Shown in pieces: positions 1 to 64,000 of a stretch of 64,000 bases of DNA. Within the stretch, counting starts at the first letter, position 1. Each line of letters starts with the position of its first letter. A program made the translations under genes and the position numbers. This DNA is from Onthophagus taurus (taxonomy: Eukaryota > Arthropoda > Insecta > Coleoptera > Scarabaeidae): positions 15,004,001 through 15,068,000 of the forward strand of contig NC_091968.1 in the NCBI RefSeq assembly GCF_036711975.1. Direction: 5' to 3'. The notes beneath the pieces are model-generated. The model saw only the letters and a program-made list of their open reading frames with translations, searched no databases and had not been told where the DNA came from.

Positions 1-799
1 TTGGTAGCCAGTTCCTTTGTCTTTCAAAAAAAAATTAAAAAGGCGGACATTTTTTCAATGACTCCTGGATGGTAGTGGAACAACTGGAACAATGTTTCTT
101 TCCTAATTTTTGACTCACCCTGTGTATTAATCAAGTAATGGTATAGAAAGTGCTTACACCCTATATGAAAGACGTTTCTTTTATGAGCATTTTGTTTTTT
201 TATTCATTAATTTATCTCTAAAATTGTCCGAATTGAAGCTTTTTTGTTGAAACCTTGCATCGGTAAATCTGCAGAAGCTTTAGAAGCACAAAGATGTAAA
301 GAATGCGCTCAACAACTATATATGTAGATGTAGTCATTATATCACAAGTATTATATCACTTCCTTCTCTTCATTTCATCTTTGATGGCGTTTTAAGGACA
401 ACGTGCATTTCTCGGGGTTGACGACTAGAACGTGGAATAACCTCTCAGAGTTTCAGTTTAGCCAAGATATCCTCCGAGATCCGAAAATGATCCATTTTCT
501 TATTATGTTACAATAATTGTTTAAATCAACTATTAAATAGTACCTAATATATTTATTAAAAGAACTATTTTCACAAAAATAATTAGATAAATTTTACATC
601 AACTAATTTCTATTTTTAGTAGGAACTCTATCTTCTTACACCAAAAAACATAAATTGTTGATTAAATTATCGTGTGTTTCACTATCCTTATTTAGTAACC
701 TTTAACAGCCAATTACAAAAAACATAAACCCTCTTGTACTCCTTAAAAACAACACACAATTAACTACCTTAAATTTGTAGAATAGTGTAATTTACATAC
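1..799. other. No gene recognised
   Basis: AT-rich sequence. Bases 105-125 resemble the end of a transposon (GACTCACCCTGTGTA). The missing last exon of the odorant receptor would be expected here on the minus strand but could not be seen. Confidence 0.4.
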
Positions 800-1252
800 T
801 TTTGCTGCTGCTGCATGGGACATTTCACCGAATAATGGTATATCCGTAGTAAACATCCTTTGGCTCATACATAATAACAGTAAAAAGTATTTTCGTGTTG
901 AGATATCCGCATCATACCAATTCAGATCATAAACAGCTTCAGCCACACTACTTGCCTATTTCAAATAATATTTTAATATCGTTTTATTCCACAAATACTT
1001 ACAAGTACCGTTGAAGTAATTCTTTGTCCCATTGAATGGGTTAGAAGTAATGTTAAGAAGCTGACCATGGTCATGTAAAAGCTTATTAAATCCTTTTTCT
1101 AAAAATATTACTTCAATTAATTGAATTACTAACACTCAATAATCACTCGTACCAAAGCAAATCCGGTGGCAGAGGCAGTCAAAGAAAGTAAAATGAAAAT
1201 CTTTGTAGGTACAATAAAGCTACTAAAGAATTCTTTTACCATTTGAAAAATT
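800..1252 (-). CDS. Odorant receptor, C-terminal exons
   Basis: Three exons of an insect odorant receptor (7tm_6 family, a ligand-gated cation channel of olfactory neuron membranes). Exon 1252 to about 1140 follows an acceptor TTACAG and encodes a membrane segment ending ATGFALVR. Exon 1098-1003 encodes FLTLLLTHSMGQ and exon 955-800 encodes SSVAEAVYDLNWYD, the family's conserved C-terminal block; their donors are GTAAGT and GTATGT. The exon at 1252 starts with A, which completes an AG-ending codon at the end of the exon at 8272, so this is very probably the 3' half of the gene that begins at 9042. The donor of the first of these exons is uncertain (about 1130-1145). No last exon after 800 was found. 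The family call is secure, the exact exon ends less so. Confidence 0.72.
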
Positions 1253-1415
1253 CTGTAACCATAAAATAATACACAGTGTCGGTCAAAAGTGGGCAGCACA
1301 TATGCGATATCCATAGCGATCGTTCAATCTAAGTTGATTCGTCGAATTCTTTATACAGAAATAGGTTGGCTTTGACACAGATTTTTTTTTGTGATCTCGA
1401 TTTAATGGTAATGAT

Positions 1416-2235
1416 TAGGGCACGGAACTTTTGTAACGGAACGATACGATTTACCCCCTCCACTTGTTCTCCTAGAAAATAAGGTGGTGGGGTCAAGTCA
1501 ACTCACCTCATCGGTTGTTGTTGACGACCGACAATCGGTTTATTACACGTCAGTGTCAACTGTCAGTACGATTTGAAAATATTAAAAAAAAATATATTTT
1601 ATAACTTTAATTCAAACAAACAGGATCCGATTTGTAATATCAATCACAAATCGGATACGGATATAAAAATATTGCTGTTAACGTATATTGAAACAATCAT
1701 GCCTAAATTTTCATCTGTAAATGACGTTCTAGTTGACGTTAAAATGTGTTTGTACCTAGAAAATGATCTTTTAACATCACAACTTGTAAGTGGAGCATAA
1801 ATAAAATACTGAGCTATTGAACCATATTTTTCCTTAAGAGTTAAAGGTATATTGTTTTCGGCAATTTGTTGAACAATTTTCAAATCCGAACAACAATTTT
1901 ACCACAAAGTGAAACTAAAAACAATTCTTAAAAAAAAAAACTATAATACGAACTCAAACAGAACTCCAAATTCCAATTAAAGGTAACTAAAGAAAGATAA
2001 ATAGCAAATTTGACGAAATTATGCGAATGAAAAGCGTCGAATACTGCACATTTGAACAACAGTGAAATCGTACTGACAGTTGACAATGTTGACATTGATG
2101 CGCAATAAAGAACCGATCGTCGGTCGTCAATAACAACCGATCAGGTGAGTTGACTTGACGCCACCGACTCATTTTCTAGGAGAACAAGTGGAGGGGGTAA
2201 ATCGTATCGTACCGTTACAAAAGTTCCGGGCCCTA
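1416..2235. mobile_element. Non-autonomous hAT transposon
   Basis: The 820-base element is flanked by the perfect 8-base duplication GTAATGAT (1408-1415 and 2236-2243), the hAT hallmark. Inverted repeats of about 160 bases start TAGGGCACGGAAC on the left and end GTTCCGGGCCCTA on the right. It contains a scrap of hAT transposase at 1644-1883. It lies in the odorant receptor intron. Confidence 0.88.
1644..1883 (-). pseudogene. hAT transposase C-terminal fragment
   Basis: The frame encodes YAPLTSCDVKRSFSRYK and RTSFTDENL, matching the hAT C-terminal dimerisation domain. The catalytic core is missing, so the element depends on an enzyme supplied elsewhere. Confidence 0.8.
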
Positions 2236-2786
2236 GTAATGATATAAAGGTACAGAATATACTGACGAAGTGATAAATAATCCAAAGTCAGGGCCGGATC
2301 TAGCTGAACTTTCTACCCACTTAAATTCGATTTTGATGTTAGTACAAGAAAAAGACAAGGAAATCCAAACACTTAAGAAAAGTATGAATGCAAATGGGTA
2401 TGTTTCACAACCAAGTATTCCGTTTTCCGAAATTTCGTCACAGATGTATACAAGACATCAGAGTATACAAGACTAATGTAATAAACGTCACAGAAGACGT
2501 GATAGCAAATTTGGTGGCTAGTCAAGAGAGCGACAAAGATATCAGGGAATTAGAACGAAAAATTCTAGATGAAGAAGAACTCATTATGGGATAAGAATAT
2601 TCTATTTTAAACGATAAAGTGTAATGTAACACTCGCAGAACATCTTACCTGTGTATTTACTCCCTTAAACCCAGCACATCACATCCAGCATATTCGACCA
2701 TATACATATAGAGCAAAATATAAAAACAAGTAAAATTGCTACAAGTCCTACATCACCCAAAAAAATTCATGAAATAACCAATTCAT

Positions 2787-5345
2787 TTGGGATTTATGGG
2801 TGGATGTGAAGTGCGCGATTGGTCGTTTTTTCGTGTACTGTGTTTCTCGTTTTCTCCTGGTAAAATAGATCCACTAGTTATGTTTTTACAAAAATTGGCC
2901 TCATTACGAGATTCCATCTCTGAGTCAACTACTATTGTAATTACCGGCGATTTTAACTTACCCTCAATATCCTGGCGTCAGGCTGAATCTGGAATTCTTG
3001 AGCCGTTTGGTGATGTCGATCCGCGCTCTGGGCAATTTTTAGAAACTTTTGTTTATTGTAATTTAATTCAATTCAACAACGTACTTAACGATAATTTGAG
3101 AATTCTTGACTTCGTCTTATGTAGCAGTGATTCTGTGCGTGAAATTGTATCTTGCCGAGATCCACTGGTTGATGCGGATCGGCACCATCCGGCGGTCGAA
3201 TTTTCTGTCGTTAATGTTCGATTAAATGTTATTCAGGATGGTCTTACTGTTAAATACTTGTACAAAAAAGCTGATTATGTAACGCTTAATAATGCCCTTT
3301 GCGCGGTGGATTGATCTGAGCGCTTTGCTGGGTTACGAGTTGAGGGTGTTGTTGATGCTTTTTATAGTATTGTCTGCGACCTTGTCAACACTCATGTCCC
3401 GCACCGTTCGGTGTCGAGGCGCCGTTTTCACTCGTGGTATTCTGCATCCACGGTGAGAGTCGTTCGTGAAAAGCTTAAGTTTCATCGTAAGTGGAAAAGA
3501 TTTCAAAATTACCATGTTTATTTATCCTGTTCGATCCTACGTAAGCGTTCCAAAATGTTGATTAAATCGGATTTTGACAATTACTTGCAGTCAATGCAGG
3601 CTGTCATGGTGGAATGCCCAGATAGTTTGTGGTCTTTTGTAAAAAACAGATGAGGTGGATGCGCGGGTATCCCTACCGTAATGAAACTTGGTAACGATTT
3701 TGCAGATAATGTACAAGATATTTGTTCCCTTTTCGCACGTCAGTTCGGTGCGGCTTTCATTCGCAGTAATATTTCTAATTTCTCTAATGTTGGTTCTGAG
3801 GGTGTACGGCCGTGATTTGGTAAAGAGGACGTATTCTTAATCGTCTCTCTTTCTTTGGAAACTGACTCTTTCCCAGTTCAGTGGAAGAGGGGGTTTGTGC
3901 TGCCGATTTTTAAATCTGACGACCTATATCTATTTTGTCATTGATATCCAAGGTATTTGAAAGAATCGTATATTCCCAACTATTTAACTTTTTGGAACCC
4001 TATCTGATCACGGAACAACATGACTTTTTTCCCGGAAGATCGGTTGAAACTAATTTAATTTCTTATACTAATTACATTCATAACTCTCTTAATTGTTCTA
4101 ATCAGGTAGATGCAATCTATACTGCTTTTAGCAAAGCCTTTGACAAGATTGATCACAACATTTTAATGCATAAGTGAAGCCGATTTAATGTTCCGCAAGG
4201 ACTCTTGTCGTGGTTGGGATCGTACGTCACGGGTCCGTGCCAGGCCGTGAGACTTGGTAGTGAGCTCTTCTTTCGGTGCAGCTTCCTGGGGCGTTCCCCA
4301 GAAAAGTCACCTTGGTCCAATTGTATTTCTAGCATATATTAATGATATATCTACGTGTTTTCACCATACAAAATTATTGTTATATGCTGACGATTGCAAC
4401 ATTTTTTTGAATGTTACGAGTACCCGTGACTGTGAAAATCTTCTGAGTGATCTGGACCGGTTCCAATAATATTGCGCTGATAATAGCCTTTTTCTCAATT
4501 ACAATAAGTGTTCTACAATCACATTTACGCGTAAACGTTACCCACTGAACCATACTTACCGTTTGGGAACTGCTGCACTCGTTTCGTGTGACCACATTAA
4601 CGATCTTGGTGTTATTCTTGACAGCAGGCCTATGTTTAATTTACACCTGGATTTTATTGTTAATAAGGCTTTGAGGAGATTGGGTTTTGTGATTAGGTTA
4701 TGTCGTCTGTTCACGAACATTCAATGCATTAAATCGCTTTACATGGCCTTCGTCAGCAGTGTCCTTGGGTACGCGTCGACGGTGTGGAACCCTCAGTATG
4801 CTGCACATATCAATCGCATTGAATACGTTCAACGACGATTTGTAAGGTAATTAGCGCACAAAACGTTTTTACCTTACTGTGATTACTTTCAACGGTGTAG
4901 AGTACTAGGATTTTATACACTGCGGCAGCGAAGACTGAGCTCTGATTTATTTTTTTTGTAAATTGGTCAACAATTTCTTGGATGCTTCAGATTTGGTGGG
5001 TAAATTATGTTTTTATGTCCCTCCTTATCAAACGCGTGGAGAATTATTGTTTAGGATTGGTCGCTCATCTTCAAATATTCATCTTAATTCTCCTTTAGTC
5101 CGGATAATGAATACGCACGACTCTCATTGTCATGTGGATATTTTTAATATATCTATTGTCCTAATATTGATACTACGAGTAATTTAATGGATTGTTATTA
5201 AATGTATAATTTTTGTGGATTGTTGTCAGTATTAGTATTAGTAACGATGATAGTTACGAATGATCGTTTAATAATGTTTGTTGTTATTGCTAGTGGATGC
5301 CGCTATAGGGGGTTTCCCTGTTGGGATTCCAAACAAATAAATAAT
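2787..5345 (+). pseudogene. Degenerate Jockey/CR1-type LINE
   Basis: An apurinic-type endonuclease region (ITGDFNLPSISW near 2945, ending DADRHHPAVEF) is followed by reverse transcriptase pieces: LISKVFERIVYSQLF, AFSKAFDKIDHNIL, VPQ..SHLGPIVFLAYIND, and the catalytic LLLYADDCNIF near 4375. The C-terminal thumb region is at 4563-4850 (GYASTVWNPQY). Stops and frame changes break the frame at least six times. The 3' end is a short AATAAATAA-rich tail at about 5340. It is dead and inserted antisense in the odorant receptor intron. Confidence 0.85.
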
Positions 5346-5364
5346 TAAAAATAAAATAAATTAA

Positions 5365-5636
5365 GTAAGAAGAAAGCTCCTGGTCATGACCTCATAACAA
5401 ATATTATCTCAATGAACCTCCCAAGAAAACATTATGCTTACCTGGCCAGCTTATTCAATAAAACATGCTAATATACTATTACTCCATAAACCAGATAAAT
5501 TCAAATCTAAACTAGAAAGCTATAGGCTAATTAGTTTATTATGCACGTTATTAAAGCTCCTTGAGACGATTATAAAAAAGAGATTGCTGTATGAGTTAAA
5601 TAGACAACAGATATTATCACCTTTTCCCGCGTGAGC
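5365..5636 (+). pseudogene. LINE reverse transcriptase fragment
   Basis: Short reverse transcriptase N-terminal piece: KKAPGHDLITN near 5368, then in another frame HKPDKFKSKLESYRLISLL and LLKLLETIIKKRLL. It resembles Jockey-clade RT, has stops, and is cut off at about 5636 by unrelated sequence. Confidence 0.7.
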
Positions 5637-5949
5637 AGATTGAAAGATCCTGAGAAGGACAACATTGTGGCTGTGGAAGAGGAGCTGGCAGACGGGATGG
5701 AAACAGAGATGCTTCCACCCTGTGGCGTTGCACATATTCCCTGCCACATTGATTTTACTTACTTTTTCAAAGATCAAGAAATCCGTTATTTTACGTTACT
5801 ATGTATAAGTTCATTTTTTTTATTGATTGAACAGACTTCAGCAAAAAAGGAAGTCAATTTCTTTTATTTTACAAATACAAAATCTTGTTCTAAAAATACT
5901 GGTTATATTATTTTTATAATATGTGAAAAAACCCCCACACACCCAAAGA

Positions 5950-6880
5950 GGTAGACGAGGCGACTCTCGTCAACCTAGATCCATTGCTGGACGAATCATT
6001 TTGGAAACGCCCCCTCGTAAAATAGCTTTGGCTAAGGCTACCACCCCACCAAAGTAATGGATCTTTGCAAAGGTGATGTATTTACTTCTGGGGACGAATT
6101 GAGGGTGGTTCACTACAATTGCCACCCTCTATCAACACCTATATATGATGACTAACGCGATAGCACTGATCCTGATCCTGATGCTCGAGGATTCAGTGGA
6201 CTTAAAGGCTCTATTTTCAGCTGCCTTGGTAGTGACAAAATAAGAACAGCCATTTACATGCCTACGTCCAGGCCTTTCTGCTGCCACAGCATACAAGAGG
6301 GGACATAACGACTGTTAGAATTCGTTGTACTGTCAATCGTAGCGATACGGATATCACGTTGGCTTCAGTTTACCTTCCGTTCGAGGGCCCGGCCCCTTCT
6401 CAGGAGTAGCTGAGTCTGGCCGAGGACGCCAGTAACTGGAATCTCGTCATAGGCTGTGATTTCAATGCGCACTCCGTATTCTGGGGCTGTGCCGAGGACA
6501 ACAGCAGGGTTAAGTCACTTTTATTCAGCTTTATTTTCAGCAGCAATCTTGATTTACTTAATCGGGGCTCAGAGCCAACCTTTGTTACTGCCAGAGGTCA
6601 ATCAGTGATTGATATTACCTTGGCCTCGATGAGTATTTCACATGAATTCCACAACTGGAAAGTCTCTGACTTGGTTTCAATGTCAGACCACAGGTGGATC
6701 ACTTTTGATCTAGGTATAAAAAAGTTCGGGAAAAACCTGAAGCGAAACCCCAGGAACACTGACGTGAACAAGTTCAAATCGGTGTTATCAGGGTATTTGA
6801 GTGATATAAGGTTAATCCATCCCAATTTGAGCAGGGGTATTGAGGAACGATCATTGATCTTGACAGATTCTTGACGATTC
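5950..6880 (+). pseudogene. LINE endonuclease fragment (R1/I type)
   Basis: The end of a first open frame is followed by an endonuclease domain. The clearest blocks are at 6440-6610 (GCDFNAHSVFWGC and SSNLDLLNRGSEPTFVT) and SMSDHRWITFDLG near 6685. This arrangement is typical of the R1/I group. No polymerase domain follows; another LINE piece begins after 6885. Confidence 0.75.
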
Positions 6881-6899
6881 TGAATGCACATTCTAATTT

Positions 6900-7208
6900 A
6901 CACCTCGTTACTTCGCCCAATGGTGATGTATGCCTGTGAGATATAGGGAAATGCGGCAGAATCAAATCGGAAAAAAGTGTGCACTACAAAATAAGATACT
7001 TAGAATAGCTGTGGACGCCGAATGGTTTATCACAAACAAGAAACTACACAACGAATTGGGCATTAAAACGATTCAAGAGTTTATTTCAACGAAAACCAAA
7101 AGTTCGACGAATGGTTACGCATGTGTGAATCAACAGAACTCTATAATTTGGGCAGAAGAAATATTGACAGATGATTGCAACGGAGATTATCCGAAGATCT
7201 ATACTTAA
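6900..7208 (+). pseudogene. Jockey-type LINE C-terminal fragment
   Basis: Encodes ALQNKILRIAVDAEWF and LHNELGIKTIQEFI, the conserved tail of Jockey-clade reverse transcriptases. No active site remains. Confidence 0.7.
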
Positions 7209-7311
7209 TGTAAATTATATTTCCTCTATGCCAACCCCACCCAACCCACAAGGTGCTTAGGAGAGTGAAGGCGACTCAAGAATTAAAACAAAAAGAAACT
7301 ATTTTAAAAAT

Positions 7312-7915
7312 ATGAAGAAATACATTAAAAAAGCTTTGCAAAATTGTATTAGTTGCTTTGAGCACAATCGAATTGAGCAAAAGGTGAAAGAGGGTTATTT
7401 ATACAATATTGATAAAGGAGAAATTCCTAGGCAGACTTTACATTTAGACCATCTGGGACCTTTAGAAAAAACAATTGCAAGGAACCAACATATTTTGGCA
7501 ATGATTGAAAAAAACAAAAACAGAAGAAACATTAAATATATTGCAAAGATTATTCAAAATTTTTGGATATCTGGATTTATATATATAAATATAAATGATA
7601 TAGAATTAGAACAAGTGGCAGTAAGAACACTGAGGGGAAATGGGCAAATTGAGAAGTATAACTGAATAGTTTTACCATCATTATTAAAATTAGTAGAAGA
7701 TAAACTTGAAACATGAGACGACCAAGCATTAACAGATGTATAAATAGCTATTAACTCGACTTGGCAGAAGAGTACCGGTAAGATACCATCGGAAATCATG
7801 ATGTAGTACAAGCTCAGAACAAGAGAATCGTCTACTATACCAGAACAAATAAAAGAAGAAGCTGACATAAAAAATTATATCCAGGTTAGAGAAAAAGTAC
7901 GAGAAGAGACAGCGG
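7312..7915 (+). pseudogene. Ty3/gypsy integrase fragment
   Basis: A decayed integrase: CISCFEHNRIEQK (zinc-binding region), TLHLDHLGPLEKT (first catalytic Asp), and RGNGQIEKYN (third catalytic region) with several stops. It is the same lineage as the gypsy copy at 11440, which has MDHLGPLETT in the same place. Confidence 0.75.
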
Positions 7916-8271
7916 TTTGGGTGTGGTTCGAAACGATTAAGATAGTTTATCGTAATTTTTTGTTTAATAAAGTTGTTATTGTAAACAAGGTTTTGTTTGA
8001 TTGATTACTGACCGTTCAGCCATAAGCTTACACAACAAATAAATTGATAACTGCTAACGGAAAGTGAGAATCACAAAAACTAGGAAACGAAAAGACAGAA
8101 AAAAATAACATCGAAAGATCGAGATGAACATCCCATATAAACAAAATTTCAGAACCGTGAGTATAATGGAACTGTAGGCAATAGGGTGTTGCTGACTTTT
8201 TGATGGACACCGTATATGATACGTTATATGATAAAGAATAACAAATAGATTCCTCGGAGATTAATACATAC

Positions 8272-9042
8272 CTGAATAAATCTTGATGATATATAACTAC
8301 AGGGCGCAACATTTTTAAATTTCTTTTCGTATTTCGCGTCAAATATATATTTCCAATGATTTCCTTAATATTTTCAACACGCAAAAGCAATCTTTCCACT
8401 GAATACCAATACAATAAACACATAAATAATAAAACATTTAGTACAAATCGTATCGTGTACATTTGAAATATCATCATTAATGTTATTTCCCAATGTTTTA
8501 AATCAAAAGGAAAGTAATACTGTAAGTAGCAAACAATCTTCAACACGTTTCAGTTTAGCACAATCTCCATCGGTCATAATAAAGAGTGTCATGAGAAATA
8601 CTACAAGAAATCCTCCATAACGGACAATTTTCAATGATATTTTCGTATTTGTCTCAACTAATTTAACTTTTTCCGGAGTACCTAATTCAATAAAGTCGCT
8701 CAAAACTTTAATCATTTTAAATAAAACGTGTCGATGACGCAATGTTTGGATGATACAAACAACAAATAATGCTCCCATTAGACTAAACTGCATATGAAAT
8801 AAACATTTTTCCAATTTCGTCTTGTAATCTGAAATAATAACGATGATAATATTTCTCATCGATATCATTACATAACACTTACTTATCATTTCTAATATTA
8901 ATGGGTAACTAACCCACACTGTATTCACAGCAATCAAATTTGTTGCGCTGAGAAAGTTACGAAGGAAATTCTGTGAGGTGGGCCAACAATTATGTTTACG
9001 GAAACGTTGTTCCAAAAGATAAAAACTTGGTGTTTTCTTCAT
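8272..9042 (-). CDS. Odorant receptor, N-terminal exons (one apparent frameshift)
   Basis: Exon 1 (9042-8883) starts at an ATG and ends at donor GTAAGT. A 54-base intron (8829-8882) follows. The next exon(s), 8828-8272, carry hydrophobic segments and the motifs YYFPFDLKHWE and VVIYHQDLF, typical of the first four membrane helices and second loop of insect odorant receptors. The exon ends TTC AG at donor GTATGT and joins in phase to the exon at 1252. Near 8545 the reading frame shifts by one base between GDCAKLK and YLQYYFPFD; no plausible intron explains this, so the gene may be a pseudogene, or this could be an assembly error. The 478 bases upstream (9043-9520) are AT-rich, without a gene, and would hold the promoter. 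Confidence 0.7.
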
Positions 9043-9529
9043 ATTGAATGCTACTGGTCGGTAATTATGGGGACGAATGGAAAAGTTTGTGTAGAGACTT
9101 TCAATACATATGATTAAATGTTCGATTATGAAAATCGATTTTTACCCTTCCTTCCGCTTCGTTAATTATGGATGTGACCTTTAGATACTTTTAAAGAGGT
9201 TCACTTGGTACACAATCGGTTAAAGTAAATGATTCTATAATGATTCTATGATTCTATTATAATATATCTATAATTATAATAAATTTGATCACAGTCTTCT
9301 CCAAAGTTAATAATTAGTGAGTCGATTATTTCATCAAAGCAGTGTTATAAACTCTTCTTCTATTATCCCGATGTGTTCATATCGCTTTTAATATTAACAA
9401 ATGAAGTTATTTAAATTCAAACTAGAACTTAGTGTTAGACATTCGGGTTAAGCAGTGCGTTTTTGAAAAAATGTTTGTCGTTTCTTATGCCATGTTGCAA
9501 CCTTCTTCAGAAGCAACTTCGACGTGACG

Positions 9530-11232
9530 AAATCGGTGAAAATTTCTCGCCGTTCAAAACACCAAGACCAGACGGTATTATACCTGCCCTTTTACAATGA
9601 GGCTTGGATGATTTAGTACCTTACCTAGTGGGAATCTTCCAAGCATGCCTGACGCTGCGCTATATACCCAGTCGGTGGCGTGAGGTCACAGTGAACTTCA
9701 TACCAAAACGGGGTCTTCACACCGAAATCGTTTAGCCTAATCAGTCTCTCCTCCTTTCATTTGAAAACTTTGGAAAGACTGTGTCATCGCTACATCAGAG
9801 ATTTCTGTCTTCCAACTAAACCAGTAAATCCTAATCAACACGCTTACACAAGTTCACACTAACGGCTCTTCACTCAGTGACCAGCTTTGTTGGTGGAGCG
9901 CTGGACCTAAAAGAGTCCGCCCTGGGTGTTTTCATAGATATAAAGGGAGCTTTTGATAAAACAACTTTCTTCTGGTATTAACGATGCCTTGTTAGAGCAT
10001 AATGTTCTACCGACTCTTTGTGGTTGGATTGAGAACACTCTTAAACATAGGATAGTTAAGCTTAGGGCTGGCGATGTCAGTCTCCAAGGAGGAGTTACTC
10101 GAGGCTGTCCACAACGAGGTGTACTATCCCCACTTTTGTGGAACCTTACCCTGGATAGCCTCTTGAAACGCTTCGCTGAAGCCAACTTTACTACAGTTGG
10201 TTACGCAGATGATTTAACCATTCTCGTCAAAGGCAAGTACATAAACATGCTTTTTGATAGGATGCAAGTAGCTCTCAAATTGATAAAGACTTGGTGTGAC
10301 GAACAAAGACTCTCTGTGAATCCTAAGAAGACAGAGTTGATTCTTTTCACACGGATGAGGAAGTTTGGCAAGCCCAGAATGCCATCCCTTGCCAATACTT
10401 CATTGGTATTGTCAAAAGAAGACAAATATCTGGGCATCACACTTGACAATAAAATGACATGGAGAGTTGTGTTACGTTGCATTCGGTCAATGCCGGAGGG
10501 CTATAGGTAAGACATGGGGTTTGTCACCCAAAAATGCCCTCTGGATTTATACGGCTGTAATCCGACCTATGCTTACATATGGTGCAGTAGTATGGTGGTC
10601 AAACACCTTACATTCTACATCCACTGCTGCACTTAAAAGTACACAGACTTGCGTGTTTGCATGTTACAGGTGCGCTGCGGACTACCCCCACTGCAGCCAT
10701 GGCAAACATGTCGAACCTAACGCCACTTCATTTGTTCATTCAAGAGGTGGCACTGGTAACCATGATTCGACTGCGAGCAGCAAAAATTCTAATGGGTGAG
10801 AGATATAGCAAAAATGCCATTCTCTGGAATGAAATGGTGGACTACTCACCAATTCTGGAATGTAGAACGGACTTCACACACCTACAACACATTTTTACGA
10901 AGAAATATCTCACCCACCCAAGTTCCACAGAAGTAGAGGTAAACAACAGCCTTAAAATCTACACTGATGGTTCAAGGAGACGGGAAGGAGCTGGAGCCGG
11001 AGTCTTCTCGTACGATTTCCGACTCCACGTATCTGAACCTCTAGGTAAAAGTACCACCGTCATACAGGCGGAGTTAATCGCCATACAACTTGCCGCTAAC
11101 GTTATTGTCAGATCCAACTTGGTAGGTAAGATTTTTACAATTTACACTGACAGTAGACCGATAATCGCTCCGTCCAGTAGTGTAAGAATGCCAGTTCTAG
11201 ACCGGAAGTTAATCCTGCCAATTCTGCGGTGA
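9530..11232 (+). pseudogene. Degenerate LINE with RNase H (I/R1/LOA group)
   Basis: Reverse transcriptase blocks run from TPRPDGIIPALLQ near 9565 through RGCPQRGVLSPLLWNLTLD and the catalytic VGYADDLTIL near 10200, then SVNPKKTELILFTR. A C-terminal RNase H follows at 10940-11200 (LKIYTDGSRREGAGAG-like block, AELIAIQLAA, IYTDSRPII). RT plus RNase H points to the I/R1/LOA group. Frameshifts at about 9950 and 10470-10660 and several stops show it is inactive. Confidence 0.85.
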
Positions 11233-11439
11233 CGTCACGTCTCAATGTAGTAAGTATAGGGAGCGGTGCCAACTGTAGTTTGGGGAAAAAAAAATAGGTT
11301 GGTATTAAAAGTAACTATAAAATAAACAGAAAAATTTAAATACAATGGCGCCACCTAAATTTGAATGTGGTGAATAAATAAAACACAAAGTTAATAAATA
11401 AAAATTAATATATTTATTTTAAAACACAATTTCTTTTCT

Positions 11440-12315
11440 TCAATTTTTTTTAACATCGACCCTAATATATTTAAACATATTAAAGGCACTGAACCTCTGA
11501 TGATCGAAGATGCATCTTTCATCGCTGTGGCCTTCTTTTGGCCACTTCTTTGGCCCTTCTGTCATACCAAATCTCTCAACATCATATCGATCATGGTTTT
11601 TAACGGTTACAATCTTGTAAGGTCCCAAGAATTTGGATTTAAACTTACCGCAATTTACGAATTGGGTTCGTTTTATAACGATGAGATCACCACACTTGTA
11701 CTGTGTTGAAGATTTTCTCTTTTTATTAAATTGTTTTCTGTTTTCGTCTTGGATCTTCAGTATGTTTTTCTTTGCTAATTTTCTGGATTCTTCTCGGGTT
11801 TCTACAAAAGTTTTTAGGTATTCGTCCTCGATTATTTCCTTTAATCTGATATCGTCTTTGTGTTTCAAAAATACTCCAAATAGGATTTCACCTGGACTAG
11901 TTCGAATACTTCTCTGATCCGTTTTATTTAAGAATAGTTGCACTTTACCGACATGTTTAAACCATGTTGACTCGTCATTGACAGTTAATTTAGTTAATAT
12001 CGGTATTATTATACGGTTGATCCTCTCAACTTGTCCGTTGGCTCTTGGAACACCGGTAGTTATGTGGGTTAATTGAACATTTTCATCTCGACAATAAGCC
12101 CTGAACCTTTCTGCCGTGAAAGCTGTACCTCTATCGGCGACAATATGCTCGGGATTACCAAATATCATCTTCTGTTGTTCCAATTTGCTAATAGTTTCTT
12201 CCGTTGTAACAGTTTTGGTAGGATATAGCCACACAAATTTGGTAAAACTATCAATGATTACCAGCAAATACTTATAGCCTTTAGCCGTAGTTTCAAGTGG
12301 TCCTAGATGATCCAT
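11440..12315 (-). pseudogene. gypsy integrase
   Basis: The integrase core has the DDE pattern: MDHLGPLETT and VIIDSFTKFVWLYP (first Asp), IVADRGTAFTAERF (second Asp), GVPRANGQVERINR (Glu). The C-terminal region YKCGDLIVIKRTQ...FLGPYKIV is the usual gypsy tail. The frame itself is open for 291 codons, but it is separated by a frameshift from the upstream zinc-binding part. Confidence 0.88.
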
Positions 12316-13726
12316 GTGATAAGTTTGTAATGGAATTTCCTCTTTTGGGATTGGGTTTAAAAACCTTCTTGCTTTCCGTATTTTCGCTCAGCCAGGATAC
12401 ATCTGATGCAGTTTTTAATACATTGTTCAATTTTTGATCTATGTTTGGAATCCAAAAATCACGTAAAATCATATCTTCAGTTTTTCTGATGGAAAAATGC
12501 CCGTTATCTTCGTGCGTTCTTCTTATTATTTCCATTTTCATCTTATTTGGTATTACAATCAAATCTATTCCCTGTACAGTTTTATACAATATTCCGTACT
12601 TCAACTGATAGTCTTCGTGTGGTTGATTATATTCTAACAGTTTCATCACTGCCCGGACATACTCATCATCAGTTTGAGCTCGTTTCACCTGCTCTATTAA
12701 TTCGGAATTAATGGTAACAGTTAAAATATTCCTTGAAAGAGCATCACAATGCGCCATTTTTGTACCGGGTCTATGTTCAATTTCATATTGAAACTCTCCC
12801 AAAAACATAGCCCATCTCGCTAACTTAGGTGACAAATCATTTTTCCGCAAAGTCATGGATAACGCTGCGCAGTCAGTTACAATTTTAAACTTGAGTCCCT
12901 GTAGATAGATCCTGAACTTCTTCAAGGCTGTTATCACAGCTAATGTTTCAAGTTCGTAACTGCAATAATTTTGTTCTACCGGAGTTGTTTTCTTACTCAT
13001 GTAGTAAATAGGATGCATTTTGCAGTCTTCACCTTTTTGCAGAAGTACTGCTCCATAACCAAGTTTTGACGCATCCGTATGTAATTCAGTTACCGCTTCG
13101 GGATGATAAATTCCCAACACTGGTCTGCTAGACAATAAATTTTTCAAAGTCGCAAATGCAACCTCCTGTGGTGTTTCAAACTTGAATTTAATATTCTTAC
13201 GCAGCAAATCGCTTAATGGTTTTGCAATGTATGCATAATCCCTAATAAATTTACGGAAATACCCCGTCAAGCCGAGAAAACTCTGTACCTGTTGAACAGT
13301 TGTGGGTTTTGGAAATCTTTAGACAGCTAACGTTTTCTCCTCTGATGGTCTGATAAGGTTATACTCAATATAATGTCCCAAATAGGTGATGTCTGTTTTC
13401 ATCAGTTGACATTTTTTCCAATTTATTTACAAACCATAACGTTCTGCCGCTTTTATTACACGGGTTAATCGATCCAAAGCTTGCTCTCCATCGGATGCCA
13501 CTATTACAACATCATCTAAATAAGTTAGTACTTCCCCTTCTCTGATATGTGTCCTGAAGACTTCATTGATAAACCGCTGAAAAACGGCTGGGGAATTGCA
13601 CAATCCAAAAGGAGTTCTCAAGAATTCGTATTGGGCATCTGGAGTTAAAAATGAAGTATATTTCCTACTTTCTCGTTCCAAAGGTACGTGGAAGAATCCA
13701 TTTTTTAGATCAAGTGTGCTAAACAC
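12293..13726 (-). pseudogene. pol: gypsy reverse transcriptase and RNase H
   Basis: Reverse transcriptase 13726-13427 contains FSTLDLKNGFFHVPL, TPFGLCNSPAVFQRF and the active site YLDDVVI. After a frame break, 13270-12293 holds the RT connection, RNase H (ELHTDASKLGYGAVLLQ, YELETLAVITALKKFR), and the start of the integrase zinc region. A protease scrap lies near 13930-13990 (DGHEVKALIDTDS) without the usual DTG/DSG triad. Confidence 0.85.
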
Positions 13727-13995
13727 TCGAGCATCCCTCAGCTTATCCAGTTGGTCCTCTATTAATGGTAAAGGATACCTGTCCTTAACAATTTTTTCAT
13801 TGAGTCTTCTAAAATCAATACATATTCATTTTTGTTTTATATTCGTCGCCATTAATCTTCACACATGTCGTACAGCTTCCAAATGATCTAGTTCTTGTAG
13901 TTCCCAATCCAAGCAGTTCGACAGTTAAGGTTTACATCACTGTCTGTGTCGATGAGTGCCTTAACCTCATGTCCGTCAACGTTAATCATCATAAC

Positions 13996-15964
13996 TCAAA
14001 AGTCCGTAACTGTTACCGTAGATACGCTCGCTCTATTATTACCAATCGAATTCTTATTGGTACATTCGCTTGCAATGTGGCCTGGTTGATTACATGAAAA
14101 ACAGCGTCGTTTCTTTGGTCGGCTACAATTTACCGCTAAGTGTCCGCTCTCGTTGCAGTTGTAACACTTTTTGGGAAGTCTATTCTCCTCTCGCTTGAAA
14201 TTCTGCTGATCTCTGCTAAGTGTAGGTTTTTCATATCTTTCCGGCTGAAAAGTAGCTTCATAGTTTTTGATACGTTGTAATAAATCAATTGGATCAGAAT
14301 GAAACTGTAATGCTAACACCTTTGCTAAGTCTGGTTGATTTAATCCTCCAATGATGTATTTGATCACAGTCTGATCAGAGATGGACCCTTTCTTCGCTAT
14401 CGCCACCATTTCGTAGAAATACTCTTCATAAGTTTCTTCTTTCTTCTTTTTTCTTCGCATCAATTGAGCGTGAATGGCGGATTCGTCAAAGTTGGTAGGA
14501 AAAGCTTTTAAAAACTCGGTTTTGAAGTTCTGCCATGTTGTGGCGCATTCAGGTACGCCGTCATACCACAATCGCGCTGCCCCACGAAGTTTGGTCGAAG
14601 CATATATATACTATCTCCTATATCGCTGACTAAGGCAGCAAAAGAGTGTAAACACTAGAGTGCAGATATATATATATCTGTCTCTGTCGTGCCCCCGTCT
14701 ACTCAAGAGACATGCGTGAACACGTGGTGAGTACGCTTTTATCTTATTGGACGGTGAATTAAAAATTAATAGCAGCTGATGACCTTGATGTTTATAAATC
14801 ACCAAATAAATGTTTGACATAAACATAACCTAAAATCTAAATATTTAGTTATGTATATTATAGGTTTCATGTGTATAATAACATAATTATTAACATATTT
14901 TAGGACTAAGCAATTTAAAATGTAATTATTATTTGTTAAGAAAGTGAAGAAAATTTGTTAAAAGATATTTTTAGGGCCTAAAAATTGGTTGAGCAGGTAG
15001 AAGGAACGATCTCAGTGTAATAAAAAAGAATTCAAAGCACTCCTTTTCTTGAAACATTTTTCTTAAAAATTTAATTAGTAATTACATCGATATGATGAAA
15101 ATTTTGATAGAATATTATGTACATTAAATAGTAAGTACCCTAAGTACATATTTTATATCTTTAATTAATGTAACAACTTCATTAAAGGGCGTGAACTCAC
15201 AAATTATGTTAAAAATTAATAACTATATTTTGGTACACATTTTTAATAATTACTATGTATATATGTATTAATTTAATTTTAAAGAATATAATGTTTAATG
15301 AACAACCTACATAAAGTTGATATTTAAAGCAATATTCAACGTCAATTTCACACAAAAGTACATATATTCTAATTTATTTGATGCATCTATGATAATTTAT
15401 AATTAAAGTCAATTATCTGCAATAATTACATTTCAAAGCTGCATAAAATACGCGCGAAGCACTTCAAACTCTTTAAAATTTACGATTCGCGCAAGCGCCT
15501 TCGCGACATGGGGGCACGACAAAGACAAAACATATATCATTCCGTCTTCTTTTGATGGAAACGCTCGCCACTCATTGCTTAGATAGGGAGTCAGCGATAT
15601 AGGAGATAGTATATATATGGGTCGAAGCGTGCAGTGTCAAAATATCATTGTCAATGCCGTAAGAACTCCCGATTTGTTCGATCTTCGCCACCCATTGTTT
15701 CGAAGATAAGCCGGCCACTCGCGACGGATTAAACTCCGGAATCATTTGTACTACCTGTCTCAAATCGTTAGATGATGATGATGTCATCGATCTATCCAAC
15801 GTGTTATTCATCAGTTCGCGTTCGCGCACCAAAAGTTCTCGCTCACGTTGGATCAGTTCTCGCTCACGCAATAACAGCTCATACTCTTTGTTCACATTGC
15901 CCGTCGAATTATCGACATTATCGCCACTCGCACCCTGGTCGTGTTGGTTATTGTTTTTATTCAT
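13996..15964 (-). pseudogene. gag: gypsy gag, interrupted
   Basis: Gag starts at ATG 15964 and has an RERELL-type charged coiled stretch, then capsid sequence. It is interrupted from 15618 to 14602 by a terminal-repeat element and resumes at 14601. The second part (14571-13996) has the capsid tail YDGVPECATTWQNFKTEF and two CCHC zinc knuckles, CYNCNESGHLAVNC and CFSCNQPGHIASEC. Removing one copy of the target duplication would give a continuous frame. Confidence 0.85.
14602..15618. mobile_element. 1-kb non-autonomous DNA transposon in gypsy gag
   Basis: The element begins and ends with a perfect 30-base inverted repeat (ATATATATACTATCTCC...), extended by imperfect inverted similarity that includes TCGTGCCCCC. 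It is flanked by a 9-base duplication GGTCGAAGC (14593-14601 and 15620-15628), with one extra base at 15619. A 9 to 10-base duplication suggests a Mutator-like family. It is AT-rich and contains no convincing gene. Confidence 0.8.
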
Positions 15965-16107
15965 TTTTTTCTCAAAAATCTCAACTTCTCGGGAAAAAAA
16001 AACAAACGTTGTCACTTCAAGGTCACTCAACAAGCGTCTCGCCTTCCCGTCCGCACACCGTTCCAGTTCCTTTAATTAACCAGAATCCCGGCTGAGCCCC
16101 CAAAATT

Positions 16108-16333
16108 TGTGGAAACTGGATGTTGTGGGAGAAAAATAAAACACGCACACACAATAAATCGATATTTAGTTCTTTTTTTCTAACCTCAAAAATACACCAC
16201 TTTTGGTCAAACATCAATGTCTATCTCTCATTGCTAGTTACACACTGCCAGCTCTCACATGTAACACTCGCATCCCCTCTTCTTCCGCTCTCTTCTAGTT
16301 CGTAACTGGTACTTAGGGGAATTTGATCCTACA
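16108..16333 (-). repeat. 5' LTR of the gypsy element
   Basis: The 226-base segment reads TGTAGGATC...TTTCCACA on the minus strand, with TG/CA ends. The adjacent internal bases 16085-16106 hold TGGGGGCTCAGCCGGGAT, a primer-binding site of the proline-tRNA kind. Confidence 0.7.
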
Positions 16334-16596
16334 TATATGACGTGTTTTCACTGGAATAAATATGAAATCGGTTCGATTTAAGGAGGAGATAGAGATTTAT
16401 AAAGTAGTGTGATGATGTATATAAAAGAGCAAGAAGCGGACGGGAATAGAGGCGGTAATTGATAGACAACAATTTCAAAGACGTATTAAAGAAATTGAAC
16501 GAATTCTTGACAAAATATTGCGTGAAAAATTGTTAAAAATGAATGAATAAATTAAACATAATAAAATACATTGTATTAATTACTTTAGTTTTAATA
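16334..16596. other. No gene recognised
   Basis: AT-rich spacer between the gypsy LTR and the foldback element. No open frame or repeat was supported. Confidence 0.4.
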
Positions 16597-17801
16597 TACA
16601 GGGTGTATCTGAATAACTGCAACAAACTTCAAGGGATTCTTTAGTGAATTTTAAGGGTACTTTGATATATGAACCATGGGCGACTTCGGCTCACCTAAGG
16701 AGCTACACCCCTCCAAAAATGGCGGAAAATTTTGGTTTAATTTTTTTTTCTCAAAAACCATAAACGCTAGGAAAACGAAATTTGGGGAATATGTTTAACT
16801 CATAATAGGGCACGTTTTGACCCTATTTATACTTTCAACCCACCCTTCTAAACTACTAAACGTAACCACCCCCGTTCAATTTATGCCTAGATTTTTTTTT
16901 ATGATGATGATAAATACATTGGAAAAATTTCAGTTAGATAGATAAAACTATTCTAAAACTTTTTTGTCTCTCTGATGTTCTTCTAAAAATTAATAATTTC
17001 TGAGAAAAAAAATAATTAATCAAACACTAACTGTTAAGCTGTAGGGTTGTTAATCGAAAGAGGAATGAATTTTTAATGAAAAAATCTTAGTAGGCTTTGC
17101 AATCTTTGTCAGAAATATTTTTGACGTTTAAATGTCAGTGGTTTTCTTACTTTATTATTGTTTTATTTAAAATTTTGAAACGTCGAGTGAACGAGCGTAA
17201 ATGCGATAGAACTTTATTCAAAAATTAATTTGAAAAACAATAATAATAGTAAGAAAAACTGATATTTAAACGTCAAAAATATTTCTGACAAAGATTGCAA
17301 GCCTACTAAGATTTTTTCATTAAAAATTCATTCCAACTTTTGATCGACAACCCCGTTGTTTAACGGGTAGTGTTTGCTTTACTATATTTTTTCTCAAGAA
17401 TTAGACGTTTTTGGAAAAATTTCAGAGAAACAAAAAAGTTTTAGAATACTTTCATCTATCTATGTAAAAATTTTCTAATGTATTTATCATCTGCATACAA
17501 AAATTTGAGCAAAAATGTAAAGGGGGTGGTTACGTTTAGTAGTTTAGAAGGGTGGGTTGAAAGTACAAATAGGGTCAAAACGTGCCCTATGATGAATTAA
17601 ACATATTCCCCAAATTTCATTTTCCTAGCGTATATGGTTTTTGAGAAAAAAAAATTAAACCAAAATTTTCCGCCATTTTTGGAGGGGTGTAGCTCCTTAG
17701 GGGAGCCGAAGTCGCCCATGGTTCATATATCAAAGTACCCTTAAAATTCACTAAAGAATCACCCCTTGAAGTTTGTTGCAGTCATTCAGATACACCCTGT
17801 A
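16597..17801. mobile_element. Foldback (long inverted repeat) element, mariner-type ends
   Basis: Two arms of about 590 bases mirror each other around a centre near 17200. The ends read TACAGGGTGTATCTGAATAA and its complement, and the element is flanked by TA. No protein is encoded. The subterminal sequence (GAATCACCCCTT...GTTGCAGTCAT) is shared with the right end of the mariner-like transposon at 18955-20449, so that family probably mobilised it. Confidence 0.85.
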
Positions 17802-18330
17802 TAAAACAAATATAAAAAAGAGTCCAAAAGGGCTATAGACCTTAGTCTTCCTGTCCGTGACTTTGAGAATTAATATTATTTTCCGTCGACCGTGTATTTA
17901 TATGATTTATAAATGTATACAAAATCATTCATTAATGACACCTATTAATAAACGATTTTCTATTAATAAACGATTTTAAGAAAGTCCGACCGAACTAATA
18001 TAGTAGTCAATTTAATAAATATTCTCTAATGAAATTTGTAATACCGACCCAACCGACCACTATATCTATTCGGTAAGACTACAAAAATAAATTATGACAC
18101 ATTAAAAATGAGGTTATTTTGCCAGTGACAGAATTGGGAGATTTTTCAACAATGGATTTTCTCTATTTTGTTGAAAAGACGGTCAACGGAAAAATATTGT
18201 AACTAACTCGTATATTAAAATGCGATTAATAGACTTGTTGGTTAAATAACTATTAATGATGTTCTTTCCATTTTATGTTTGATGTAAATAAAATTCGTTT
18301 TCGCACTTTAAATGGATTTTTATTATTTCT
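17802..18330. other. No gene recognised
   Basis: AT-rich spacer. The only local structure is a short direct repeat (TTTCTATTAATAAACGATTT) at 17953-17988. Confidence 0.4.
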
Positions 18331-18372
18331 CTACCGGTTTCGCTATTTGTTATAGCATCATCAGAAGAATAC
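18330..18372 (-). ncRNA. Hammerhead ribozyme-like motif (Penelope remnant)
   Basis: On the minus strand, CTGATGA (18364-18358) is followed by a helix GCTAT/ATAGC with an AACAA loop, then GAAAC (18341-18337). This is the conserved hammerhead core: CUGANGA, stem II, GAAA. Penelope-like elements are known to carry such motifs in their terminal repeats. The surrounding 18300-18540 is probably a remnant of one. Stems I and III were not worked out. Confidence 0.55.
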
Positions 18373-18539
18373 CTATATTAATACAAAACAATTTTTATGT
18401 TAATCTTAAAACAAGCGTGTTACGTTATTTGAATTATTACATTAATATTTTTAAAAAAGAGAACTTTCGTCAATGGTTACAAAAACATCTTACTAAAAAA
18501 GTTACTGGGCATTTCTTTTTGTGTTTACACTTTTAAATT

Positions 18540-18954
18540 ACACTGAGAATTTTGTAAAATTATGATTAGAGAGGATTAAATTTTGTGAAGTGTTGTGCTG
18601 TCATGCACTTTGCCGCCAAAGTTGATTTGAGGTTATATGTTTATTTGGGGAAACTTCGTTTTTGTTGTTTGGTAATATCGTGGATGTCGCTGACGTCTTA
18701 TTTGAATTTATTATAAAGAATTGTTTTGAAATATTTTTTTATTTAAAATAAGTTGCAGAGAGATATTTATGTAAGAACATTCCTTTGTAACTATACCCTA
18801 TTTTTTAATTCGGAGGAGTGTTTTCAAATTGAAACGCTAAAAACTAGGGTTGCTATTGATCAATTTTCAAAATAATTACACTAGGAAAATTTGATATGTT
18901 GCCGACCGCCATATTGTTACAACAGCTGTTACTTCTTAAATCAAAGAAATTGTA
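18540..18954. other. No gene recognised
   Basis: AT-rich sequence between the Penelope-like remnant and the mariner-like element; nothing supported. Confidence 0.35.
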
Positions 18955-20449
18955 TACAGGATGAATAAAAAATCTGGAACACCTGAAATATCTTCAAAAC
19001 GAGTTTCTTTTTGAAAAAATCCTTTCAGGTGGCAAAGACTATAATAAATTTGTCGTGTTTTCCTATGTCTAATTTTTTTTACAGTGGCGTACATTTTCGG
19101 GGTCAAAGGGGGCAACATTTTTTTAAATGGCAACCCTATTTTTTATTTGATAATCTGAAAGAACACATTTTTTTGAGTATCTTAGAGCAAACTTTGAATT
19201 AGGTTGCAAAAGAAAAATTTTGCGAAAAAAATTTTTTTCGAACGTTTTGTTATTAATAAACGTTTTATTTGGAAAAATTTCTAATAGGCGCTGAAAATAA
19301 TTCAAAGTGCTTTCAAACTATCGCGATGGCATGAACTTATCGAAATAATTCAAGTGGCTTTGCTTTGTTCGTAGCTATGGTTACGTTGAATGATATTTTT
19401 ATAAACAAATAAATAGTTGTTTGGTAATTTTGATCATTTTACTGTTGAACATTTTACTTTTTAATGAATGGGCATGTGCGTGACTTGCCAAGTTCTGGTC
19501 GTCCCACAATCGTTGAAGATACGCAACTTGAAATTTTTTTAAGAGTTGCTGATAATTCTCATATGGCTTCTCGTGAAGTAGGTTTAGAAATGTATTTGAG
19601 TCAAAGTATTGTTCTCAATGTATTACACCGACATAAATTCCATCCTTATAAAATTTCACTAACTCAAGAACTAGTAGAAGATCATTTTGACCGTCGACTG
19701 CAATTTTGCGAACAAATGCAAATTCTGTGTAATAATGACTCAATCTTTGCGAAAAATATTGTGTTTTCGGACGAAGCTACCTTTTCTTTAAGTGGAACCG
19801 TAAACCGACAAAATTGCAGATATTGGGCCTTAGAGAATCCCAGGTGGATGCAGGAGACTCATACAGTTTCCAAGAAAAGTTAATATTTGGGCTGGTATAG
19901 TGAGAAACGGAATATTGGAACCATTTTTTTTTAATGAAAATCTGACAGGCGCTAGATATTTGCAATTTTTACAGGAAGATGTGGTTCCAACATTAATAGC
20001 GATATACTCAGATGCAGATCAACCGGATGAATTCGATAGATTACTATGGTTTCAGCAAGACGGAGCACCACTTCATTACGCCCTTCCCGTTCGAACGTAT
20101 TTGGATGATATTTTTCTACAAAAATGAATAGGTAGACGTGGGTTTTTAGAATGGCCACCTCGTTCCCCAGACTTAACTCCCCTGCATTTCTTTTTATGGG
20201 GTCATTTAAAGAGTAAGTTATACGTTAATAAACCCGCGAACATCGATGATTTAAAGGTACGAATTCGGGAGGAGATAAGAAAATTGAATGCAAAATTTGC
20301 TCTAAGATACTCAAGAAAATGTATTCTTTCACATTATCGCATAAAAAATTGGTGTTGTCATTTAAAAAAATTTTGCCCCCTTAAAATTACTACCCTTAAA
20401 ATTCAGTAAAGAATCACCCCTTGTTGCAGTCATGGAGATACATCCTGTA
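18955..20449 (+). mobile_element. Mariner-like transposon, decayed
   Basis: Ends TACAGGATG and CATCCTGTA lie within TA dinucleotides. Bases 19080-19305 form an inverted partial copy of the element's own right part (20290-20400), so the minus strand there encodes KFALRYSKKC, the same as the transposase C-terminus. The element is thus a rearranged copy with long internal inverted repeats. Confidence 0.75.
19464..20400 (+). pseudogene. Mariner-like transposase (IS630/Tc1/mariner)
   Basis: A helix-turn-helix region (GRPTIVEDTQLEIFLR) is followed by the catalytic D at IVFSDEATFSL, a second at WFQQDGAPLH and a third at PPRSPDLTPLHFFLWG. About 36 residues separate the last two acids, so the triad is a DDD of mariner type. 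A frameshift at about 19882 and a stop at 20125 inactivate it. Confidence 0.85.
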
Positions 20450-20644
20450 TAGTTGTATAAAATCTATTGTATAAAACGTGCTAGTGGAGGTAGTATGAAT
20501 TAAATGTTATGTATGGTTGAATTAAATTCAAAGCATCAGTGTAATCCTGAGGATTCTTTGACGGCCAAATTGCTGAATCAGGTCCAGATAACCATCCAAC
20601 TAGATCTCCTCTATTTGCGTTTCTTACATTATTTGTTAACCAAT

Positions 20645-21220
20645 TCAATACGCTTTGATGATATACGGTGAGAACGGTTCCAATTGAAATTCATAGTTGA
20701 ACTCTGATGATAGATCTAAACATTTCTTTACAAATTCATTATCTGCACAATACAAAGCATCACAAATAAGTTTATTGTAATAGTAGGAAAAGTTTTTATA
20801 TTTACATGCTATATTACAAATCGAAATAGTGTCTTTAATTTTAAATACTTTTAATAGTAAATACTTTCTATACATTTCATCGACAATTTTACAATCAAGT
20901 TTATTAACAATCAAATCGAAATCTTTAAGATTTAAATCATTATGATTGTCGTTATCAGTTAGAAGCTTTATAGAGTGTTTAAAAAAGCGATCGAGATTGA
21001 GTTTCTCTTTTAAAATTACTTCTAAAAGGTTAATAGAGATTAAACGTAAATTTGCATATGATAATATTCGATCAGGAAGCATTATTTTATCAAAAATGGT
21101 CTGAACACCAGCAAGATTGTCTTCTCCTCTAAACCTTTTCAAGTGATAAAAGTAAGTATGCTCCAACTCTTTATAAAAATCACATTGAATTAAAAAAAAT
21201 AAACTTGATTCAACAGCCAT
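20645..21220 (-). CDS. Unidentified 191-residue protein
   Basis: A complete open frame from ATG 21220 to TGA 20645. The product is leucine- and lysine-rich and probably all helical, with no signal peptide, membrane segment or motif that I recognise. It lies directly outside the 5' LTR of the element at 21314, whose other flank is the ruined second Polinton, so it may be part of that Polinton's left arm or a host gene. The 190 bases 3' to it (20455-20644) show no separate gene. That the frame is intact among debris argues for recent function. Confidence 0.45.
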   Translation of the reverse strand: MAVESSLFFLIQCDFYKELEHTYFYHLKRFRGEDNLAGVQTIFDKIMLPDRILSYANLRLISINLLEVILKEKLNLDRFFKHSIKLLTDNDNHNDLNLKDFDLIVNKLDCKIVDEMYRKYLLLKVFKIKDTISICNIACKYKNFSYYYNKLICDALYCADNEFVKKCLDLSSEFNYEFQLEPFSPYIIKAY

Positions 21221-21313
21221 AATGACAACAATAACACTACTATCACAAACAAGATTTTAATTAATTTTGTGGTAAAGATTCAATTGCTCATTCTTTATTC
21301 TCTTTATCCCCAC

Positions 21314-21589
21314 TGTAACGTATGACTAATAGTAATGTTGCTATTAATATTAAGTAGGTTAGGAGTAATAAGGTTATTTAATAAGGTTAGTACGACAAAC
21401 ATAACAAGGTTTGTTGTGCTACGTTAGCAGTAAGTCTAGTATAAGTATAGTGTAATTAATTGTAAAAGATATAGTTACAAAGAAGTCAAATAGAAGTTAA
21501 GACAACGATACAGTCTTTAATTATTAATTGATCACCTTTACCAATCTTCCCAATACTTAATAGAGAAGAACACTTATTAAGTTATTACA
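21314..21589 (+). repeat. 5' LTR
   Basis: A 276-base repeat from TGTAACGTATGA to GTTATTACA. It serves as the empty-site reference for the MITE in the 3' copy: here GTAATTAATTGT is uninterrupted. Confidence 0.88.
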
Positions 21590-22073
21590 TGGCGATCCTG
21601 CCAACGCGATTGCCTGCGCGACTCAATTAACATCTAAGAAGACAGAAGAAAAAGAAATATGAAGAAGAAATATAAAGAAGAAAAAGAAATATGAAGAAAA
21701 GAAGAAATATAAAGAAGTAAAAAAAAAATATAAAGAAGAAAAAGAAAAAAAACGAAAACACGAAGAATGTCAATTACTCGATATTTTTCACCTAAAATAA
21801 CATGACTAAGCACCGCTACCACATTCACCATCAACATCATCAAACTATACAATTCCTGACTGGATAAAGATAGAAAAAAATATTAACAGAAAATACTACA
21901 AAGAGTTCTTGAAAATATGCTGATGTGTTTCATTTGGAAACCTATACGCTCACGGTGACAAATGTTTACAAAGAAGCAATTCATTTACAAATATCAACAA
22001 TATCTATTTAGATGAAAATACTTTTTTCTATACTTTTTCAATGTTATATTTATTTAAGTTCTCTATTCTACAT

Positions 22074-22101
22074 GTTTCGAGGATCCAGTCCTCATCTTCA
22101 G
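22074..22101 (-). ncRNA. Hammerhead-like core, inverted copy
   Basis: An identical core on the minus strand, part of the inverted half copy of the Penelope element. Confidence 0.6.
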
Positions 22102-22599
22102 GAAAATTCCTGTACATGAATACAAGATAATCAAATCAAAATTAAGTTTGAAATTTAAAACAGTGTGTAAAAGAAAAGAAAATTAAAATTATTTTTAGGT
22201 TATGTCAATTTTAAAGAAAAATTAAAAATTATTGTGTCCTTATTTCTACTTACGTCAATTTTTGAATAAAAGATAACCATATCCCTCGGATTACAATTCA
22301 AAACTCTTACGACTAAACAATTAAACAGAAATAAACTATTAAAATTGAATCGGAAGATTCTGGAATTCATCGGCATGTATTATGGAACCAGTTTTGGATG
22401 ACGTATTATCGTTATGCTATATATAACAAAATCAAACTTAAATTAAGATTAAAATCAAATACAAATCAAACTTTCTATAAATTGGTGTTGGGTTTGTGAT
22501 GAGTTGTGATGGGAAGTTTTGGAGTTTTGTGGATAGGATGGGAATAGTAGCCAAGGAACCAAAATATTGCAGAATCAAGTCGCTACTTTATCTTGATAC

Positions 22600-23144
22600 T
22601 CTCGTTTATTTTGGTGTTTAGTAGGTGTGAATGGTTGTTTTAGGAATGAATAAATTGGTCTTTGGAAGGTTTGTACTTGTTCGTTAAGGCATACGGTATT
22701 GGGATTGTTAAATATAAATCTTTTAATCTCGTATCCTTCCAGTAATTCCATTAAACGTCCCTTATTAATATTGTGGAGTATGTGTGCATCATTGTTTTCA
22801 TTGAATTCGTGGTCATGATTAAATATTAGGTGTTTACCAAAGTTAGAATTGTCTCTTTTTTTTTATGTTTTATGTTCTTTTATTCGTGTTTTTAGTGCTC
22901 TACCTGTCTCACCTATGTATGTTGCGTTGCAAGTTGTGCATTCCAATTTATATAATCCATTTTTGTCGAGTGTGTTGAACGATTGTTTATTATTTATCAA
23001 GGAATTAGTTAAAGTGTTGTTCGTTTTGAAAGTTATATTAAGATCATATTTTGTAAAAATTTTCTTTATTTTAGTAGTTAAATGTCCTGGGTATTGTATT
23101 GAAGAACAATATGTAGGTTTATTTCTTTGATTACAGGGTATCAA
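22600..23144 (-). pseudogene. Inverted second copy of the GIY-YIG domain
   Basis: The minus strand encodes the end of the RT linker (NKPTYCSSIQYPGHLTTK) running straight into the GIY-YIG block. It is uninterrupted at the spot where the Polinton entered the sense copy, so it shows the pre-insertion sequence CAATACAATACCCAGG. Confidence 0.85.
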
Positions 23145-23199
23145 TGATGTAGTGTTTTGCAGGTGGCACTTTTGTTTTTGTTTGTCAATCAGAGTTCTT

Positions 23200-23997
23200 T
23201 GATTCTAGTTTCATATGACATAACCAATCTATACACTAACATACCTACTGGAGAATCATTGGAAATTATCAGAACCATATTGGAAACTAAACTAAAGGAT
23301 AAAGGAGAAATGACACCATATATAATTTGTTCAAACTATGCATCGAACAAAACTTTTGCCTGTTTAATGATAAAATGTATATGTACAACGAAGGTCTACC
23401 AATGGGTTCACCCCTCAGTGGACTAATAGCTGACATTTTCCTCAATAAACTAGAAAACGACCATATAATAAATGATATCAACCCTTTTAGGAACAAGATC
23501 ATAACATGGAAACGATATGTAGACGACATTTTAGTAATATTTGATACCCGAGACCATTCCATAGCTGAAAATATGCACTCATACCTTAATAAACTACACC
23601 CCAACATAAAATTCACCACAGAAATTGAAAATAATAATAAAATAAACTTTCTTGATGTCGAAATATATAAAATAGACAATGACATACATTACAACATTTA
23701 CAGAAAACCCACACAAACAGACTCAATTATTCCCTATAACTCATTTCAGTCAAACACTCATAAAATGGCAGCAATTCGAACATACTTACATAGAGCCTTT
23801 AATACATATTTAAAACCGGAAAGCTTAAAGAAGGAATTGAACATTATCAAACAGATAACAAAAAACAATAATTTCCCAGAAAACTTAATTGACAAAATGA
23901 TTGACAAACAAAAACAAAAGTGCCACCTGCAAAACACTACTTCATTGATACCCTGTAATCAAAGAAATAAACCTACATATTGTTCTTCAATACAATA
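23200..23997 (+). pseudogene. Penelope-like reverse transcriptase, 5'-truncated and split
   Basis: Blocks in order: SYDITNLYTNIPTGE, a one-base frameshift near 23325, LPMGSPLSGLIADIFL, WKRYVDDILVIFD (active site YVDD), and FLDVEIYK. The frame is then cut by the Polinton at 23998 and would continue into the endonuclease at 42603. The RT N-terminus is missing because the inverted half copy replaces it. Confidence 0.88.
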
Positions 23998-24010
23998 AGT
24001 AGTAGATAAA

Positions 24011-24127
24011 AGCCGATTCTAGAACCTCCTCTCAGAACCTCAGGTCAAGGTCAAGGCCAAGGTCACGTTGAGTGACCATGACCTTGACCTTGCCCTGAGG
24101 TTCTGGGAGGAGGTTCCAGAATCGGCT
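24011..24127. repeat. Terminal palindrome inside the left inverted repeat
   Basis: AGCCGATTCT at 24011 pairs with AGAATCGGCT ending at 24127. The arms are about 55 bases with about five mismatches. The mirror copy lies at about 42467-42583. Each end of the element can therefore fold into a hairpin 13 bases from the tip. Confidence 0.85.
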
Positions 24128-24384
24128 ATTGCAAAGGGGGTCGTTGACCAGTAACCTAGACCTAAACAATGACCTTTACTTTGAGCTCACCTCAGGTCAA
24201 GATCACGTTTAGTGACCATGACCTTGATCAGTAACCTTGACCTGAACAATGACCTTTACTTTGACCTCAACGGAGACCTTGAAGTCAACCTTAATTGTGA
24301 CCATGACGTTGACCTTGTACGTGACCTGAAATGAAGGTTACACGACGTGAGTTCATTGAAAACCCCACTTCGGAGGAGGTATGC

Positions 24385-24393
24385 TTTAAATAG
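24385..24393 (+). promoter_or_regulatory. TATA-like promoter in the left inverted repeat
   Basis: TTTAAATAG in the TIR, upstream of the polymerase ATG at 24442. The identical signal in the right TIR (42201-42209) precedes the gene at 42093, so one promoter sequence drives both outermost genes inward. Confidence 0.5.
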
Positions 24394-24441
24394 CAGATAG
24401 AAAATCGTGTTCAACAGTATTGAAGTAAGAGTGTTGTGAAC

Positions 24442-27400
24442 ATGTTGACCTGCGACGTGTGTTACAAAGAGTTTACTAGACCAGATAATCTTGTGAGACA
24501 TCAACGCACAGCATGTATTGGGAAACGTCGAAAGGTGGAAGAGGATCAACAAGGAGATGTTATAGTGTGTGAAATATGTGATGAACACGTAACCAGACAA
24601 TGTTATTCCTCACATCTGCGCAGCAACAAACATAAACAGAAAGCCTTCGTAATAATAGATGATGGTGTAGAAAAAATAGATTCGATATTTGGAGATAAAA
24701 TATGTAGTTTTAGAGTGAGCGATCATGAACGGAAGTACGTAGACATGAAGGAATTCAGTAACCGAATTAGAGAAAAAGTTATCAGTTTGATACAGTCCGT
24801 GAGGAATGTAAATGGTAGTTTAAAAGTGAATACGGAAATTTTTGGATTGTATTTCATAAATACGAAGGAAGAAGTGGAAATCAAATCATTCAACACAAAA
24901 AATAAAATTATAACAGTAGCCGTAGACTTGTACCAAACATACGAGGACTTTATGGACGAGATTATGGTGAAAATGTCGGAATTCCAAGAACGGGACTCAG
25001 GTAAGAGTATAAGAATAGAAAAGTAGTAAAATGCGAAACTAAAGGCGTTAATACTGCAGGTTGGACCTTGTTGGAAATATTATATCTTGAAGTGAACTGT
25101 AACAAGTTTAATCCTACAAGAGCATCGAGCTACATCGACTTACCGACATCCATAAAAGGGAAGAGAGCGGTAATAAACGTGCAAAATAACGATAATAAGT
25201 GCTTTGCTTGGGCACTGATATCCGCGCTGTACCAACCCACAGGTTTACCGCAAAGAATATCATCATACCCAGATTATAGGGAAACAGAATTAAAGTTTGA
25301 CTGCGTAACATTCCCAGTACCCATCAGAGACATACCAAAATTTGAGGAAGAAAATAACATTTCAATTAACGTCTATGGTATAAATTCTTGGTATAATGGA
25401 GAGAAAATGGTAGATGATATTGTAACTGTATGTATATGTAAACAGAAACGGGAGCGTCATGTAAACTTATTAGTAGTCAGCGACAATTTCGGGAATAACC
25501 ACTATTGTTGGATAAAAAACTTATCTCGACTGATAAATACACAATCATCGACTCATGAACATCAAAGATATATTTGTGAGGGTTGTTTGCAATACTTTTC
25601 AACTGAAGACAAGTTGGTACGACATCAGATGGATGACTGTAAAAAAGTGAAAGCAACAGTACCAAGCGAACAAATAAAAGTGAATAAGTTCGGACATCTA
25701 GAAAAGGAAAATGTTTTACAATTTGAAGGATTTGAAAAAAAAATGAAAGTTCCGTTTGTGGTGTACGCCGATTTCGAGGCGATTCTGAAACCCTTAACGC
25801 CCGAAGAAGGAAAAGTTTACGATGATAATAAACCATATACGGCCCGATGTTTTGAACACGAACCATACGCGTTTGCGTACTACATTAAGTGTGCTTACGA
25901 TGATAACTTATCGAAATTCCGAATATACCGAGGGCGAAACGCTGCTCTGGAATTTATTATAAGATTGGAGAAGGATGTAATAGAGATCTATAAACAACAT
26001 TTGAGGCAAACAAAGGATATGATACCGCTAAGCTGTCTGGACCAATTTGTACATGAACTGAGTTCCGTATGTCACATTTGTGATAAACCAATAAACAAAG
26101 AAGAGAAAGTGTGTGATCACGATCACTTGACAGGATTGTATAGGGGTCCTGCGCATTCCGTCTGCAATATAAATTATAAATTACCGATGTTTATCCCTGT
26201 GTTTTTCCACAACCTGTCGAATTACGATGCCCACATGTTTGTGAAAAGTATTGCCCTAAACAAGGAGGAAGTAGAGGTGATAGCACAAAACAAAGAAAAA
26301 TATATTTCTTTTTCCAAAAAAATAGTTGTCGGAGAAACAACCGATAACAAGGGAAAGAAACGCAAAGTGTTTATGAAAATAAGATTCGTCGACTCGTTTA
26401 GATTTATGGCGAGTTCTTTGGAAAAGTTGGTTTCATATTTGGATGATAAGGATTGTGTGGAAGTGAAAAAAAAATTCAAAGACTCTGAAGAATTTAGATT
26501 GATGCGCCAGAAAGGTGTATTTCCATATTCGTTCGTAGATTCGTTTGAAAAGTTGGAGTATAGTAAATTGCCTGATCATACACAGTTTTACGACATATTG
26601 AGTTCAAGTAATATTTCAAAGGAACAATACTCTAGAGCACAGACTGTATGGAATAAATTTAAGTGTACAACGTTGGGAGAATACAGTGACCTGTATTTGA
26701 CGTCAGATGTGTTAATGTTGACTGACGTCTTTGAAAATTTCAGGACAATATCTTTGGAGAATTACAATCTGGATCCTTGCCATTATTATACTGCGCCCGG
26801 GTTTGGGTGGGATGCTCTGTTAAAAATGACAGGTGTAAAATTAGAATTGTTATCAGACATTGACATGTTACACTTTTTTAAGAAAGGAATTAGAGGCGGT
26901 CTCTGTATGTGTGTAAAACGATCTGCAATAGCAAACAACAAGTTCCTTGACGATTTTAACCCGGAAAAACCATCATCATATATTCTATACTTGGACGCTA
27001 CCAATTTGTATGGGTATGCAATGAGTTGTAAATTACCAACAGGCGGTTTTCGATGGTTGTCGAACCAAGAAATAGCAGATATAGATGTGGAGTGTTTAGA
27101 TGATGAACACCTTGGTTATGTCTTTGAAGTGGATTTGGAGTATCCCGAAAGGTTACACAACCAGCATGATGATCTACCGTTTTGTCCCGAAAACATAATC
27201 GCTCCCGGATCGAAGCATCCTAAGTTGATTGCGAACTTACAAAATAAATCGAAATACATAATTCACTATGTAAACCTACGTGAATGTGTGAAAAAAGGTC
27301 TTAAGCTAACCAAAATACACCGTGCATTGCAATTTCAACAATCGCCGTGGATGAAACTATATATCGATTTTAACTCTGAGAAACGAATGAATGCTACGAA

Positions 27401-28274
27401 TGAATTTGGGAAAAATCATTATAAACAAATGAATAATATCGTGTATGGGAAAACGATGGAAAATGTTGAAAATAGAGTCGATATACGATTAGTGTCACAT
27501 TGGGAGAATCGTTACAGGAGACCCGGTGCAGAAGCTCTTATCGCAAAGCCGACTTTCAAGTCATCGAAAATTTTCTGCCATAATTTGGCAGCCATTGAAA
27601 TGCAGAAGGTGGAGGTCAAATATAACAAACCTCTGTATGTAGGGTTTAGCGTACTGGAATTGTCGAAAGCGGTCATTTATAACTTTTTTTATAATTTTTT
27701 AAAAGAGAAATATGGTGAAAACGTATTATTGTTATATACAGATACGGATTCGTTAATTCTCGAAATATTTACTGAGAATGTATACCAGGATATCAAAGAA
27801 AATATAGAGATGTTCGATACCTCTAATTACAAGTTAAACAACAGACATAATATTCCTCCAGGGCCGCCGATAGTTGGAAAAATGAAAGATGAGTACCCAA
27901 ATACGATATTAACATCGTTTTATGGTACAGGAGCTAAAGCTTATTGTATTAACACTTTGGAAGGAGTTGTCAAGCGTGCCAAGGGTGTGAAAAAGTATGT
28001 TATCGATAAAAACTTAAGTGTTTCAGAATATAAACGGATTATCGAAGATGGAGGTTCTGTGCGAAAAAAGATGTATGTCTTTCGCTCCTCCTATCACACG
28101 ATGTATACAGAACTAAAGAATAAAGTGGCGCTCTCTGCACATGACGATAAACGTTACGTGATGGAGGATGGATGTCATACGTTAGCTTGGGGAAACTATC
28201 TTATTGAAGATCTACGCAGGGAAGATCTTTTGGACAACTTATTGGAGTTGTTAAACGTAAACATGTATGGCTAG
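24442..28274 (+). CDS. POLB: Protein-primed DNA polymerase B, with one intron
   Basis: Replicates the element by protein priming. Exon 1 (24442-25000) and exon 2 (25060-28274) join across a 59-base GT-AG intron to give about 1,257 residues. N-terminal C2H2-type fingers are CDVCYKEF and ICDEHVTRQ; a third, CEGCLQYF, is in exon 2. Exonuclease motif I is YADFEA (about residue 420). A CHIC...CDHDHLTG...CN block at about 523-560 resembles an endonuclease VII-type zinc HNH. Polymerase motifs are YLDATNLYGY (about 830), NNIVYGKT (about 978) and YTDTDS (about 1079). Without splicing exon 1 stops at 25026, and exon 2 has no ATG near its start. The start used is ATG 24442, at the edge of the TIR. An alternative to the intron would be a frameshift. 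Confidence 0.93.
25001..25059 (+). other. Intron in the polymerase gene
   Basis: Donor CAG/GTAAGAGT and acceptor CTGCAG/GTT. Splicing joins a codon split after its first base and leaves the short motif DSGWTLLEI, which fits the conserved family pattern (GW.L) upstream of the first domain. The unspliced frame ends after ten more codons. Confidence 0.8.
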
Positions 28275-28431
28275 TTAAATTGCGATCAGTTAATTTGTAA
28301 AAAAAAAAAAAAAATACTTGCTTGTATCACAAAACTTGTATATAAAGTAGAAAGTAGGTTGTTAAAAAGGTTACTTGAAATAAAATCAACGAAATTAAAA
28401 AAAAAAGTTTTTTATTTTCTTAGTGTAAAAA

Positions 28432-29367
28432 TTATAATACATCCTTTTTTGCAATCCAAGAATTATGAGAGCTATCCATTCCCAACCATTTCACTCGGAC
28501 TTTATTTCCTTTTCGACGAAGAACTTTTTCAATTAAAAATACATCCGGGTGTTTCACACGTTGTAATTCTTCGTCGTAAAATGCTCCAAGAATGGGTTCT
28601 CCTCTACCATCTTTAATAAGGTAAGTCCTGGGATTAGTATTTTGAACTGTCGCTATGGTGAAAATTTCATTGGACCAAGTTGGTTGGTAACCTTTAGCAA
28701 AAGCGTGTCTGTACTTGCTAATTCGCACGTGTTCCCCCACATTAAATTTATGGTGGTTGGGGTCGACAACTTTAATGGAATTGTATACAGTATTTAACAG
28801 AGCAGATTCATTTCGTCGATTAACAGCTGAAGGTTTCATGTGAATGGTGCGATGTATTGTGTTGTTGTAAGATTTTAGTAATTTGGGTAGTAAGTCTAAC
28901 CAGCGATAATTTCCTTGCATACTAAATTCTTTCCACATTTTATTTTTTAGGGTTCTATTAAACCGTTCGATAATCGAGCTTTTTAAAGTGGAATAGGTGC
29001 TGTAATGATTAATGTTAAGTTGTTCCATTAATTTTTGAAAATCGCTATTGTAAAACTCTTTCCCATTATCGGTTTGTAAGTTGCTCGGAGTAATATTCTT
29101 TTTACTATGCAAAATGTCCTTCATAGCTTGAGTAACCTCTTTCCCAGTTTTGGTTTTGAGTGGTAAGGCCCATGCGTATTTTGAAAAAGCGTTGATAACA
29201 GTCAGTATATACTTGTAACCTTTATTGACCGACGCATATGGGATCATTTCAACCAAATCAGCTTGATAAAGATCCAATAGTCCGTGAAGCAGAACGCGGC
29301 GTCGCCGATAATGTCGTCTCGCAGGTGCATGTAGTTCGTTAACGAGATCTCGCTTAACACTAACCAT
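28432..29367 (-). CDS. INT: Polinton integrase with chromodomain
   Basis: A 311-residue RVE-type integrase that inserts the element and makes the 6-base duplication. Catalytic acids lie in LYQADLVEMIPY (first D), LQTDNGKEFYN (second D) and KSSIIERFNRT (E). The C-terminal 40 residues (FLIEKVLRRKGNKVRVKWLG...SWIAKK) form a chromodomain, which in this family is thought to read chromatin at the target. Its ATG overlaps the stop of the upstream 135-residue gene (TAATG). The N-terminal zinc domain is short: only about 30 residues precede the core. The frame is intact. The second Polinton has the same gene in ruins at 44929. Confidence 0.95.
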   Translation of the reverse strand: MVSVKRDLVNELHAPARRHYRRRRVLLHGLLDLYQADLVEMIPYASVNKGYKYILTVINAFSKYAWALPLKTKTGKEVTQAMKDILHSKKNITPSNLQTDNGKEFYNSDFQKLMEQLNINHYSTYSTLKSSIIERFNRTLKNKMWKEFSMQGNYRWLDLLPKLLKSYNNTIHRTIHMKPSAVNRRNESALLNTVYNSIKVVDPNHHKFNVGEHVRISKYRHAFAKGYQPTWSNEIFTIATVQNTNPRTYLIKDGRGEPILGAFYDEELQRVKHPDVFLIEKVLRRKGNKVRVKWLGMDSSHNSWIAKKDVL

Positions 29368-29774
29368 TACTCTACAACCCCTTCAATCAACAACTCTACA
29401 AGAAAAGGTAGTCCTCCTATCGGTGCATTATTTTTACACTTAATGGTATCTCCGCGTTTGAGTTGGACTCCCTGGAGCGACTTAATAACGATATCGTTAA
29501 CAAGTAACTGAACATGAGCGGACTTTACAACATCTTTTATCATACCTTCGTAGAAAGAATTGATGTAATCCGTAATTCCACTTTTGTTTGTGATTTTATA
29601 AAGTTTTGTTTTTGGATCAACATCTCCATCACCACGTAAAGTTAAAATAAATGTTGATGAAGGTTGTAGAACTTCGGATCTTGCTATGTGGTTCTGTATA
29701 ACATGGTGGTGAACATGCTTACCAAATTTATCGATAGATGTAGAACCATGTTCACCAAAACGGTTTAAAGGCAT
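29367..29774 (-). CDS. Conserved Polinton protein, 135 residues
   Basis: Function unknown. The N-terminus has FGEHGSTSIDKFGKHVHHH, followed by mostly beta-type sequence with a Lys/Arg- and Gly-rich stretch near the end (LKRGDTIKCKN). A diverged homologue in the second Polinton (46401-46799) keeps HKFGHH and LKKGDRLKF, so the protein is a stable part of this lineage; its place next to integrase is also kept. TATATAAAC at 29811-29819 is a possible promoter. The stop overlaps the integrase start by one base (TAATG), suggesting coupled translation. It could be a fibre-like or jelly-roll accessory virion protein, but that is a guess. Confidence 0.8.
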   Translation of the reverse strand: MPLNRFGEHGSTSIDKFGKHVHHHVIQNHIARSEVLQPSSTFILTLRGDGDVDPKTKLYKITNKSGITDYINSFYEGMIKDVVKSAHVQLLVNDIVIKSLQGVQLKRGDTIKCKNNAPIGGLPFLVELLIEGVVE

Positions 29775-29820
29775 ATTGGCTTCTGAAGCGTCACAGAAAC
29801 AGAAAAAAGTTTATATACCC

Positions 29821-30981
29821 TTAACGAATGACTTGCGCTTCCCGTAATTCCTCTATGAGGGATATAATTTCGTTATGATGAGCAGTATGACCTGCTGCTT
29901 CGGAAGCAAGTAGTAAACGCAACCGATCAACTAATTCGTTCACGTCGTCCCAGTATTCGTACTCTTTAATTGCAGCAGGTACTAACAACTTATTTAAGTG
30001 ACCTGATCCAGTTTTAGGTTTTGGCCAATATCGAGCCCAGTACACATTTGGTCTTTGACCCAAGGAAATTGGTTTGATTATGTTCACAAACTTTTCATTT
30101 TCATCATCAGTTATGATACTTTTTGAAGCGTCATAATCTCTTTTATGTACATTCGAACGTTGTAAGATATCTTTGTAATTTCTCGCATCTGGTAAAGTAA
30201 ATTTACCCGGTTTATTTTTGAATAACAACTCGTATAACCCCGGTGTTCCTGTATACGTAAATTCACCCACCAAAATGTTTTTCCCGTCAAACGTTATTGG
30301 TTGATTTGCGATATACAATCCATCGGTAAGTGCACGAACACCGTAAGTTTGATCGAACTCGTTATTTACATCTACTGTTAAACCCGTAACATAGGTACGT
30401 GGTAAGGGGTCCAGCTGTCCTAAAGCTTCTCGAATAACTGTCTGTTCCATCATTCCCTCCATATTCTCTTTCATGCGCGCCAACTGCTCCCTAGCGTCCC
30501 GCTCGTAGACATCTAAAGATGTGTCTGACTCACGAACAGAAACCTCAGGTGTAGTATCTCGACCCTCGAACACCTCTTCGTCGCTGAGAAATTGCGGACT
30601 CCGTGCGAGTTCCGGTGAAACATCCATGCTAGCTCCCGGTTTAATGGGTGTTGACGTAACTCTACGTTTAGGTTTCACTCTAGGAGTTTCCAGTTTAAGT
30701 CCTTTAGAAGGTTTCTGCAAGTCAGCCAGTAAGGCTGAGATATCTGGTGACTGCTCCTTTTTCGGGGTAAATAAATCACGTTTTATCCCGAATTTATTGT
30801 CGAGCGCTAATAAATTGACAGTTTGTAATTTTTTGGAAATATCTGTCAGAGGTTCTTTCAGTGGAGCGAGTTGAGCTTCGGCAATGGACTGCTTCTGTTT
30901 TATATCTCCTTTCAAAGTGCGTATTTTATGTTTAACATCTTCTCGCGCAGCTATTAACTGTTGTGCAACATTACGATTCAT
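29821..30981 (-). CDS. Conserved Polinton protein, 386 residues
   Basis: Three regions are visible: an N-terminal coiled coil (residues 1-60, Lys/Gln/Glu-rich), a disordered Pro/Ser/Asp middle (about 75-160), and a conserved C-terminal domain with TGLYIANQPITFDGKNI, GTPGLYELLF and a final helix LLASEAAGHTAHHNEI. The same C-terminus is found at 54589-54697 in the second Polinton. The family occurs in arthropod Polinton-type elements, but its function is not known to me. It may be a scaffold or internal virion protein given the coiled coil and its place between ATPase and integrase. ATG 30981 is the only good start. Confidence 0.8.
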   Translation of the reverse strand: MNRNVAQQLIAAREDVKHKIRTLKGDIKQKQSIAEAQLAPLKEPLTDISKKLQTVNLLALDNKFGIKRDLFTPKKEQSPDISALLADLQKPSKGLKLETPRVKPKRRVTSTPIKPGASMDVSPELARSPQFLSDEEVFEGRDTTPEVSVRESDTSLDVYERDAREQLARMKENMEGMMEQTVIREALGQLDPLPRTYVTGLTVDVNNEFDQTYGVRALTDGLYIANQPITFDGKNILVGEFTYTGTPGLYELLFKNKPGKFTLPDARNYKDILQRSNVHKRDYDASKSIITDDENEKFVNIIKPISLGQRPNVYWARYWPKPKTGSGHLNKLLVPAAIKEYEYWDDVNELVDRLRLLLASEAAGHTAHHNEIISLIEELREAQVIR

Positions 30982-31044
30982 AGTTCAACGTGATAGTGTA
31001 ATGATCGCACAGAGACTGAGCATGCAGTCGTAAAGTCAATGGTT

Positions 31045-31746
31045 TTACAGTATAATGTACTCATCGAAACCTTTCCGATAGCGTCCGTTATTTTTATCGC
31101 AATCTAAATCAATAACTAATATACCGTGCGGTGTATCCCAACAAGTTCGACAAATTCTGACAAAATCATCCCACGTAATGTCCCCTAGCAAATGATCGTT
31201 GTAAATATGTTTCAAGTTAGTGAGATCTTGTTTAAATAAAACTAAAAGGTTGCAATTGTCACGTAAAAGCTGCTTGGAAATGGCGCTATAACTTTGAGCG
31301 AGTAAAAAAGTATCAACGTTTCTATGACGACCGTATGAAAAATATTCCTTGATAATCTGTTGCTCTGTAGGAGCAATATCATCAAAAATAATAATTGAAT
31401 ATTCTTTCACCTTTGACGGTGGTAGAAATCGTCCGACATCTGAGTATTCATAATAGCCGCAAGAGCGGATAGGTTTAAGTAATTGTCGTAGAAATTCGTA
31501 TTTGATTTGGTAGAGTGAATTAGAGCACAAATATACATTCAAAAAGCGCAACCCGTTGAGAGCTGTCAATAAAGTTAACATTACGTTTGTTTTTCCGGCA
31601 CCCGAAGAACCAATTATCAAACCACGTTTACATTCCCCACCAAATAATTCGCTATGTCGTTTAAATTTATTTGCAGCGAAGTCGTTATGAAGATTACAGA
31701 TTGGTAGTGTTAAAGGTTGGCTAACAAACTTAACGTCTTCAACCAT
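31045..31746 (-). CDS. ATP: FtsK/HerA-type genome packaging ATPase
   Basis: A 233-residue ATPase predicted to pump element DNA into capsids. Walker A is IGSSGAGKTN (about residue 46), Walker B is SIIIFDDIA, and the arginine-rich YFSYGRHRNVDTFLLAQSY follows, as in the A32-like family. It ends with the conserved RYRKGFDEYI. Length is normal. Its homologue in the second Polinton (55669-56107) has lost the Walker A part. The gene starts at ATG 31746 just after a splice-acceptor-like CCGTCAG. Confidence 0.93.
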   Translation of the reverse strand: MVEDVKFVSQPLTLPICNLHNDFAANKFKRHSELFGGECKRGLIIGSSGAGKTNVMLTLLTALNGLRFLNVYLCSNSLYQIKYEFLRQLLKPIRSCGYYEYSDVGRFLPPSKVKEYSIIIFDDIAPTEQQIIKEYFSYGRHRNVDTFLLAQSYSAISKQLLRDNCNLLVLFKQDLTNLKHIYNDHLLGDITWDDFVRICRTCWDTPHGILVIDLDCDKNNGRYRKGFDEYIIL

Positions 31747-32389
31747 GCTGACGGGTGATACTTGAACGGGAGATTAACAAGAAATGAAGTCGTAGTAGAA
31801 AACAATGTTTATTTTATCATAAAATGTAGCATACAAAAAATTTCAGCAGATTATTTATTATCATTGTTTCAAAATAATGGTTTACAACACTTTAACTATA
31901 TAAACTGTTAACATTGAGTTTGAAAGTTATTTAAAGCGTGCGTAATATTACACAATATTTATTTTACAATAAGACGTGGTATACATAAATTTACAAAATT
32001 ATTTATTATCATGATTTCAAAAGTATCTGTATGGTTGATGTAGTAGAACCACCAGTGGGTTATTCACATACAGATGTTATGTGATTAAACAAAATAAAGC
32101 AGTGTAAGTCACAGTACAATTTACACTACTTAGTATTAAATTAACAATAAGTAGATACGGTAAATATTCAAATAAGTAATTAATAATACATATTAACAAA
32201 AGCATGGGAGCGGTAACAATAAGTAGATACGGTAAATATTCAAATAAATAATTAATAATACATATAAACAAAAGCATGGGAGCGGAAAAGGTGAAAAGGA
32301 AGCGAACTTGTTGTCATATCATCAATTCGAACGATTTTCAGTATCATACAAGGATGGTGTACAAATTTGAAAAAACCACCTACAACATA
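31747..32389. repeat. Intergenic region with direct repeats
   Basis: No gene. It holds two 71-base direct repeats (32143-32213 and 32215-32285, period 72) and, further left, two imperfect copies of a stretch with TATTTATTTTA...TTATTTATTATCAT (31805 and 31955). It may contain the 3' end signals of genes on the right. Confidence 0.7.
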
Positions 32390-32950
32390 TTAGTTGCTGA
32401 GACATCCCTCCGACAATTCCTCAGTACTTTGATCCTCCTCAAGTTGTGGTTTAAAACAGACTCGAAACAAAGACACACGACAACACATCGCACACCAATA
32501 TTTTTTATTTAAAATAATAGTCTGCAATCGTTCAGAAGATGCATACTTTATTTTCGAGCGCAATTTCACACGACAATCCAGTTGTAAAACGTTCGTTATA
32601 CTAATATGGTGTAGGCGGCGTCGACAACGATAGCAAAGGTTGCCCAAATGTGATTCATAAAAAACATACCTTGCTTGATACTGAAGACCCACTCCGAAAG
32701 TTGAACTCCAATCAACCGGAGAACCGTGGAACAACTTATGTACGGTGCCTTGCGACATTTTCTTTCCAAAGCGTTCCACGGTGGGGAAGCAAACCTCCCC
32801 AAGATTGATTCGATCGCCCTTTCGGGATATTCGACGCCAGAAGCATATGTCCCAGCTGTACATTACGTTTAGTAGTAGAGTCTTTGGTAAAACATCTACT
32901 AACCGCAACGTACGGTCTTTACGGGAAATCGTCGAATTAACGCTCTCCAT
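32390..32950 (-). CDS. Cysteine-rich Polinton protein, 186 residues
   Basis: Not recognised. From ATG 32950 the product has a basic N-terminal half and a Cys/His-rich part, LCYRCRRRLHH, then C-R, then WCAMCCRVSLFRVCF, which could bind zinc. An acidic tail follows. The frame is open further upstream to a splice acceptor TTGCAG at 32974-32979, whose next bases TG would complete an ATG if the preceding exon ended in A; this is an alternative start. It has no counterpart in the second Polinton and is probably an accessory gene. Confidence 0.6.
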   Translation of the reverse strand: MESVNSTISRKDRTLRLVDVLPKTLLLNVMYSWDICFWRRISRKGDRINLGEVCFPTVERFGKKMSQGTVHKLFHGSPVDWSSTFGVGLQYQARYVFYESHLGNLCYRCRRRLHHISITNVLQLDCRVKLRSKIKYASSERLQTIILNKKYWCAMCCRVSLFRVCFKPQLEEDQSTEELSEGCLSN

Positions 32951-33019
32951 AGCCAACTCCTGCAACGTTAACACTGCAAGAGACAAAAAAACTGAACGAG
33001 CTTCAAAAAAAAAACGCTA

Positions 33020-34177
33020 TTAACCGTTGTCAGGCAGCAGCCTGAGAAGGGACTTATACAGGTTAATTTTGGTGTTGTACATGTTAAGGATGTTTGAAGA
33101 AGCAGCAAAGCAGATGGTGGGATTCTGGTTTACTGCATTCAACGCGTTCACGAAGTGGCGCTTATGATGTTCCAAAGTCGTCACTTTGGTTTGCAATTGA
33201 GGTTTCAAGCCCAAGATGAAAAAATCCTCTTGGGACAAAAGACTGCTTGCCAAGTTGGTTGTTGAATGCAGAAACGCATCAACCCATGGGTCGGGATGTG
33301 CGGTATTTACAGCTGGAAGATTTTGCCTCTGCGGGATAGTAGGGATAGGTAAAGGTGGTGGGAACACCACATTTTGTGGTGGGATAGTTGTGATAGTTGG
33401 CGGGCTGTCACGGATGTCGATGGTCACCTCTGGTGGAGATGTAACCACCGTTGCAGGTCTGGTTACTGTAGCGAGTGTAGGTACTCTTCGTGTGTTACGG
33501 GGAGGTTTGGCTAATGCGTTGCGCAGCAATCTACAGGAGTCTTGTGAAGCAGGAGAAGGGTTTGGGCGGGTAGTTTGTTTCACGCAACCCCTTGACAACA
33601 AGTTGACGCGTTTTTTTATACGGCGGGATGTGTACCGTATGGGTCCACTCGAGAAGACAGGCGAAACACATATCCTATCGGAGGGTTGGGATACGTCTTC
33701 CGTCGCTGGTACAGACGGTGCCGCAAGCACCTGGTTTTCAGCAGGTGCTTGACTTGTGACATCCGTATGTACAATATCTGGAAGTGGTTGTACCACGTCG
33801 GCCTGATTGGTAGCAGGTTCAGGTGGCACAACAACTTCCTGATATGTTCCTTCTTCTCGTATCTCCATACTGATGCGAGTTAAGCCGTAGGACGACAAGG
33901 TTGGACTGGTGGTAACAATCGCACCATTGTCGTTCCCTGGCTGTGACCGGAGCTCATTCATTATTTGCTCGTACAGTGGTGGGTCTGTAGTGAAATCCTG
34001 CATGGTACGACTCAAACCGTCAAAGTTGCCGCTGCAATATAATGGTAACGACGGTAGGCTTGACTCAACAACATTCGTACTGTCGTTATTGCGTGGCAGC
34101 ACGGCAACCAGTGGGTCGGTCATACCATCGGTATTATCGCTTGCACGAGCGTGGCTGTTACCAATTAAGTGAAGCAT
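33020..34177 (-). CDS. Proline-rich Polinton protein, 385 residues
   Basis: Not recognised. The start is ATG 34177. The protein is Pro/Thr/Val-rich and largely disordered from about residue 100 to 290, with a basic patch near 185 (RYTSRRIKKR). The last 90 residues are helical (SLLSQEDFFILGLKPQLQ). The layout suggests a linker or structural protein with a C-terminal folded or oligomerising part. A long antisense frame at 33216-33752 is a by-product of its composition. Confidence 0.6.
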   Translation of the reverse strand: MLHLIGNSHARASDNTDGMTDPLVAVLPRNNDSTNVVESSLPSLPLYCSGNFDGLSRTMQDFTTDPPLYEQIMNELRSQPGNDNGAIVTTSPTLSSYGLTRISMEIREEGTYQEVVVPPEPATNQADVVQPLPDIVHTDVTSQAPAENQVLAAPSVPATEDVSQPSDRICVSPVFSSGPIRYTSRRIKKRVNLLSRGCVKQTTRPNPSPASQDSCRLLRNALAKPPRNTRRVPTLATVTRPATVVTSPPEVTIDIRDSPPTITTIPPQNVVFPPPLPIPTIPQRQNLPAVNTAHPDPWVDAFLHSTTNLASSLLSQEDFFILGLKPQLQTKVTTLEHHKRHFVNALNAVNQNPTICFAASSNILNMYNTKINLYKSLLRLLPDNG

Positions 34178-34250
34178 AATGGGAAAGACTTCAAGGAATC
34201 AAAAGGGTTACAAAAAATTTGGATTATTTTATTAAAATTATACGTTCGCT

Positions 34251-34531
34251 CACGTCTGACAAGTTTGCAATCCGCTGAAGAACCACTTTTCTCAGCGTAT
34301 AACAATTAATGTCTGAAATCATCACAAACATACATGAAGAAAACCGATAAAAATTGTATTGATGTAACTTACTTTTCAAATGGTTTTCTATCACGTCTGA
34401 CAGGTTTGCAATGCGCTGAAGAACCACTTTTCTCAGCGTATAACAATTAATACCTGAAATCATCACAAACATACATGAAGAAAACCGATAAAAATTGTAT
34501 TGATGTAACTTACTTTTCAAATGGTTTTCTA
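34251..34531 (-). repeat. 141-base tandem duplication containing matched splice sites
   Basis: Two copies, 34251-34391 and 34392-34531. On the minus strand each has a donor AAAA/GTAAGTTAC and an acceptor GATTTCAG that bound a 60-base intron (34313-34372 and 34454-34513). The 81-base segment between them is an in-frame exon. The frame runs from 34577 to 34224 with or without splicing but has no ATG, so a first exon further right would be needed. Whether it encodes a protein is uncertain. Confidence 0.6.
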
Positions 34532-34728
34532 GCAGAAGGCGATTTCTTCGTGGTCGGAAAAACACAGTTTTTAACAAAATCTGTTATTATTGTAAACACA
34601 CTTTTTAAGGAATTATCGTCTTTTGTACACTACTATATCACTCAGCGACTGCTGTACACGGAGTGAGGAGTAACCCACTTTCCACTACCTTTAAGTACGG
34701 GTTAGTGAACAGGTATTTGTCCGGTCAA

Positions 34729-34920
34729 CTGTCTGGGAATGCGAGGTCGTTTAGGTCTTCTCCTTGTTATCGCCTGTGACTGAAGGGGAGGTCATACTGT
34801 CTGGGAATGCGAGGTTGTCCAGGTTTTCTCCTTGTTATCGCCTGTGGCCCAAGGGGAGGTCATACTGTCTGAGAATGCGAGGTCGTTCGGACCTTATCTT
34901 CGCCCGTGACTCAAGGGGGG
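34729..34920. repeat. Three 68-base tandem repeats
   Basis: Units begin CTGTCTGGGAATGCGAGG at 34729, 34797 and 34865; the third is diverged. They lead directly into the G/C-rich palindrome. Confidence 0.85.
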
Positions 34921-34927
34921 TTACAAT

Positions 34928-35111
34928 CCCCCCTCCCCCCTCCCCCTCCCCTCCCCCTCCCCTGCCCCACCCCTGCCCCACCCCCCCGCGCGGGCGGTCG
35001 CGCGAAGCGCGGTACGGAGCGGAGCGAAGCGGAGCGTAGTTGAGCCCGCGCGGGGGGGTGGGGCAGGGGTGGGGCAGGGGAGGGGGAGGGGAGGGGGAGG
35101 GGGGAGGGGGG
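34928..35111. repeat. Perfect 67-base C-rich/G-rich palindrome
   Basis: The left arm 34928-34994 (runs of C with single T or A) and right arm 35045-35111 (its exact complement) enclose a 50-base GC-rich loop. The G-rich strand has many G4-G6 runs separated by single bases and can form G-quadruplexes; the arms could also extrude a cruciform. It lies between the 385-residue and 111-residue genes and is by far the most GC-rich spot in the window. Confidence 0.93.
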
Positions 35112-35183
35112 AGGGGGAGGGGGAAGGGGAGGTGAAGAGGTTTCTTTAAATAAAACTCATCAATATGGATAAAAAAATAACAT

Positions 35184-35519
35184 TTATTTCTTTTCTAACG
35201 TACATTTAATACAATGCATTTTAGGTGGTGGTGGTCCATCGAAATGAGTTTCCGCACAATCATTATTATAATGTTCAAGACACGGTAACTTCATTTGTAA
35301 CATTTTCGATTGCTGGTAGGCGAACGGTAGTTGGGTCCAAATTCTTCGTAATTCCATAGATGGTACTTTATCGAAATAATACTGTGTTGGTAAATATTTT
35401 AAATCACGAGCTGGAATGTTCGCAAATGAGGCATCTTGTTCATATTTTTTCATTACGCTGTACACTTTCTTGGCAGATGTAAGTGGCCAACACCCAAACA
35501 CAGTGAACACTTGTTCCAT
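35184..35519 (-). CDS. Polinton protein, 111 residues
   Basis: Not recognised. It starts at ATG 35519. Mixed helical sequence with LKYLPTQYYFDKV and a Cys-containing C-terminus (CAETHFDGPPPPKMHCIKC) that could bind metal. It follows the gene at 35570 by 50 bases on the same strand, so the two may share a transcript. No homologue in the second Polinton. Confidence 0.6.
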   Translation of the reverse strand: MEQVFTVFGCWPLTSAKKVYSVMKKYEQDASFANIPARDLKYLPTQYYFDKVPSMELRRIWTQLPFAYQQSKMLQMKLPCLEHYNNDCAETHFDGPPPPKMHCIKCTLEKK

Positions 35520-35569
35520 CGCAACCAGCTCTTAACTATCCCCCATTACGACTTGTCTCTGCTTTATAG

Positions 35570-36085
35570 TCACCGACTGTCTTTCGCATCCTTGTTTTGC
35601 ACCCCCTCTTCGACAACTTCTTGTAAGTGGCGTACATTGGAAAGAGCGCACATACTTCTTCGTCGCGAGTGAAAAGCACAGCTCGGTATACCCATCTCAA
35701 GTTTATAGATACTACCTTCCAACGCAAATATCGGCGCGGAAATAATATGTCTTAAAAATTTAATTTTTTCAGGTCCTTTAACATACACTTTCTTGACATT
35801 CCGACACAGATATTTGACTATGGCGTCGAATTCCATTGGATGGACAAAACCAACTTTCCAGTCGATGCAATGATGATGTGTCATTAACCAGTTTGCAGTA
35901 TTCCTATATTTAGATGGTAATGAAGCTATACTGCTACTCGGTTGAAAAACGTGGTGGGTTATGCATTTGTTACTATCACATGATGCTAATTCTTTAGGTA
36001 CGAACTGATCTTCGTTGACCATGAAACCTTGTATATCGAGAATTATGTATTGAGTTTTATTTGAATACATCTTGCTTCCGTACAT
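35570..36085 (-). CDS. Polinton DxQGF-family protein, copy 1
   Basis: A protein of 171 residues from ATG 36085. It shares an ordered motif set with the gene at 41611: I-x-D-x-QGF, then KEL, then HH.FQP, a WxxxH block, VKG.EK, and a C-terminal CAFH...CA block. I have seen this pattern in arthropod repeat-derived proteins. Spaced acidic residues after a beta strand would fit an RNase H-fold nuclease, but no catalytic set is proven. Two diverged copies in one element imply two separate roles. Confidence 0.65.
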   Translation of the reverse strand: MYGSKMYSNKTQYIILDIQGFMVNEDQFVPKELASCDSNKCITHHVFQPSSSIASLPSKYRNTANWLMTHHHCIDWKVGFVHPMEFDAIVKYLCRNVKKVYVKGPEKIKFLRHIISAPIFALEGSIYKLEMGIPSCAFHSRRRSMCALSNVRHLQEVVEEGVQNKDAKDSR

Positions 36086-36260
36086 CAACACGATTATCCA
36101 TACTATGCAGCCGTAGAAATCTGTCGCACAACTTATACTCTACGACTTTTTTTTGTTTACGCTGAATATAGAAGTCTCACATTTCGGATGATGAGCTACG
36201 GGTGCGATGCGGCTCAGGATCCGATCCAACTACACACTACCAACCCTTCTTTCCCCATAC

Positions 36261-37523
36261 TCAAGTCATTTGTTTGACGATTTTTGTTAGTGGAGAATAT
36301 TGAAACGCCTTATCATGTAAAACTAAACAGTATGCTGTGGTACCATCAGGAATCGGATTTTTTGTCGTAAATTCTATCCGTATTTCTACCCCACTTTTGT
36401 GTAGCGCTTCTGCTTGATATGTACAATCAATTCCAATCAGTGGATAATTTTCAATAAATTGTTTCGGAGTGAGTAATGGTTCTCCTTCCTTCCCATAGTA
36501 GGACTTTTGAAAGCGTGTATACATGTCATATAACACTGCGACACGATTACTATCAAAGTCCACGTTCAGATTATCGTATGGGTAGCGTTCACCGTTTAGG
36601 AATACCGTCAAATTGGTGAGTTTTACATTATCAAAGGTTGCCATGTTCGCCAACTGTTTTCCTTTCTTCTTTGTTTGAAACCCAATTATTATAAATCTAG
36701 GTGTTTCCAACTGCGGAGCTGTTTTCACAGCCCATGAATGCTTTGTTGTTTGAGGTAAAGAAGGATATTCATGTACTTCCCAACTGCGAAAAGGTATTTG
36801 CAGATCAATATTTCGTCCTGCTATTTTTGTTAGAGCTAATTGTTCTCGTAAGCCTACGGCTAGATGGGGCATTCTCCACACAACTTTATCGATTTTTAAC
36901 TGTAACGGTTCTTCTACCGTATTCACAAGCACATCATTATCATCATTATTACGAATTAACACTAGCTCTTGTCTCACATTCATCACAATTGTTTTAAAAT
37001 CTTCAGCAAACCCTATTAATGTCTTTAGCGGTACACTCAATCCAAAATTTCCATTTTTATCCATTATTGCATCCGTTACAGGGGATGTTGGGACCACTTG
37101 ACCTAGCAGATCCTCGCCCATGTTCCAACCTGCGTTCGCCAACTTTATTATATCGTGAGGGGTATACGAAAAGTATCCTTTCATACATGATGTTAACCCC
37201 ACGTTTCTCACTCCATCTATTTGAACACCATTTATAAGATAGCGAATATCACTGAACATAAACGCTACAGGATTATTTATCAATTTTGCAGTTGCACTAG
37301 CATCTTTTGTTGCTTTACCACTCGCATCCAGTTTACGTACGCTCCCTTCCACATACAAAAAACTTTCATGAGGCAATGTGTAATTGTCTATTTCGGGTAT
37401 GCCTATACGAATTTCATCATTGTTACCGAAGCTAGTAGAACCAAACGGTTGATGGGAATGATATTCGTAACTTACAATCGAGTTATCTACTTTTATTTTC
37501 TCCGTGACGTTTAAGGACTCCAT
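36261..37523 (-). CDS. PY: Major capsid protein (double jelly roll)
   Basis: A 420-residue protein corresponding to Polinton PY, the double jelly-roll major capsid protein expected to form hexon-like trimers. Recognisable blocks are LPHESFLYVEGSV, RNVGLTSCMKGYFSY, GNFGLSVPLKTLIGFAED, WEVHEYPSLP, and a C-terminal end VEIRIEFTTKNPIPDGTTAY. Its ATG abuts the TAA of the upstream 56-residue gene with no gap, and the whole set Pro, PX, 56-residue, PY is packed within 1.3 kb up to this start. A second, broken copy on the plus strand at 56369-59091 aligns over its length. No introns or breaks are seen. Confidence 0.93.
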   Translation of the reverse strand: MESLNVTEKIKVDNSIVSYEYHSHQPFGSTSFGNNDEIRIGIPEIDNYTLPHESFLYVEGSVRKLDASGKATKDASATAKLINNPVAFMFSDIRYLINGVQIDGVRNVGLTSCMKGYFSYTPHDIIKLANAGWNMGEDLLGQVVPTSPVTDAIMDKNGNFGLSVPLKTLIGFAEDFKTIVMNVRQELVLIRNNDDNDVLVNTVEEPLQLKIDKVVWRMPHLAVGLREQLALTKIAGRNIDLQIPFRSWEVHEYPSLPQTTKHSWAVKTAPQLETPRFIIIGFQTKKKGKQLANMATFDNVKLTNLTVFLNGERYPYDNLNVDFDSNRVAVLYDMYTRFQKSYYGKEGEPLLTPKQFIENYPLIGIDCTYQAEALHKSGVEIRIEFTTKNPIPDGTTAYCLVLHDKAFQYSPLTKIVKQMT

Positions 37524-37694
37524 TTATAGTAGTTGAAAACCTAAGTTGCTTAAATACTGACGATTGACGCGTGTTAACTGGGTAGTTGATTTTCGCTTAC
37601 TGTTAGGTTTTACATCCTTTCGTACCGTTTTATACATTACTCTATCACCCAGATTTTCCTGTGCTTTTCTTCGAACGTCGTACACTATACCCAT
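37524..37694 (-). CDS. Small basic virion-type protein, 56 residues
   Basis: Lies between minor and major capsid genes, 17 bases after the former, its TAA touching the ATG of the latter. It is basic (DVRRKAQENLG, KPNSKRKSTTQL) and ends RQYLSNLGFQLL. The second Polinton has a matching tail, NKQFLESLGLQLIK, fused behind minor capsid sequence at 56360, which supports a real, conserved product. ATG 37694 is the first in frame. It may be a DNA-binding or cement protein; this is inference from charge and position. Confidence 0.75.
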   Translation of the reverse strand: MGIVYDVRRKAQENLGDRVMYKTVRKDVKPNSKRKSTTQLTRVNRQYLSNLGFQLL

Positions 37695-37711
37695 ATTAAA
37701 TACCCTACTAC

Positions 37712-38455
37712 TCACACCGATTTCAAGTGCACTCTCACGGTCACTTCTTCGTCTCTGAAGTTTACCAACTGACCGTCCTGATCAAGTATGCGTACTATTA
37801 ATGTACTAATCACGTTCGTTGTAACAGGTAAGTAAATCGGTTGTTGCGGAGCTTCTATTATTTTAAAACCAGCCGGTACGTTCGGGAAGAAATGATACAA
37901 CACGTGCATGGGTTGTCCATTCGTATACGATCCGGAGCTCAAATTACAATAAATTTGTAATGCATTCGTTTTATTTATATTCACGATATGATCCGATTCT
38001 GTTATCGTGTTTTTAGGTATAACTTTAGGGTTAAAACCAAGTAAGGAACCGATTGAATTATCGCTAGCAAAATTTATTCGCCGGTTTGTTTTTATCTCAG
38101 CACGTTGCGTATTATTATTACCTCTTATGCGTATCTGTGTACCCGGTGTAGTCACGCTGAGAATATTCCTCGCTGTTAATGTTTTTTTAACGTATTCGTT
38201 AATATCGTTAATATCGTATGTTCCTAGCGGTATTTCAATATTCTCTGTAAAATTTCCCATATGATCTTCATATTGTAAAATATTGTTTGTTGAATCGATA
38301 TTAGGTAACGTATTGAACGTTTCGAAATTTAAAAGAGCTAACTCGTATGTACCGAGTTCATTCAAATAAATCGGTGGGTTAAAGTTACAAGACAACTCCG
38401 ACCCCCTTCCGGTGAGCGTAAATGTATAACTTGTATGTATTGTATCTTGTTCCAT
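37712..38455 (-). CDS. PX: Minor capsid protein (penton, single jelly roll)
   Basis: Corresponds to Polinton PX, the single jelly-roll protein expected at capsid vertices. From ATG 38455 it gives 247 residues. Blocks: YTFTLTGRGSELSCNF, YELALLNFETFNTLPNI, IPLGTYDINDINEYV, SIGSLLGFNP, and HHFFPNVPAG-like FFPNVPAGFKIIEAP before the tail VTVRVHLKS. The start is 20 bases after the protease stop, leaving no room for a separate promoter. The second Polinton keeps only a C-terminal scrap (56109-56300). Confidence 0.92.
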   Translation of the reverse strand: MEQDTIHTSYTFTLTGRGSELSCNFNPPIYLNELGTYELALLNFETFNTLPNIDSTNNILQYEDHMGNFTENIEIPLGTYDINDINEYVKKTLTARNILSVTTPGTQIRIRGNNNTQRAEIKTNRRINFASDNSIGSLLGFNPKVIPKNTITESDHIVNINKTNALQIYCNLSSGSYTNGQPMHVLYHFFPNVPAGFKIIEAPQQPIYLPVTTNVISTLIVRILDQDGQLVNFRDEEVTVRVHLKSV

Positions 38456-38475
38456 TGTTGTTCTCAAGACTAATC

Positions 38476-38874
38476 TTACACGGATACTTCCTTGGTATTT
38501 AAACTATCTAAGAAATGCAGACACAATTGTCCACAATTTGTTTGATCTTCTTTTTGATATCGTCGATAATTATACCTCACAATATTTCTCCCCCCATCCG
38601 ATATAAAATACTTCTCCACTTCAATCGGTGGTCGTAAATCTCCATAACTGTCAAAGTAGTTAACATTTACACCATCCTTGTTGTAAGCTGTCCAGTGAGT
38701 ACCGGGACCCGTACGATTATCAAGATTTATTATCCCACTCTCTCGTTTTCGGATTTTCTTCGGTAAATTGTTTCTCATGTACACCCCACGAAAGTTTAAC
38801 AGATCAAGCGCTCGTGCATATCGCCTTAACTCTACATCCGTTAAAGAATGTTGGGGTATTTTTATTAGTTTTTT
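38476..38874 (-). CDS. PRO: Adenovirus-type cysteine protease, likely made by -1 frameshift
   Basis: A maturation protease of the C5/Ulp1 fold that would cut capsid precursors. Catalytic residues: His in GTHWTAY, Asp in YFDSYGD, Gln/Cys in NCGQLCLHF. The first ATG in frame is 38778, but family-like sequence (LTDVELRRYARALDLL, NFRGVYMR) extends upstream with no ATG up to the A-run at 38868-38874. There the frame is exactly -1 relative to the phospholipase gene, at heptamer A AAA AAC. I therefore give the region downstream of the slip site. If initiated at 38778 the product would be only 100 residues and lack the first helix. It lies 20 bases upstream of the minor capsid ATG. Confidence 0.85.
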   Translation of the reverse strand, partial: KKLIKIPQHSLTDVELRRYARALDLLNFRGVYMRNNLPKKIRKRESGIINLDNRTGPGTHWTAYNKDGVNVNYFDSYGDLRPPIEVEKYFISDGGRNIVRYNYRRYQKEDQTNCGQLCLHFLDSLNTKEVSV

Positions 38875-39767
38875 GCTACAGTTTTATAACCACAACCCTT
38901 TTTATATGGATTAATAAACATTCCTGTACCAATTTTGTTCGCCCTCTTGGTGCGTTTTAGTCGCTTTGATTTTCGTGATACCGTTTTCATGACTAGTCCG
39001 CAACCTCGCTTATATGGTTTAATATACAAACCGCTGCCGATCGCTTTTGGTTCCATAGCCCGATTGTGACGTTGGGCTTCTTGTAACTGCTCCCTTGCTA
39101 TTTTTGCTTCGTTTACGGTTTTTGCAATAGCTGCTGCACCTCCGCCTAAAGAACCGAGAGCACCCAAAGCTGCAAGTATTAAGGGTAAAAAACCTCCCGT
39201 CTTGGGAATCTTGATTATTTTTCCGCGCGGTTTAAGTATTCTACCTTGATAAGGTTTCAACAGATTGTAACCCACTTGTACATCTCCCTTTGTATTCGTA
39301 CTGTTGGTCTGTGCAATCGCTCGCCGCACTAAGTTCATTGCCTGCGTAAACGACAATTTACCGCCACGTTTCAACTTCTGACGAGTTGTCCCTCTACGTC
39401 TTAGGGCACGAATTTGCATTCCCATACCCATTATTGTTTTTCCTTTCATTATCGTTGACACTAACGCCGACGATAGTCGCTCTCCTAAGCTTGCGTCTTT
39501 ACTTCTCAACCGCTCTTTCGCTGTCTTATACAACTCTTTATCGGCTATGTGTCGCTCAGCTAAATTCGATGTCGCTGCGTAGGCAATATCATGCGTTTTA
39601 CAGGCGTCGTCTAATTTATTCACTCCCTGATCTCCACGAACTAATCTCTTTACCAATTTGGTTCCCGGACCGCAATAATTATAACCTGGCAAATGTAGTT
39701 CTATCGGAAGCTTATTGATTAATGTATTCACAATACCTCGACCAGACCGTTTGCTTGATCGATGCAT
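38865..39767 (-). CDS. Phospholipase A2-type capsid protein with membrane segment
   Basis: A 300-residue protein. Residues about 25-75 have the parvovirus VP1-type phospholipase A2 pattern: YNYCGPGT (calcium loop) and DDACKTHDIAYA (catalytic His-Asp). A basic middle follows, then a hydrophobic segment (FLPLILAALGALGSLGGGAA) and two copies of a G-G-hY-PYK-GCG motif (SGLYIKPYKRGCG and TGMFINPYKKGCG) separated by a Lys/Arg cluster. By family analogy it may disrupt endosomal membrane and bind DNA inside particles. It starts at ATG 39767 and stops at TAA 38865 directly after the slippery heptamer leading into the protease. The second Polinton keeps only the PLA2 domain (55421-55672). Confidence 0.88.
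   Translation of the reverse strand: MHRSSKRSGRGIVNTLINKLPIELHLPGYNYCGPGTKLVKRLVRGDQGVNKLDDACKTHDIAYAATSNLAERHIADKELYKTAKERLRSKDASLGERLSSALVSTIMKGKTIMGMGMQIRALRRRGTTRQKLKRGGKLSFTQAMNLVRRAIAQTNSTNTKGDVQVGYNLLKPYQGRILKPRGKIIKIPKTGGFLPLILAALGALGSLGGGAAAIAKTVNEAKIAREQLQEAQRHNRAMEPKAIGSGLYIKPYKRGCGLVMKTVSRKSKRLKRTKRANKIGTGMFINPYKKGCGYKTVAKN
38868..38874 (-). promoter_or_regulatory. Putative -1 ribosomal frameshift site
   Basis: On the minus strand the last sense codons of the phospholipase gene are GCA AAA AAC before TAA, giving the heptamer A AAA AAC in the correct register. Slipping by -1 bypasses the TAA and enters the protease frame. Nine bases downstream, TACCCC (38858-38853) can pair with GGGGTG (38787-38782), a possible stimulatory stem. 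Confidence 0.6.
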
Positions 39768-39881
39768 ACTGTTTCACTGTCCTAACATTCATACCATTAT
39801 ATTTAATAGCTTTCGCACATTATTCGGTGAATATTGGATGGTTAATAATACGCTCACATTTGAAAAAAAATTTTATTTATT

Positions 39882-40106
39882 TTAAGTCATTACATATTTA
39901 AATCTTTCATGAAAAATCTTATTTCTAAATTCGCTGCTTAAGTACAGGTGTAACATATCATTTACATAACTTATTCTATTCTTAAATCTAAGACGATCTA
40001 AATACATTTCCTCCCAATTACACTTTCGTGATTGTCTATACGCATAAGTCCATGCATACATTCTATGCATCTCATTTTTACTCTCATCAATCCGCACCTT
40101 ACCCAT
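39882..40106 (-). CDS. Small Polinton protein, 74 residues
   Basis: Not recognised. It starts at ATG 40106, four bases after the stop of the 299-residue gene, suggesting coupled translation. Rich in Arg, Tyr and Met; predicted helical (YAYRQSRKCNWEEMYLDRL). It may be an accessory protein. Confidence 0.6.
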   Translation of the reverse strand: MGKVRIDESKNEMHRMYAWTYAYRQSRKCNWEEMYLDRLRFKNRISYVNDMLHLYLSSEFRNKIFHERFKYVMT

Positions 40107-40110
40107 GTCT

Positions 40111-41009
40111 TTATTGATTGTGAAATAATTTAAACAAATCTACATCCAACAAGATTTTATCGAAATTGTACAACATCACTTCCTTACTTATACATATTTG
40201 TTCAGAACACGATTCATTGAGCATCGTTAACATATTACGTTTCACATCTCCATCCATTGCAGCTAACGCGTTTATAACACTATCATAATATGCTTTGTAA
40301 TTCACAGTTCTCAATAATCTCAGTCGAGTTGCTACTAAATCTGCTACGTTCCAAAGCTCATGCAACGATTCATATGCAATATATACATATTCTCCACCCC
40401 TCTCCAACTTTAAAATCTTGCAAACGTTTTCCATCCAATCGCACGATATACTGACACCACACAACACTATCTGCGACGGAGACTGATTAGCAAAACTGTT
40501 TGTGATTGTTGACTTATACATAATAATGTTGTGCCAATCGTTTTCCGTTAATGTTAAACATTGACCTTTTCCCATTAACCTTACCACTGGTTCAAAATGT
40601 AAGTCAGCACTTAATCCTATTGCCACACATTTCGTGCGGCTCTTATTTAGTGCATACACTGTTTCCGAAAATAGAGGACCTCTACTTGCTCTTACTGTAC
40701 TGTCCGACATGTTGGTTAAGCTCTCCATGTTATCTATTCTCGAAACTACTTCATTATTACCGTTAACACTTTGCGTCATAATAAAAGGGCTTAAGTCTGC
40801 AAACGAATCTTTTCCATCAGCGACCGCTTGCATATTGTTACCACACTCTATAACTGTATTAAACTTTTCTTGTTTTAACACCTCTTCAGATGCCACGGGT
40901 GTCAACGAGGGTTTTATCACCTTTGGACTTATGTTCGCTTTTTTGGACACCGCCTGTTGAACCTCGAGACTTCTCTTCGGTGCTTTTGTATATTGTTGTC
41001 TGGAACCCA
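40111..41009 (-). CDS. Polinton protein, 299 residues, start codon made by splicing
   Basis: Not recognised. A Lys/Pro-rich N-terminal 50 residues precede a folded region (FSETVYALNKSRTKCVAIGL, QIVLCGVSISCDWMENVCKIL) and a helical C-terminus. In the genome the frame has only GTG at its start and a stop 15 bases upstream. A 55-base intron (41010-41064, AA/GTAAGT to CTTAG/TGGG) would join the A of the leader exon to TG, creating ATG GGT TCC. TATAAATAG at 41145-41137 is a suitably placed promoter. I treat it as a real gene because of its long intact frame and the matching splice signals. Confidence 0.75.
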
Positions 41010-41064
41010 CTAAGTATATATAACATTAATACTTCTGCTGTAAGACAAGTGTTTATGGACTTAC
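41010..41064 (-). other. Leader intron that creates the start codon
   Basis: Donor AACAA/GTAAGTCC and acceptor ATACTTAG/TGGGTTCC. Size and signals resemble the polymerase intron (59 bases) and the odorant receptor intron (54 bases). Confidence 0.65.
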
Positions 41065-41136
41065 TTGTTCTGCGTTGTTATGTCACCACTACGTCGGATG
41101 ATTTCAATGAAACTAATCTTTTATGAACCTGACTTG

Positions 41137-41145
41137 CTATTTATA
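41137..41145 (-). promoter_or_regulatory. TATA box for the 299-residue gene cluster
   Basis: TATAAATAG on the minus strand. Transcription would start about 25-30 bases on, near 41110, giving a leader of about 45 bases before the donor at 41064. It closely resembles TTTAAATAGCAG in the terminal repeats. Confidence 0.6.
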
Positions 41146-41170
41146 CACATCATTTTAGGTGGGGACGTCA

Positions 41171-41299
41171 CGGTCACAATTAAGGTTGACTTCAAGTTCT
41201 CCGTTGAGGTCAAAGTAAAGGTCATTGTTCAGGTCAAGGTTACTGATCAATGTCATAGTCACTCAACGTGATCTTGACCTGAGGTGAGCTCAAAGTAAA
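41171..41299 (-). repeat. Internal partial copy of the right inverted repeat
   Basis: These 129 bases repeat 42290-42419 of the right terminal repeat at about 94 percent identity and in the same orientation. Together the two copies bracket the DxQGF gene at 41611-42093. The sequence between 41300 and 41610 has no gene. Confidence 0.88.
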
Positions 41300-41610
41300 T
41301 CCAACCCGGTCATGCTCCACTCCTCCGGGAGCACCCGAGAAGAGCCATCACTCGACTTGAGTACACCAAAAAAAAAACATCATGAACTGCTAACTCGGGG
41401 GCGTCGAGTTGACACCATAAATAATACGTTAAAAAGATATGCAATTGTTTATCATTTATTAAAGACGAGTTCAATAAATTAAATGAAATTTAATTCGGTT
41501 GTTTTTCTTTTCCATTTTATATATTAGGATTAGGAATGTGATACATTTAAATTGAATAAAAAAAAGTCAGTACTATAAAAATTAATTTATTTAAATTTTA
41601 AATTTTAACA

Positions 41611-42093
41611 TTAATCTAAATCCATTTTTAAAAATTTTAAAATTAATTTAACATTTTCAATTGCACAACTGCTTTCCGATTTATAATGATATGCGCAAGA
41701 ATTTTGACTCAACGAAAGCAAAGGGCAATATATATTATGTTGTAAATTAATAATCACTGGCTTTACCGATGATAATAGGTCTCTCAATACCTTTTCTTTT
41801 TGAGATCCCTTTACAAACACCACCTCCACTCCGCATGTATGCTGTTCCAGAATGTCTTTCAGTTGATTATAGGGCACATATCCATTCTCGTAATGCAAAT
41901 GGTGTAAGTTATTCTCCTCCCAACGCACTTGTCGACATTCTCGCTTATTGAGTCTTTCATAACTTATATCAGGTTGAAATATGAAATGGGAAATCGACTC
42001 ACCATCACCGATAGCCAATTCTTTAACTCGAAATCCCGAAGATAAAGTAAACCCTTGCATATCGATGACTTTAATTGGATTTCTCGATGCCAT
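41611..42093 (-). CDS. Polinton DxQGF-family protein, copy 2
   Basis: A 160-residue paralogue of the gene at 35570. It keeps VIDMQGF, KELAIGDGE, HFIFQP, the W..NNLHHLHYENGYV block, VFVKGSQKEKVL and NSCAYHYKSESSCA. Identity is roughly 25-30 percent by eye. It is the outermost gene on the right and its ATG (42093) lies 58 bases inside the TIR edge, so the TIR promoter at 42201-42209 should drive it. An RNase H-like nuclease is possible but unproven. Confidence 0.7.
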   Translation of the reverse strand: MASRNPIKVIDMQGFTLSSGFRVKELAIGDGESISHFIFQPDISYERLNKRECRQVRWEENNLHHLHYENGYVPYNQLKDILEQHTCGVEVVFVKGSQKEKVLRDLLSSVKPVIINLQHNIYCPLLSLSQNSCAYHYKSESSCAIENVKLILKFLKMDLD

Positions 42094-42150
42094 TATATTT
42101 AAGCGATGTAAACTGCTTAAAATAGGAGCTACAAGTTCCTCAATTTCTTT

Positions 42151-42596
42151 ATGTTCACAACACTCTTACTTCAATACTGTTGAACACGATTTTCTATCTG
42201 CTATTTAAAGCATACCTCCTCCGAAGTGGGGTTTTCAATGGCCTCACGTCGTGTAACCTTCATTTCAGGTCACGTACACGGTCAATGTAATGGTCACAAT
42301 TAAGGTTGACTTCAAGGTCTCCGTTGAGATCAAAGTAAAGGTCATTGTTCAGGTCAAGGTTACTGATCAAGGTCATGGTCACTAAACGTGATCTTGACCT
42401 GAGGTGAGCTCAAAGTAAAGGTCATTGTTTAGGTCAAGGTTACTGGTCAACGACCCCCTTTGCAATAGCCGATTCTGGAACCTCCTCCCAGAACCTCAGG
42501 GCAAGGTCAAGGTCATGGTCACTCAACGTGACCTTGGCCTTGGCCTTGACCTGAGGTTCTGAGAGGAGGTTCTAGAATCGGCTTTTATCTACTACT
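42151..42596 (-). repeat. Right terminal inverted repeat of the Polinton
   Basis: Mirror of the left repeat with about eight mismatches. The same TATA-like signal (42201-42209) faces inward toward the 160-residue gene at 42093. Confidence 0.93.
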
Positions 42597-42602
42597 ACAA
42601 TA

Positions 42603-43110
42603 CCCAGGACATTTAACTACTAAAATAAAGAAAATTTTTACAAAATATGATCTTAATATAACTTTCAAAACGAACAACACTTTAACTAATTCCTTGATAA
42701 ATAATAAACAATCGTTCAACACACTCGACAAAAATGGAGTATATAAATTGGAATGCACAACTTGCAACGCAACATACATAGGTGAGACAGGTAGAGCACT
42801 AAAAACACGAATAAAAGAACATAAAACTAGAGACAATTCTAACTTTGGTAAACACCTAATATTTAATCATGACCACGAATTCAATGAAAACAATGATGCA
42901 CACATACTCCACAATATTAATAAGGGACGTTTAATGGAATTACTGGAAGGATACGAGATTAAAAGATTTATATTTAACAATCCCAATACCGTATGCCTTA
43001 ACGAACAAGTACAAACCTTCCATAGACCAATTTATTCATTCCTAAAACAACCATTCACACCTACTAAACACCAAAATAAACGAGAGTATCAAGATAAAGT
43101 AGCGACTTGA
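42603..43110 (+). pseudogene. Penelope-like GIY-YIG endonuclease domain
   Basis: The C-terminal part of the interrupted Penelope protein. It has the CXXC-containing YKLECTTCNATYIGETGR block (the GIY-YIG core is Y-L...YIG), then RIKEH and a stop at 43110. Apart from the loss of its 5' half to the insertion, the frame is open. The inverted copy at 22863-23144 differs at very few positions. Confidence 0.88.
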
Positions 43111-43637
43111 TTCTGCAATATTTTGGTTCCTTGGCTACTATTCCCATCCTATCCACAAAACTCCCAAACTTCCCATCACAACTCATCACAAACCCAACAC
43201 CAATTTATAGAAAGTTTTTAAAAACAAAATTTTTAAATTTAAGTCATTTAACCATCCGAATTCAATGTCGCCAATTGTATTTGATTTTAATCTTAATTTA
43301 AGTTTGATTTTGTTACATATAGCATAACCATAATACGTCATCCAAAACTGGTTCCATAATACATGCCGATGAATTCCAGAATCTTCCGATTCAATTTTAA
43401 TAGTTTATTTCTGTTTAATTGTTTAGTCGTAAGAGTTTTGAATTGTAATCCGAGGGATATGGTTATCTTTTATTCAAAAATTGACGTAAGTAGAAATAAG
43501 GACACAATAATTTTTAATTTTTCTTTAAAATTGACATAACCTAAAAATAATTTTAATTTTCTTTTCTTTTACACACTGTTTTAAATTTCAAACTTAATTT
43601 TGATTTGATTATCTTGTATTCATGTACAGGAATTTTC

Positions 43638-43665
43638 CTGAAGATGAGGACTGGATCCTCGAAAC
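43638..43665 (+). ncRNA. Hammerhead ribozyme-like core of the Penelope element
   Basis: CTGAAGA (43638-43644), then a perfect helix GAGGA/TCCTC with loop CTGGA, then GAAAC (43661-43665). This is the CUGANGA - stem II - GAAA hammerhead core in the sense strand of the element, near its 3' end. Stem I could form between TTTTC before the core and GAATA after it. The inverted copy is at 22074-22101 on the minus strand. Confidence 0.65.
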
Positions 43666-44322
43666 ATGTAGAATAGAGAACTTAAATAAATATAACATTG
43701 AAAAAGTATAGAAAAAAGTATTTTCATCTAAATCAACACAATGTTACGAAAACCCAAAAACAATTATTAATATCTATTTACGTTAAATCGTATCGACTAC
43801 CTCAATCATCATTATCATCAATACAAAACGGAAAAATGATACCAAGGAATTTGATCCAATACTCCACTAAAGGCTTGATCACCCTGGTATGGTGAATTGA
43901 TTAAAAACGCGAAATATGCCAGTAAATAATCTTTAATGATTGGAACAGAGTTTGAGGCCTTAAGGAAAAATAATAATTGAGAAGATAATGTTATATATAA
44001 TGAAAATAAAGAAGTTCTACAAAAATGGGATCCTGGATCAGCGTCAGCATTAAATGCGTCGTTGACAGACCTTTTTAACATATGTAGAAGGAAAATGTAG
44101 AAAGTAAAGAATCAAGCATTATTTATTATTAAAAGTGATGCGCATCGCTATTAAAAGAATAGGAACAAGAATATGGTGAAAGATGGCCCAAGAATGTAAG
44201 CTATTAAGAGATGTTAAAGTATTGATGATTTGAGGACTCTATAGTTAATTTTGAAAATAAAAAGAAGAAAAAAAAATTATTATTATATAAACAAACCATT
44301 TTTTTTTATTTAGCGGGTAAGG

Positions 44323-44685
44323 TGTAACGTATGACTAATAGTAATGTTGCTATTAATATTAAGTAGGTTAGGAGTAATAAGGTTATTTAATAAGTTTAGT
44401 ACGACAAACATAACAAGGTTTGTTGTGCTACGTTAGCAGTAAGTCTAGTATAAGTATAGTGTAATTAACCCTAGAAAGATAACCATATTTTATAGTACGT
44501 TAAAGATAACCAATCGACCACGTCGATTCGATGTAGGTTATCTTTCTAGGGTTAATTGTAAAAGATATAGCTACAAAGAAGTCAAATAGAAGTTAAGACA
44601 ACGATACAGTCTTTAATTATTAATTGATCACCTTTACCAATCTTCCCAATACTTAATAGAGAAGAACACTTATTAAGTTATTACA
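44323..44685 (+). repeat. 3' LTR with a MITE inside
   Basis: The same 276-base LTR, enlarged to 363 bases by the insertion at 44469-44551. Only a few other differences from the 5' LTR were seen. Confidence 0.88.
44469..44551. mobile_element. 83-base piggyBac-type MITE
   Basis: The perfect 16-base inverted repeat CCCTAGAAAGATAACC matches the piggyBac terminal signature. It is flanked by TTAA on both sides (44465-44468, 44552-44555), and the homologous 5' LTR has a single TTAA, proving a clean insertion. It is far too short to encode anything. Confidence 0.92.
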
Positions 44686-44928
44686 CCACCACCACCACCA
44701 CTACTACCACAACAACCAGTCTCATAACCCCATGGAACATACTTACTTATTTACTGAGAATGCTTGTCGTAAAATACTTGGGAAACGTCAATGCACAACA
44801 CACTGATGCACAAACGAAACGTTTAAACAAAACATACGACTTGAAGGAGTAGGAGATAAGTATACTACCAAAATAAGGGTCAGATAACATATTACAAAAG
44901 TTATTTATTTAAAAAAATCTACATACTA
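44686..44928. other. Short simple repeat and spacer
   Basis: ACC trinucleotide run at 44686-44710, then AT-rich DNA up to the end of the second Polinton's integrase. No gene. Confidence 0.5.
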
Positions 44929-44988
44929 CTACACAATATCTGATTTCTTAATCCAACTTCTTTCATCTATTCCAAACCACTTGACGTA

Positions 44989-45487
44989 CACTGAGGGAAA
45001 TTATTCTTGACTCTCAAGAAAAAAGTATTATTGAATGTATTTCTTAGAAACAAGTAATAAACAAGAATAGAAATATTATCGAATGAAGTATGTCTTATTC
45101 TTAGCATCGAAGAATATCAATTTTTTATATCAAAAAATTCATTCTTGCGCCAATAATTTATAATACTGAAATGAAGAATTATACAAGATTGTTGTTACAT
45201 GAATAAGTTTTTCTAAAAAGAAAGACACGTTATTCTTGACTTAAAAAATCTATTCTCGATACGAAAATGGGATTGTTGACGCAACACTAAGATACTCTTT
45301 TTCAAGATTTTTGATTTACTTTCACTAAGAATTCGTTTTCTTGAGAATCAAGAATATTTGTATACTTGCTTTGAGAATATGTGGTTTTTCTTCACTCAAC
45401 AAAATGATCTTCTTGTGGATATACAAGAATATGATAAGCTTGAGCCAAGAGTAATAATCTTCGTTCAAGAATATATTTCTCTCTGTG
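44989..45487. mobile_element. 499-base MITE in the integrase chromodomain
   Basis: Ends CACTGAGGGAAATTATTCTTG and complement of CACAGAGAGAAATATATTCTTG, with many TTCTTGA motifs inside. Removing it with one TA restores the chromodomain frame exactly. TA (or the larger GTAC) is duplicated at both sides, pointing to a Tc1/mariner-type MITE. Confidence 0.85.
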
Positions 45488-45885
45488 TACATGCTGTTTC
45501 CTTTCCGTTTTAGAATCTTTTCAATCAACTGTATGTCAGGATACAGTCCGTTGTAATTCTTCAGTATAGAAAGAGTGTGATGACTCCTTTAATGTCATCA
45601 CCTTTCAAATCTTGTAATAAATACGTCAATGGATTACTATATTGAATCTTAACAATTTTAAAAACTTCATTGCTCCAGTTAGGAGTATACCCTTCGGTGA
45701 ACACACCACGTTGTTTCGATATTCTTACAAAGTCATTCAAATGAAATTTTGTGTGTAATGTTTGACTTTGATAATGTGTTTTCTATTATAAACAGTACGC
45801 AATGGCTTTTCCTCATCCACCTCTATTGGTTTCATACCTGTAGTGGAATGCTTGCGGGTATTATATGTTAATAAAATTTGCGGTA

Positions 45886-46025
45886 ATAAGAATATTTGTA
45901 TACTTGCTTTGAGAATATGCGATTTTTCTTCACTCAACAAAATGATCTTCTTGTGAATATATAAGAATATGATAAGCTTGAGCCAAGAGTAATAATCTTC
46001 GTTCAAGAATATATTTCTCTTTGTG
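45886..46025. mobile_element. Partial second copy of the same MITE
   Basis: 140 bases nearly identical to 45347-45487, the right end of the MITE. Its left boundary is ragged and target sequence is lost, so it may be a deleted insertion or a gene-conversion product. Confidence 0.75.
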
Positions 46026-46400
46026 CAGATTAAACCTTTTAAAGTTCTATTTAAACGTTCAACGATAGATGCTTTTAATAAGCTAAACGTAGAGTAGTGA
46101 TTAATTTTGAATTTACTCATAAGTGAGATAAAATCTTTGTTATAAAATTCTTTTCCTTGATCGGTTTGAAGGTTTTTTGGTACGTTAGCATCCTTTAAAA
46201 TACTTTTCATTGCTTTAGTAACATCTTTATCCGATTTAGTTTTTACCGGAACAGCCCATGCATATTTGCTAAACACATCAATTACGACGAGTATATAACG
46301 ATAACCACTATTTTGTCGTGCATAAGGTATCATATCTACTAAATCAGCCTAGTATAAATTATTTATGCCTTTATTCGAGCAGGTTTATGAAGTTCTTCAG

Positions 46401-46799
46401 CTAATTTTTTTTTAATATCAGAGGACATGTTAGTATGATTTTAACAAACAGTGTATTAATCGTCGCAGTAGGAGATGGAATAAATTTTAATCTATCACCT
46501 TTCTTCAATTTGATACCCTTCCCATTTGAGCTATCATAAATCCTATTGTTTACTATATGAGTGGTGTCCGATGGTGCAATAGTGATAGAGTAAATTTCTC
46601 CTGATTCAATAGGAAAAATATAATATTTTTTGAAATTACTCAGCGCATAACTATGTCCAGCTTTCGCACCAGTCAAAGTAATATGCAAATAAGAATAATA
46701 GTTATGTTCTATTGAGGAGGCGGAGGAGGAAGAAATATGATGTCCGAACTTGTGGATAGTAATAACTAAAATGATATAATGTATTGTAGGTTTATACAA
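46401..46799 (-). pseudogene. Homologue of the 135-residue Polinton protein, truncated
   Basis: Retains IHKFGHHI, YLHITLTGA and KGIKLKKGDRLKF. Its N-terminus is cut off by the BEL LTR at 46800. It keeps the place next to integrase seen in the intact element. Confidence 0.7.
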
Positions 46800-47093
46800 T
46801 GTTCAAGTAACCCTTATATATTTATTTATTTTATATTTGTTTACCTAGGCAACTTTGTTTGCACGATTTTTATATAAAAGAGTTTGTTCCACCTATAAGA
46901 TCTCTCTCTTGCAACGTCCACCCACATGCACATTCGTCCTAACTTAAGGTATTTATATATTTATATATATTCTCGTCATCAGTTAAATAAAATTCACTTT
47001 ACCCAAATTAATTTCTTGATATTTATTATCATTTATCTTCAATAAAAGAACCACCACCTTATTAAAGTTTTCCGGTTAATTACCGCGCGAACA
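46800..47093 (+). repeat. 5' LTR of BEL element
   Basis: TGTTCAAG...GCGCGAACA with a TATATAAAAG-type promoter region (TTTTTATATAAAAGAG near 46870). The untranslated leader 47094-47560 has no gene. Confidence 0.92.
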
Positions 47094-47560
47094 TTTGGTC
47101 CTTCGAGCCGGATCCTTTTTTTTGCTCGTATTATTTTATTTAATTCTTTTCATTATTTTGCGTTTTTACGTTGATTTATTAGCATAATTTTCATTTTCTT
47201 ATCCACATTACACGCGTTTATTGCGTTGATCTTCTCTTTGCTCAACCTTTGAACTTGAGGAAAAACTGGATCTTCTATTCTTAGTTCATTCTTCGTTACT
47301 TTTAACTGGATTTACATTTATTTTTACAATTTAAAATTATTTTCACTGCTTTAGTTGATCGACATCAACTAAATTTAACTTAAGAATTACTTTTTTTTGT
47401 GTTATAATTCATCTGAAATTTATTACTTTATTTTTCAATTATTAGAATTTTCTTTGTTTTTACCTTTCAAGTATTTTATTTTCTTTATCCTTTAAGTTAA
47501 TCATTTATTTTTATTACTCATTCTTGAGGTAGAATTTATGTTTCCTTTGTTATTCTCGCT

Positions 47561-49069
47561 ATGACAGATAAACTCGTGAAACACACATTACGGCGTAACG
47601 TTTTATATAACCGTTTAACCGAATCCATAGTCCTTGGACAAGCTCTTTCATCTGATCCTATCCAAAACCTAATTTTTCGTGAACGAGCCCAAGATGCTGA
47701 AGAAACCTATAAGGAATTTAAGTCAATTCACAATCAGATTATTGGTTTAATTGACGAGGATGACTTTTCAACGCATGACGACATTCGACTTAAAGCTGAT
47801 ACAGCTTATTTTACCATCAAAGCCATATTACATAAGACCTTTCCTCCCTCTGTCTCCGAAGCAGATGATGTTTCGTCGCCATTGACCCCTAGACTTAACA
47901 AATTAGTGTTACCTATTTTTGGAGGTAATCACAAGGAATGGCATACCTTTTTTGATCTTTTTCGTACCATGGTACACGAAAACAAATCTATCGCTGCAAT
48001 TGCTAAGTACCAATATCTTCTTACATTTTTAACTGGTGAAGCATTTAATCTATTAAAGGGTCTACCCGTAACAGATGCTAATTATGAGGTAGCGTATAAT
48101 ACCTTGAAAAAGCGTTATCAAAATAAGCGTCATTTAGCGACATTGTACTTTAATGAAATTATCGCTTTGAAACCATTAAAAGACGAGTCATCTAAATGTT
48201 TACGAAGCTTGATTGATGCCTTCCAAGAGAATGTTGAAGGTTTTCGGATTTTAGGCTTCCCTGTAGATCAATGGGACTTTTTATTATTCAATATCCTTCT
48301 TCAGAAATTAAATACATCCACAAAAACTTCGTTTGAATCTGAGCATACTACTGTGGATATTCCAACTTATGCTCAACTGACGGATTTTCTTGAAAAAAGA
48401 GCCAAAGCGTTAGAATCGGTGTTATTAACCTCAAATGAGAAATCGTCAATTAATTCAGCGAAATTAAACTTTAGAACAAAATTGATTTTGTGAAACTTAG
48501 AGATTGAAGAAAGGACTAACTCACCAACGGTTAAATGCATATTATGCAATGATATTCATCCAATTTATCGGTGCTCTAATTTTACATCCAAATCAGCTGA
48601 AGAACGATTATCCATTGCTAGAGACCAGAATTTATGCCGGAACTGTTTGAGTCGACGAAATAACACTCATAATTGTTCATCGTCTCACAAATGTCGTACA
48701 TGCAGTCAGCATCATCACACGTTGCTCCATTTCAAAATGCCAAATTCGCCATCTGCTCATGTCAAAACATCCTGCAATAAAATTCAAACACCAATTAGAG
48801 AAAACAGTCAAAATATTTTATTACCTATTGCTACCGTAAACATCCAAGATCTCTTCGGAAGATTACATCGTGTGAAAGCTCTAATCGACTCCGGTAGCAT
48901 GGCCAATTTCATTACCTCTACTCTTTCCAAACGTCTTCAGTTACCAAGAAGGTATAATTCATCTTTGGAGATATATGGATTAAATTCGATGACGTCGATT
49001 TGTAACAGGGGTTCCGTCGATTGTTCCATTCAACCGATTCATTCATCAAAATTCACCTTGAAAAATTAA
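47561..49069 (+). pseudogene. gag: BEL gag, zinc knuckles and protease with one nonsense codon
   Basis: Starts at ATG 47561. Gag core (LPIFGGNHKEWHTFFDLF, AKYQYLLTFLTGEAFNLL) runs to a single in-frame TGA at 48491-48493. The same frame continues with CILCNDIHPIYRC, CRNCLSRRNNTHNC knuckles and protease active site ALIDSGSMANFI. It shifts frame near 49060. A lone stop between gag and pol could in principle be read through, but later frame breaks indicate decay. Confidence 0.88.
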
Positions 49070-50844
49070 ATATCCCTAAAGAAGTTCCTTTTATTCCTAA
49101 CACCGTGGACTTACTACTGGGAGCAGAACTCGTTCCTCAGATCCTTACCGAGGGATGTATTCGAGGAGGACCCAACGATCCTGTAGCTGTTGATTCAATA
49201 TTTGGCTGGATTGTAATGGGAAGATCTTCTCCCAACTTACCTTCTTCATCATCAACATGTTCGACTACAACAGACGTTTCCTTGGATAAAGCAATTCAAC
49301 GCTTTTGGGAATTAGAGTCAATTCCAAATTCCATGACATTGTCACCTGACGAAGATCGTTGCGAAAATCACTTTTGTCAAACTTATCGACGAACACCCAC
49401 GGGAAGATTTATAGTCTCCCTACCATTTAAGAAAAATAATTTACTTTTAGGAGATTCCTATTCGACTGCATTAAAACGATTTCTGATACTAGAAAAAAGA
49501 CTTCTTCAAAATTCATTATTGCATACAGATTATATCGCTCATTTCCCCTTCAGTTCCGCGTCCAACTTCCCATTATTATATACCACATCATTGTATTATT
49601 CGTCCTCAAAGCTCCTCCACCAAACTGCGTGTTGTCTTTGACGCATCAGCTAGAACTTCTAATGATCAATCCCTCAACGATAACCTTTTAATTGGTCCTA
49701 AGCTCCAGCAAAATATCATCAAGATTCTCTTATCTTTCCGATGCTTTAATCATGTGTTCATCTGTGACATAAAGCAGATGTACCGACAAATCATAATATC
49801 ACCAGCAGATCGTGATTACCAACGTATTTTATGGCGTTTTTCTCAAAATGAAGCAATTCAAGAGTACGCGTTAAACACGGTAACGTATGGAGTTGCCTCA
49901 TCTCCTTTCTTGGCATTGCGTACGCTTCAAGAACTGGCGAACCTTTACGCCGATGAATTTCTCAGAGCGGCCAAAGTTCTCAAAAATGATGTTTATATTG
50001 ATGACATTGTAACCGGAGCTCAATCTATCGAAGAGGCATTACACCTACAACAAGAATTGATTGTTTTATTAAAGAAAGGAGAATTTGAACTACGAAAATG
50101 GGCGAGTAATTGTGTCAATCTCTTACAGGCTGTCTCAGAAACTAATTTACAGAAGCCGATATCAATGGATTCGGGTGAACTTAATTATGTCAAGGTCTTG
50201 GTCTTCAGTGGGATCCTACTACTGATAAATTTAATTATTCCTACTCCCCCCGTCATAATTCCTGTACTAAACGTTCGATACTGTCAGAAATTGCTCGTAT
50301 CTACGACCCGCTTGGTTTTCTTACTCCCTCCACATTTAAAGCAAAAACAATCATGCAAAATCTTTGGCAGTGTAATCTTTCTTGGGATGAGAATCCTCCT
50401 ACATCAATCTCTGATACATGGAAATTATTCAAGGAGGGTCTGGCTGCTTTATCTACTTGGACTTTGCCTCGTTTAATGGTTCCGATGGACACCAAGTCCA
50501 TCCAACTCCATTTATTCTGTGATGCCTCTCAGCTCGGGTATTGCGCTGTCGCATACTTACGATGTCAAACTTCAACTGATATTCAAACTTCTTTCGTCTG
50601 TGCAAAAGCACGTGTCGCTCCTTTGAAAACTATTTCAATTCCTAGACTAGAGCTGTGTGGTGCAGTTCTTCTTACAGATTTATTCCAGACCATCAAAGAA
50701 GCGTTATCCCCAAACATCACTTTTGATTCGATTTTCGCATGGTCGGATTCTCAGGTCACTTTAGCCTGGATTTCTTCGGTACCTAACCGATGGAAGATCT
50801 TTGTTGCAAACCGTGTAACAGATTCAGAATATCTTACCCTCTAA
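49021..50844 (+). pseudogene. pol: BEL reverse transcriptase and RNase H
   Basis: Includes VDLLLGAELVPQIL, FGWIVMGR, a frame break near 49620-49750, FICDIKQMYRQIIIS, YGVASSPFLALRTL and the catalytic VYIDDIVTGA. RNase H-like sequence is at 50500-50840 (LFCDASQLGYCAVAYL, WSDSQVTLAWI). At least three frameshifts. Confidence 0.88.
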
Positions 50845-50929
50845 ATGTTGGAGACACGTTCCATCCTCTTACAATCCTGCTGATTGTGGATCTAGAGGTC
50901 TCCTGCCCGAACAATTAATTACATCCGAC

Positions 50930-53900
50930 TTGTGGTGGAAAGGTCCTTCGTGGCTTACCGATTGCCCAGAATATTGGCCCTCAACTCACGAATTTATACC
51001 CGAACCACAAGAGAACCTTATTGAACAAAAAATTAATGTTGTTTTATCGGTAGAAACTCACCATAATTTTATTGATGATCTTCTGCACAAATTTTCGTCT
51101 TTATCAAGAATTAAACGTATTATAGCGTATATAAGGCGTTTTATTTTACGTACTAGGGACAAAAGGTTGTATGATTCAAAAAACTTTTCTCAATTTGAAC
51201 TTCAAAGTGCGCTCTATTTAATTATAAAGCACGTTCAAAGTCATTATTTTTCTGAGTTACTTCAGGCCATCAAACAAAATCGTTTGCCTAAAAAATGCTT
51301 TCGAAAATTGGCTCCGTTTCTTGATCGAGATGGTTTAATCAGGGTGGGTGGACGATTATCAAAATCTCAATTGCCCTTTGAACAGATACATCCCTTATTA
51401 CTTCCCTGCAATACAAGATTAAGCGATCTAATAATTGAAGATACTCACCGTGAGTTTCTACAGTCAGGACATCAAACTCTGTCTTCTATCTTGGCACAAC
51501 AGTTTTGGATACTTTCTCCGAGACGTGCTATTCACCGAGTGTTATCCAAATGCATATGTTGCTTTCGTGCAAAACCCAAAACGTACAGTCCATTGATGGC
51601 TGATCTACCGGATTACCGAGTCATGCAACTTAAACCATTTACCGTGGTCGGCGTCGACTTTGCTGGACCCATCCTTACTAAGATGACGAGAGCAAGAGGC
51701 AATCGTTTGGTTAAGTCGTATATTTGTATATTTGTCTGTTCGTCCTCTAAAGCCGTACACCTGGAGGCTGTTTCAGATCTTTCCACATCCGCATTCATAG
51801 CAGCCTTAAGAAGATTTCTATCTCGAAGGGGACACTGTTCAAAGATATTTTCTGACCAAGGTACTAATTTTGTGGGGGCGAACAACCGGCTTCAGGAAAT
51901 GGCGCAGGCAACAGGGACCACCTTCGGCATTAAATGGTGTTTCAATTCACCCGGAGGGCCTCATCTTAATGGCTTGTATGAAGCTGGTGTCAAATCGGTA
52001 AAGAATCACCTTAGACGGGTTATCGGCGAACAAATCCTTACCTTCGAATAATTAATTACGGTCTTAGCATAAATAGAAGCCGTTTTAAATTCCAGACCCC
52101 TTTCTCCATTATCAGATGAACGGAATGATCCGTTGCCCTTAACCCCGGCGCATTTTTTAGTTTTAGGGCCTCTGGGGGCTCAAATCCCCGATCCAGATGT
52201 CACAAATCAGCCTCTAAGGGCCGGTTCTTCAGTCGCTAGATAAACTCCAGTTAAATAAATCTCGGTATAACTTGAAAAGTCAATTCTCGTCAGTTTAAAG
52301 ATCGATATATCGAGAACCGTCCGATGAAAAAAATTGCGGTTAGCTTTGTTGTATTCACTGAACATTTCTACGTAACATATGTGAATTTGAAAATTTTCGC
52401 CTCCGCGGTTTTCCTAAAATCGCGAGTTAAATGAAAAAAGTTGCCTGTTTTTGACGGTGCCGACTACTTTGTCCACTTTGCGATTTTTTTTCTCAAAAAC
52501 TATCCGACGAAAAAAATTCAAATTTGAACAGGTGATACCCTGATGTGTTCTTAATGATGTGCATATTTGATTTTTTCGATATTCCATATAGTTTCGCGGA
52601 AAATCGCGGTTTAGTAAGATGCGGTATAGTCGAAAATGGCTGGTTGGATTTTAACGCGGTTTTAAGCAAAATGTGGTAAATAATTGTGTTTGTCGAATCC
52701 TGTTATGGGTTTTTCAAAGTTTTGTCTCATTAATTTTTTTAAAACAATATACGCGAGCTATAAATTAAAAAGAAACAGAAATAAGCCATGCGGGGAGAGA
52801 GGGGTTCCGTTCAGTTGGGAAAGATGGTGCTGGTGTGAGTTCCAGACTGGCTTCGACGTGGCGTACTGAAGTCTAGTCTGAAGGGATTCCGGTAGACCTT
52901 GCATCAGAACGTAAGAGACGCTCAAGACACGTCATAGAATAATTACATATTATATATGTATAATTATTTTGTATTTTTCTGTAGTATTTGTTTATTTCAT
53001 TTTACCTTTACCATTCACGCATATACCATGTAATATATTGTAAGATATTGAAAAAAATACGCGCGAATGTAAAATTAAATAAATAAATATTACAAACAGA
53101 TACAAAATAATTATACGAAAAATATTCCAGGGCGCGGAATGCGTCTTTGAGCGTCTGTTACATTCTGACGATGAGACGGAACTACCGGACACCACCGGAA
53201 TCCCTTCAGACTTCAATACGCCACGTCGAAGCCAGTCTGGAACACAACCAGTACCACTTTTTCCAACTGAACGGAACCCCTCTCCCCCCGCATGGCTTAT
53301 TTCTGTTTCTTTTTAATTTATAGCACGCGTAAATTGTTTTAAAAAAATTATGGAGACAAAATTTTGAAAACCCAATAACAGGATTCGACAAACACAAATT
53401 ATTTGCCATATTTTGGTTAAAACCGCGTTAAAATCCAACCAGCCGTTTTCGACTATACCGCATCTTACTAAACCGCGATTTTCCGCGAAACTATATGGAA
53501 TATCGAAAAAATTAAATATGCACATCATTAAGAACACATCAGGGTATCACCTGTTCATTTTTTTCGTCTGATAGTTTTTGAGAAAAAAAATCGCAAAGTG
53601 GACAAAGTTGCCGGCACCGTCAAAAATAGACAACTTTTTTCATTTAACTCGCGATTTTAGGAAAACCGCGGAGTCGAAAATTTTCAAATTCACATATGTT
53701 ACGTAGAAATATTCAGTGAATACAACAAAGCTAACCGCAATTTTTTTCATCGGACGGTTCTCGATATATCGATCTTTAAACTGACGAGAATTGACTTTTC
53801 AAGTTATACCGAGATTTACTTAACTGGAGTTTATCTAGCGACTGAAGAACCGACCCTAAATCGTTTAACTCGTTGGACTCTGCTCCAAAGGATGATTCAG

Positions 53901-54176
53901 GATTTTTGGGAGCGATGGCATCGCGAATATTTACATACCCTTCAACAACGCAACAAGTGGATTGAAGATATACCACCAATTCAGCTGGGAGATTTGGTCC
54001 TTGTGAAAGATGAACGAACATCACCATTGAATTGGATAAAGGGACACGTTTCCAAATTACATCCCGGAGAAGACGGCCGAATTCGGGTGGGAACATTAAG
54101 GACACCCGCACACACCACGCTAATAAGACCCGTAACGAAGTTGTGTTTGTTACCGCTCTCGCCATCTAGCGGTTGA
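50930..54176 (+). pseudogene. BEL integrase, split by a foldback element
   Basis: Zinc region CICCFRAKPKTYSPLM, then VVGVDFAGPIL (first Asp), IFSDQGTNFVGA (second Asp) and GLYEAGVKSVKNHL (Glu). A stop lies at 52051. The frame is interrupted at 52218-53856 and resumes with NRLTRWTLLQRMIQDFW and the tail QLGDLVLVKDE...GRIRVGTLRT. Stop at 54176. Confidence 0.88.
52218..53856. mobile_element. Foldback element in BEL integrase
   Basis: Arms of about 700 bases (starting GGGCCGGTTCTTCAGTCG and its complement) meet around 53000-53100. TAA (or CTAA) flanks both sides, and removing the element with one TAA restores QPLNRLTR in the integrase. A 3-base TAA duplication suggests PIF/Harbinger. No gene inside. 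Confidence 0.85.
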
Positions 54177-54274
54177 AATTGCTTGTAATGTTCAAATTTC
54201 TAATCATTTTATTTTATTTTGTTTTCCTTTTAAAATTATAATTTTGTTAATTTATATAATTTTGGTGGGTGGAA

Positions 54275-54568
54275 TGTTCAAGTAACCCTTATATATTTAT
54301 TTATTTTATATTTGTTTACCTAGGCAACTTTGTTTGCACGATTTTTATATAAAAGGGTTTGTTCCACCTATAAGATCTCTCTCTTGCAACGTCCACCCAC
54401 ATGCACATTCATCCTAACTTAAGGTATTTATATATTTATATATATTCTCGTCATCAGTTAAATAAAATTCACTTTACCCAAATTAATTTCTTGATATTTA
54501 TTATCATTTATCTTCAATAAGAGAACCACCACCTTATTAAAGTTTTCCGGTTAATTACCGCGCGAACG
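54275..54568 (+). repeat. 3' LTR of BEL element
   Basis: Nearly identical to the 5' LTR, so insertion is recent. Confidence 0.92.
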
Positions 54569-54588
54569 GTAATTAATATGAAGCTTCT

Positions 54589-54697
54589 TTAATAATTTAT
54601 ATGAGCTTCTCGTAACTCTTCTATAATAATATTAATTTCATTACCATGTGACGTATTACCGGCAAGCTGAGAGGCTATTAAAAGGATCATTCCAATA
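54589..54697 (-). pseudogene. C-terminus of the 386-residue Polinton protein homologue
   Basis: Encodes ILLIASQLAGNTSHGNEINI and ends IEELREAHINY, matching the last domain of the intact gene at 29821. It shows that the BEL element entered between this gene and the 135-residue gene of the second Polinton. Confidence 0.85.
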
Positions 54698-54777
54698 AAT
54701 AAAATTTGACGTGATAGAAAAAATTTCGAATTTTGTTGTACTTTTACTGGTTTATTTATATTTTTGTTGTCTAACTA

Positions 54778-54801
54778 GTTTCGGCAAAAAGCCATCATCA
54801 G
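54778..54801 (-). ncRNA. Hammerhead ribozyme-like core
   Basis: On the minus strand: CTGATGA, a GGC/GCC stem with T-rich loop, GAAAC. It is the Penelope-type motif, with the first stem II pair imperfect. Confidence 0.55.
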
Positions 54802-55109
54802 AGACAACTACAAGAATTAACAATTTTTAATCAATAAGTGAAATTTAAATATGTGAATTAACAATAAAAAGTTTTTTAAAAAATACTTACAAGTCAATGA
54901 ATTTTACAGGAAATTAACATCGAAAACATAAAGCGGTGAACAAATTAAATTATTATTGTCACATAATTTACTTAAAATAAACGTAAAAATTTTTTAAATC
55001 TTTAAAGATTTAACTCCGCATGGACGTCTTTTGTGACAACTGTTACAAGATGGTCTGAGTTCAGGTTTTTCTTTTTTCTTTTTTATTTTTTCTTCGTAAG
55101 AGAACAATA

Positions 55110-55339
55110 TACAGCCTGATTCAGAGTAAGCGTTTATGATCTCAATAATAAAAAAAAAATGTTGGCATTCCATTTAAAAAAAAAAGTTGACAGTCGCCAT
55201 TTTGAAATAATTCGTCCAATTGAAAATCTGGTATCACCATCGTGTAGAGAATGTGCTAAAACATATTACTGCCAAATATTTTGAAAGTAGTACCCATAGT
55301 GTGGCTAATAGTGAGGCGCTTACTCTGAATCAGGCTGTA
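55110..55339. mobile_element. 230-base TA-flanked MITE
   Basis: Perfect inverted ends TACAGCCTGATTCAGAGTAA with TA on both sides; no coding capacity. Mariner-type MITE. Confidence 0.85.
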
Positions 55340-55420
55340 TAATGCGCATGTACAAAAATATTTGGTGACGCATTTTAAATTTAAATTCAAACTGGAAAAT
55401 ATTTTGAATCCAGTTTGAAT

Positions 55421-55672
55421 TTAAACAACTCTTTTCCATGCTTCTTCAGCTAATACCTTATCTGCTATATGTCGATTGTGTAAATCTGTGTATTGTGTAT
55501 AGGCTAAATCATGACGTCTACATGCTCTATCAAGGTCATTAATGTCAGGATCTCCACGTGCTAAGCGTTTCATGAGATTTGTCCCAGGTCTACAGAACTG
55601 ATAGCCGGGTAAATGCAGCTCTCCACCTGTTCGTATCACTAACGTGACTGATATGGAAACATACACAATCAC
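55421..55672 (-). pseudogene. Phospholipase A2 domain of the second Polinton
   Basis: Encodes LHLPGYQFCRPGTNLMKRL and DRACRRHDLAYTQY, matching the calcium loop and His-Asp site of the intact gene at 39767. The frame stops after about 75 residues; basic tail, membrane segment and protease are missing. It abuts the ATPase fragment. Confidence 0.85.
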
Positions 55673-56107
55673 AGTTTTATATAGTAATGAAACCCATTAC
55701 GATATCTACCATTGTTCATATCGTCCTCCTTACTGATTACAAAAAATTCGAATCTATCTTTCCAACACAAGTTTGCATTATCACGTATTAAATGCTTTGG
55801 AATATGTGTGTAACTCTGACATAAATAAAAACTATCTATTGCCTTATGTCGTCCCATACAAAAATAATCACGTATAATTGATTGTTTGTCGTATGCTACA
55901 TCACCAAGTATAAAAACCGAATCTTCATTCGCTTTGGAAGGATGCATTATGTTATCACTACTGCTATACTCATAATATCCTAAACCTTTTATAGGCTGCA
56001 GCAATTTTCTCAAATATTCATATTTGCTTTGATACAATGATTTTGAATACACATACACATTTCTAAAGGATAGTCCATTAGGATCCTGTAATAAGCTAAT
56101 TATCAGA
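55669..56107 (-). pseudogene. Packaging ATPase fragment of the second Polinton
   Basis: Encodes YQSKYEYLRKLLQPI, a Walker B region VFILGDVAYDKQ, DYFCMGRHKAIDSFYLCQSY and RYRNGFHYYIKL. Walker A is lost at the junction with plus-strand capsid sequence near 56107. Confidence 0.87.
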
Positions 56108-56108
56108 T

Positions 56109-56360
56109 TTGTTTTACCAGAGATTTGTTGTAGATATATTTAAAGTAAATTCTATACAAGTACTATGTAGCATAACACATGGAGCTTATCACAACGACAT
56201 ACCTGCGCACACTATCTACTCATTTTTCCCTATAGTTCCTAAAGGTTATAAAATATCAGAAACTCCCCACAATTTAATATATATGCCTCACACTGTGAAA
56301 CAGTTAACACCTCAAAACAAACAATTTCTTGAATCATTAGGTTTACAATTAATAAAATAA
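56109..56360 (+). pseudogene. Minor capsid C-terminal fragment fused to the small protein tail
   Basis: Encodes IYSFFPIVPKGYKISETP, matching FFPNVPAGFKIIEAP of PX, then directly QLTPQNKQFLESLGLQLIK, matching the end of the 56-residue protein. A deletion has fused the two genes. Confidence 0.8.
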
Positions 56361-56368
56361 TATTCAAT

Positions 56369-59091
56369 ATGAGTATCTTAAACGTCTCTGATAAAGTACA
56401 ATTTGATAATTCACTCGTACGGATTCAGTATCATAATCATTTACTATACTCATCAAATTCTTTTAACAATAGCGATGAACTTCGTATTGCAATTCAACAA
56501 TAGGATGTTTACACGTTACCAAGTCAATCTTTTATTTACGTACAAGGGAATCTATTGAAAGATGGCGGAACCGTTGATAAAGATTCAAAATTATCAGTAA
56601 ATCCGATTGCTCATATGTTCAGTGAAGTACGATTTGAAGGTGGAGGGAACGTAATTGACAGAGTAAGAAATCCAGGAATAGCTAGCACATTAAAAAATCT
56701 TTGCTCATTAACAAGATCGGAATACTATCATGCCTCTAATGCACGTTTCGAATATCCAAATGTTAAAGTAAATGAAAATACAGGAGATTTTGATTTTTGT
56801 GTCCCCTTGAAATATTTTCTTGGTTTCGCAGAAGATTATAATAAAATTTTGATAAATCTCCATCAAGAATTAGTTCTAGTACGCAGTAATTCAGATAAGA
56901 ATGTTATTGAAAGTCTTTTACCTAATGTGATGTTTAATATTAATAAAATAGTATGGAAAGTCCCTCTTGTTTCTGTAGCCGATGTTGAACGTTTAAAACT
57001 TTTAGAGTACATAGAACAAGGAATTGAATTAGACACGGGCTTTATATCATTTGATTTACATGAATACCCATCATTACCAAAAAGTAAACAACATACATGG
57101 ACAATTAAAACATCTACTCAATTAGAAAAGCCCAGATACTTATATTAGGGTTTCAAATCAATAGAAAAGATAATCTGTTACGTTCATCACAATTTGCCAC
57201 TGTAATTTAACAGATATGAAAGTGTTTTTAAATAGTGAGAAATATCCCTATGAAGCTTTAAATTTAAATTTTAAGACAGGTCAAATTGCAGTTTTATATG
57301 AAATGTATTGTAATTTGTTACATTCCGAAATTTTTATGTTATGTGTGGGTGACTTGTTTATGTGTAATGGGTTATGAGTTGCATACATTCGGAAACTTAT
57401 TATTATTTTTATTTATTTTGTTTACATTTTGTTTGTTTATAACATTTTATTGTTTTCTCTTTCAGCAACATATTCTGAGTGTTCCTTTTTTTTCCTTTTA
57501 ACTCCTATCACTTTAAAATTCTCCTTTTTGCTTTTGAGAGGGTGTCGTAAATTCATGATGTTATCTTGCGCAGACGTAATTTTTTTTGATATTTTCGATT
57601 TTTGGGTATAAAAGACCGTTCAAGTTTCTTCTTGGCCTCTCTCTTTCTTACTATATTACCAGAGCAATACGTGTTTTCGAGTGTTAGAGAAATTTTGGTT
57701 GGTTCGCCATTTTTGGTTTTGGTGTAAAATTTTGTTTCTAATCCATATTTGTGGGATTCATCACTCGAAATAAAGTTTTGGAAAAGTGTTTTTCTTTTAC
57801 CAAATTGTACGGAGATTCCGGATTTCAACGTATTTCATTACATTTTCTTCTGTCCTCTGGTTAAACCTCGAACATCAGAGGTTTTTATTGAGGGGAGCAA
57901 CTTTTGGCATCTCTTATTGGACAACCTTTTTTTTATTGGTATTTTGGAACCATTGTCCAAGGGTATAATTTCCATTACATCCTAAGGATTATAATTATTT
58001 TTTTTGGAACAAAACAAAGAATATTACCTTACCTTTCCTGAGTCACAAGAATTTGTTGCTGAGGATTTATTTCGAATCGGGTCGGTGATCAAGACTTGGA
58101 GTAAAGGTCAGATAGAACAACATACTATTATCTTGGTCATTGAAGAATTTGTATTTTAGATTTTTTTTTTATTTGATTTTCCTTAAGAAAATCTTTAAGA
58201 TAATTAATCTTTGGAACATTAAACCTTTTCAATTTTTTTTATATTTCATTTTTTTTTTGTAAATTCTTGTTTGGAGAGATTTTTTTTAATTCTATTTTGG
58301 TGTTGATTTTTTTTTTATATAATTTTTGATTTCACGTTGAGCTCAACTCTACGGAGTCAGACGCGGGTTAATTTTTCATTTTCATTTTTTTTGGTATTTT
58401 GATTTAAATTTCCTTTCAGTTTTGACTTTCATTTTTTTTAAAAGCTCGCAAACATCAATATAGTTTTTTTTTTGTTGTTGTTTTGAACCTAAAAGTTTAC
58501 GGTTTTATAATTTTGTTATTAGTTTATTTTTTTTTACTTACCTGTTATTTACGGGAGTTTTAATAAATTTTTGTCTGCAACTCAAAACCTATTTTGTTGA
58601 GCGTTTATGTTTTGTTATGTTATTTGTTTAAATCACCATACTCCATCATCTCACGTCACAGTTCGTGTTGTACGCGGGGTTAACTGTGTGGCGCCATATA
58701 AATACCCCTCCCTTCTTCACTGAGCCGGTCGAGGACTCGCGTACATCTCAGGGTGATAAAACTAGTTTTGTCCTTGTTGAAAATTTCGTTAATTTTTTTT
58801 GTTTTGATTTAAAATCTTTTAACGCATTTGGCGTCATAAATTTCGCAAAGACCTATTACGATCGAGAACTTGCAGAACTAATATTTAACAGAGACATTTT
58901 TAGCACATACACCGATTATTGTAACTGATTGTTCACGGCAAAATGATATTTTAAATGTTGGAACCGTTTATATTCGCATTGAATTTGAAACGAGTGAAGA
59001 GATACCTAATGCTACTTCCCTCTACTGTTTAATCTTACATGATCGAGTTTTCAAATATGTTCCTTTAACTGGTATGATTAATCAAATATAG
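56369..59091 (+). pseudogene. Major capsid protein of the second Polinton, split
   Basis: Starts at ATG 56369. A stop at about 56502 precedes a long frame (LPSQSFIYVQGNL, DFCVPLKYFLGFAED, FDLHEYPSLPKSKQHTW) to about 57147, then frameshifts to 57300. It resumes at about 58820 with FAKTYYDRELAE and ends IRIEFETSEEIPNATSLYC...LHDRVF at 59091. The interval 57300-58820 is an insertion. The gene is on the opposite strand from this element's ATPase, unlike the intact element. Confidence 0.88.
57302..58820. mobile_element. Unidentified 1.5-kb insertion in the capsid gene
   Basis: T-rich on the plus strand, with a promoter-like GGGTATAAAAGACC at 57604 and another TATAAATA near 58697. The ends TGTAATTTG and GGCGTCA resemble a solo LTR, but no target duplication or partner LTR was found. 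No protein is recognised. Confidence 0.5.
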
Positions 59092-59534
59092 ATCAGTTTG
59101 TAAATAACTCTATGTCAATAACATTAGGTTTTAATAAAGCAGATGAACTGGATTTTTATGTAAACAAAATAAAGTTAGTTGTATTTAAGTTGGCTGAAGT
59201 TTTATTAGAAATATTCCTAATTTCCTGCGCACGCGCATTCAAGCGACGGGAGGCACGCCTTTAAGCACTCAGCAAATTTAAATATTAAAAATATAACAGT
59301 CCGTCCGGTAAATTTATTACATTTATTTCACTCATTAAATATATTATTTTTTTAATTAAATGTATTATTCCTATTCATCATCTACGAGCGATTTCCTCTT
59401 ATCTAATCTTCGCACATTTCCTACCGCATATTTCCTGCGATTCGTTAACGCGTCAACCACCGCCGCACTCGAAAGACCTGATTCAGTTCGTTTTTAACCG
59501 CTGCTTTCGAAAAGTTAGTCTTCAGACGTTGCGC
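59092..59534. other. No gene recognised
   Basis: Probable right end of the second Polinton, then sequence leading into the inverted motif of the next Penelope element (TTTCGAAAAGTTA... mirrored at 59500-59562). No terminal repeat of the second Polinton was found. Confidence 0.4.
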
Positions 59535-59561
59535 CTGAAGACGAAAGTAACTTTTCGAAAC
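59535..59561 (+). ncRNA. Weak hammerhead-like motif
   Basis: CTGAAGA, an imperfect GAAAG/CTTTTC stem, then GAAAC. It lies in a palindromic segment at the 3' end of the adjacent Penelope element but on the opposite strand from its genes. Confidence 0.35.
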
Positions 59562-59628
59562 CGATAGTGCAGATAAACAAATTCATAAATATTAATTCTT
59601 CACACATTTTGTGTTTCATTAATTAATC

Positions 59629-60735
59629 ATGAATTTCTCTCGCCTCTCTCGTCAATCTTTGGAGGTAATGTCCGTTTCTTGATAACACTTTGATTTTTTC
59701 AAACTCTATGGTATGTCCTCCTTTGTGGCAATGTTCTGCGACTACAGATTGGTGGATTTTACTCAGTCGGACATCTCTTTCGTGTTCCTTGATGCGGCTT
59801 TCAATGTTACTCCCAGTTTGGCCAACGTAATATTTCCCGCAACTGCACGATAGCCGATAGACTTCCGCTCCCTTTAATGGGGTTAGTTTGTCTTTGGCTA
59901 TAGGAAGAGCGTTTTGTATTTTGCTGGCCTTACCGTATCGTACCACTATATCATTCTTCTTCAGACACCTCGCAATTCGCTCCGTCACACCTAAAATATA
60001 ATGAGGGCAGATAAAACCGGCTGGTATCGTACTTACCGAGTCATCCTTCTGTTTGCGTGGTTTGTAGCTCGTTGGATATCCCTCATCGTATAACCGTTCT
60101 TCTGCAGCACATCTTCTAGGAATCTTTCTTCTTTCCTCACGTTCTCTTTATCACACATCCTCTCTGCTCGCTGGAATAAGGCTTGAATCACGGACCTCTT
60201 CTGTTGTAGGTGGTGGTGGGATGAAGCTTGCGGGTATCTATTCGTATCCGTCTTCTTTCGTTCCATGCCCCCATCTGTCTTCCTAGTGGCCAACACGTCC
60301 AGGAAAGGCGACTGTTTTGCAGTTTCTGTTTCCATGGTAAATTTTATCATGGGATATTGTGAATTGAGGTGGTCTAGAAATTCCTGGAGTTGCTATTTTC
60401 CATGTTGCCAGATCACGAAAGTGTCATCAACGTAATAGAGGCATAGGTTCGGTTTCCACGGACTCTTCTTTAACGCTTCCTCTTCAAACATCTCCATGTT
60501 AAAATTGGCAATCACAGGTGACAGAGGCGATCCCATGGCTGCCCCTTCGCAGTGCTCGTGGAACTCTCCTTTCCAGCTAAGATATGTCGACGATAGTCAG
60601 TACTCCACTAGTCCTGGGATATACTTCGGCAACCCCTCCGGGATGACTTTCTGGCGAAGACTATCCGCAGCATCTTTGACTGGTACCCTGGTGAATGGAG
60701 ATTCTACGTCGAAACTTATAACAATAATAAGTCGA
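59629..60735 (-). pseudogene. Second Penelope-like element (RT and GIY-YIG)
   Basis: On the minus strand: RT blocks FTRVPVKDAADSL, AAMGSPLSPVIANFNMEMF and LYYVDDTFVIW (60420-60720), then SPFLDVLATRK, a frameshift, and the GIY-YIG domain with VYRLSCSCGKYYVGQTGSN and RIKEHERDV (59623-59988). The element belongs to a different lineage from the one at 22007. It is truncated at its 5' end by the BEL scrap. Confidence 0.85.
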
Positions 60736-60739
60736 TTAG

Positions 60740-61690
60740 CCCTGGTAAAGTTTGACGTTTGCGCAGATTAAGATCTTGTAAATGGGGATATTTCGAAACG
60801 TCAATAGACACAGTGGGATGATCTGAACAGATGCGGTTACTTATGACAGCTGTAAATGGCAATGTAGGTTGATGAGCGTCGCAAGGTTTGATATGATATT
60901 CAACAGTTTCATTGTTGGAGCTCGAAGTCATATTGTTCAATCCCTCAATGGGTTCTGATCGAATACTGCGAGTAAGTTGTAATCGTTTCTGAAGGCTATC
61001 GGTGATGAAATTAATCATGCTGCAGGAGTCAATAAGAGCCCGTACCTTGTGGTATCTTCCGAAGCGATCCTGAATATCTAGTTCAGCAACAGGAAGGAGA
61101 ATAGATGCGACCGTGTTTGTGATAGAAGCGACGACGGTGTTGTGAAGATTCGAAGTACTGGCAACGGGTGAGGTTTTATCTTGTGTAATTTGAATTAAAT
61201 GTAACAGCGTATGATGACTGATGACGTTTATTACATACTCGACAGTTTTTGCTTGAATTACATTTGCTAGTTTGGTGACGACATCCCAAACAATTCTTAC
61301 AATATTTATTGTTAGAAATAATTTCGAACCGTATGATTTGCTTGACATAAAATACAATTGGGTTTTCATTGAAGTTCCGTAGCAAAGGTCGATTGAATTG
61401 GCTTGGAAATCGGTTTGGAACCCTTTGAGAAGGAGGTTTTTTGATTAATAGAACCTTTGGTACGGGAGGTCAGTAGGACAGAATCTAAAGCCTTGGCTTT
61501 ATTTGCCAAGAAATCTATTAATTGCAGATAAGTTGGAATTTCTGATGAGCTATGTTCCGTTTCAAACTGAATTTTAACATTGTTGTTTATTTTATGAATT
61601 AGCATGTTGAATAAGAGGAAGTCCCATGAATCTACTGGAAATCCCAATGCTCGGAATCCCTCAACATTTTCCACGTCTGTCAAGTTGGCA
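60740..61690 (-). pseudogene. BEL/Pao gag-protease fragment
   Basis: Encodes VEGFRALGFPVDSWDFLLFN (matches the gag at 48235), knuckles CKNCLGCRHQTSKC and CRVCNKRHQ, and protease ALIDSCSMINFI (the usual DSG is DSC). It is a related but diverged copy of the element at 46800, on the other strand. Confidence 0.87.
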
Positions 61691-61724
61691 CTACATCTTG
61701 CAATTTGAATAAAAAAAACTATTG

Positions 61725-62305
61725 CATTAATTGTCGCTTAATTTATTGTAATTTGTCTTAAAGTTTACAAATTTGTCGCGTACTTTTTTATGAATAATTT
61801 TTGAGGTATTGCACTTTTCAGGTAGTGCTAACTTGACAGTGGGAATCTATGGTATAGAACCTAGATAACAAGAAATTAAGGAAGTCATTAATTGTCGCTT
61901 AATTTGTTGTAATTTGTCGTAAAGTTTAAAAATTTGTCGCGTGCTTTTTTATGAATAATTTTTGAGGTATTGCACTTTTCAGGTAGTGCTAACTTGACAG
62001 TGGGAATCTATGGTATAGAACCTAGACAACAGAAAACTAAGGACGTCATTAATTGTCGCTTAATTTGTTGTAATTTGTCGTAAAGTTTAAAAATTTGTCA
62101 CGTGCTTTTTTATGAATAATTTTTGAGGATTGCACTTTTGAGGTAGTGTTAACTTGACGGTGGGAATCTATGGCATAGAACGGAGATAACAAAAAACTAA
62201 TGACGTTATTAATTGTCGCTTAATTTGTTGTAATTTGTCGTAAAGTTTACAAATTTGTCTCGTCCTTTTTTATGAATAATTTTTGAGGTATTTCACTTTA
62301 AAGGC
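61725..62305. repeat. 161-base tandem repeat array
   Basis: Units begin ATTAATTGTCGCTTAATTT at about 61726, 61887, 62048 and 62208; about 3.6 copies. The unit includes TTGTCGTAAAGTTTA and TAGTGCTAACTTGACAG. Noncoding satellite-like DNA. Confidence 0.9.
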
Positions 62306-64000
62306 ATACTAAACGTACTTTAAATTTTCGCCTACGTCATCAAACGTTACTAAGGATTGGTATGACGTCATATTAAAGCCACAATTGACCAATTACAGTA
62401 TTTCATTTACAGTTACGATAGTAGCGTATTAAACACGTAAGGCTCAATGGTGAAAAACCAACATATACCACACTAAAATCATGAGCAAAACTGTTGTACA
62501 TCATCAAACGTTACCACGGTTGTTTTTCAAACCAAAATTGACGAATTACAGAGTTACGATTACAATAGGGCCGTGAAGATCAATCGATTAGAAAGACCAT
62601 CCTTCAAAAAATCGATAATCTAAATTAAATAATTTAATTTAAATTAGACGGATTAGTAACGTTTTCACGTTCGAAAATTGTTAAGTTTTTGCAATAATTA
62701 ATGTAAAAGTTTAAAATTCACCCCCGACTCCAGATGACGTTTTAAGTAAGAAGCAAGAAATCACAGACGTTTTCTGTGATTTTGTTTTTTTTTCTTCTAG
62801 CAACAAGTAAATGCGACTATTCGGGGTGTACGGTCCAGGTTTTAATTAAAGAAACAACTTTTTAAAAAGCTAATATTTCGGTTATTTATTGTAACCTTCC
62901 TCAGAGCATTTTTTATTGCTACAAGAGATTAACAAAGTTAGAGTTATAAATTGTAAATTTAATAAACACTTACTTGTTTTTTGAAACTAACAATTGTTTC
63001 AATAAAGGATCAAGCGAACTATTAACACAACTGGATGAATCAACGTACGTACAAGATGTCTGACAGGTAAAACTTCTTTTATATAAAAATAAAAATAACA
63101 AGTGCGTTTTAGAATTGAAGAAAAAACTCTTTTAAGCATTGATACCAACCAAAAATTTTTGCGATCAGGAATGTACTGCGCAAGCGTCAAAACTTTTGCG
63201 GTGAAGCCGCCTAAATTTAAACTTGAGAATATAAAATTATAAAAAATATTTAAAAATTGAATTGATTAATAAAAAAATTAAGACAAGAACAGATTGACAA
63301 ACAGTTTAAAATCCTAAATCAGTGGCTAAAACATATGTGATCGGGTGACAATAGGATTAAAATTACTATTATTAAAATTATTATTAATAGGATTAAATTA
63401 AATTTAACTTTAGTTTTTTTTTTTTTGAAAAAGTAAGCCTCAGAATCAAAAATTAAAAAATATAGTCAATCAATTTTAAAAAACTTTCGAATAAGCCAAT
63501 AAAAAAAATGCTTAACGTCAATAACGGTAATAGTAACGTATTGATGACATGCAACAATTCTGCTTATAATTTTAGTGTGTTGCATATGTGAGGTAGAGTT
63601 AACTTGAAACCCGGTCTATGAATTAAAATGGAGATATAACAACAAATAACTAATAAGCTAAAATGTTATTTTATTAAAAGAAAAATAGACACGGTCTTTC
63701 GGCAAGTTTTTTATTGCACAATATATATAATTAATACTGTTATAGTTTCAAAAGGCTGAACCTCCTTAGCGACATCTTTCAAATCGTCGTAAACAACCCA
63801 TTTAATGCTATTTCAATATGAAATTGCTATATGATGTCCTACGGCGGTATTACTATTTTGATTGCCCAAATATCCAACGCAACCAACAACTTTAAATTGT
63901 TTATCCTGAAATTGTATATATTTAGGAATTTTATTGAGGGTAATTCCAGGTGATGTTGAGGCTGTCTCGAGTGTCAGAATTGGACCTAAAATTTAGAACC
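62306..64000. other. No gene recognised apart from one motif
   Basis: AT-rich DNA. The only supported structure is the hammerhead-like core at 62875-62904; short open frames such as 62999-63190 look random. Confidence 0.4.
62875..62904 (-). ncRNA. Hammerhead ribozyme-like core
   Basis: Minus strand: CTGAGGA, a perfect GGTTA/TAACC helix with an AT-rich loop, then GAAAT. It fits CUGANGA - stem II - GAAA and suggests another Penelope terminal repeat remnant. Confidence 0.55.

What the first reader, a model, noticed from the sequence alone, without database searches (positions are those of the whole stretch)
38476..39767. Polinton protease appears to be expressed by -1 frameshifting from the phospholipase gene
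Seen: the phospholipase frame ends GCA AAA AAC TAA, giving the heptamer A AAA AAC (minus strand 38874-38868) in perfect register. The -1 frame from that point is open straight into the protease with no stop, and conserved-looking N-terminal protease sequence has no ATG until 38778. TACCCC at 38858 can pair with GGGGTG at 38787 after a 9-base spacer. Known: this heptamer is among the most efficient slip sites in retroviruses and coronaviruses. Inference: a capsid-protein-to-protease fusion like retroviral Gag-Pro would put the protease into particles. I know of no report of this for Polintons.
Basis: partly seen in the sequence, partly recalled or inferred. Interest (0 to 1): 0.88.

Follow-up and report, generated by a model that had tools for sequence, protein, structure and literature searches.

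The report
Likely ribosome slip for transposon protease
In a virus-like DNA transposon of a dung beetle, the protease that would mature the particle has no usable start of its own and appears to be made when a share of ribosomes slip back one base at the end of the neighbouring phospholipase gene, an arrangement best known from retroviruses.

Summary
In the window's Polinton (Onthophagus taurus) the phospholipase (PLA2) frame ends GCA AAA AAC TAA. The protease (PRO) lies in the -1 frame, open through the slip, with no ATG until 38778, inside the fold. I grouped the genome's PRO copies into ten families (nine others 47-69% identical to the window's). Eight keep A AAA AAC in upstream register with PRO at -1 although neighbouring codons have drifted. 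One (C) has U UUU UUA in register instead. One (E) has no slip site but a PRO ATG overlapping the upstream stop. Outside this genome, 108 of 120 listed PLA2 homologues carry Lys-Asn within their last six residues (shuffled mean 5); the residue before KN always has a codon ending in A (110 of 110). Four protein pairs, judged same-contig by equal contig length, fit only a -1 overlap at AAAAAA[C/T]. A and B each have an 8-bp stem starting 8 nt downstream; family I has its own hairpin; the rest show no clear stimulator. No translation data were available; packaging of the protease is inference. One 2024 preprint suggests Hexon-Adenain frameshift fusions in adintoviruses; my searches found nothing on this junction.

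The parts
38865..39767 (-). upstream (zero-frame) gene: PLA2 domain protein, 300 aa, with hydrophobic segment and GxGLYxKPYKxGxG-like repeats at its C-terminus
   Evidence: PF08398 E 1.5e-14
39513..39701 (-). PLA2-like domain (PF08398), residues 23-85
38868..38874 (-). slippery heptamer A AAA AAC in PLA2 register
   Evidence: conserved
38862..38867 (-). zero-frame stop TAA, followed by a second TAA
38860..38867 (-). 8-nt spacer (includes the stop codons)
38852..38859 (-). 5' arm AUACCCCA of candidate stimulatory stem
   Evidence: family B has AUACCUCG at the same distance
38781..38788 (-). 3' arm UGGGGUGU of candidate stimulatory stem
38476..38874 (-). -1 frame: slip codons plus adenain-like protease PRO, open throughout
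   Evidence: AlphaFold2 mean pLDDT 91; profile match to adenain
38779..38867 (-). PRO N-terminus (helix 11-20, most of strand 26-31) encoded without any PRO-frame ATG
38776..38778 (-). first in-frame ATG of PRO, last residue of the first beta strand
36261..37523 (-). major capsid protein of the same element (double jelly roll)
   Evidence: PF21738 E 4.8e-105
31045..31746 (-). packaging ATPase (Pox_A32-like) of the same element
28432..29367 (-). integrase (rve; chromo match below its cut-off) of the same element
22006..24443 (+). left inverted-repeat region (matched arms plus an unmatched stretch about 23099-23997)
42151..43733 (-). right inverted-repeat region; four matched arms of 459, 446, 421 and 232 nt, 96-100% complementary to the left

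Best explanation
The junction is a programmed -1 ribosomal frameshift site. Most ribosomes end at the PLA2 stop and make the PLA2 (entry/minor capsid-type) protein. On A AAA AAC a fraction slip back one base, miss the stop and continue in the -1 frame, making a PLA2-PRO fusion that carries the adenain-like protease. In the window's family and family B an RNA stem that begins 8 nt downstream probably raises the slip rate. The result is PRO made in a fixed minor ratio to, and at first tethered to, a protein of the particle. Shown by sequence: heptamer, register, open -1 frame, lack of an ATG, conservation, equivalent stems in A and B. Inferred: that slipping happens, its rate, and that the fusion enters particles and is cleaved.
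For: Register and open frames. Families: NNA AAA AAC in upstream register and PRO at -1 in A, B, D, F, G, H, I, J, with the zero-frame stop 0, 0, 8, 1, 1, 1, 5, 1 codons later, so it is not an inherited stop-codon context; C has T TTT TTA in register. Copies: 68 of 79 distinct places; heptamer intact in every row of the pattern scans, A 63 of 63, B 66 of 66, C 40 of 40, F/H 36 of 36 (register not rechecked in each row, and most copies near-identical). Codon choice: AAC is 34% of Asn codons in these ORFs but is used at the site in 8 of 8 families. Other assemblies: KN in the last 6 residues of 108 of 120 listed PLA2 homologues against 5.05 on average (max 13 in 1000 trials) in shuffled tails; in all 110 with KN in the last 15 the preceding residue has an A-ending codon, while 22% of tail residues have none; 156 of 181 in the combined set have KN in the last 12. 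Of 20 KN-less tails left after setting aside 5, 14 have [LVI]FL, the protein trace that U UUU UUA would leave, against 20 of 156 with KN (Fisher p 1.4e-7). Of 26 PRO homologues with at least 30 residues before FRG, 23 have KK[LPHQR], the -1 reading of AAAAAAC. Four protein pairs allow only the -1 frame, 13-15 residues, heptamer AAAAAA[C/T], two of them AAAAAAC uniquely; shuffled tails never exceeded 4. PRO needs its pre-ATG residues: conserved across families, helix 11-20 and strand 26-31 in blocks of mean pLDDT 95-97, profile aligned to adenain 1avp from chain residue 6 (E 0.00095). No PRO-frame ATG before FRG in the A, B, D, F, G, H, J representatives. Stem: A and B each 8 bp at spacer 8, shuffle P 0.015 and 0.029. 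A_AAA_AAC is among the most shifty heptamers on mammalian ribosomes (PMC5009743, passages) and is the MMTV, IAP, BLV and HTLV site (PMC3835772 table, passages).
Against: No reporter, ribosome profiling, RNA or peptide data. Family E (2 of 2 copies read) has no heptamer and starts PRO at an ATG overlapping the upstream stop. Families C, F, G, H have no clear downstream structure, D's low energy lies far downstream in a decayed copy, and no significant pseudoknot was found in any family (J marginal, P 0.07). C (2 of 3 representatives) and I have a PRO-frame ATG within the helix. Some homologues elsewhere may have a PRO-frame start within the overlap (proteins beginning MW..FKKL; start codon unknown), and 3 of 26 lack KK[LPHQR]. 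All named non-bacterial proteins in the capped lists are from beetles (that these genera are beetles is recalled), so the conservation is within one clade, not a set of independent origins.
Confidence: 0.9

Rival explanations
1. PRO is translated from its own AUG (38778) by leaky scanning or reinitiation after the PLA2 stop.
For: An in-frame ATG exists at 38778, and the Met (FRG[VI][YF]M) is in 9 of 10 family representatives, lost only in the decayed D copy; 37 of 120 listed PRO homologues are predicted to start at it. Family E does start PRO at an AUG overlapping the upstream stop.
Against: In A this start removes helix 11-20 and most of strand 26-31, residues conserved across families and kept inside the protein by E's own ATG (22 codons before FRG). 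Two out-of-frame ATGs intervene. It explains neither the conserved heptamer nor the -1 register.
Confidence: 0.04
2. Splicing joins PRO to an upstream exon with a start codon.
For: Family B's PLA2 protein is annotated by NCBI as 'isoform X1' (P0125), so some transcript complexity is annotated; the host is a eukaryote.
Against: The -1 frame is open only a few codons upstream of the heptamer in A, B, F, H, J. Splicing gives no reason for A AAA AAC in register, for U UUU UUA in C, or for the A-ending codon rule. No splice-site model was run.
Confidence: 0.04
3. PLA2 and PRO were fused or separated by chance indels in decayed copies, and the frame relation is an accident.
For: Individual copies with indels exist, two of them with both frames in one ORF (L019, L089).
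Against: These are single copies against 68 of 79 distinct places, ten families and four decoded pairs from other assemblies.
Confidence: 0.01
4. KN is a protein motif of the PLA2 C-terminus and its nucleotide form is incidental.
For: KN is very common at the C-terminus.
Against: The preceding residue varies (S, P, Q, K, A, T, R, I) but always allows an A-ending codon; AAC is used against codon preference; proteins without KN tend to have [LVI]FL, and C has T TTT TTA instead.
Confidence: 0.02

Closest known systems
Retroviral gag-pro -1 frameshifting (MMTV, IAP, BLV, HTLV)
   Same: Same heptamer A AAA AAC, -1 direction, structural protein followed by maturation protease; spacers of 6-8 nt in the table of PMC3835772 (passages; column headings not seen) and 8 nt here; that paper raised the loop limit to 85 nt for the BLV/HTLV group, and the A/B stem here also encloses a long stretch.
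   Different: DNA transposon/virus; aspartic protease there (recalled), adenain-like cysteine protease here; upstream protein is PLA2/entry-type, not Gag; no pseudoknot found.
HIV-1 gag-pol slip site U UUU UUA
   Same: Family C carries the same heptamer in register.
   Different: No stable structure found after it in C; the upstream protein is a 147-aa hydrophobic protein.
Adintovirus Hexon-Adenain ('Hexain') and Penton frameshift suggestion (PMC11071296, section 16 read whole)
   Same: Same group of elements, same protease type, -1 frameshift proposed from KnotInFrame.
   Different: There the upstream gene is the major capsid protein and the section gives no alignment or conservation; here the upstream gene is the PLA2/hydrophobic protein and the site is shown conserved.
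Insect Mavericks with PLA2-bearing CAP and PRO (Sf Maverick 1/2, PMC5803895)
   Same: Small tandem ORFs including PLA2-CAP and adenain-like PRO (section 11 part 1 of 2 and passages).
   Different: The paper reports separate ORFs; its two uses of 'frameshift' concern errantiviruses. No DNA of these elements was available here.

Membership tests
Programmed -1 ribosomal frameshift site (X XXY YYZ class) | Slippery heptamer in zero-frame register | tested here: met
Programmed -1 ribosomal frameshift site (X XXY YYZ class) | Downstream gene in -1 frame, open through the site, without its own start | tested here: met
   (7 of 10 families have no ATG before FRG in the representatives read; C in 2 of 3 and I have an ATG within the helix; E has a proper ATG)
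Programmed -1 ribosomal frameshift site (X XXY YYZ class) | Evolutionary conservation of site and register | tested here: met
Programmed -1 ribosomal frameshift site (X XXY YYZ class) | Stimulatory RNA structure after a short spacer (typically 6-9 nt, PMC3835772) | tested here: inconclusive
   A and B 8-bp stem at 8 nt; I hairpin at 9 nt (z -5.2); J marginal; C, F, G, H none; D decayed
Programmed -1 ribosomal frameshift site (X XXY YYZ class) | Measured frameshift product | not testable with these tools
   no expression data
Retroviral Gag-Pro type expression | Structural protein fused to maturation protease by frameshift | tested here: inconclusive
   gene order, frames and protease fold fit; role of the PLA2 protein in particles not tested
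Retroviral Gag-Pro type expression | Retroviral gag and aspartic protease homology | tested here: not met
   PLA2 PF08398 upstream; for the protease no Pfam match in the window copy, C48/C5 matches in 12 and 9 of 36 aligned members
Polinton/Maverick (adintovirus-like) element | Double jelly-roll capsid, packaging ATPase, rve integrase, adenain-like protease | tested here: met
   (PF21738, PF04665, PF00665; chromo below its cut-off)
Polinton/Maverick (adintovirus-like) element | Long terminal inverted repeats | tested here: met
   outermost arms 22006-22464 and 43275-43733, 100% complementary; about 1.6 kb matched in four arms, 96-100%
Polinton/Maverick (adintovirus-like) element | Protein-primed PolB | tested here: inconclusive
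   1068-aa ORF 25068-28274; Pfam shows Endonuclease_7, a domain also listed for Sf Maverick POLB; the PolB domain itself did not reach E 0.01

The most novel reading that the evidence does not exclude
Insect Polintons as a group express their maturation protease by -1 frameshifting out of a membrane-entry (PLA2/hydrophobic) minor capsid protein: a Gag-Pro-like logic in a double-stranded DNA virus lineage. It is kept while the slip site itself is exchanged (A AAA AAC, U UUU UUA, perhaps A AAA AAA) and occasionally replaced by stop-start overlap. The fusion would tether the protease to the entry protein inside the particle, a covalent counterpart of the adenovirus pairing of protease with the C-terminal peptide of protein VI (that adenovirus fact is recalled, not from a call).
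Probability: 0.55. Interest if true: 0.9.

Novelty: new variant of a known kind. Interest (0 to 1): 0.82.

Why it matters
How a dsDNA virus-like transposon sets the dose of its protease and gets it into the particle is open, and Maverick particles had not been observed by 2021 (start of the abstract of PMC8097293 in the search listings). A frameshift fusion gives a concrete answer with a testable ratio, and its maintenance by selection would imply that these elements made particles in their history. It would extend the Gag-Pro expression logic to the lineage thought to link adenoviruses, virophages and giant viruses. It also warns that gene finders truncate PRO in such elements: 37 of 120 listed PRO homologues are predicted to start at the internal Met.

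Tried and rejected
Own-AUG, splicing, indel-accident and protein-motif explanations were weighed (rival explanations). Scans of viral contigs and genome contigs with PRO alignment A1 found no relatives, so DNA from other species could not be read; protein-level tests were used instead. The first pseudoknot script returned zero even for shuffles and is discarded; the corrected one recovered an artificial control and found no significant pseudoknot. A second in-register TTTTTTA inside the window's PLA2 gene is not listed at that place in the other family ORFs examined. The small tree has 10 of 14 inner branches open and does not show which slip site is ancestral. Rows dropped before counts: 5 tails judged truncated or odd by eye (P0144, P0146, P0207, P0244, P0257) before the Fisher table (a 15th GLFL protein, P0248, was missed by the regular expression and counted as without); 21 loci that repeat a place already fetched, named by me from the place lists, before the 79-place count. 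The 11 exceptions of 79 are E copies (L045, L096), copies truncated, replaced or fetched short upstream (L014, L059, L064) and copies with local indels or a stop (L013, L018, L019, L022, L060, L089). The pattern scans allow substitutions only and cannot show indel copies. The same-contig pairing rests on equal contig lengths, not on contig names.

Full report
What is there. The window lies in the genome of the dung beetle Onthophagus taurus: a homologue 99% identical to the window's PLA2 protein is named so by NCBI and its contig length equals that of G000 contig C11. Bases 22006-43733 are bounded by inverted repeats, 100% complementary over the outermost 459 nt and 96-100% over about 1.6 kb in four arms. 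Between them lie a double jelly-roll capsid gene, a packaging ATPase and an integrase, an adenain-like protease (PRO) and a 300-aa protein with a PLA2 domain: a Polinton/Maverick.

The junction. On the minus strand PLA2 ends GGT TGT GGT TAT AAA ACT GTA GCA AAA AAC TAA TAA. A AAA AAC (38874-38868) is in register. The -1 frame runs without a stop to 38476. Upstream of the heptamer the -1 frame is open for only three codons, so the stretch in which a slip can work is short and the heptamer lies in it. The first PRO-frame ATG is 38778. In the predicted fold (mean pLDDT 91) this Met is residue 31, the last of the first strand (26-31), after helix 11-20. A profile of the family aligns to adenain from chain residue 6 (E 0.00095). 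PRO begun at 38778 would therefore lack part of its fold.

Families in the same genome. Genome searches with five PRO queries each reached the limit of 150 scored matches, so copy numbers are lower bounds. I grouped the copies by identity into ten families; nine representatives are 47-69% identical to the window's PRO. Eight families (A, B, D, F, G, H, I, J) have NNA AAA AAC in the upstream frame and PRO at -1. The codons before it differ (TVA, TSS, RDS, KQQ, KTQ, KKQ, KKS, RRQ) and the stop follows after 0, 0, 8, 1, 1, 1, 5 and 1 codons. Family C has GTT TTT TTA, the U UUU UUA heptamer, in register; its subgroup C2 also has an in-register A AAA AAA. Family E has neither; PRO starts at the ATG of AATGA, overlapping the upstream stop. 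In C the upstream protein is 147 aa and in E 159 aa, both without a Pfam match; E has a separate 282-aa PLA2 ORF (PF08398, E 1.8e-14), while in C the next ORF upstream in the 1.1 kb read is a Pox_A32-type ATPase on the other strand. Of 79 distinct places read, 68 have a slip heptamer in register with both frames open, 53 AAAAAAC and 15 TTTTTTA. In substitution-tolerant scans the heptamer is intact in 63 of 63 A, 66 of 66 B, 40 of 40 C and 36 of 36 F/H matches. These copies are mostly near-identical and count as few events.

Other assemblies. No DNA was reachable, so I used proteins. If the site is kept, the upstream protein should end near x-K-N with x having an A-ending codon. Of the 120 listed of 848 PLA2 homologues, 108 have KN in the last six residues; shuffled tails give 5.05 on average and at most 13 in 1000 trials. 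The residue before KN is S, P, Q, K, A, T, R or I in all 110 with KN in the last 15; 22% of tail residues have no A-ending codon. By my arithmetic the chance is about 1e-12 if sites were independent, which they are not fully. A third search from a different alignment listed 120 of 3715 hits, 61 of them new; 46 of these 61 have KN in the last 12, and 156 of 181 in the union. Among 20 KN-less tails left after setting aside five, 14 have the [LVI]FL motif that T TTT TTA would encode, against 20 of 156 with KN (Fisher p 1.4e-7), and four more have KKK. This suggests exchange of slip sites but is not DNA evidence, and the KN-less proteins may be one clade. On the PRO side, 23 of 26 listed homologues with at least 30 residues before FRG have KK[LPHQR], the -1 reading of AAAAAAC; P0019, P0041 and P0051 do not. 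Named sources in the lists are Onthophagus, Popillia, Aquatica, Anoplophora, Pyrocoelia, Aromia, Tribolium and Exocentrus (beetles, recalled) plus two bacterial labels that I take for contamination.

Two-frame decoding. For four PLA2/PRO pairs with equal contig length I asked whether any DNA could encode both the PLA2 tail and the PRO start. Only the -1 frame works, over 13-15 residues, and it forces AAAAAA[C/T] at KN, uniquely AAAAAAC in two pairs. Five further pairs whose predicted PRO starts downstream of the overlap gave no decoding, as expected. Of 400 pairings with shuffled tails 395 gave no overlap and none exceeded 4 residues.

Stimulator. In A an 8-bp stem (AUACCCCA/UGGGGUGU) starts 8 nt after the heptamer; in B AUACCUCG/CGGGGUAU starts at the same distance. 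Dinucleotide shuffles reach these scores in 1.5% and 2.9%. The innermost pair is A-U in A and G-C in B. The GGGG of the 3' arm sits two bases apart relative to the aligned codons (CGT GGG GTG against CGG GGT ATA, my reading), so protein coding alone does not explain the pairing; for the same reason the pairs are equivalent by structure, not strictly homologous columns. The A region folds better than shuffles (z -3.5) and family I has a hairpin at 9 nt (z -5.2). D's low energy lies far downstream in a decayed copy. B as a whole, C, F, G, H are ordinary (z -1.4 to 0.9) and J is in between (z -2.1). No significant pseudoknot was found (J P 0.07). The stimulator is thus supported for A/B, plausible for I, and unknown for the others.

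Codon choice. In representative upstream ORFs AAC is 34% of Asn codons and AAA 74% of Lys codons, yet all eight families use AAA AAC at the site. AAT would be expected more often without selection on the nucleotides.

Comparison with the known. A_AAA_AAC is among the most shifty heptamers on mammalian ribosomes (PMC5009743, passages) and serves MMTV, IAP, BLV and HTLV with spacers of 6-8 nt as I read the table (PMC3835772, passages). This element works like Gag-Pro but is not a retrovirus. Searches for Polintons: polinton + 'ribosomal frameshifting' gave 1 paper, on a weevil virome, irrelevant. Polinton + frameshift gave 41 papers, 25 listed, of which I looked up the 'frameshift' passages of ten; apart from PMC11071296 none concerns programmed frameshifting in Polintons. 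Maverick/polinton/slippery (any two) gave 146 papers, 12 listed, none of those with 'slippery'. Polinton + 'phospholipase A2' gave 7, three looked up by passages. PMC11071296 section 16 (read whole) proposes in two sentences Penton isoforms and Hexon-Adenain fusions by -1 frameshift in adintoviruses. The founding adintovirus paper was not held.

Limits. Nothing here shows that ribosomes slip. The conservation is within insect, mainly beetle, elements. Family E shows another way of coupling PRO to the upstream gene. Whether PLA2-PRO is packaged or cleaved is inference from gene identity.

Noticed in passing
L073 (1866-2345, 2395-3243, 1492-1869, minus), L045, L096: Family E splits the PLA2 domain from the hydrophobic GxGLYxKPY protein and starts PRO at an ATG overlapping that protein's stop (AATGA), suggesting stop-start coupling in place of frameshifting.
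   Followed up: partly
L029 195-980 (minus) and 1097-1540 (+): Family C has a Pox_A32-type ATPase on the opposite strand directly upstream of the hydrophobic protein and no PLA2 ORF in the 1.1 kb read, so its gene order differs from the window's element.
   Followed up: partly
window 39186-39192 (minus, codons 192-194 of PLA2): A second in-register T TTT TTA (GGT TTT TTA) inside the window's PLA2 gene; not listed at that place in the other family ORFs examined.
   Followed up: partly
L019 and L089: Two genomic copies (B and G-like) in which a local indel leaves the PLA2 and PRO frames in one ORF.
   Followed up: no
window 35570-36091 and 41611-42093 (minus): Two ORFs look alike by eye (D-x-QGF ... 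KELA ... HxxFQP) and match no Pfam family; function unknown.
   Followed up: no
window 45737-46799 (minus): An rve integrase ORF and a short ORF beside the element, possibly remains of a second Polinton.
   Followed up: no
window 47561-52051 (+): ORFs ending in an rve/H2C2 integrase, probably a BEL/Pao-type retrotransposon (type name from memory).
   Followed up: no
window 34927-35129: C-rich/G-rich near-perfect palindrome with arms of about 70 nt inside the element.
   Followed up: no
P0109, P0208, P0274: Polinton proteins recorded under Enterobacter cloacae complex sp. 2DZ2F20B and a Pseudogracilibacillus MAG; most likely insect contamination.
   Followed up: no
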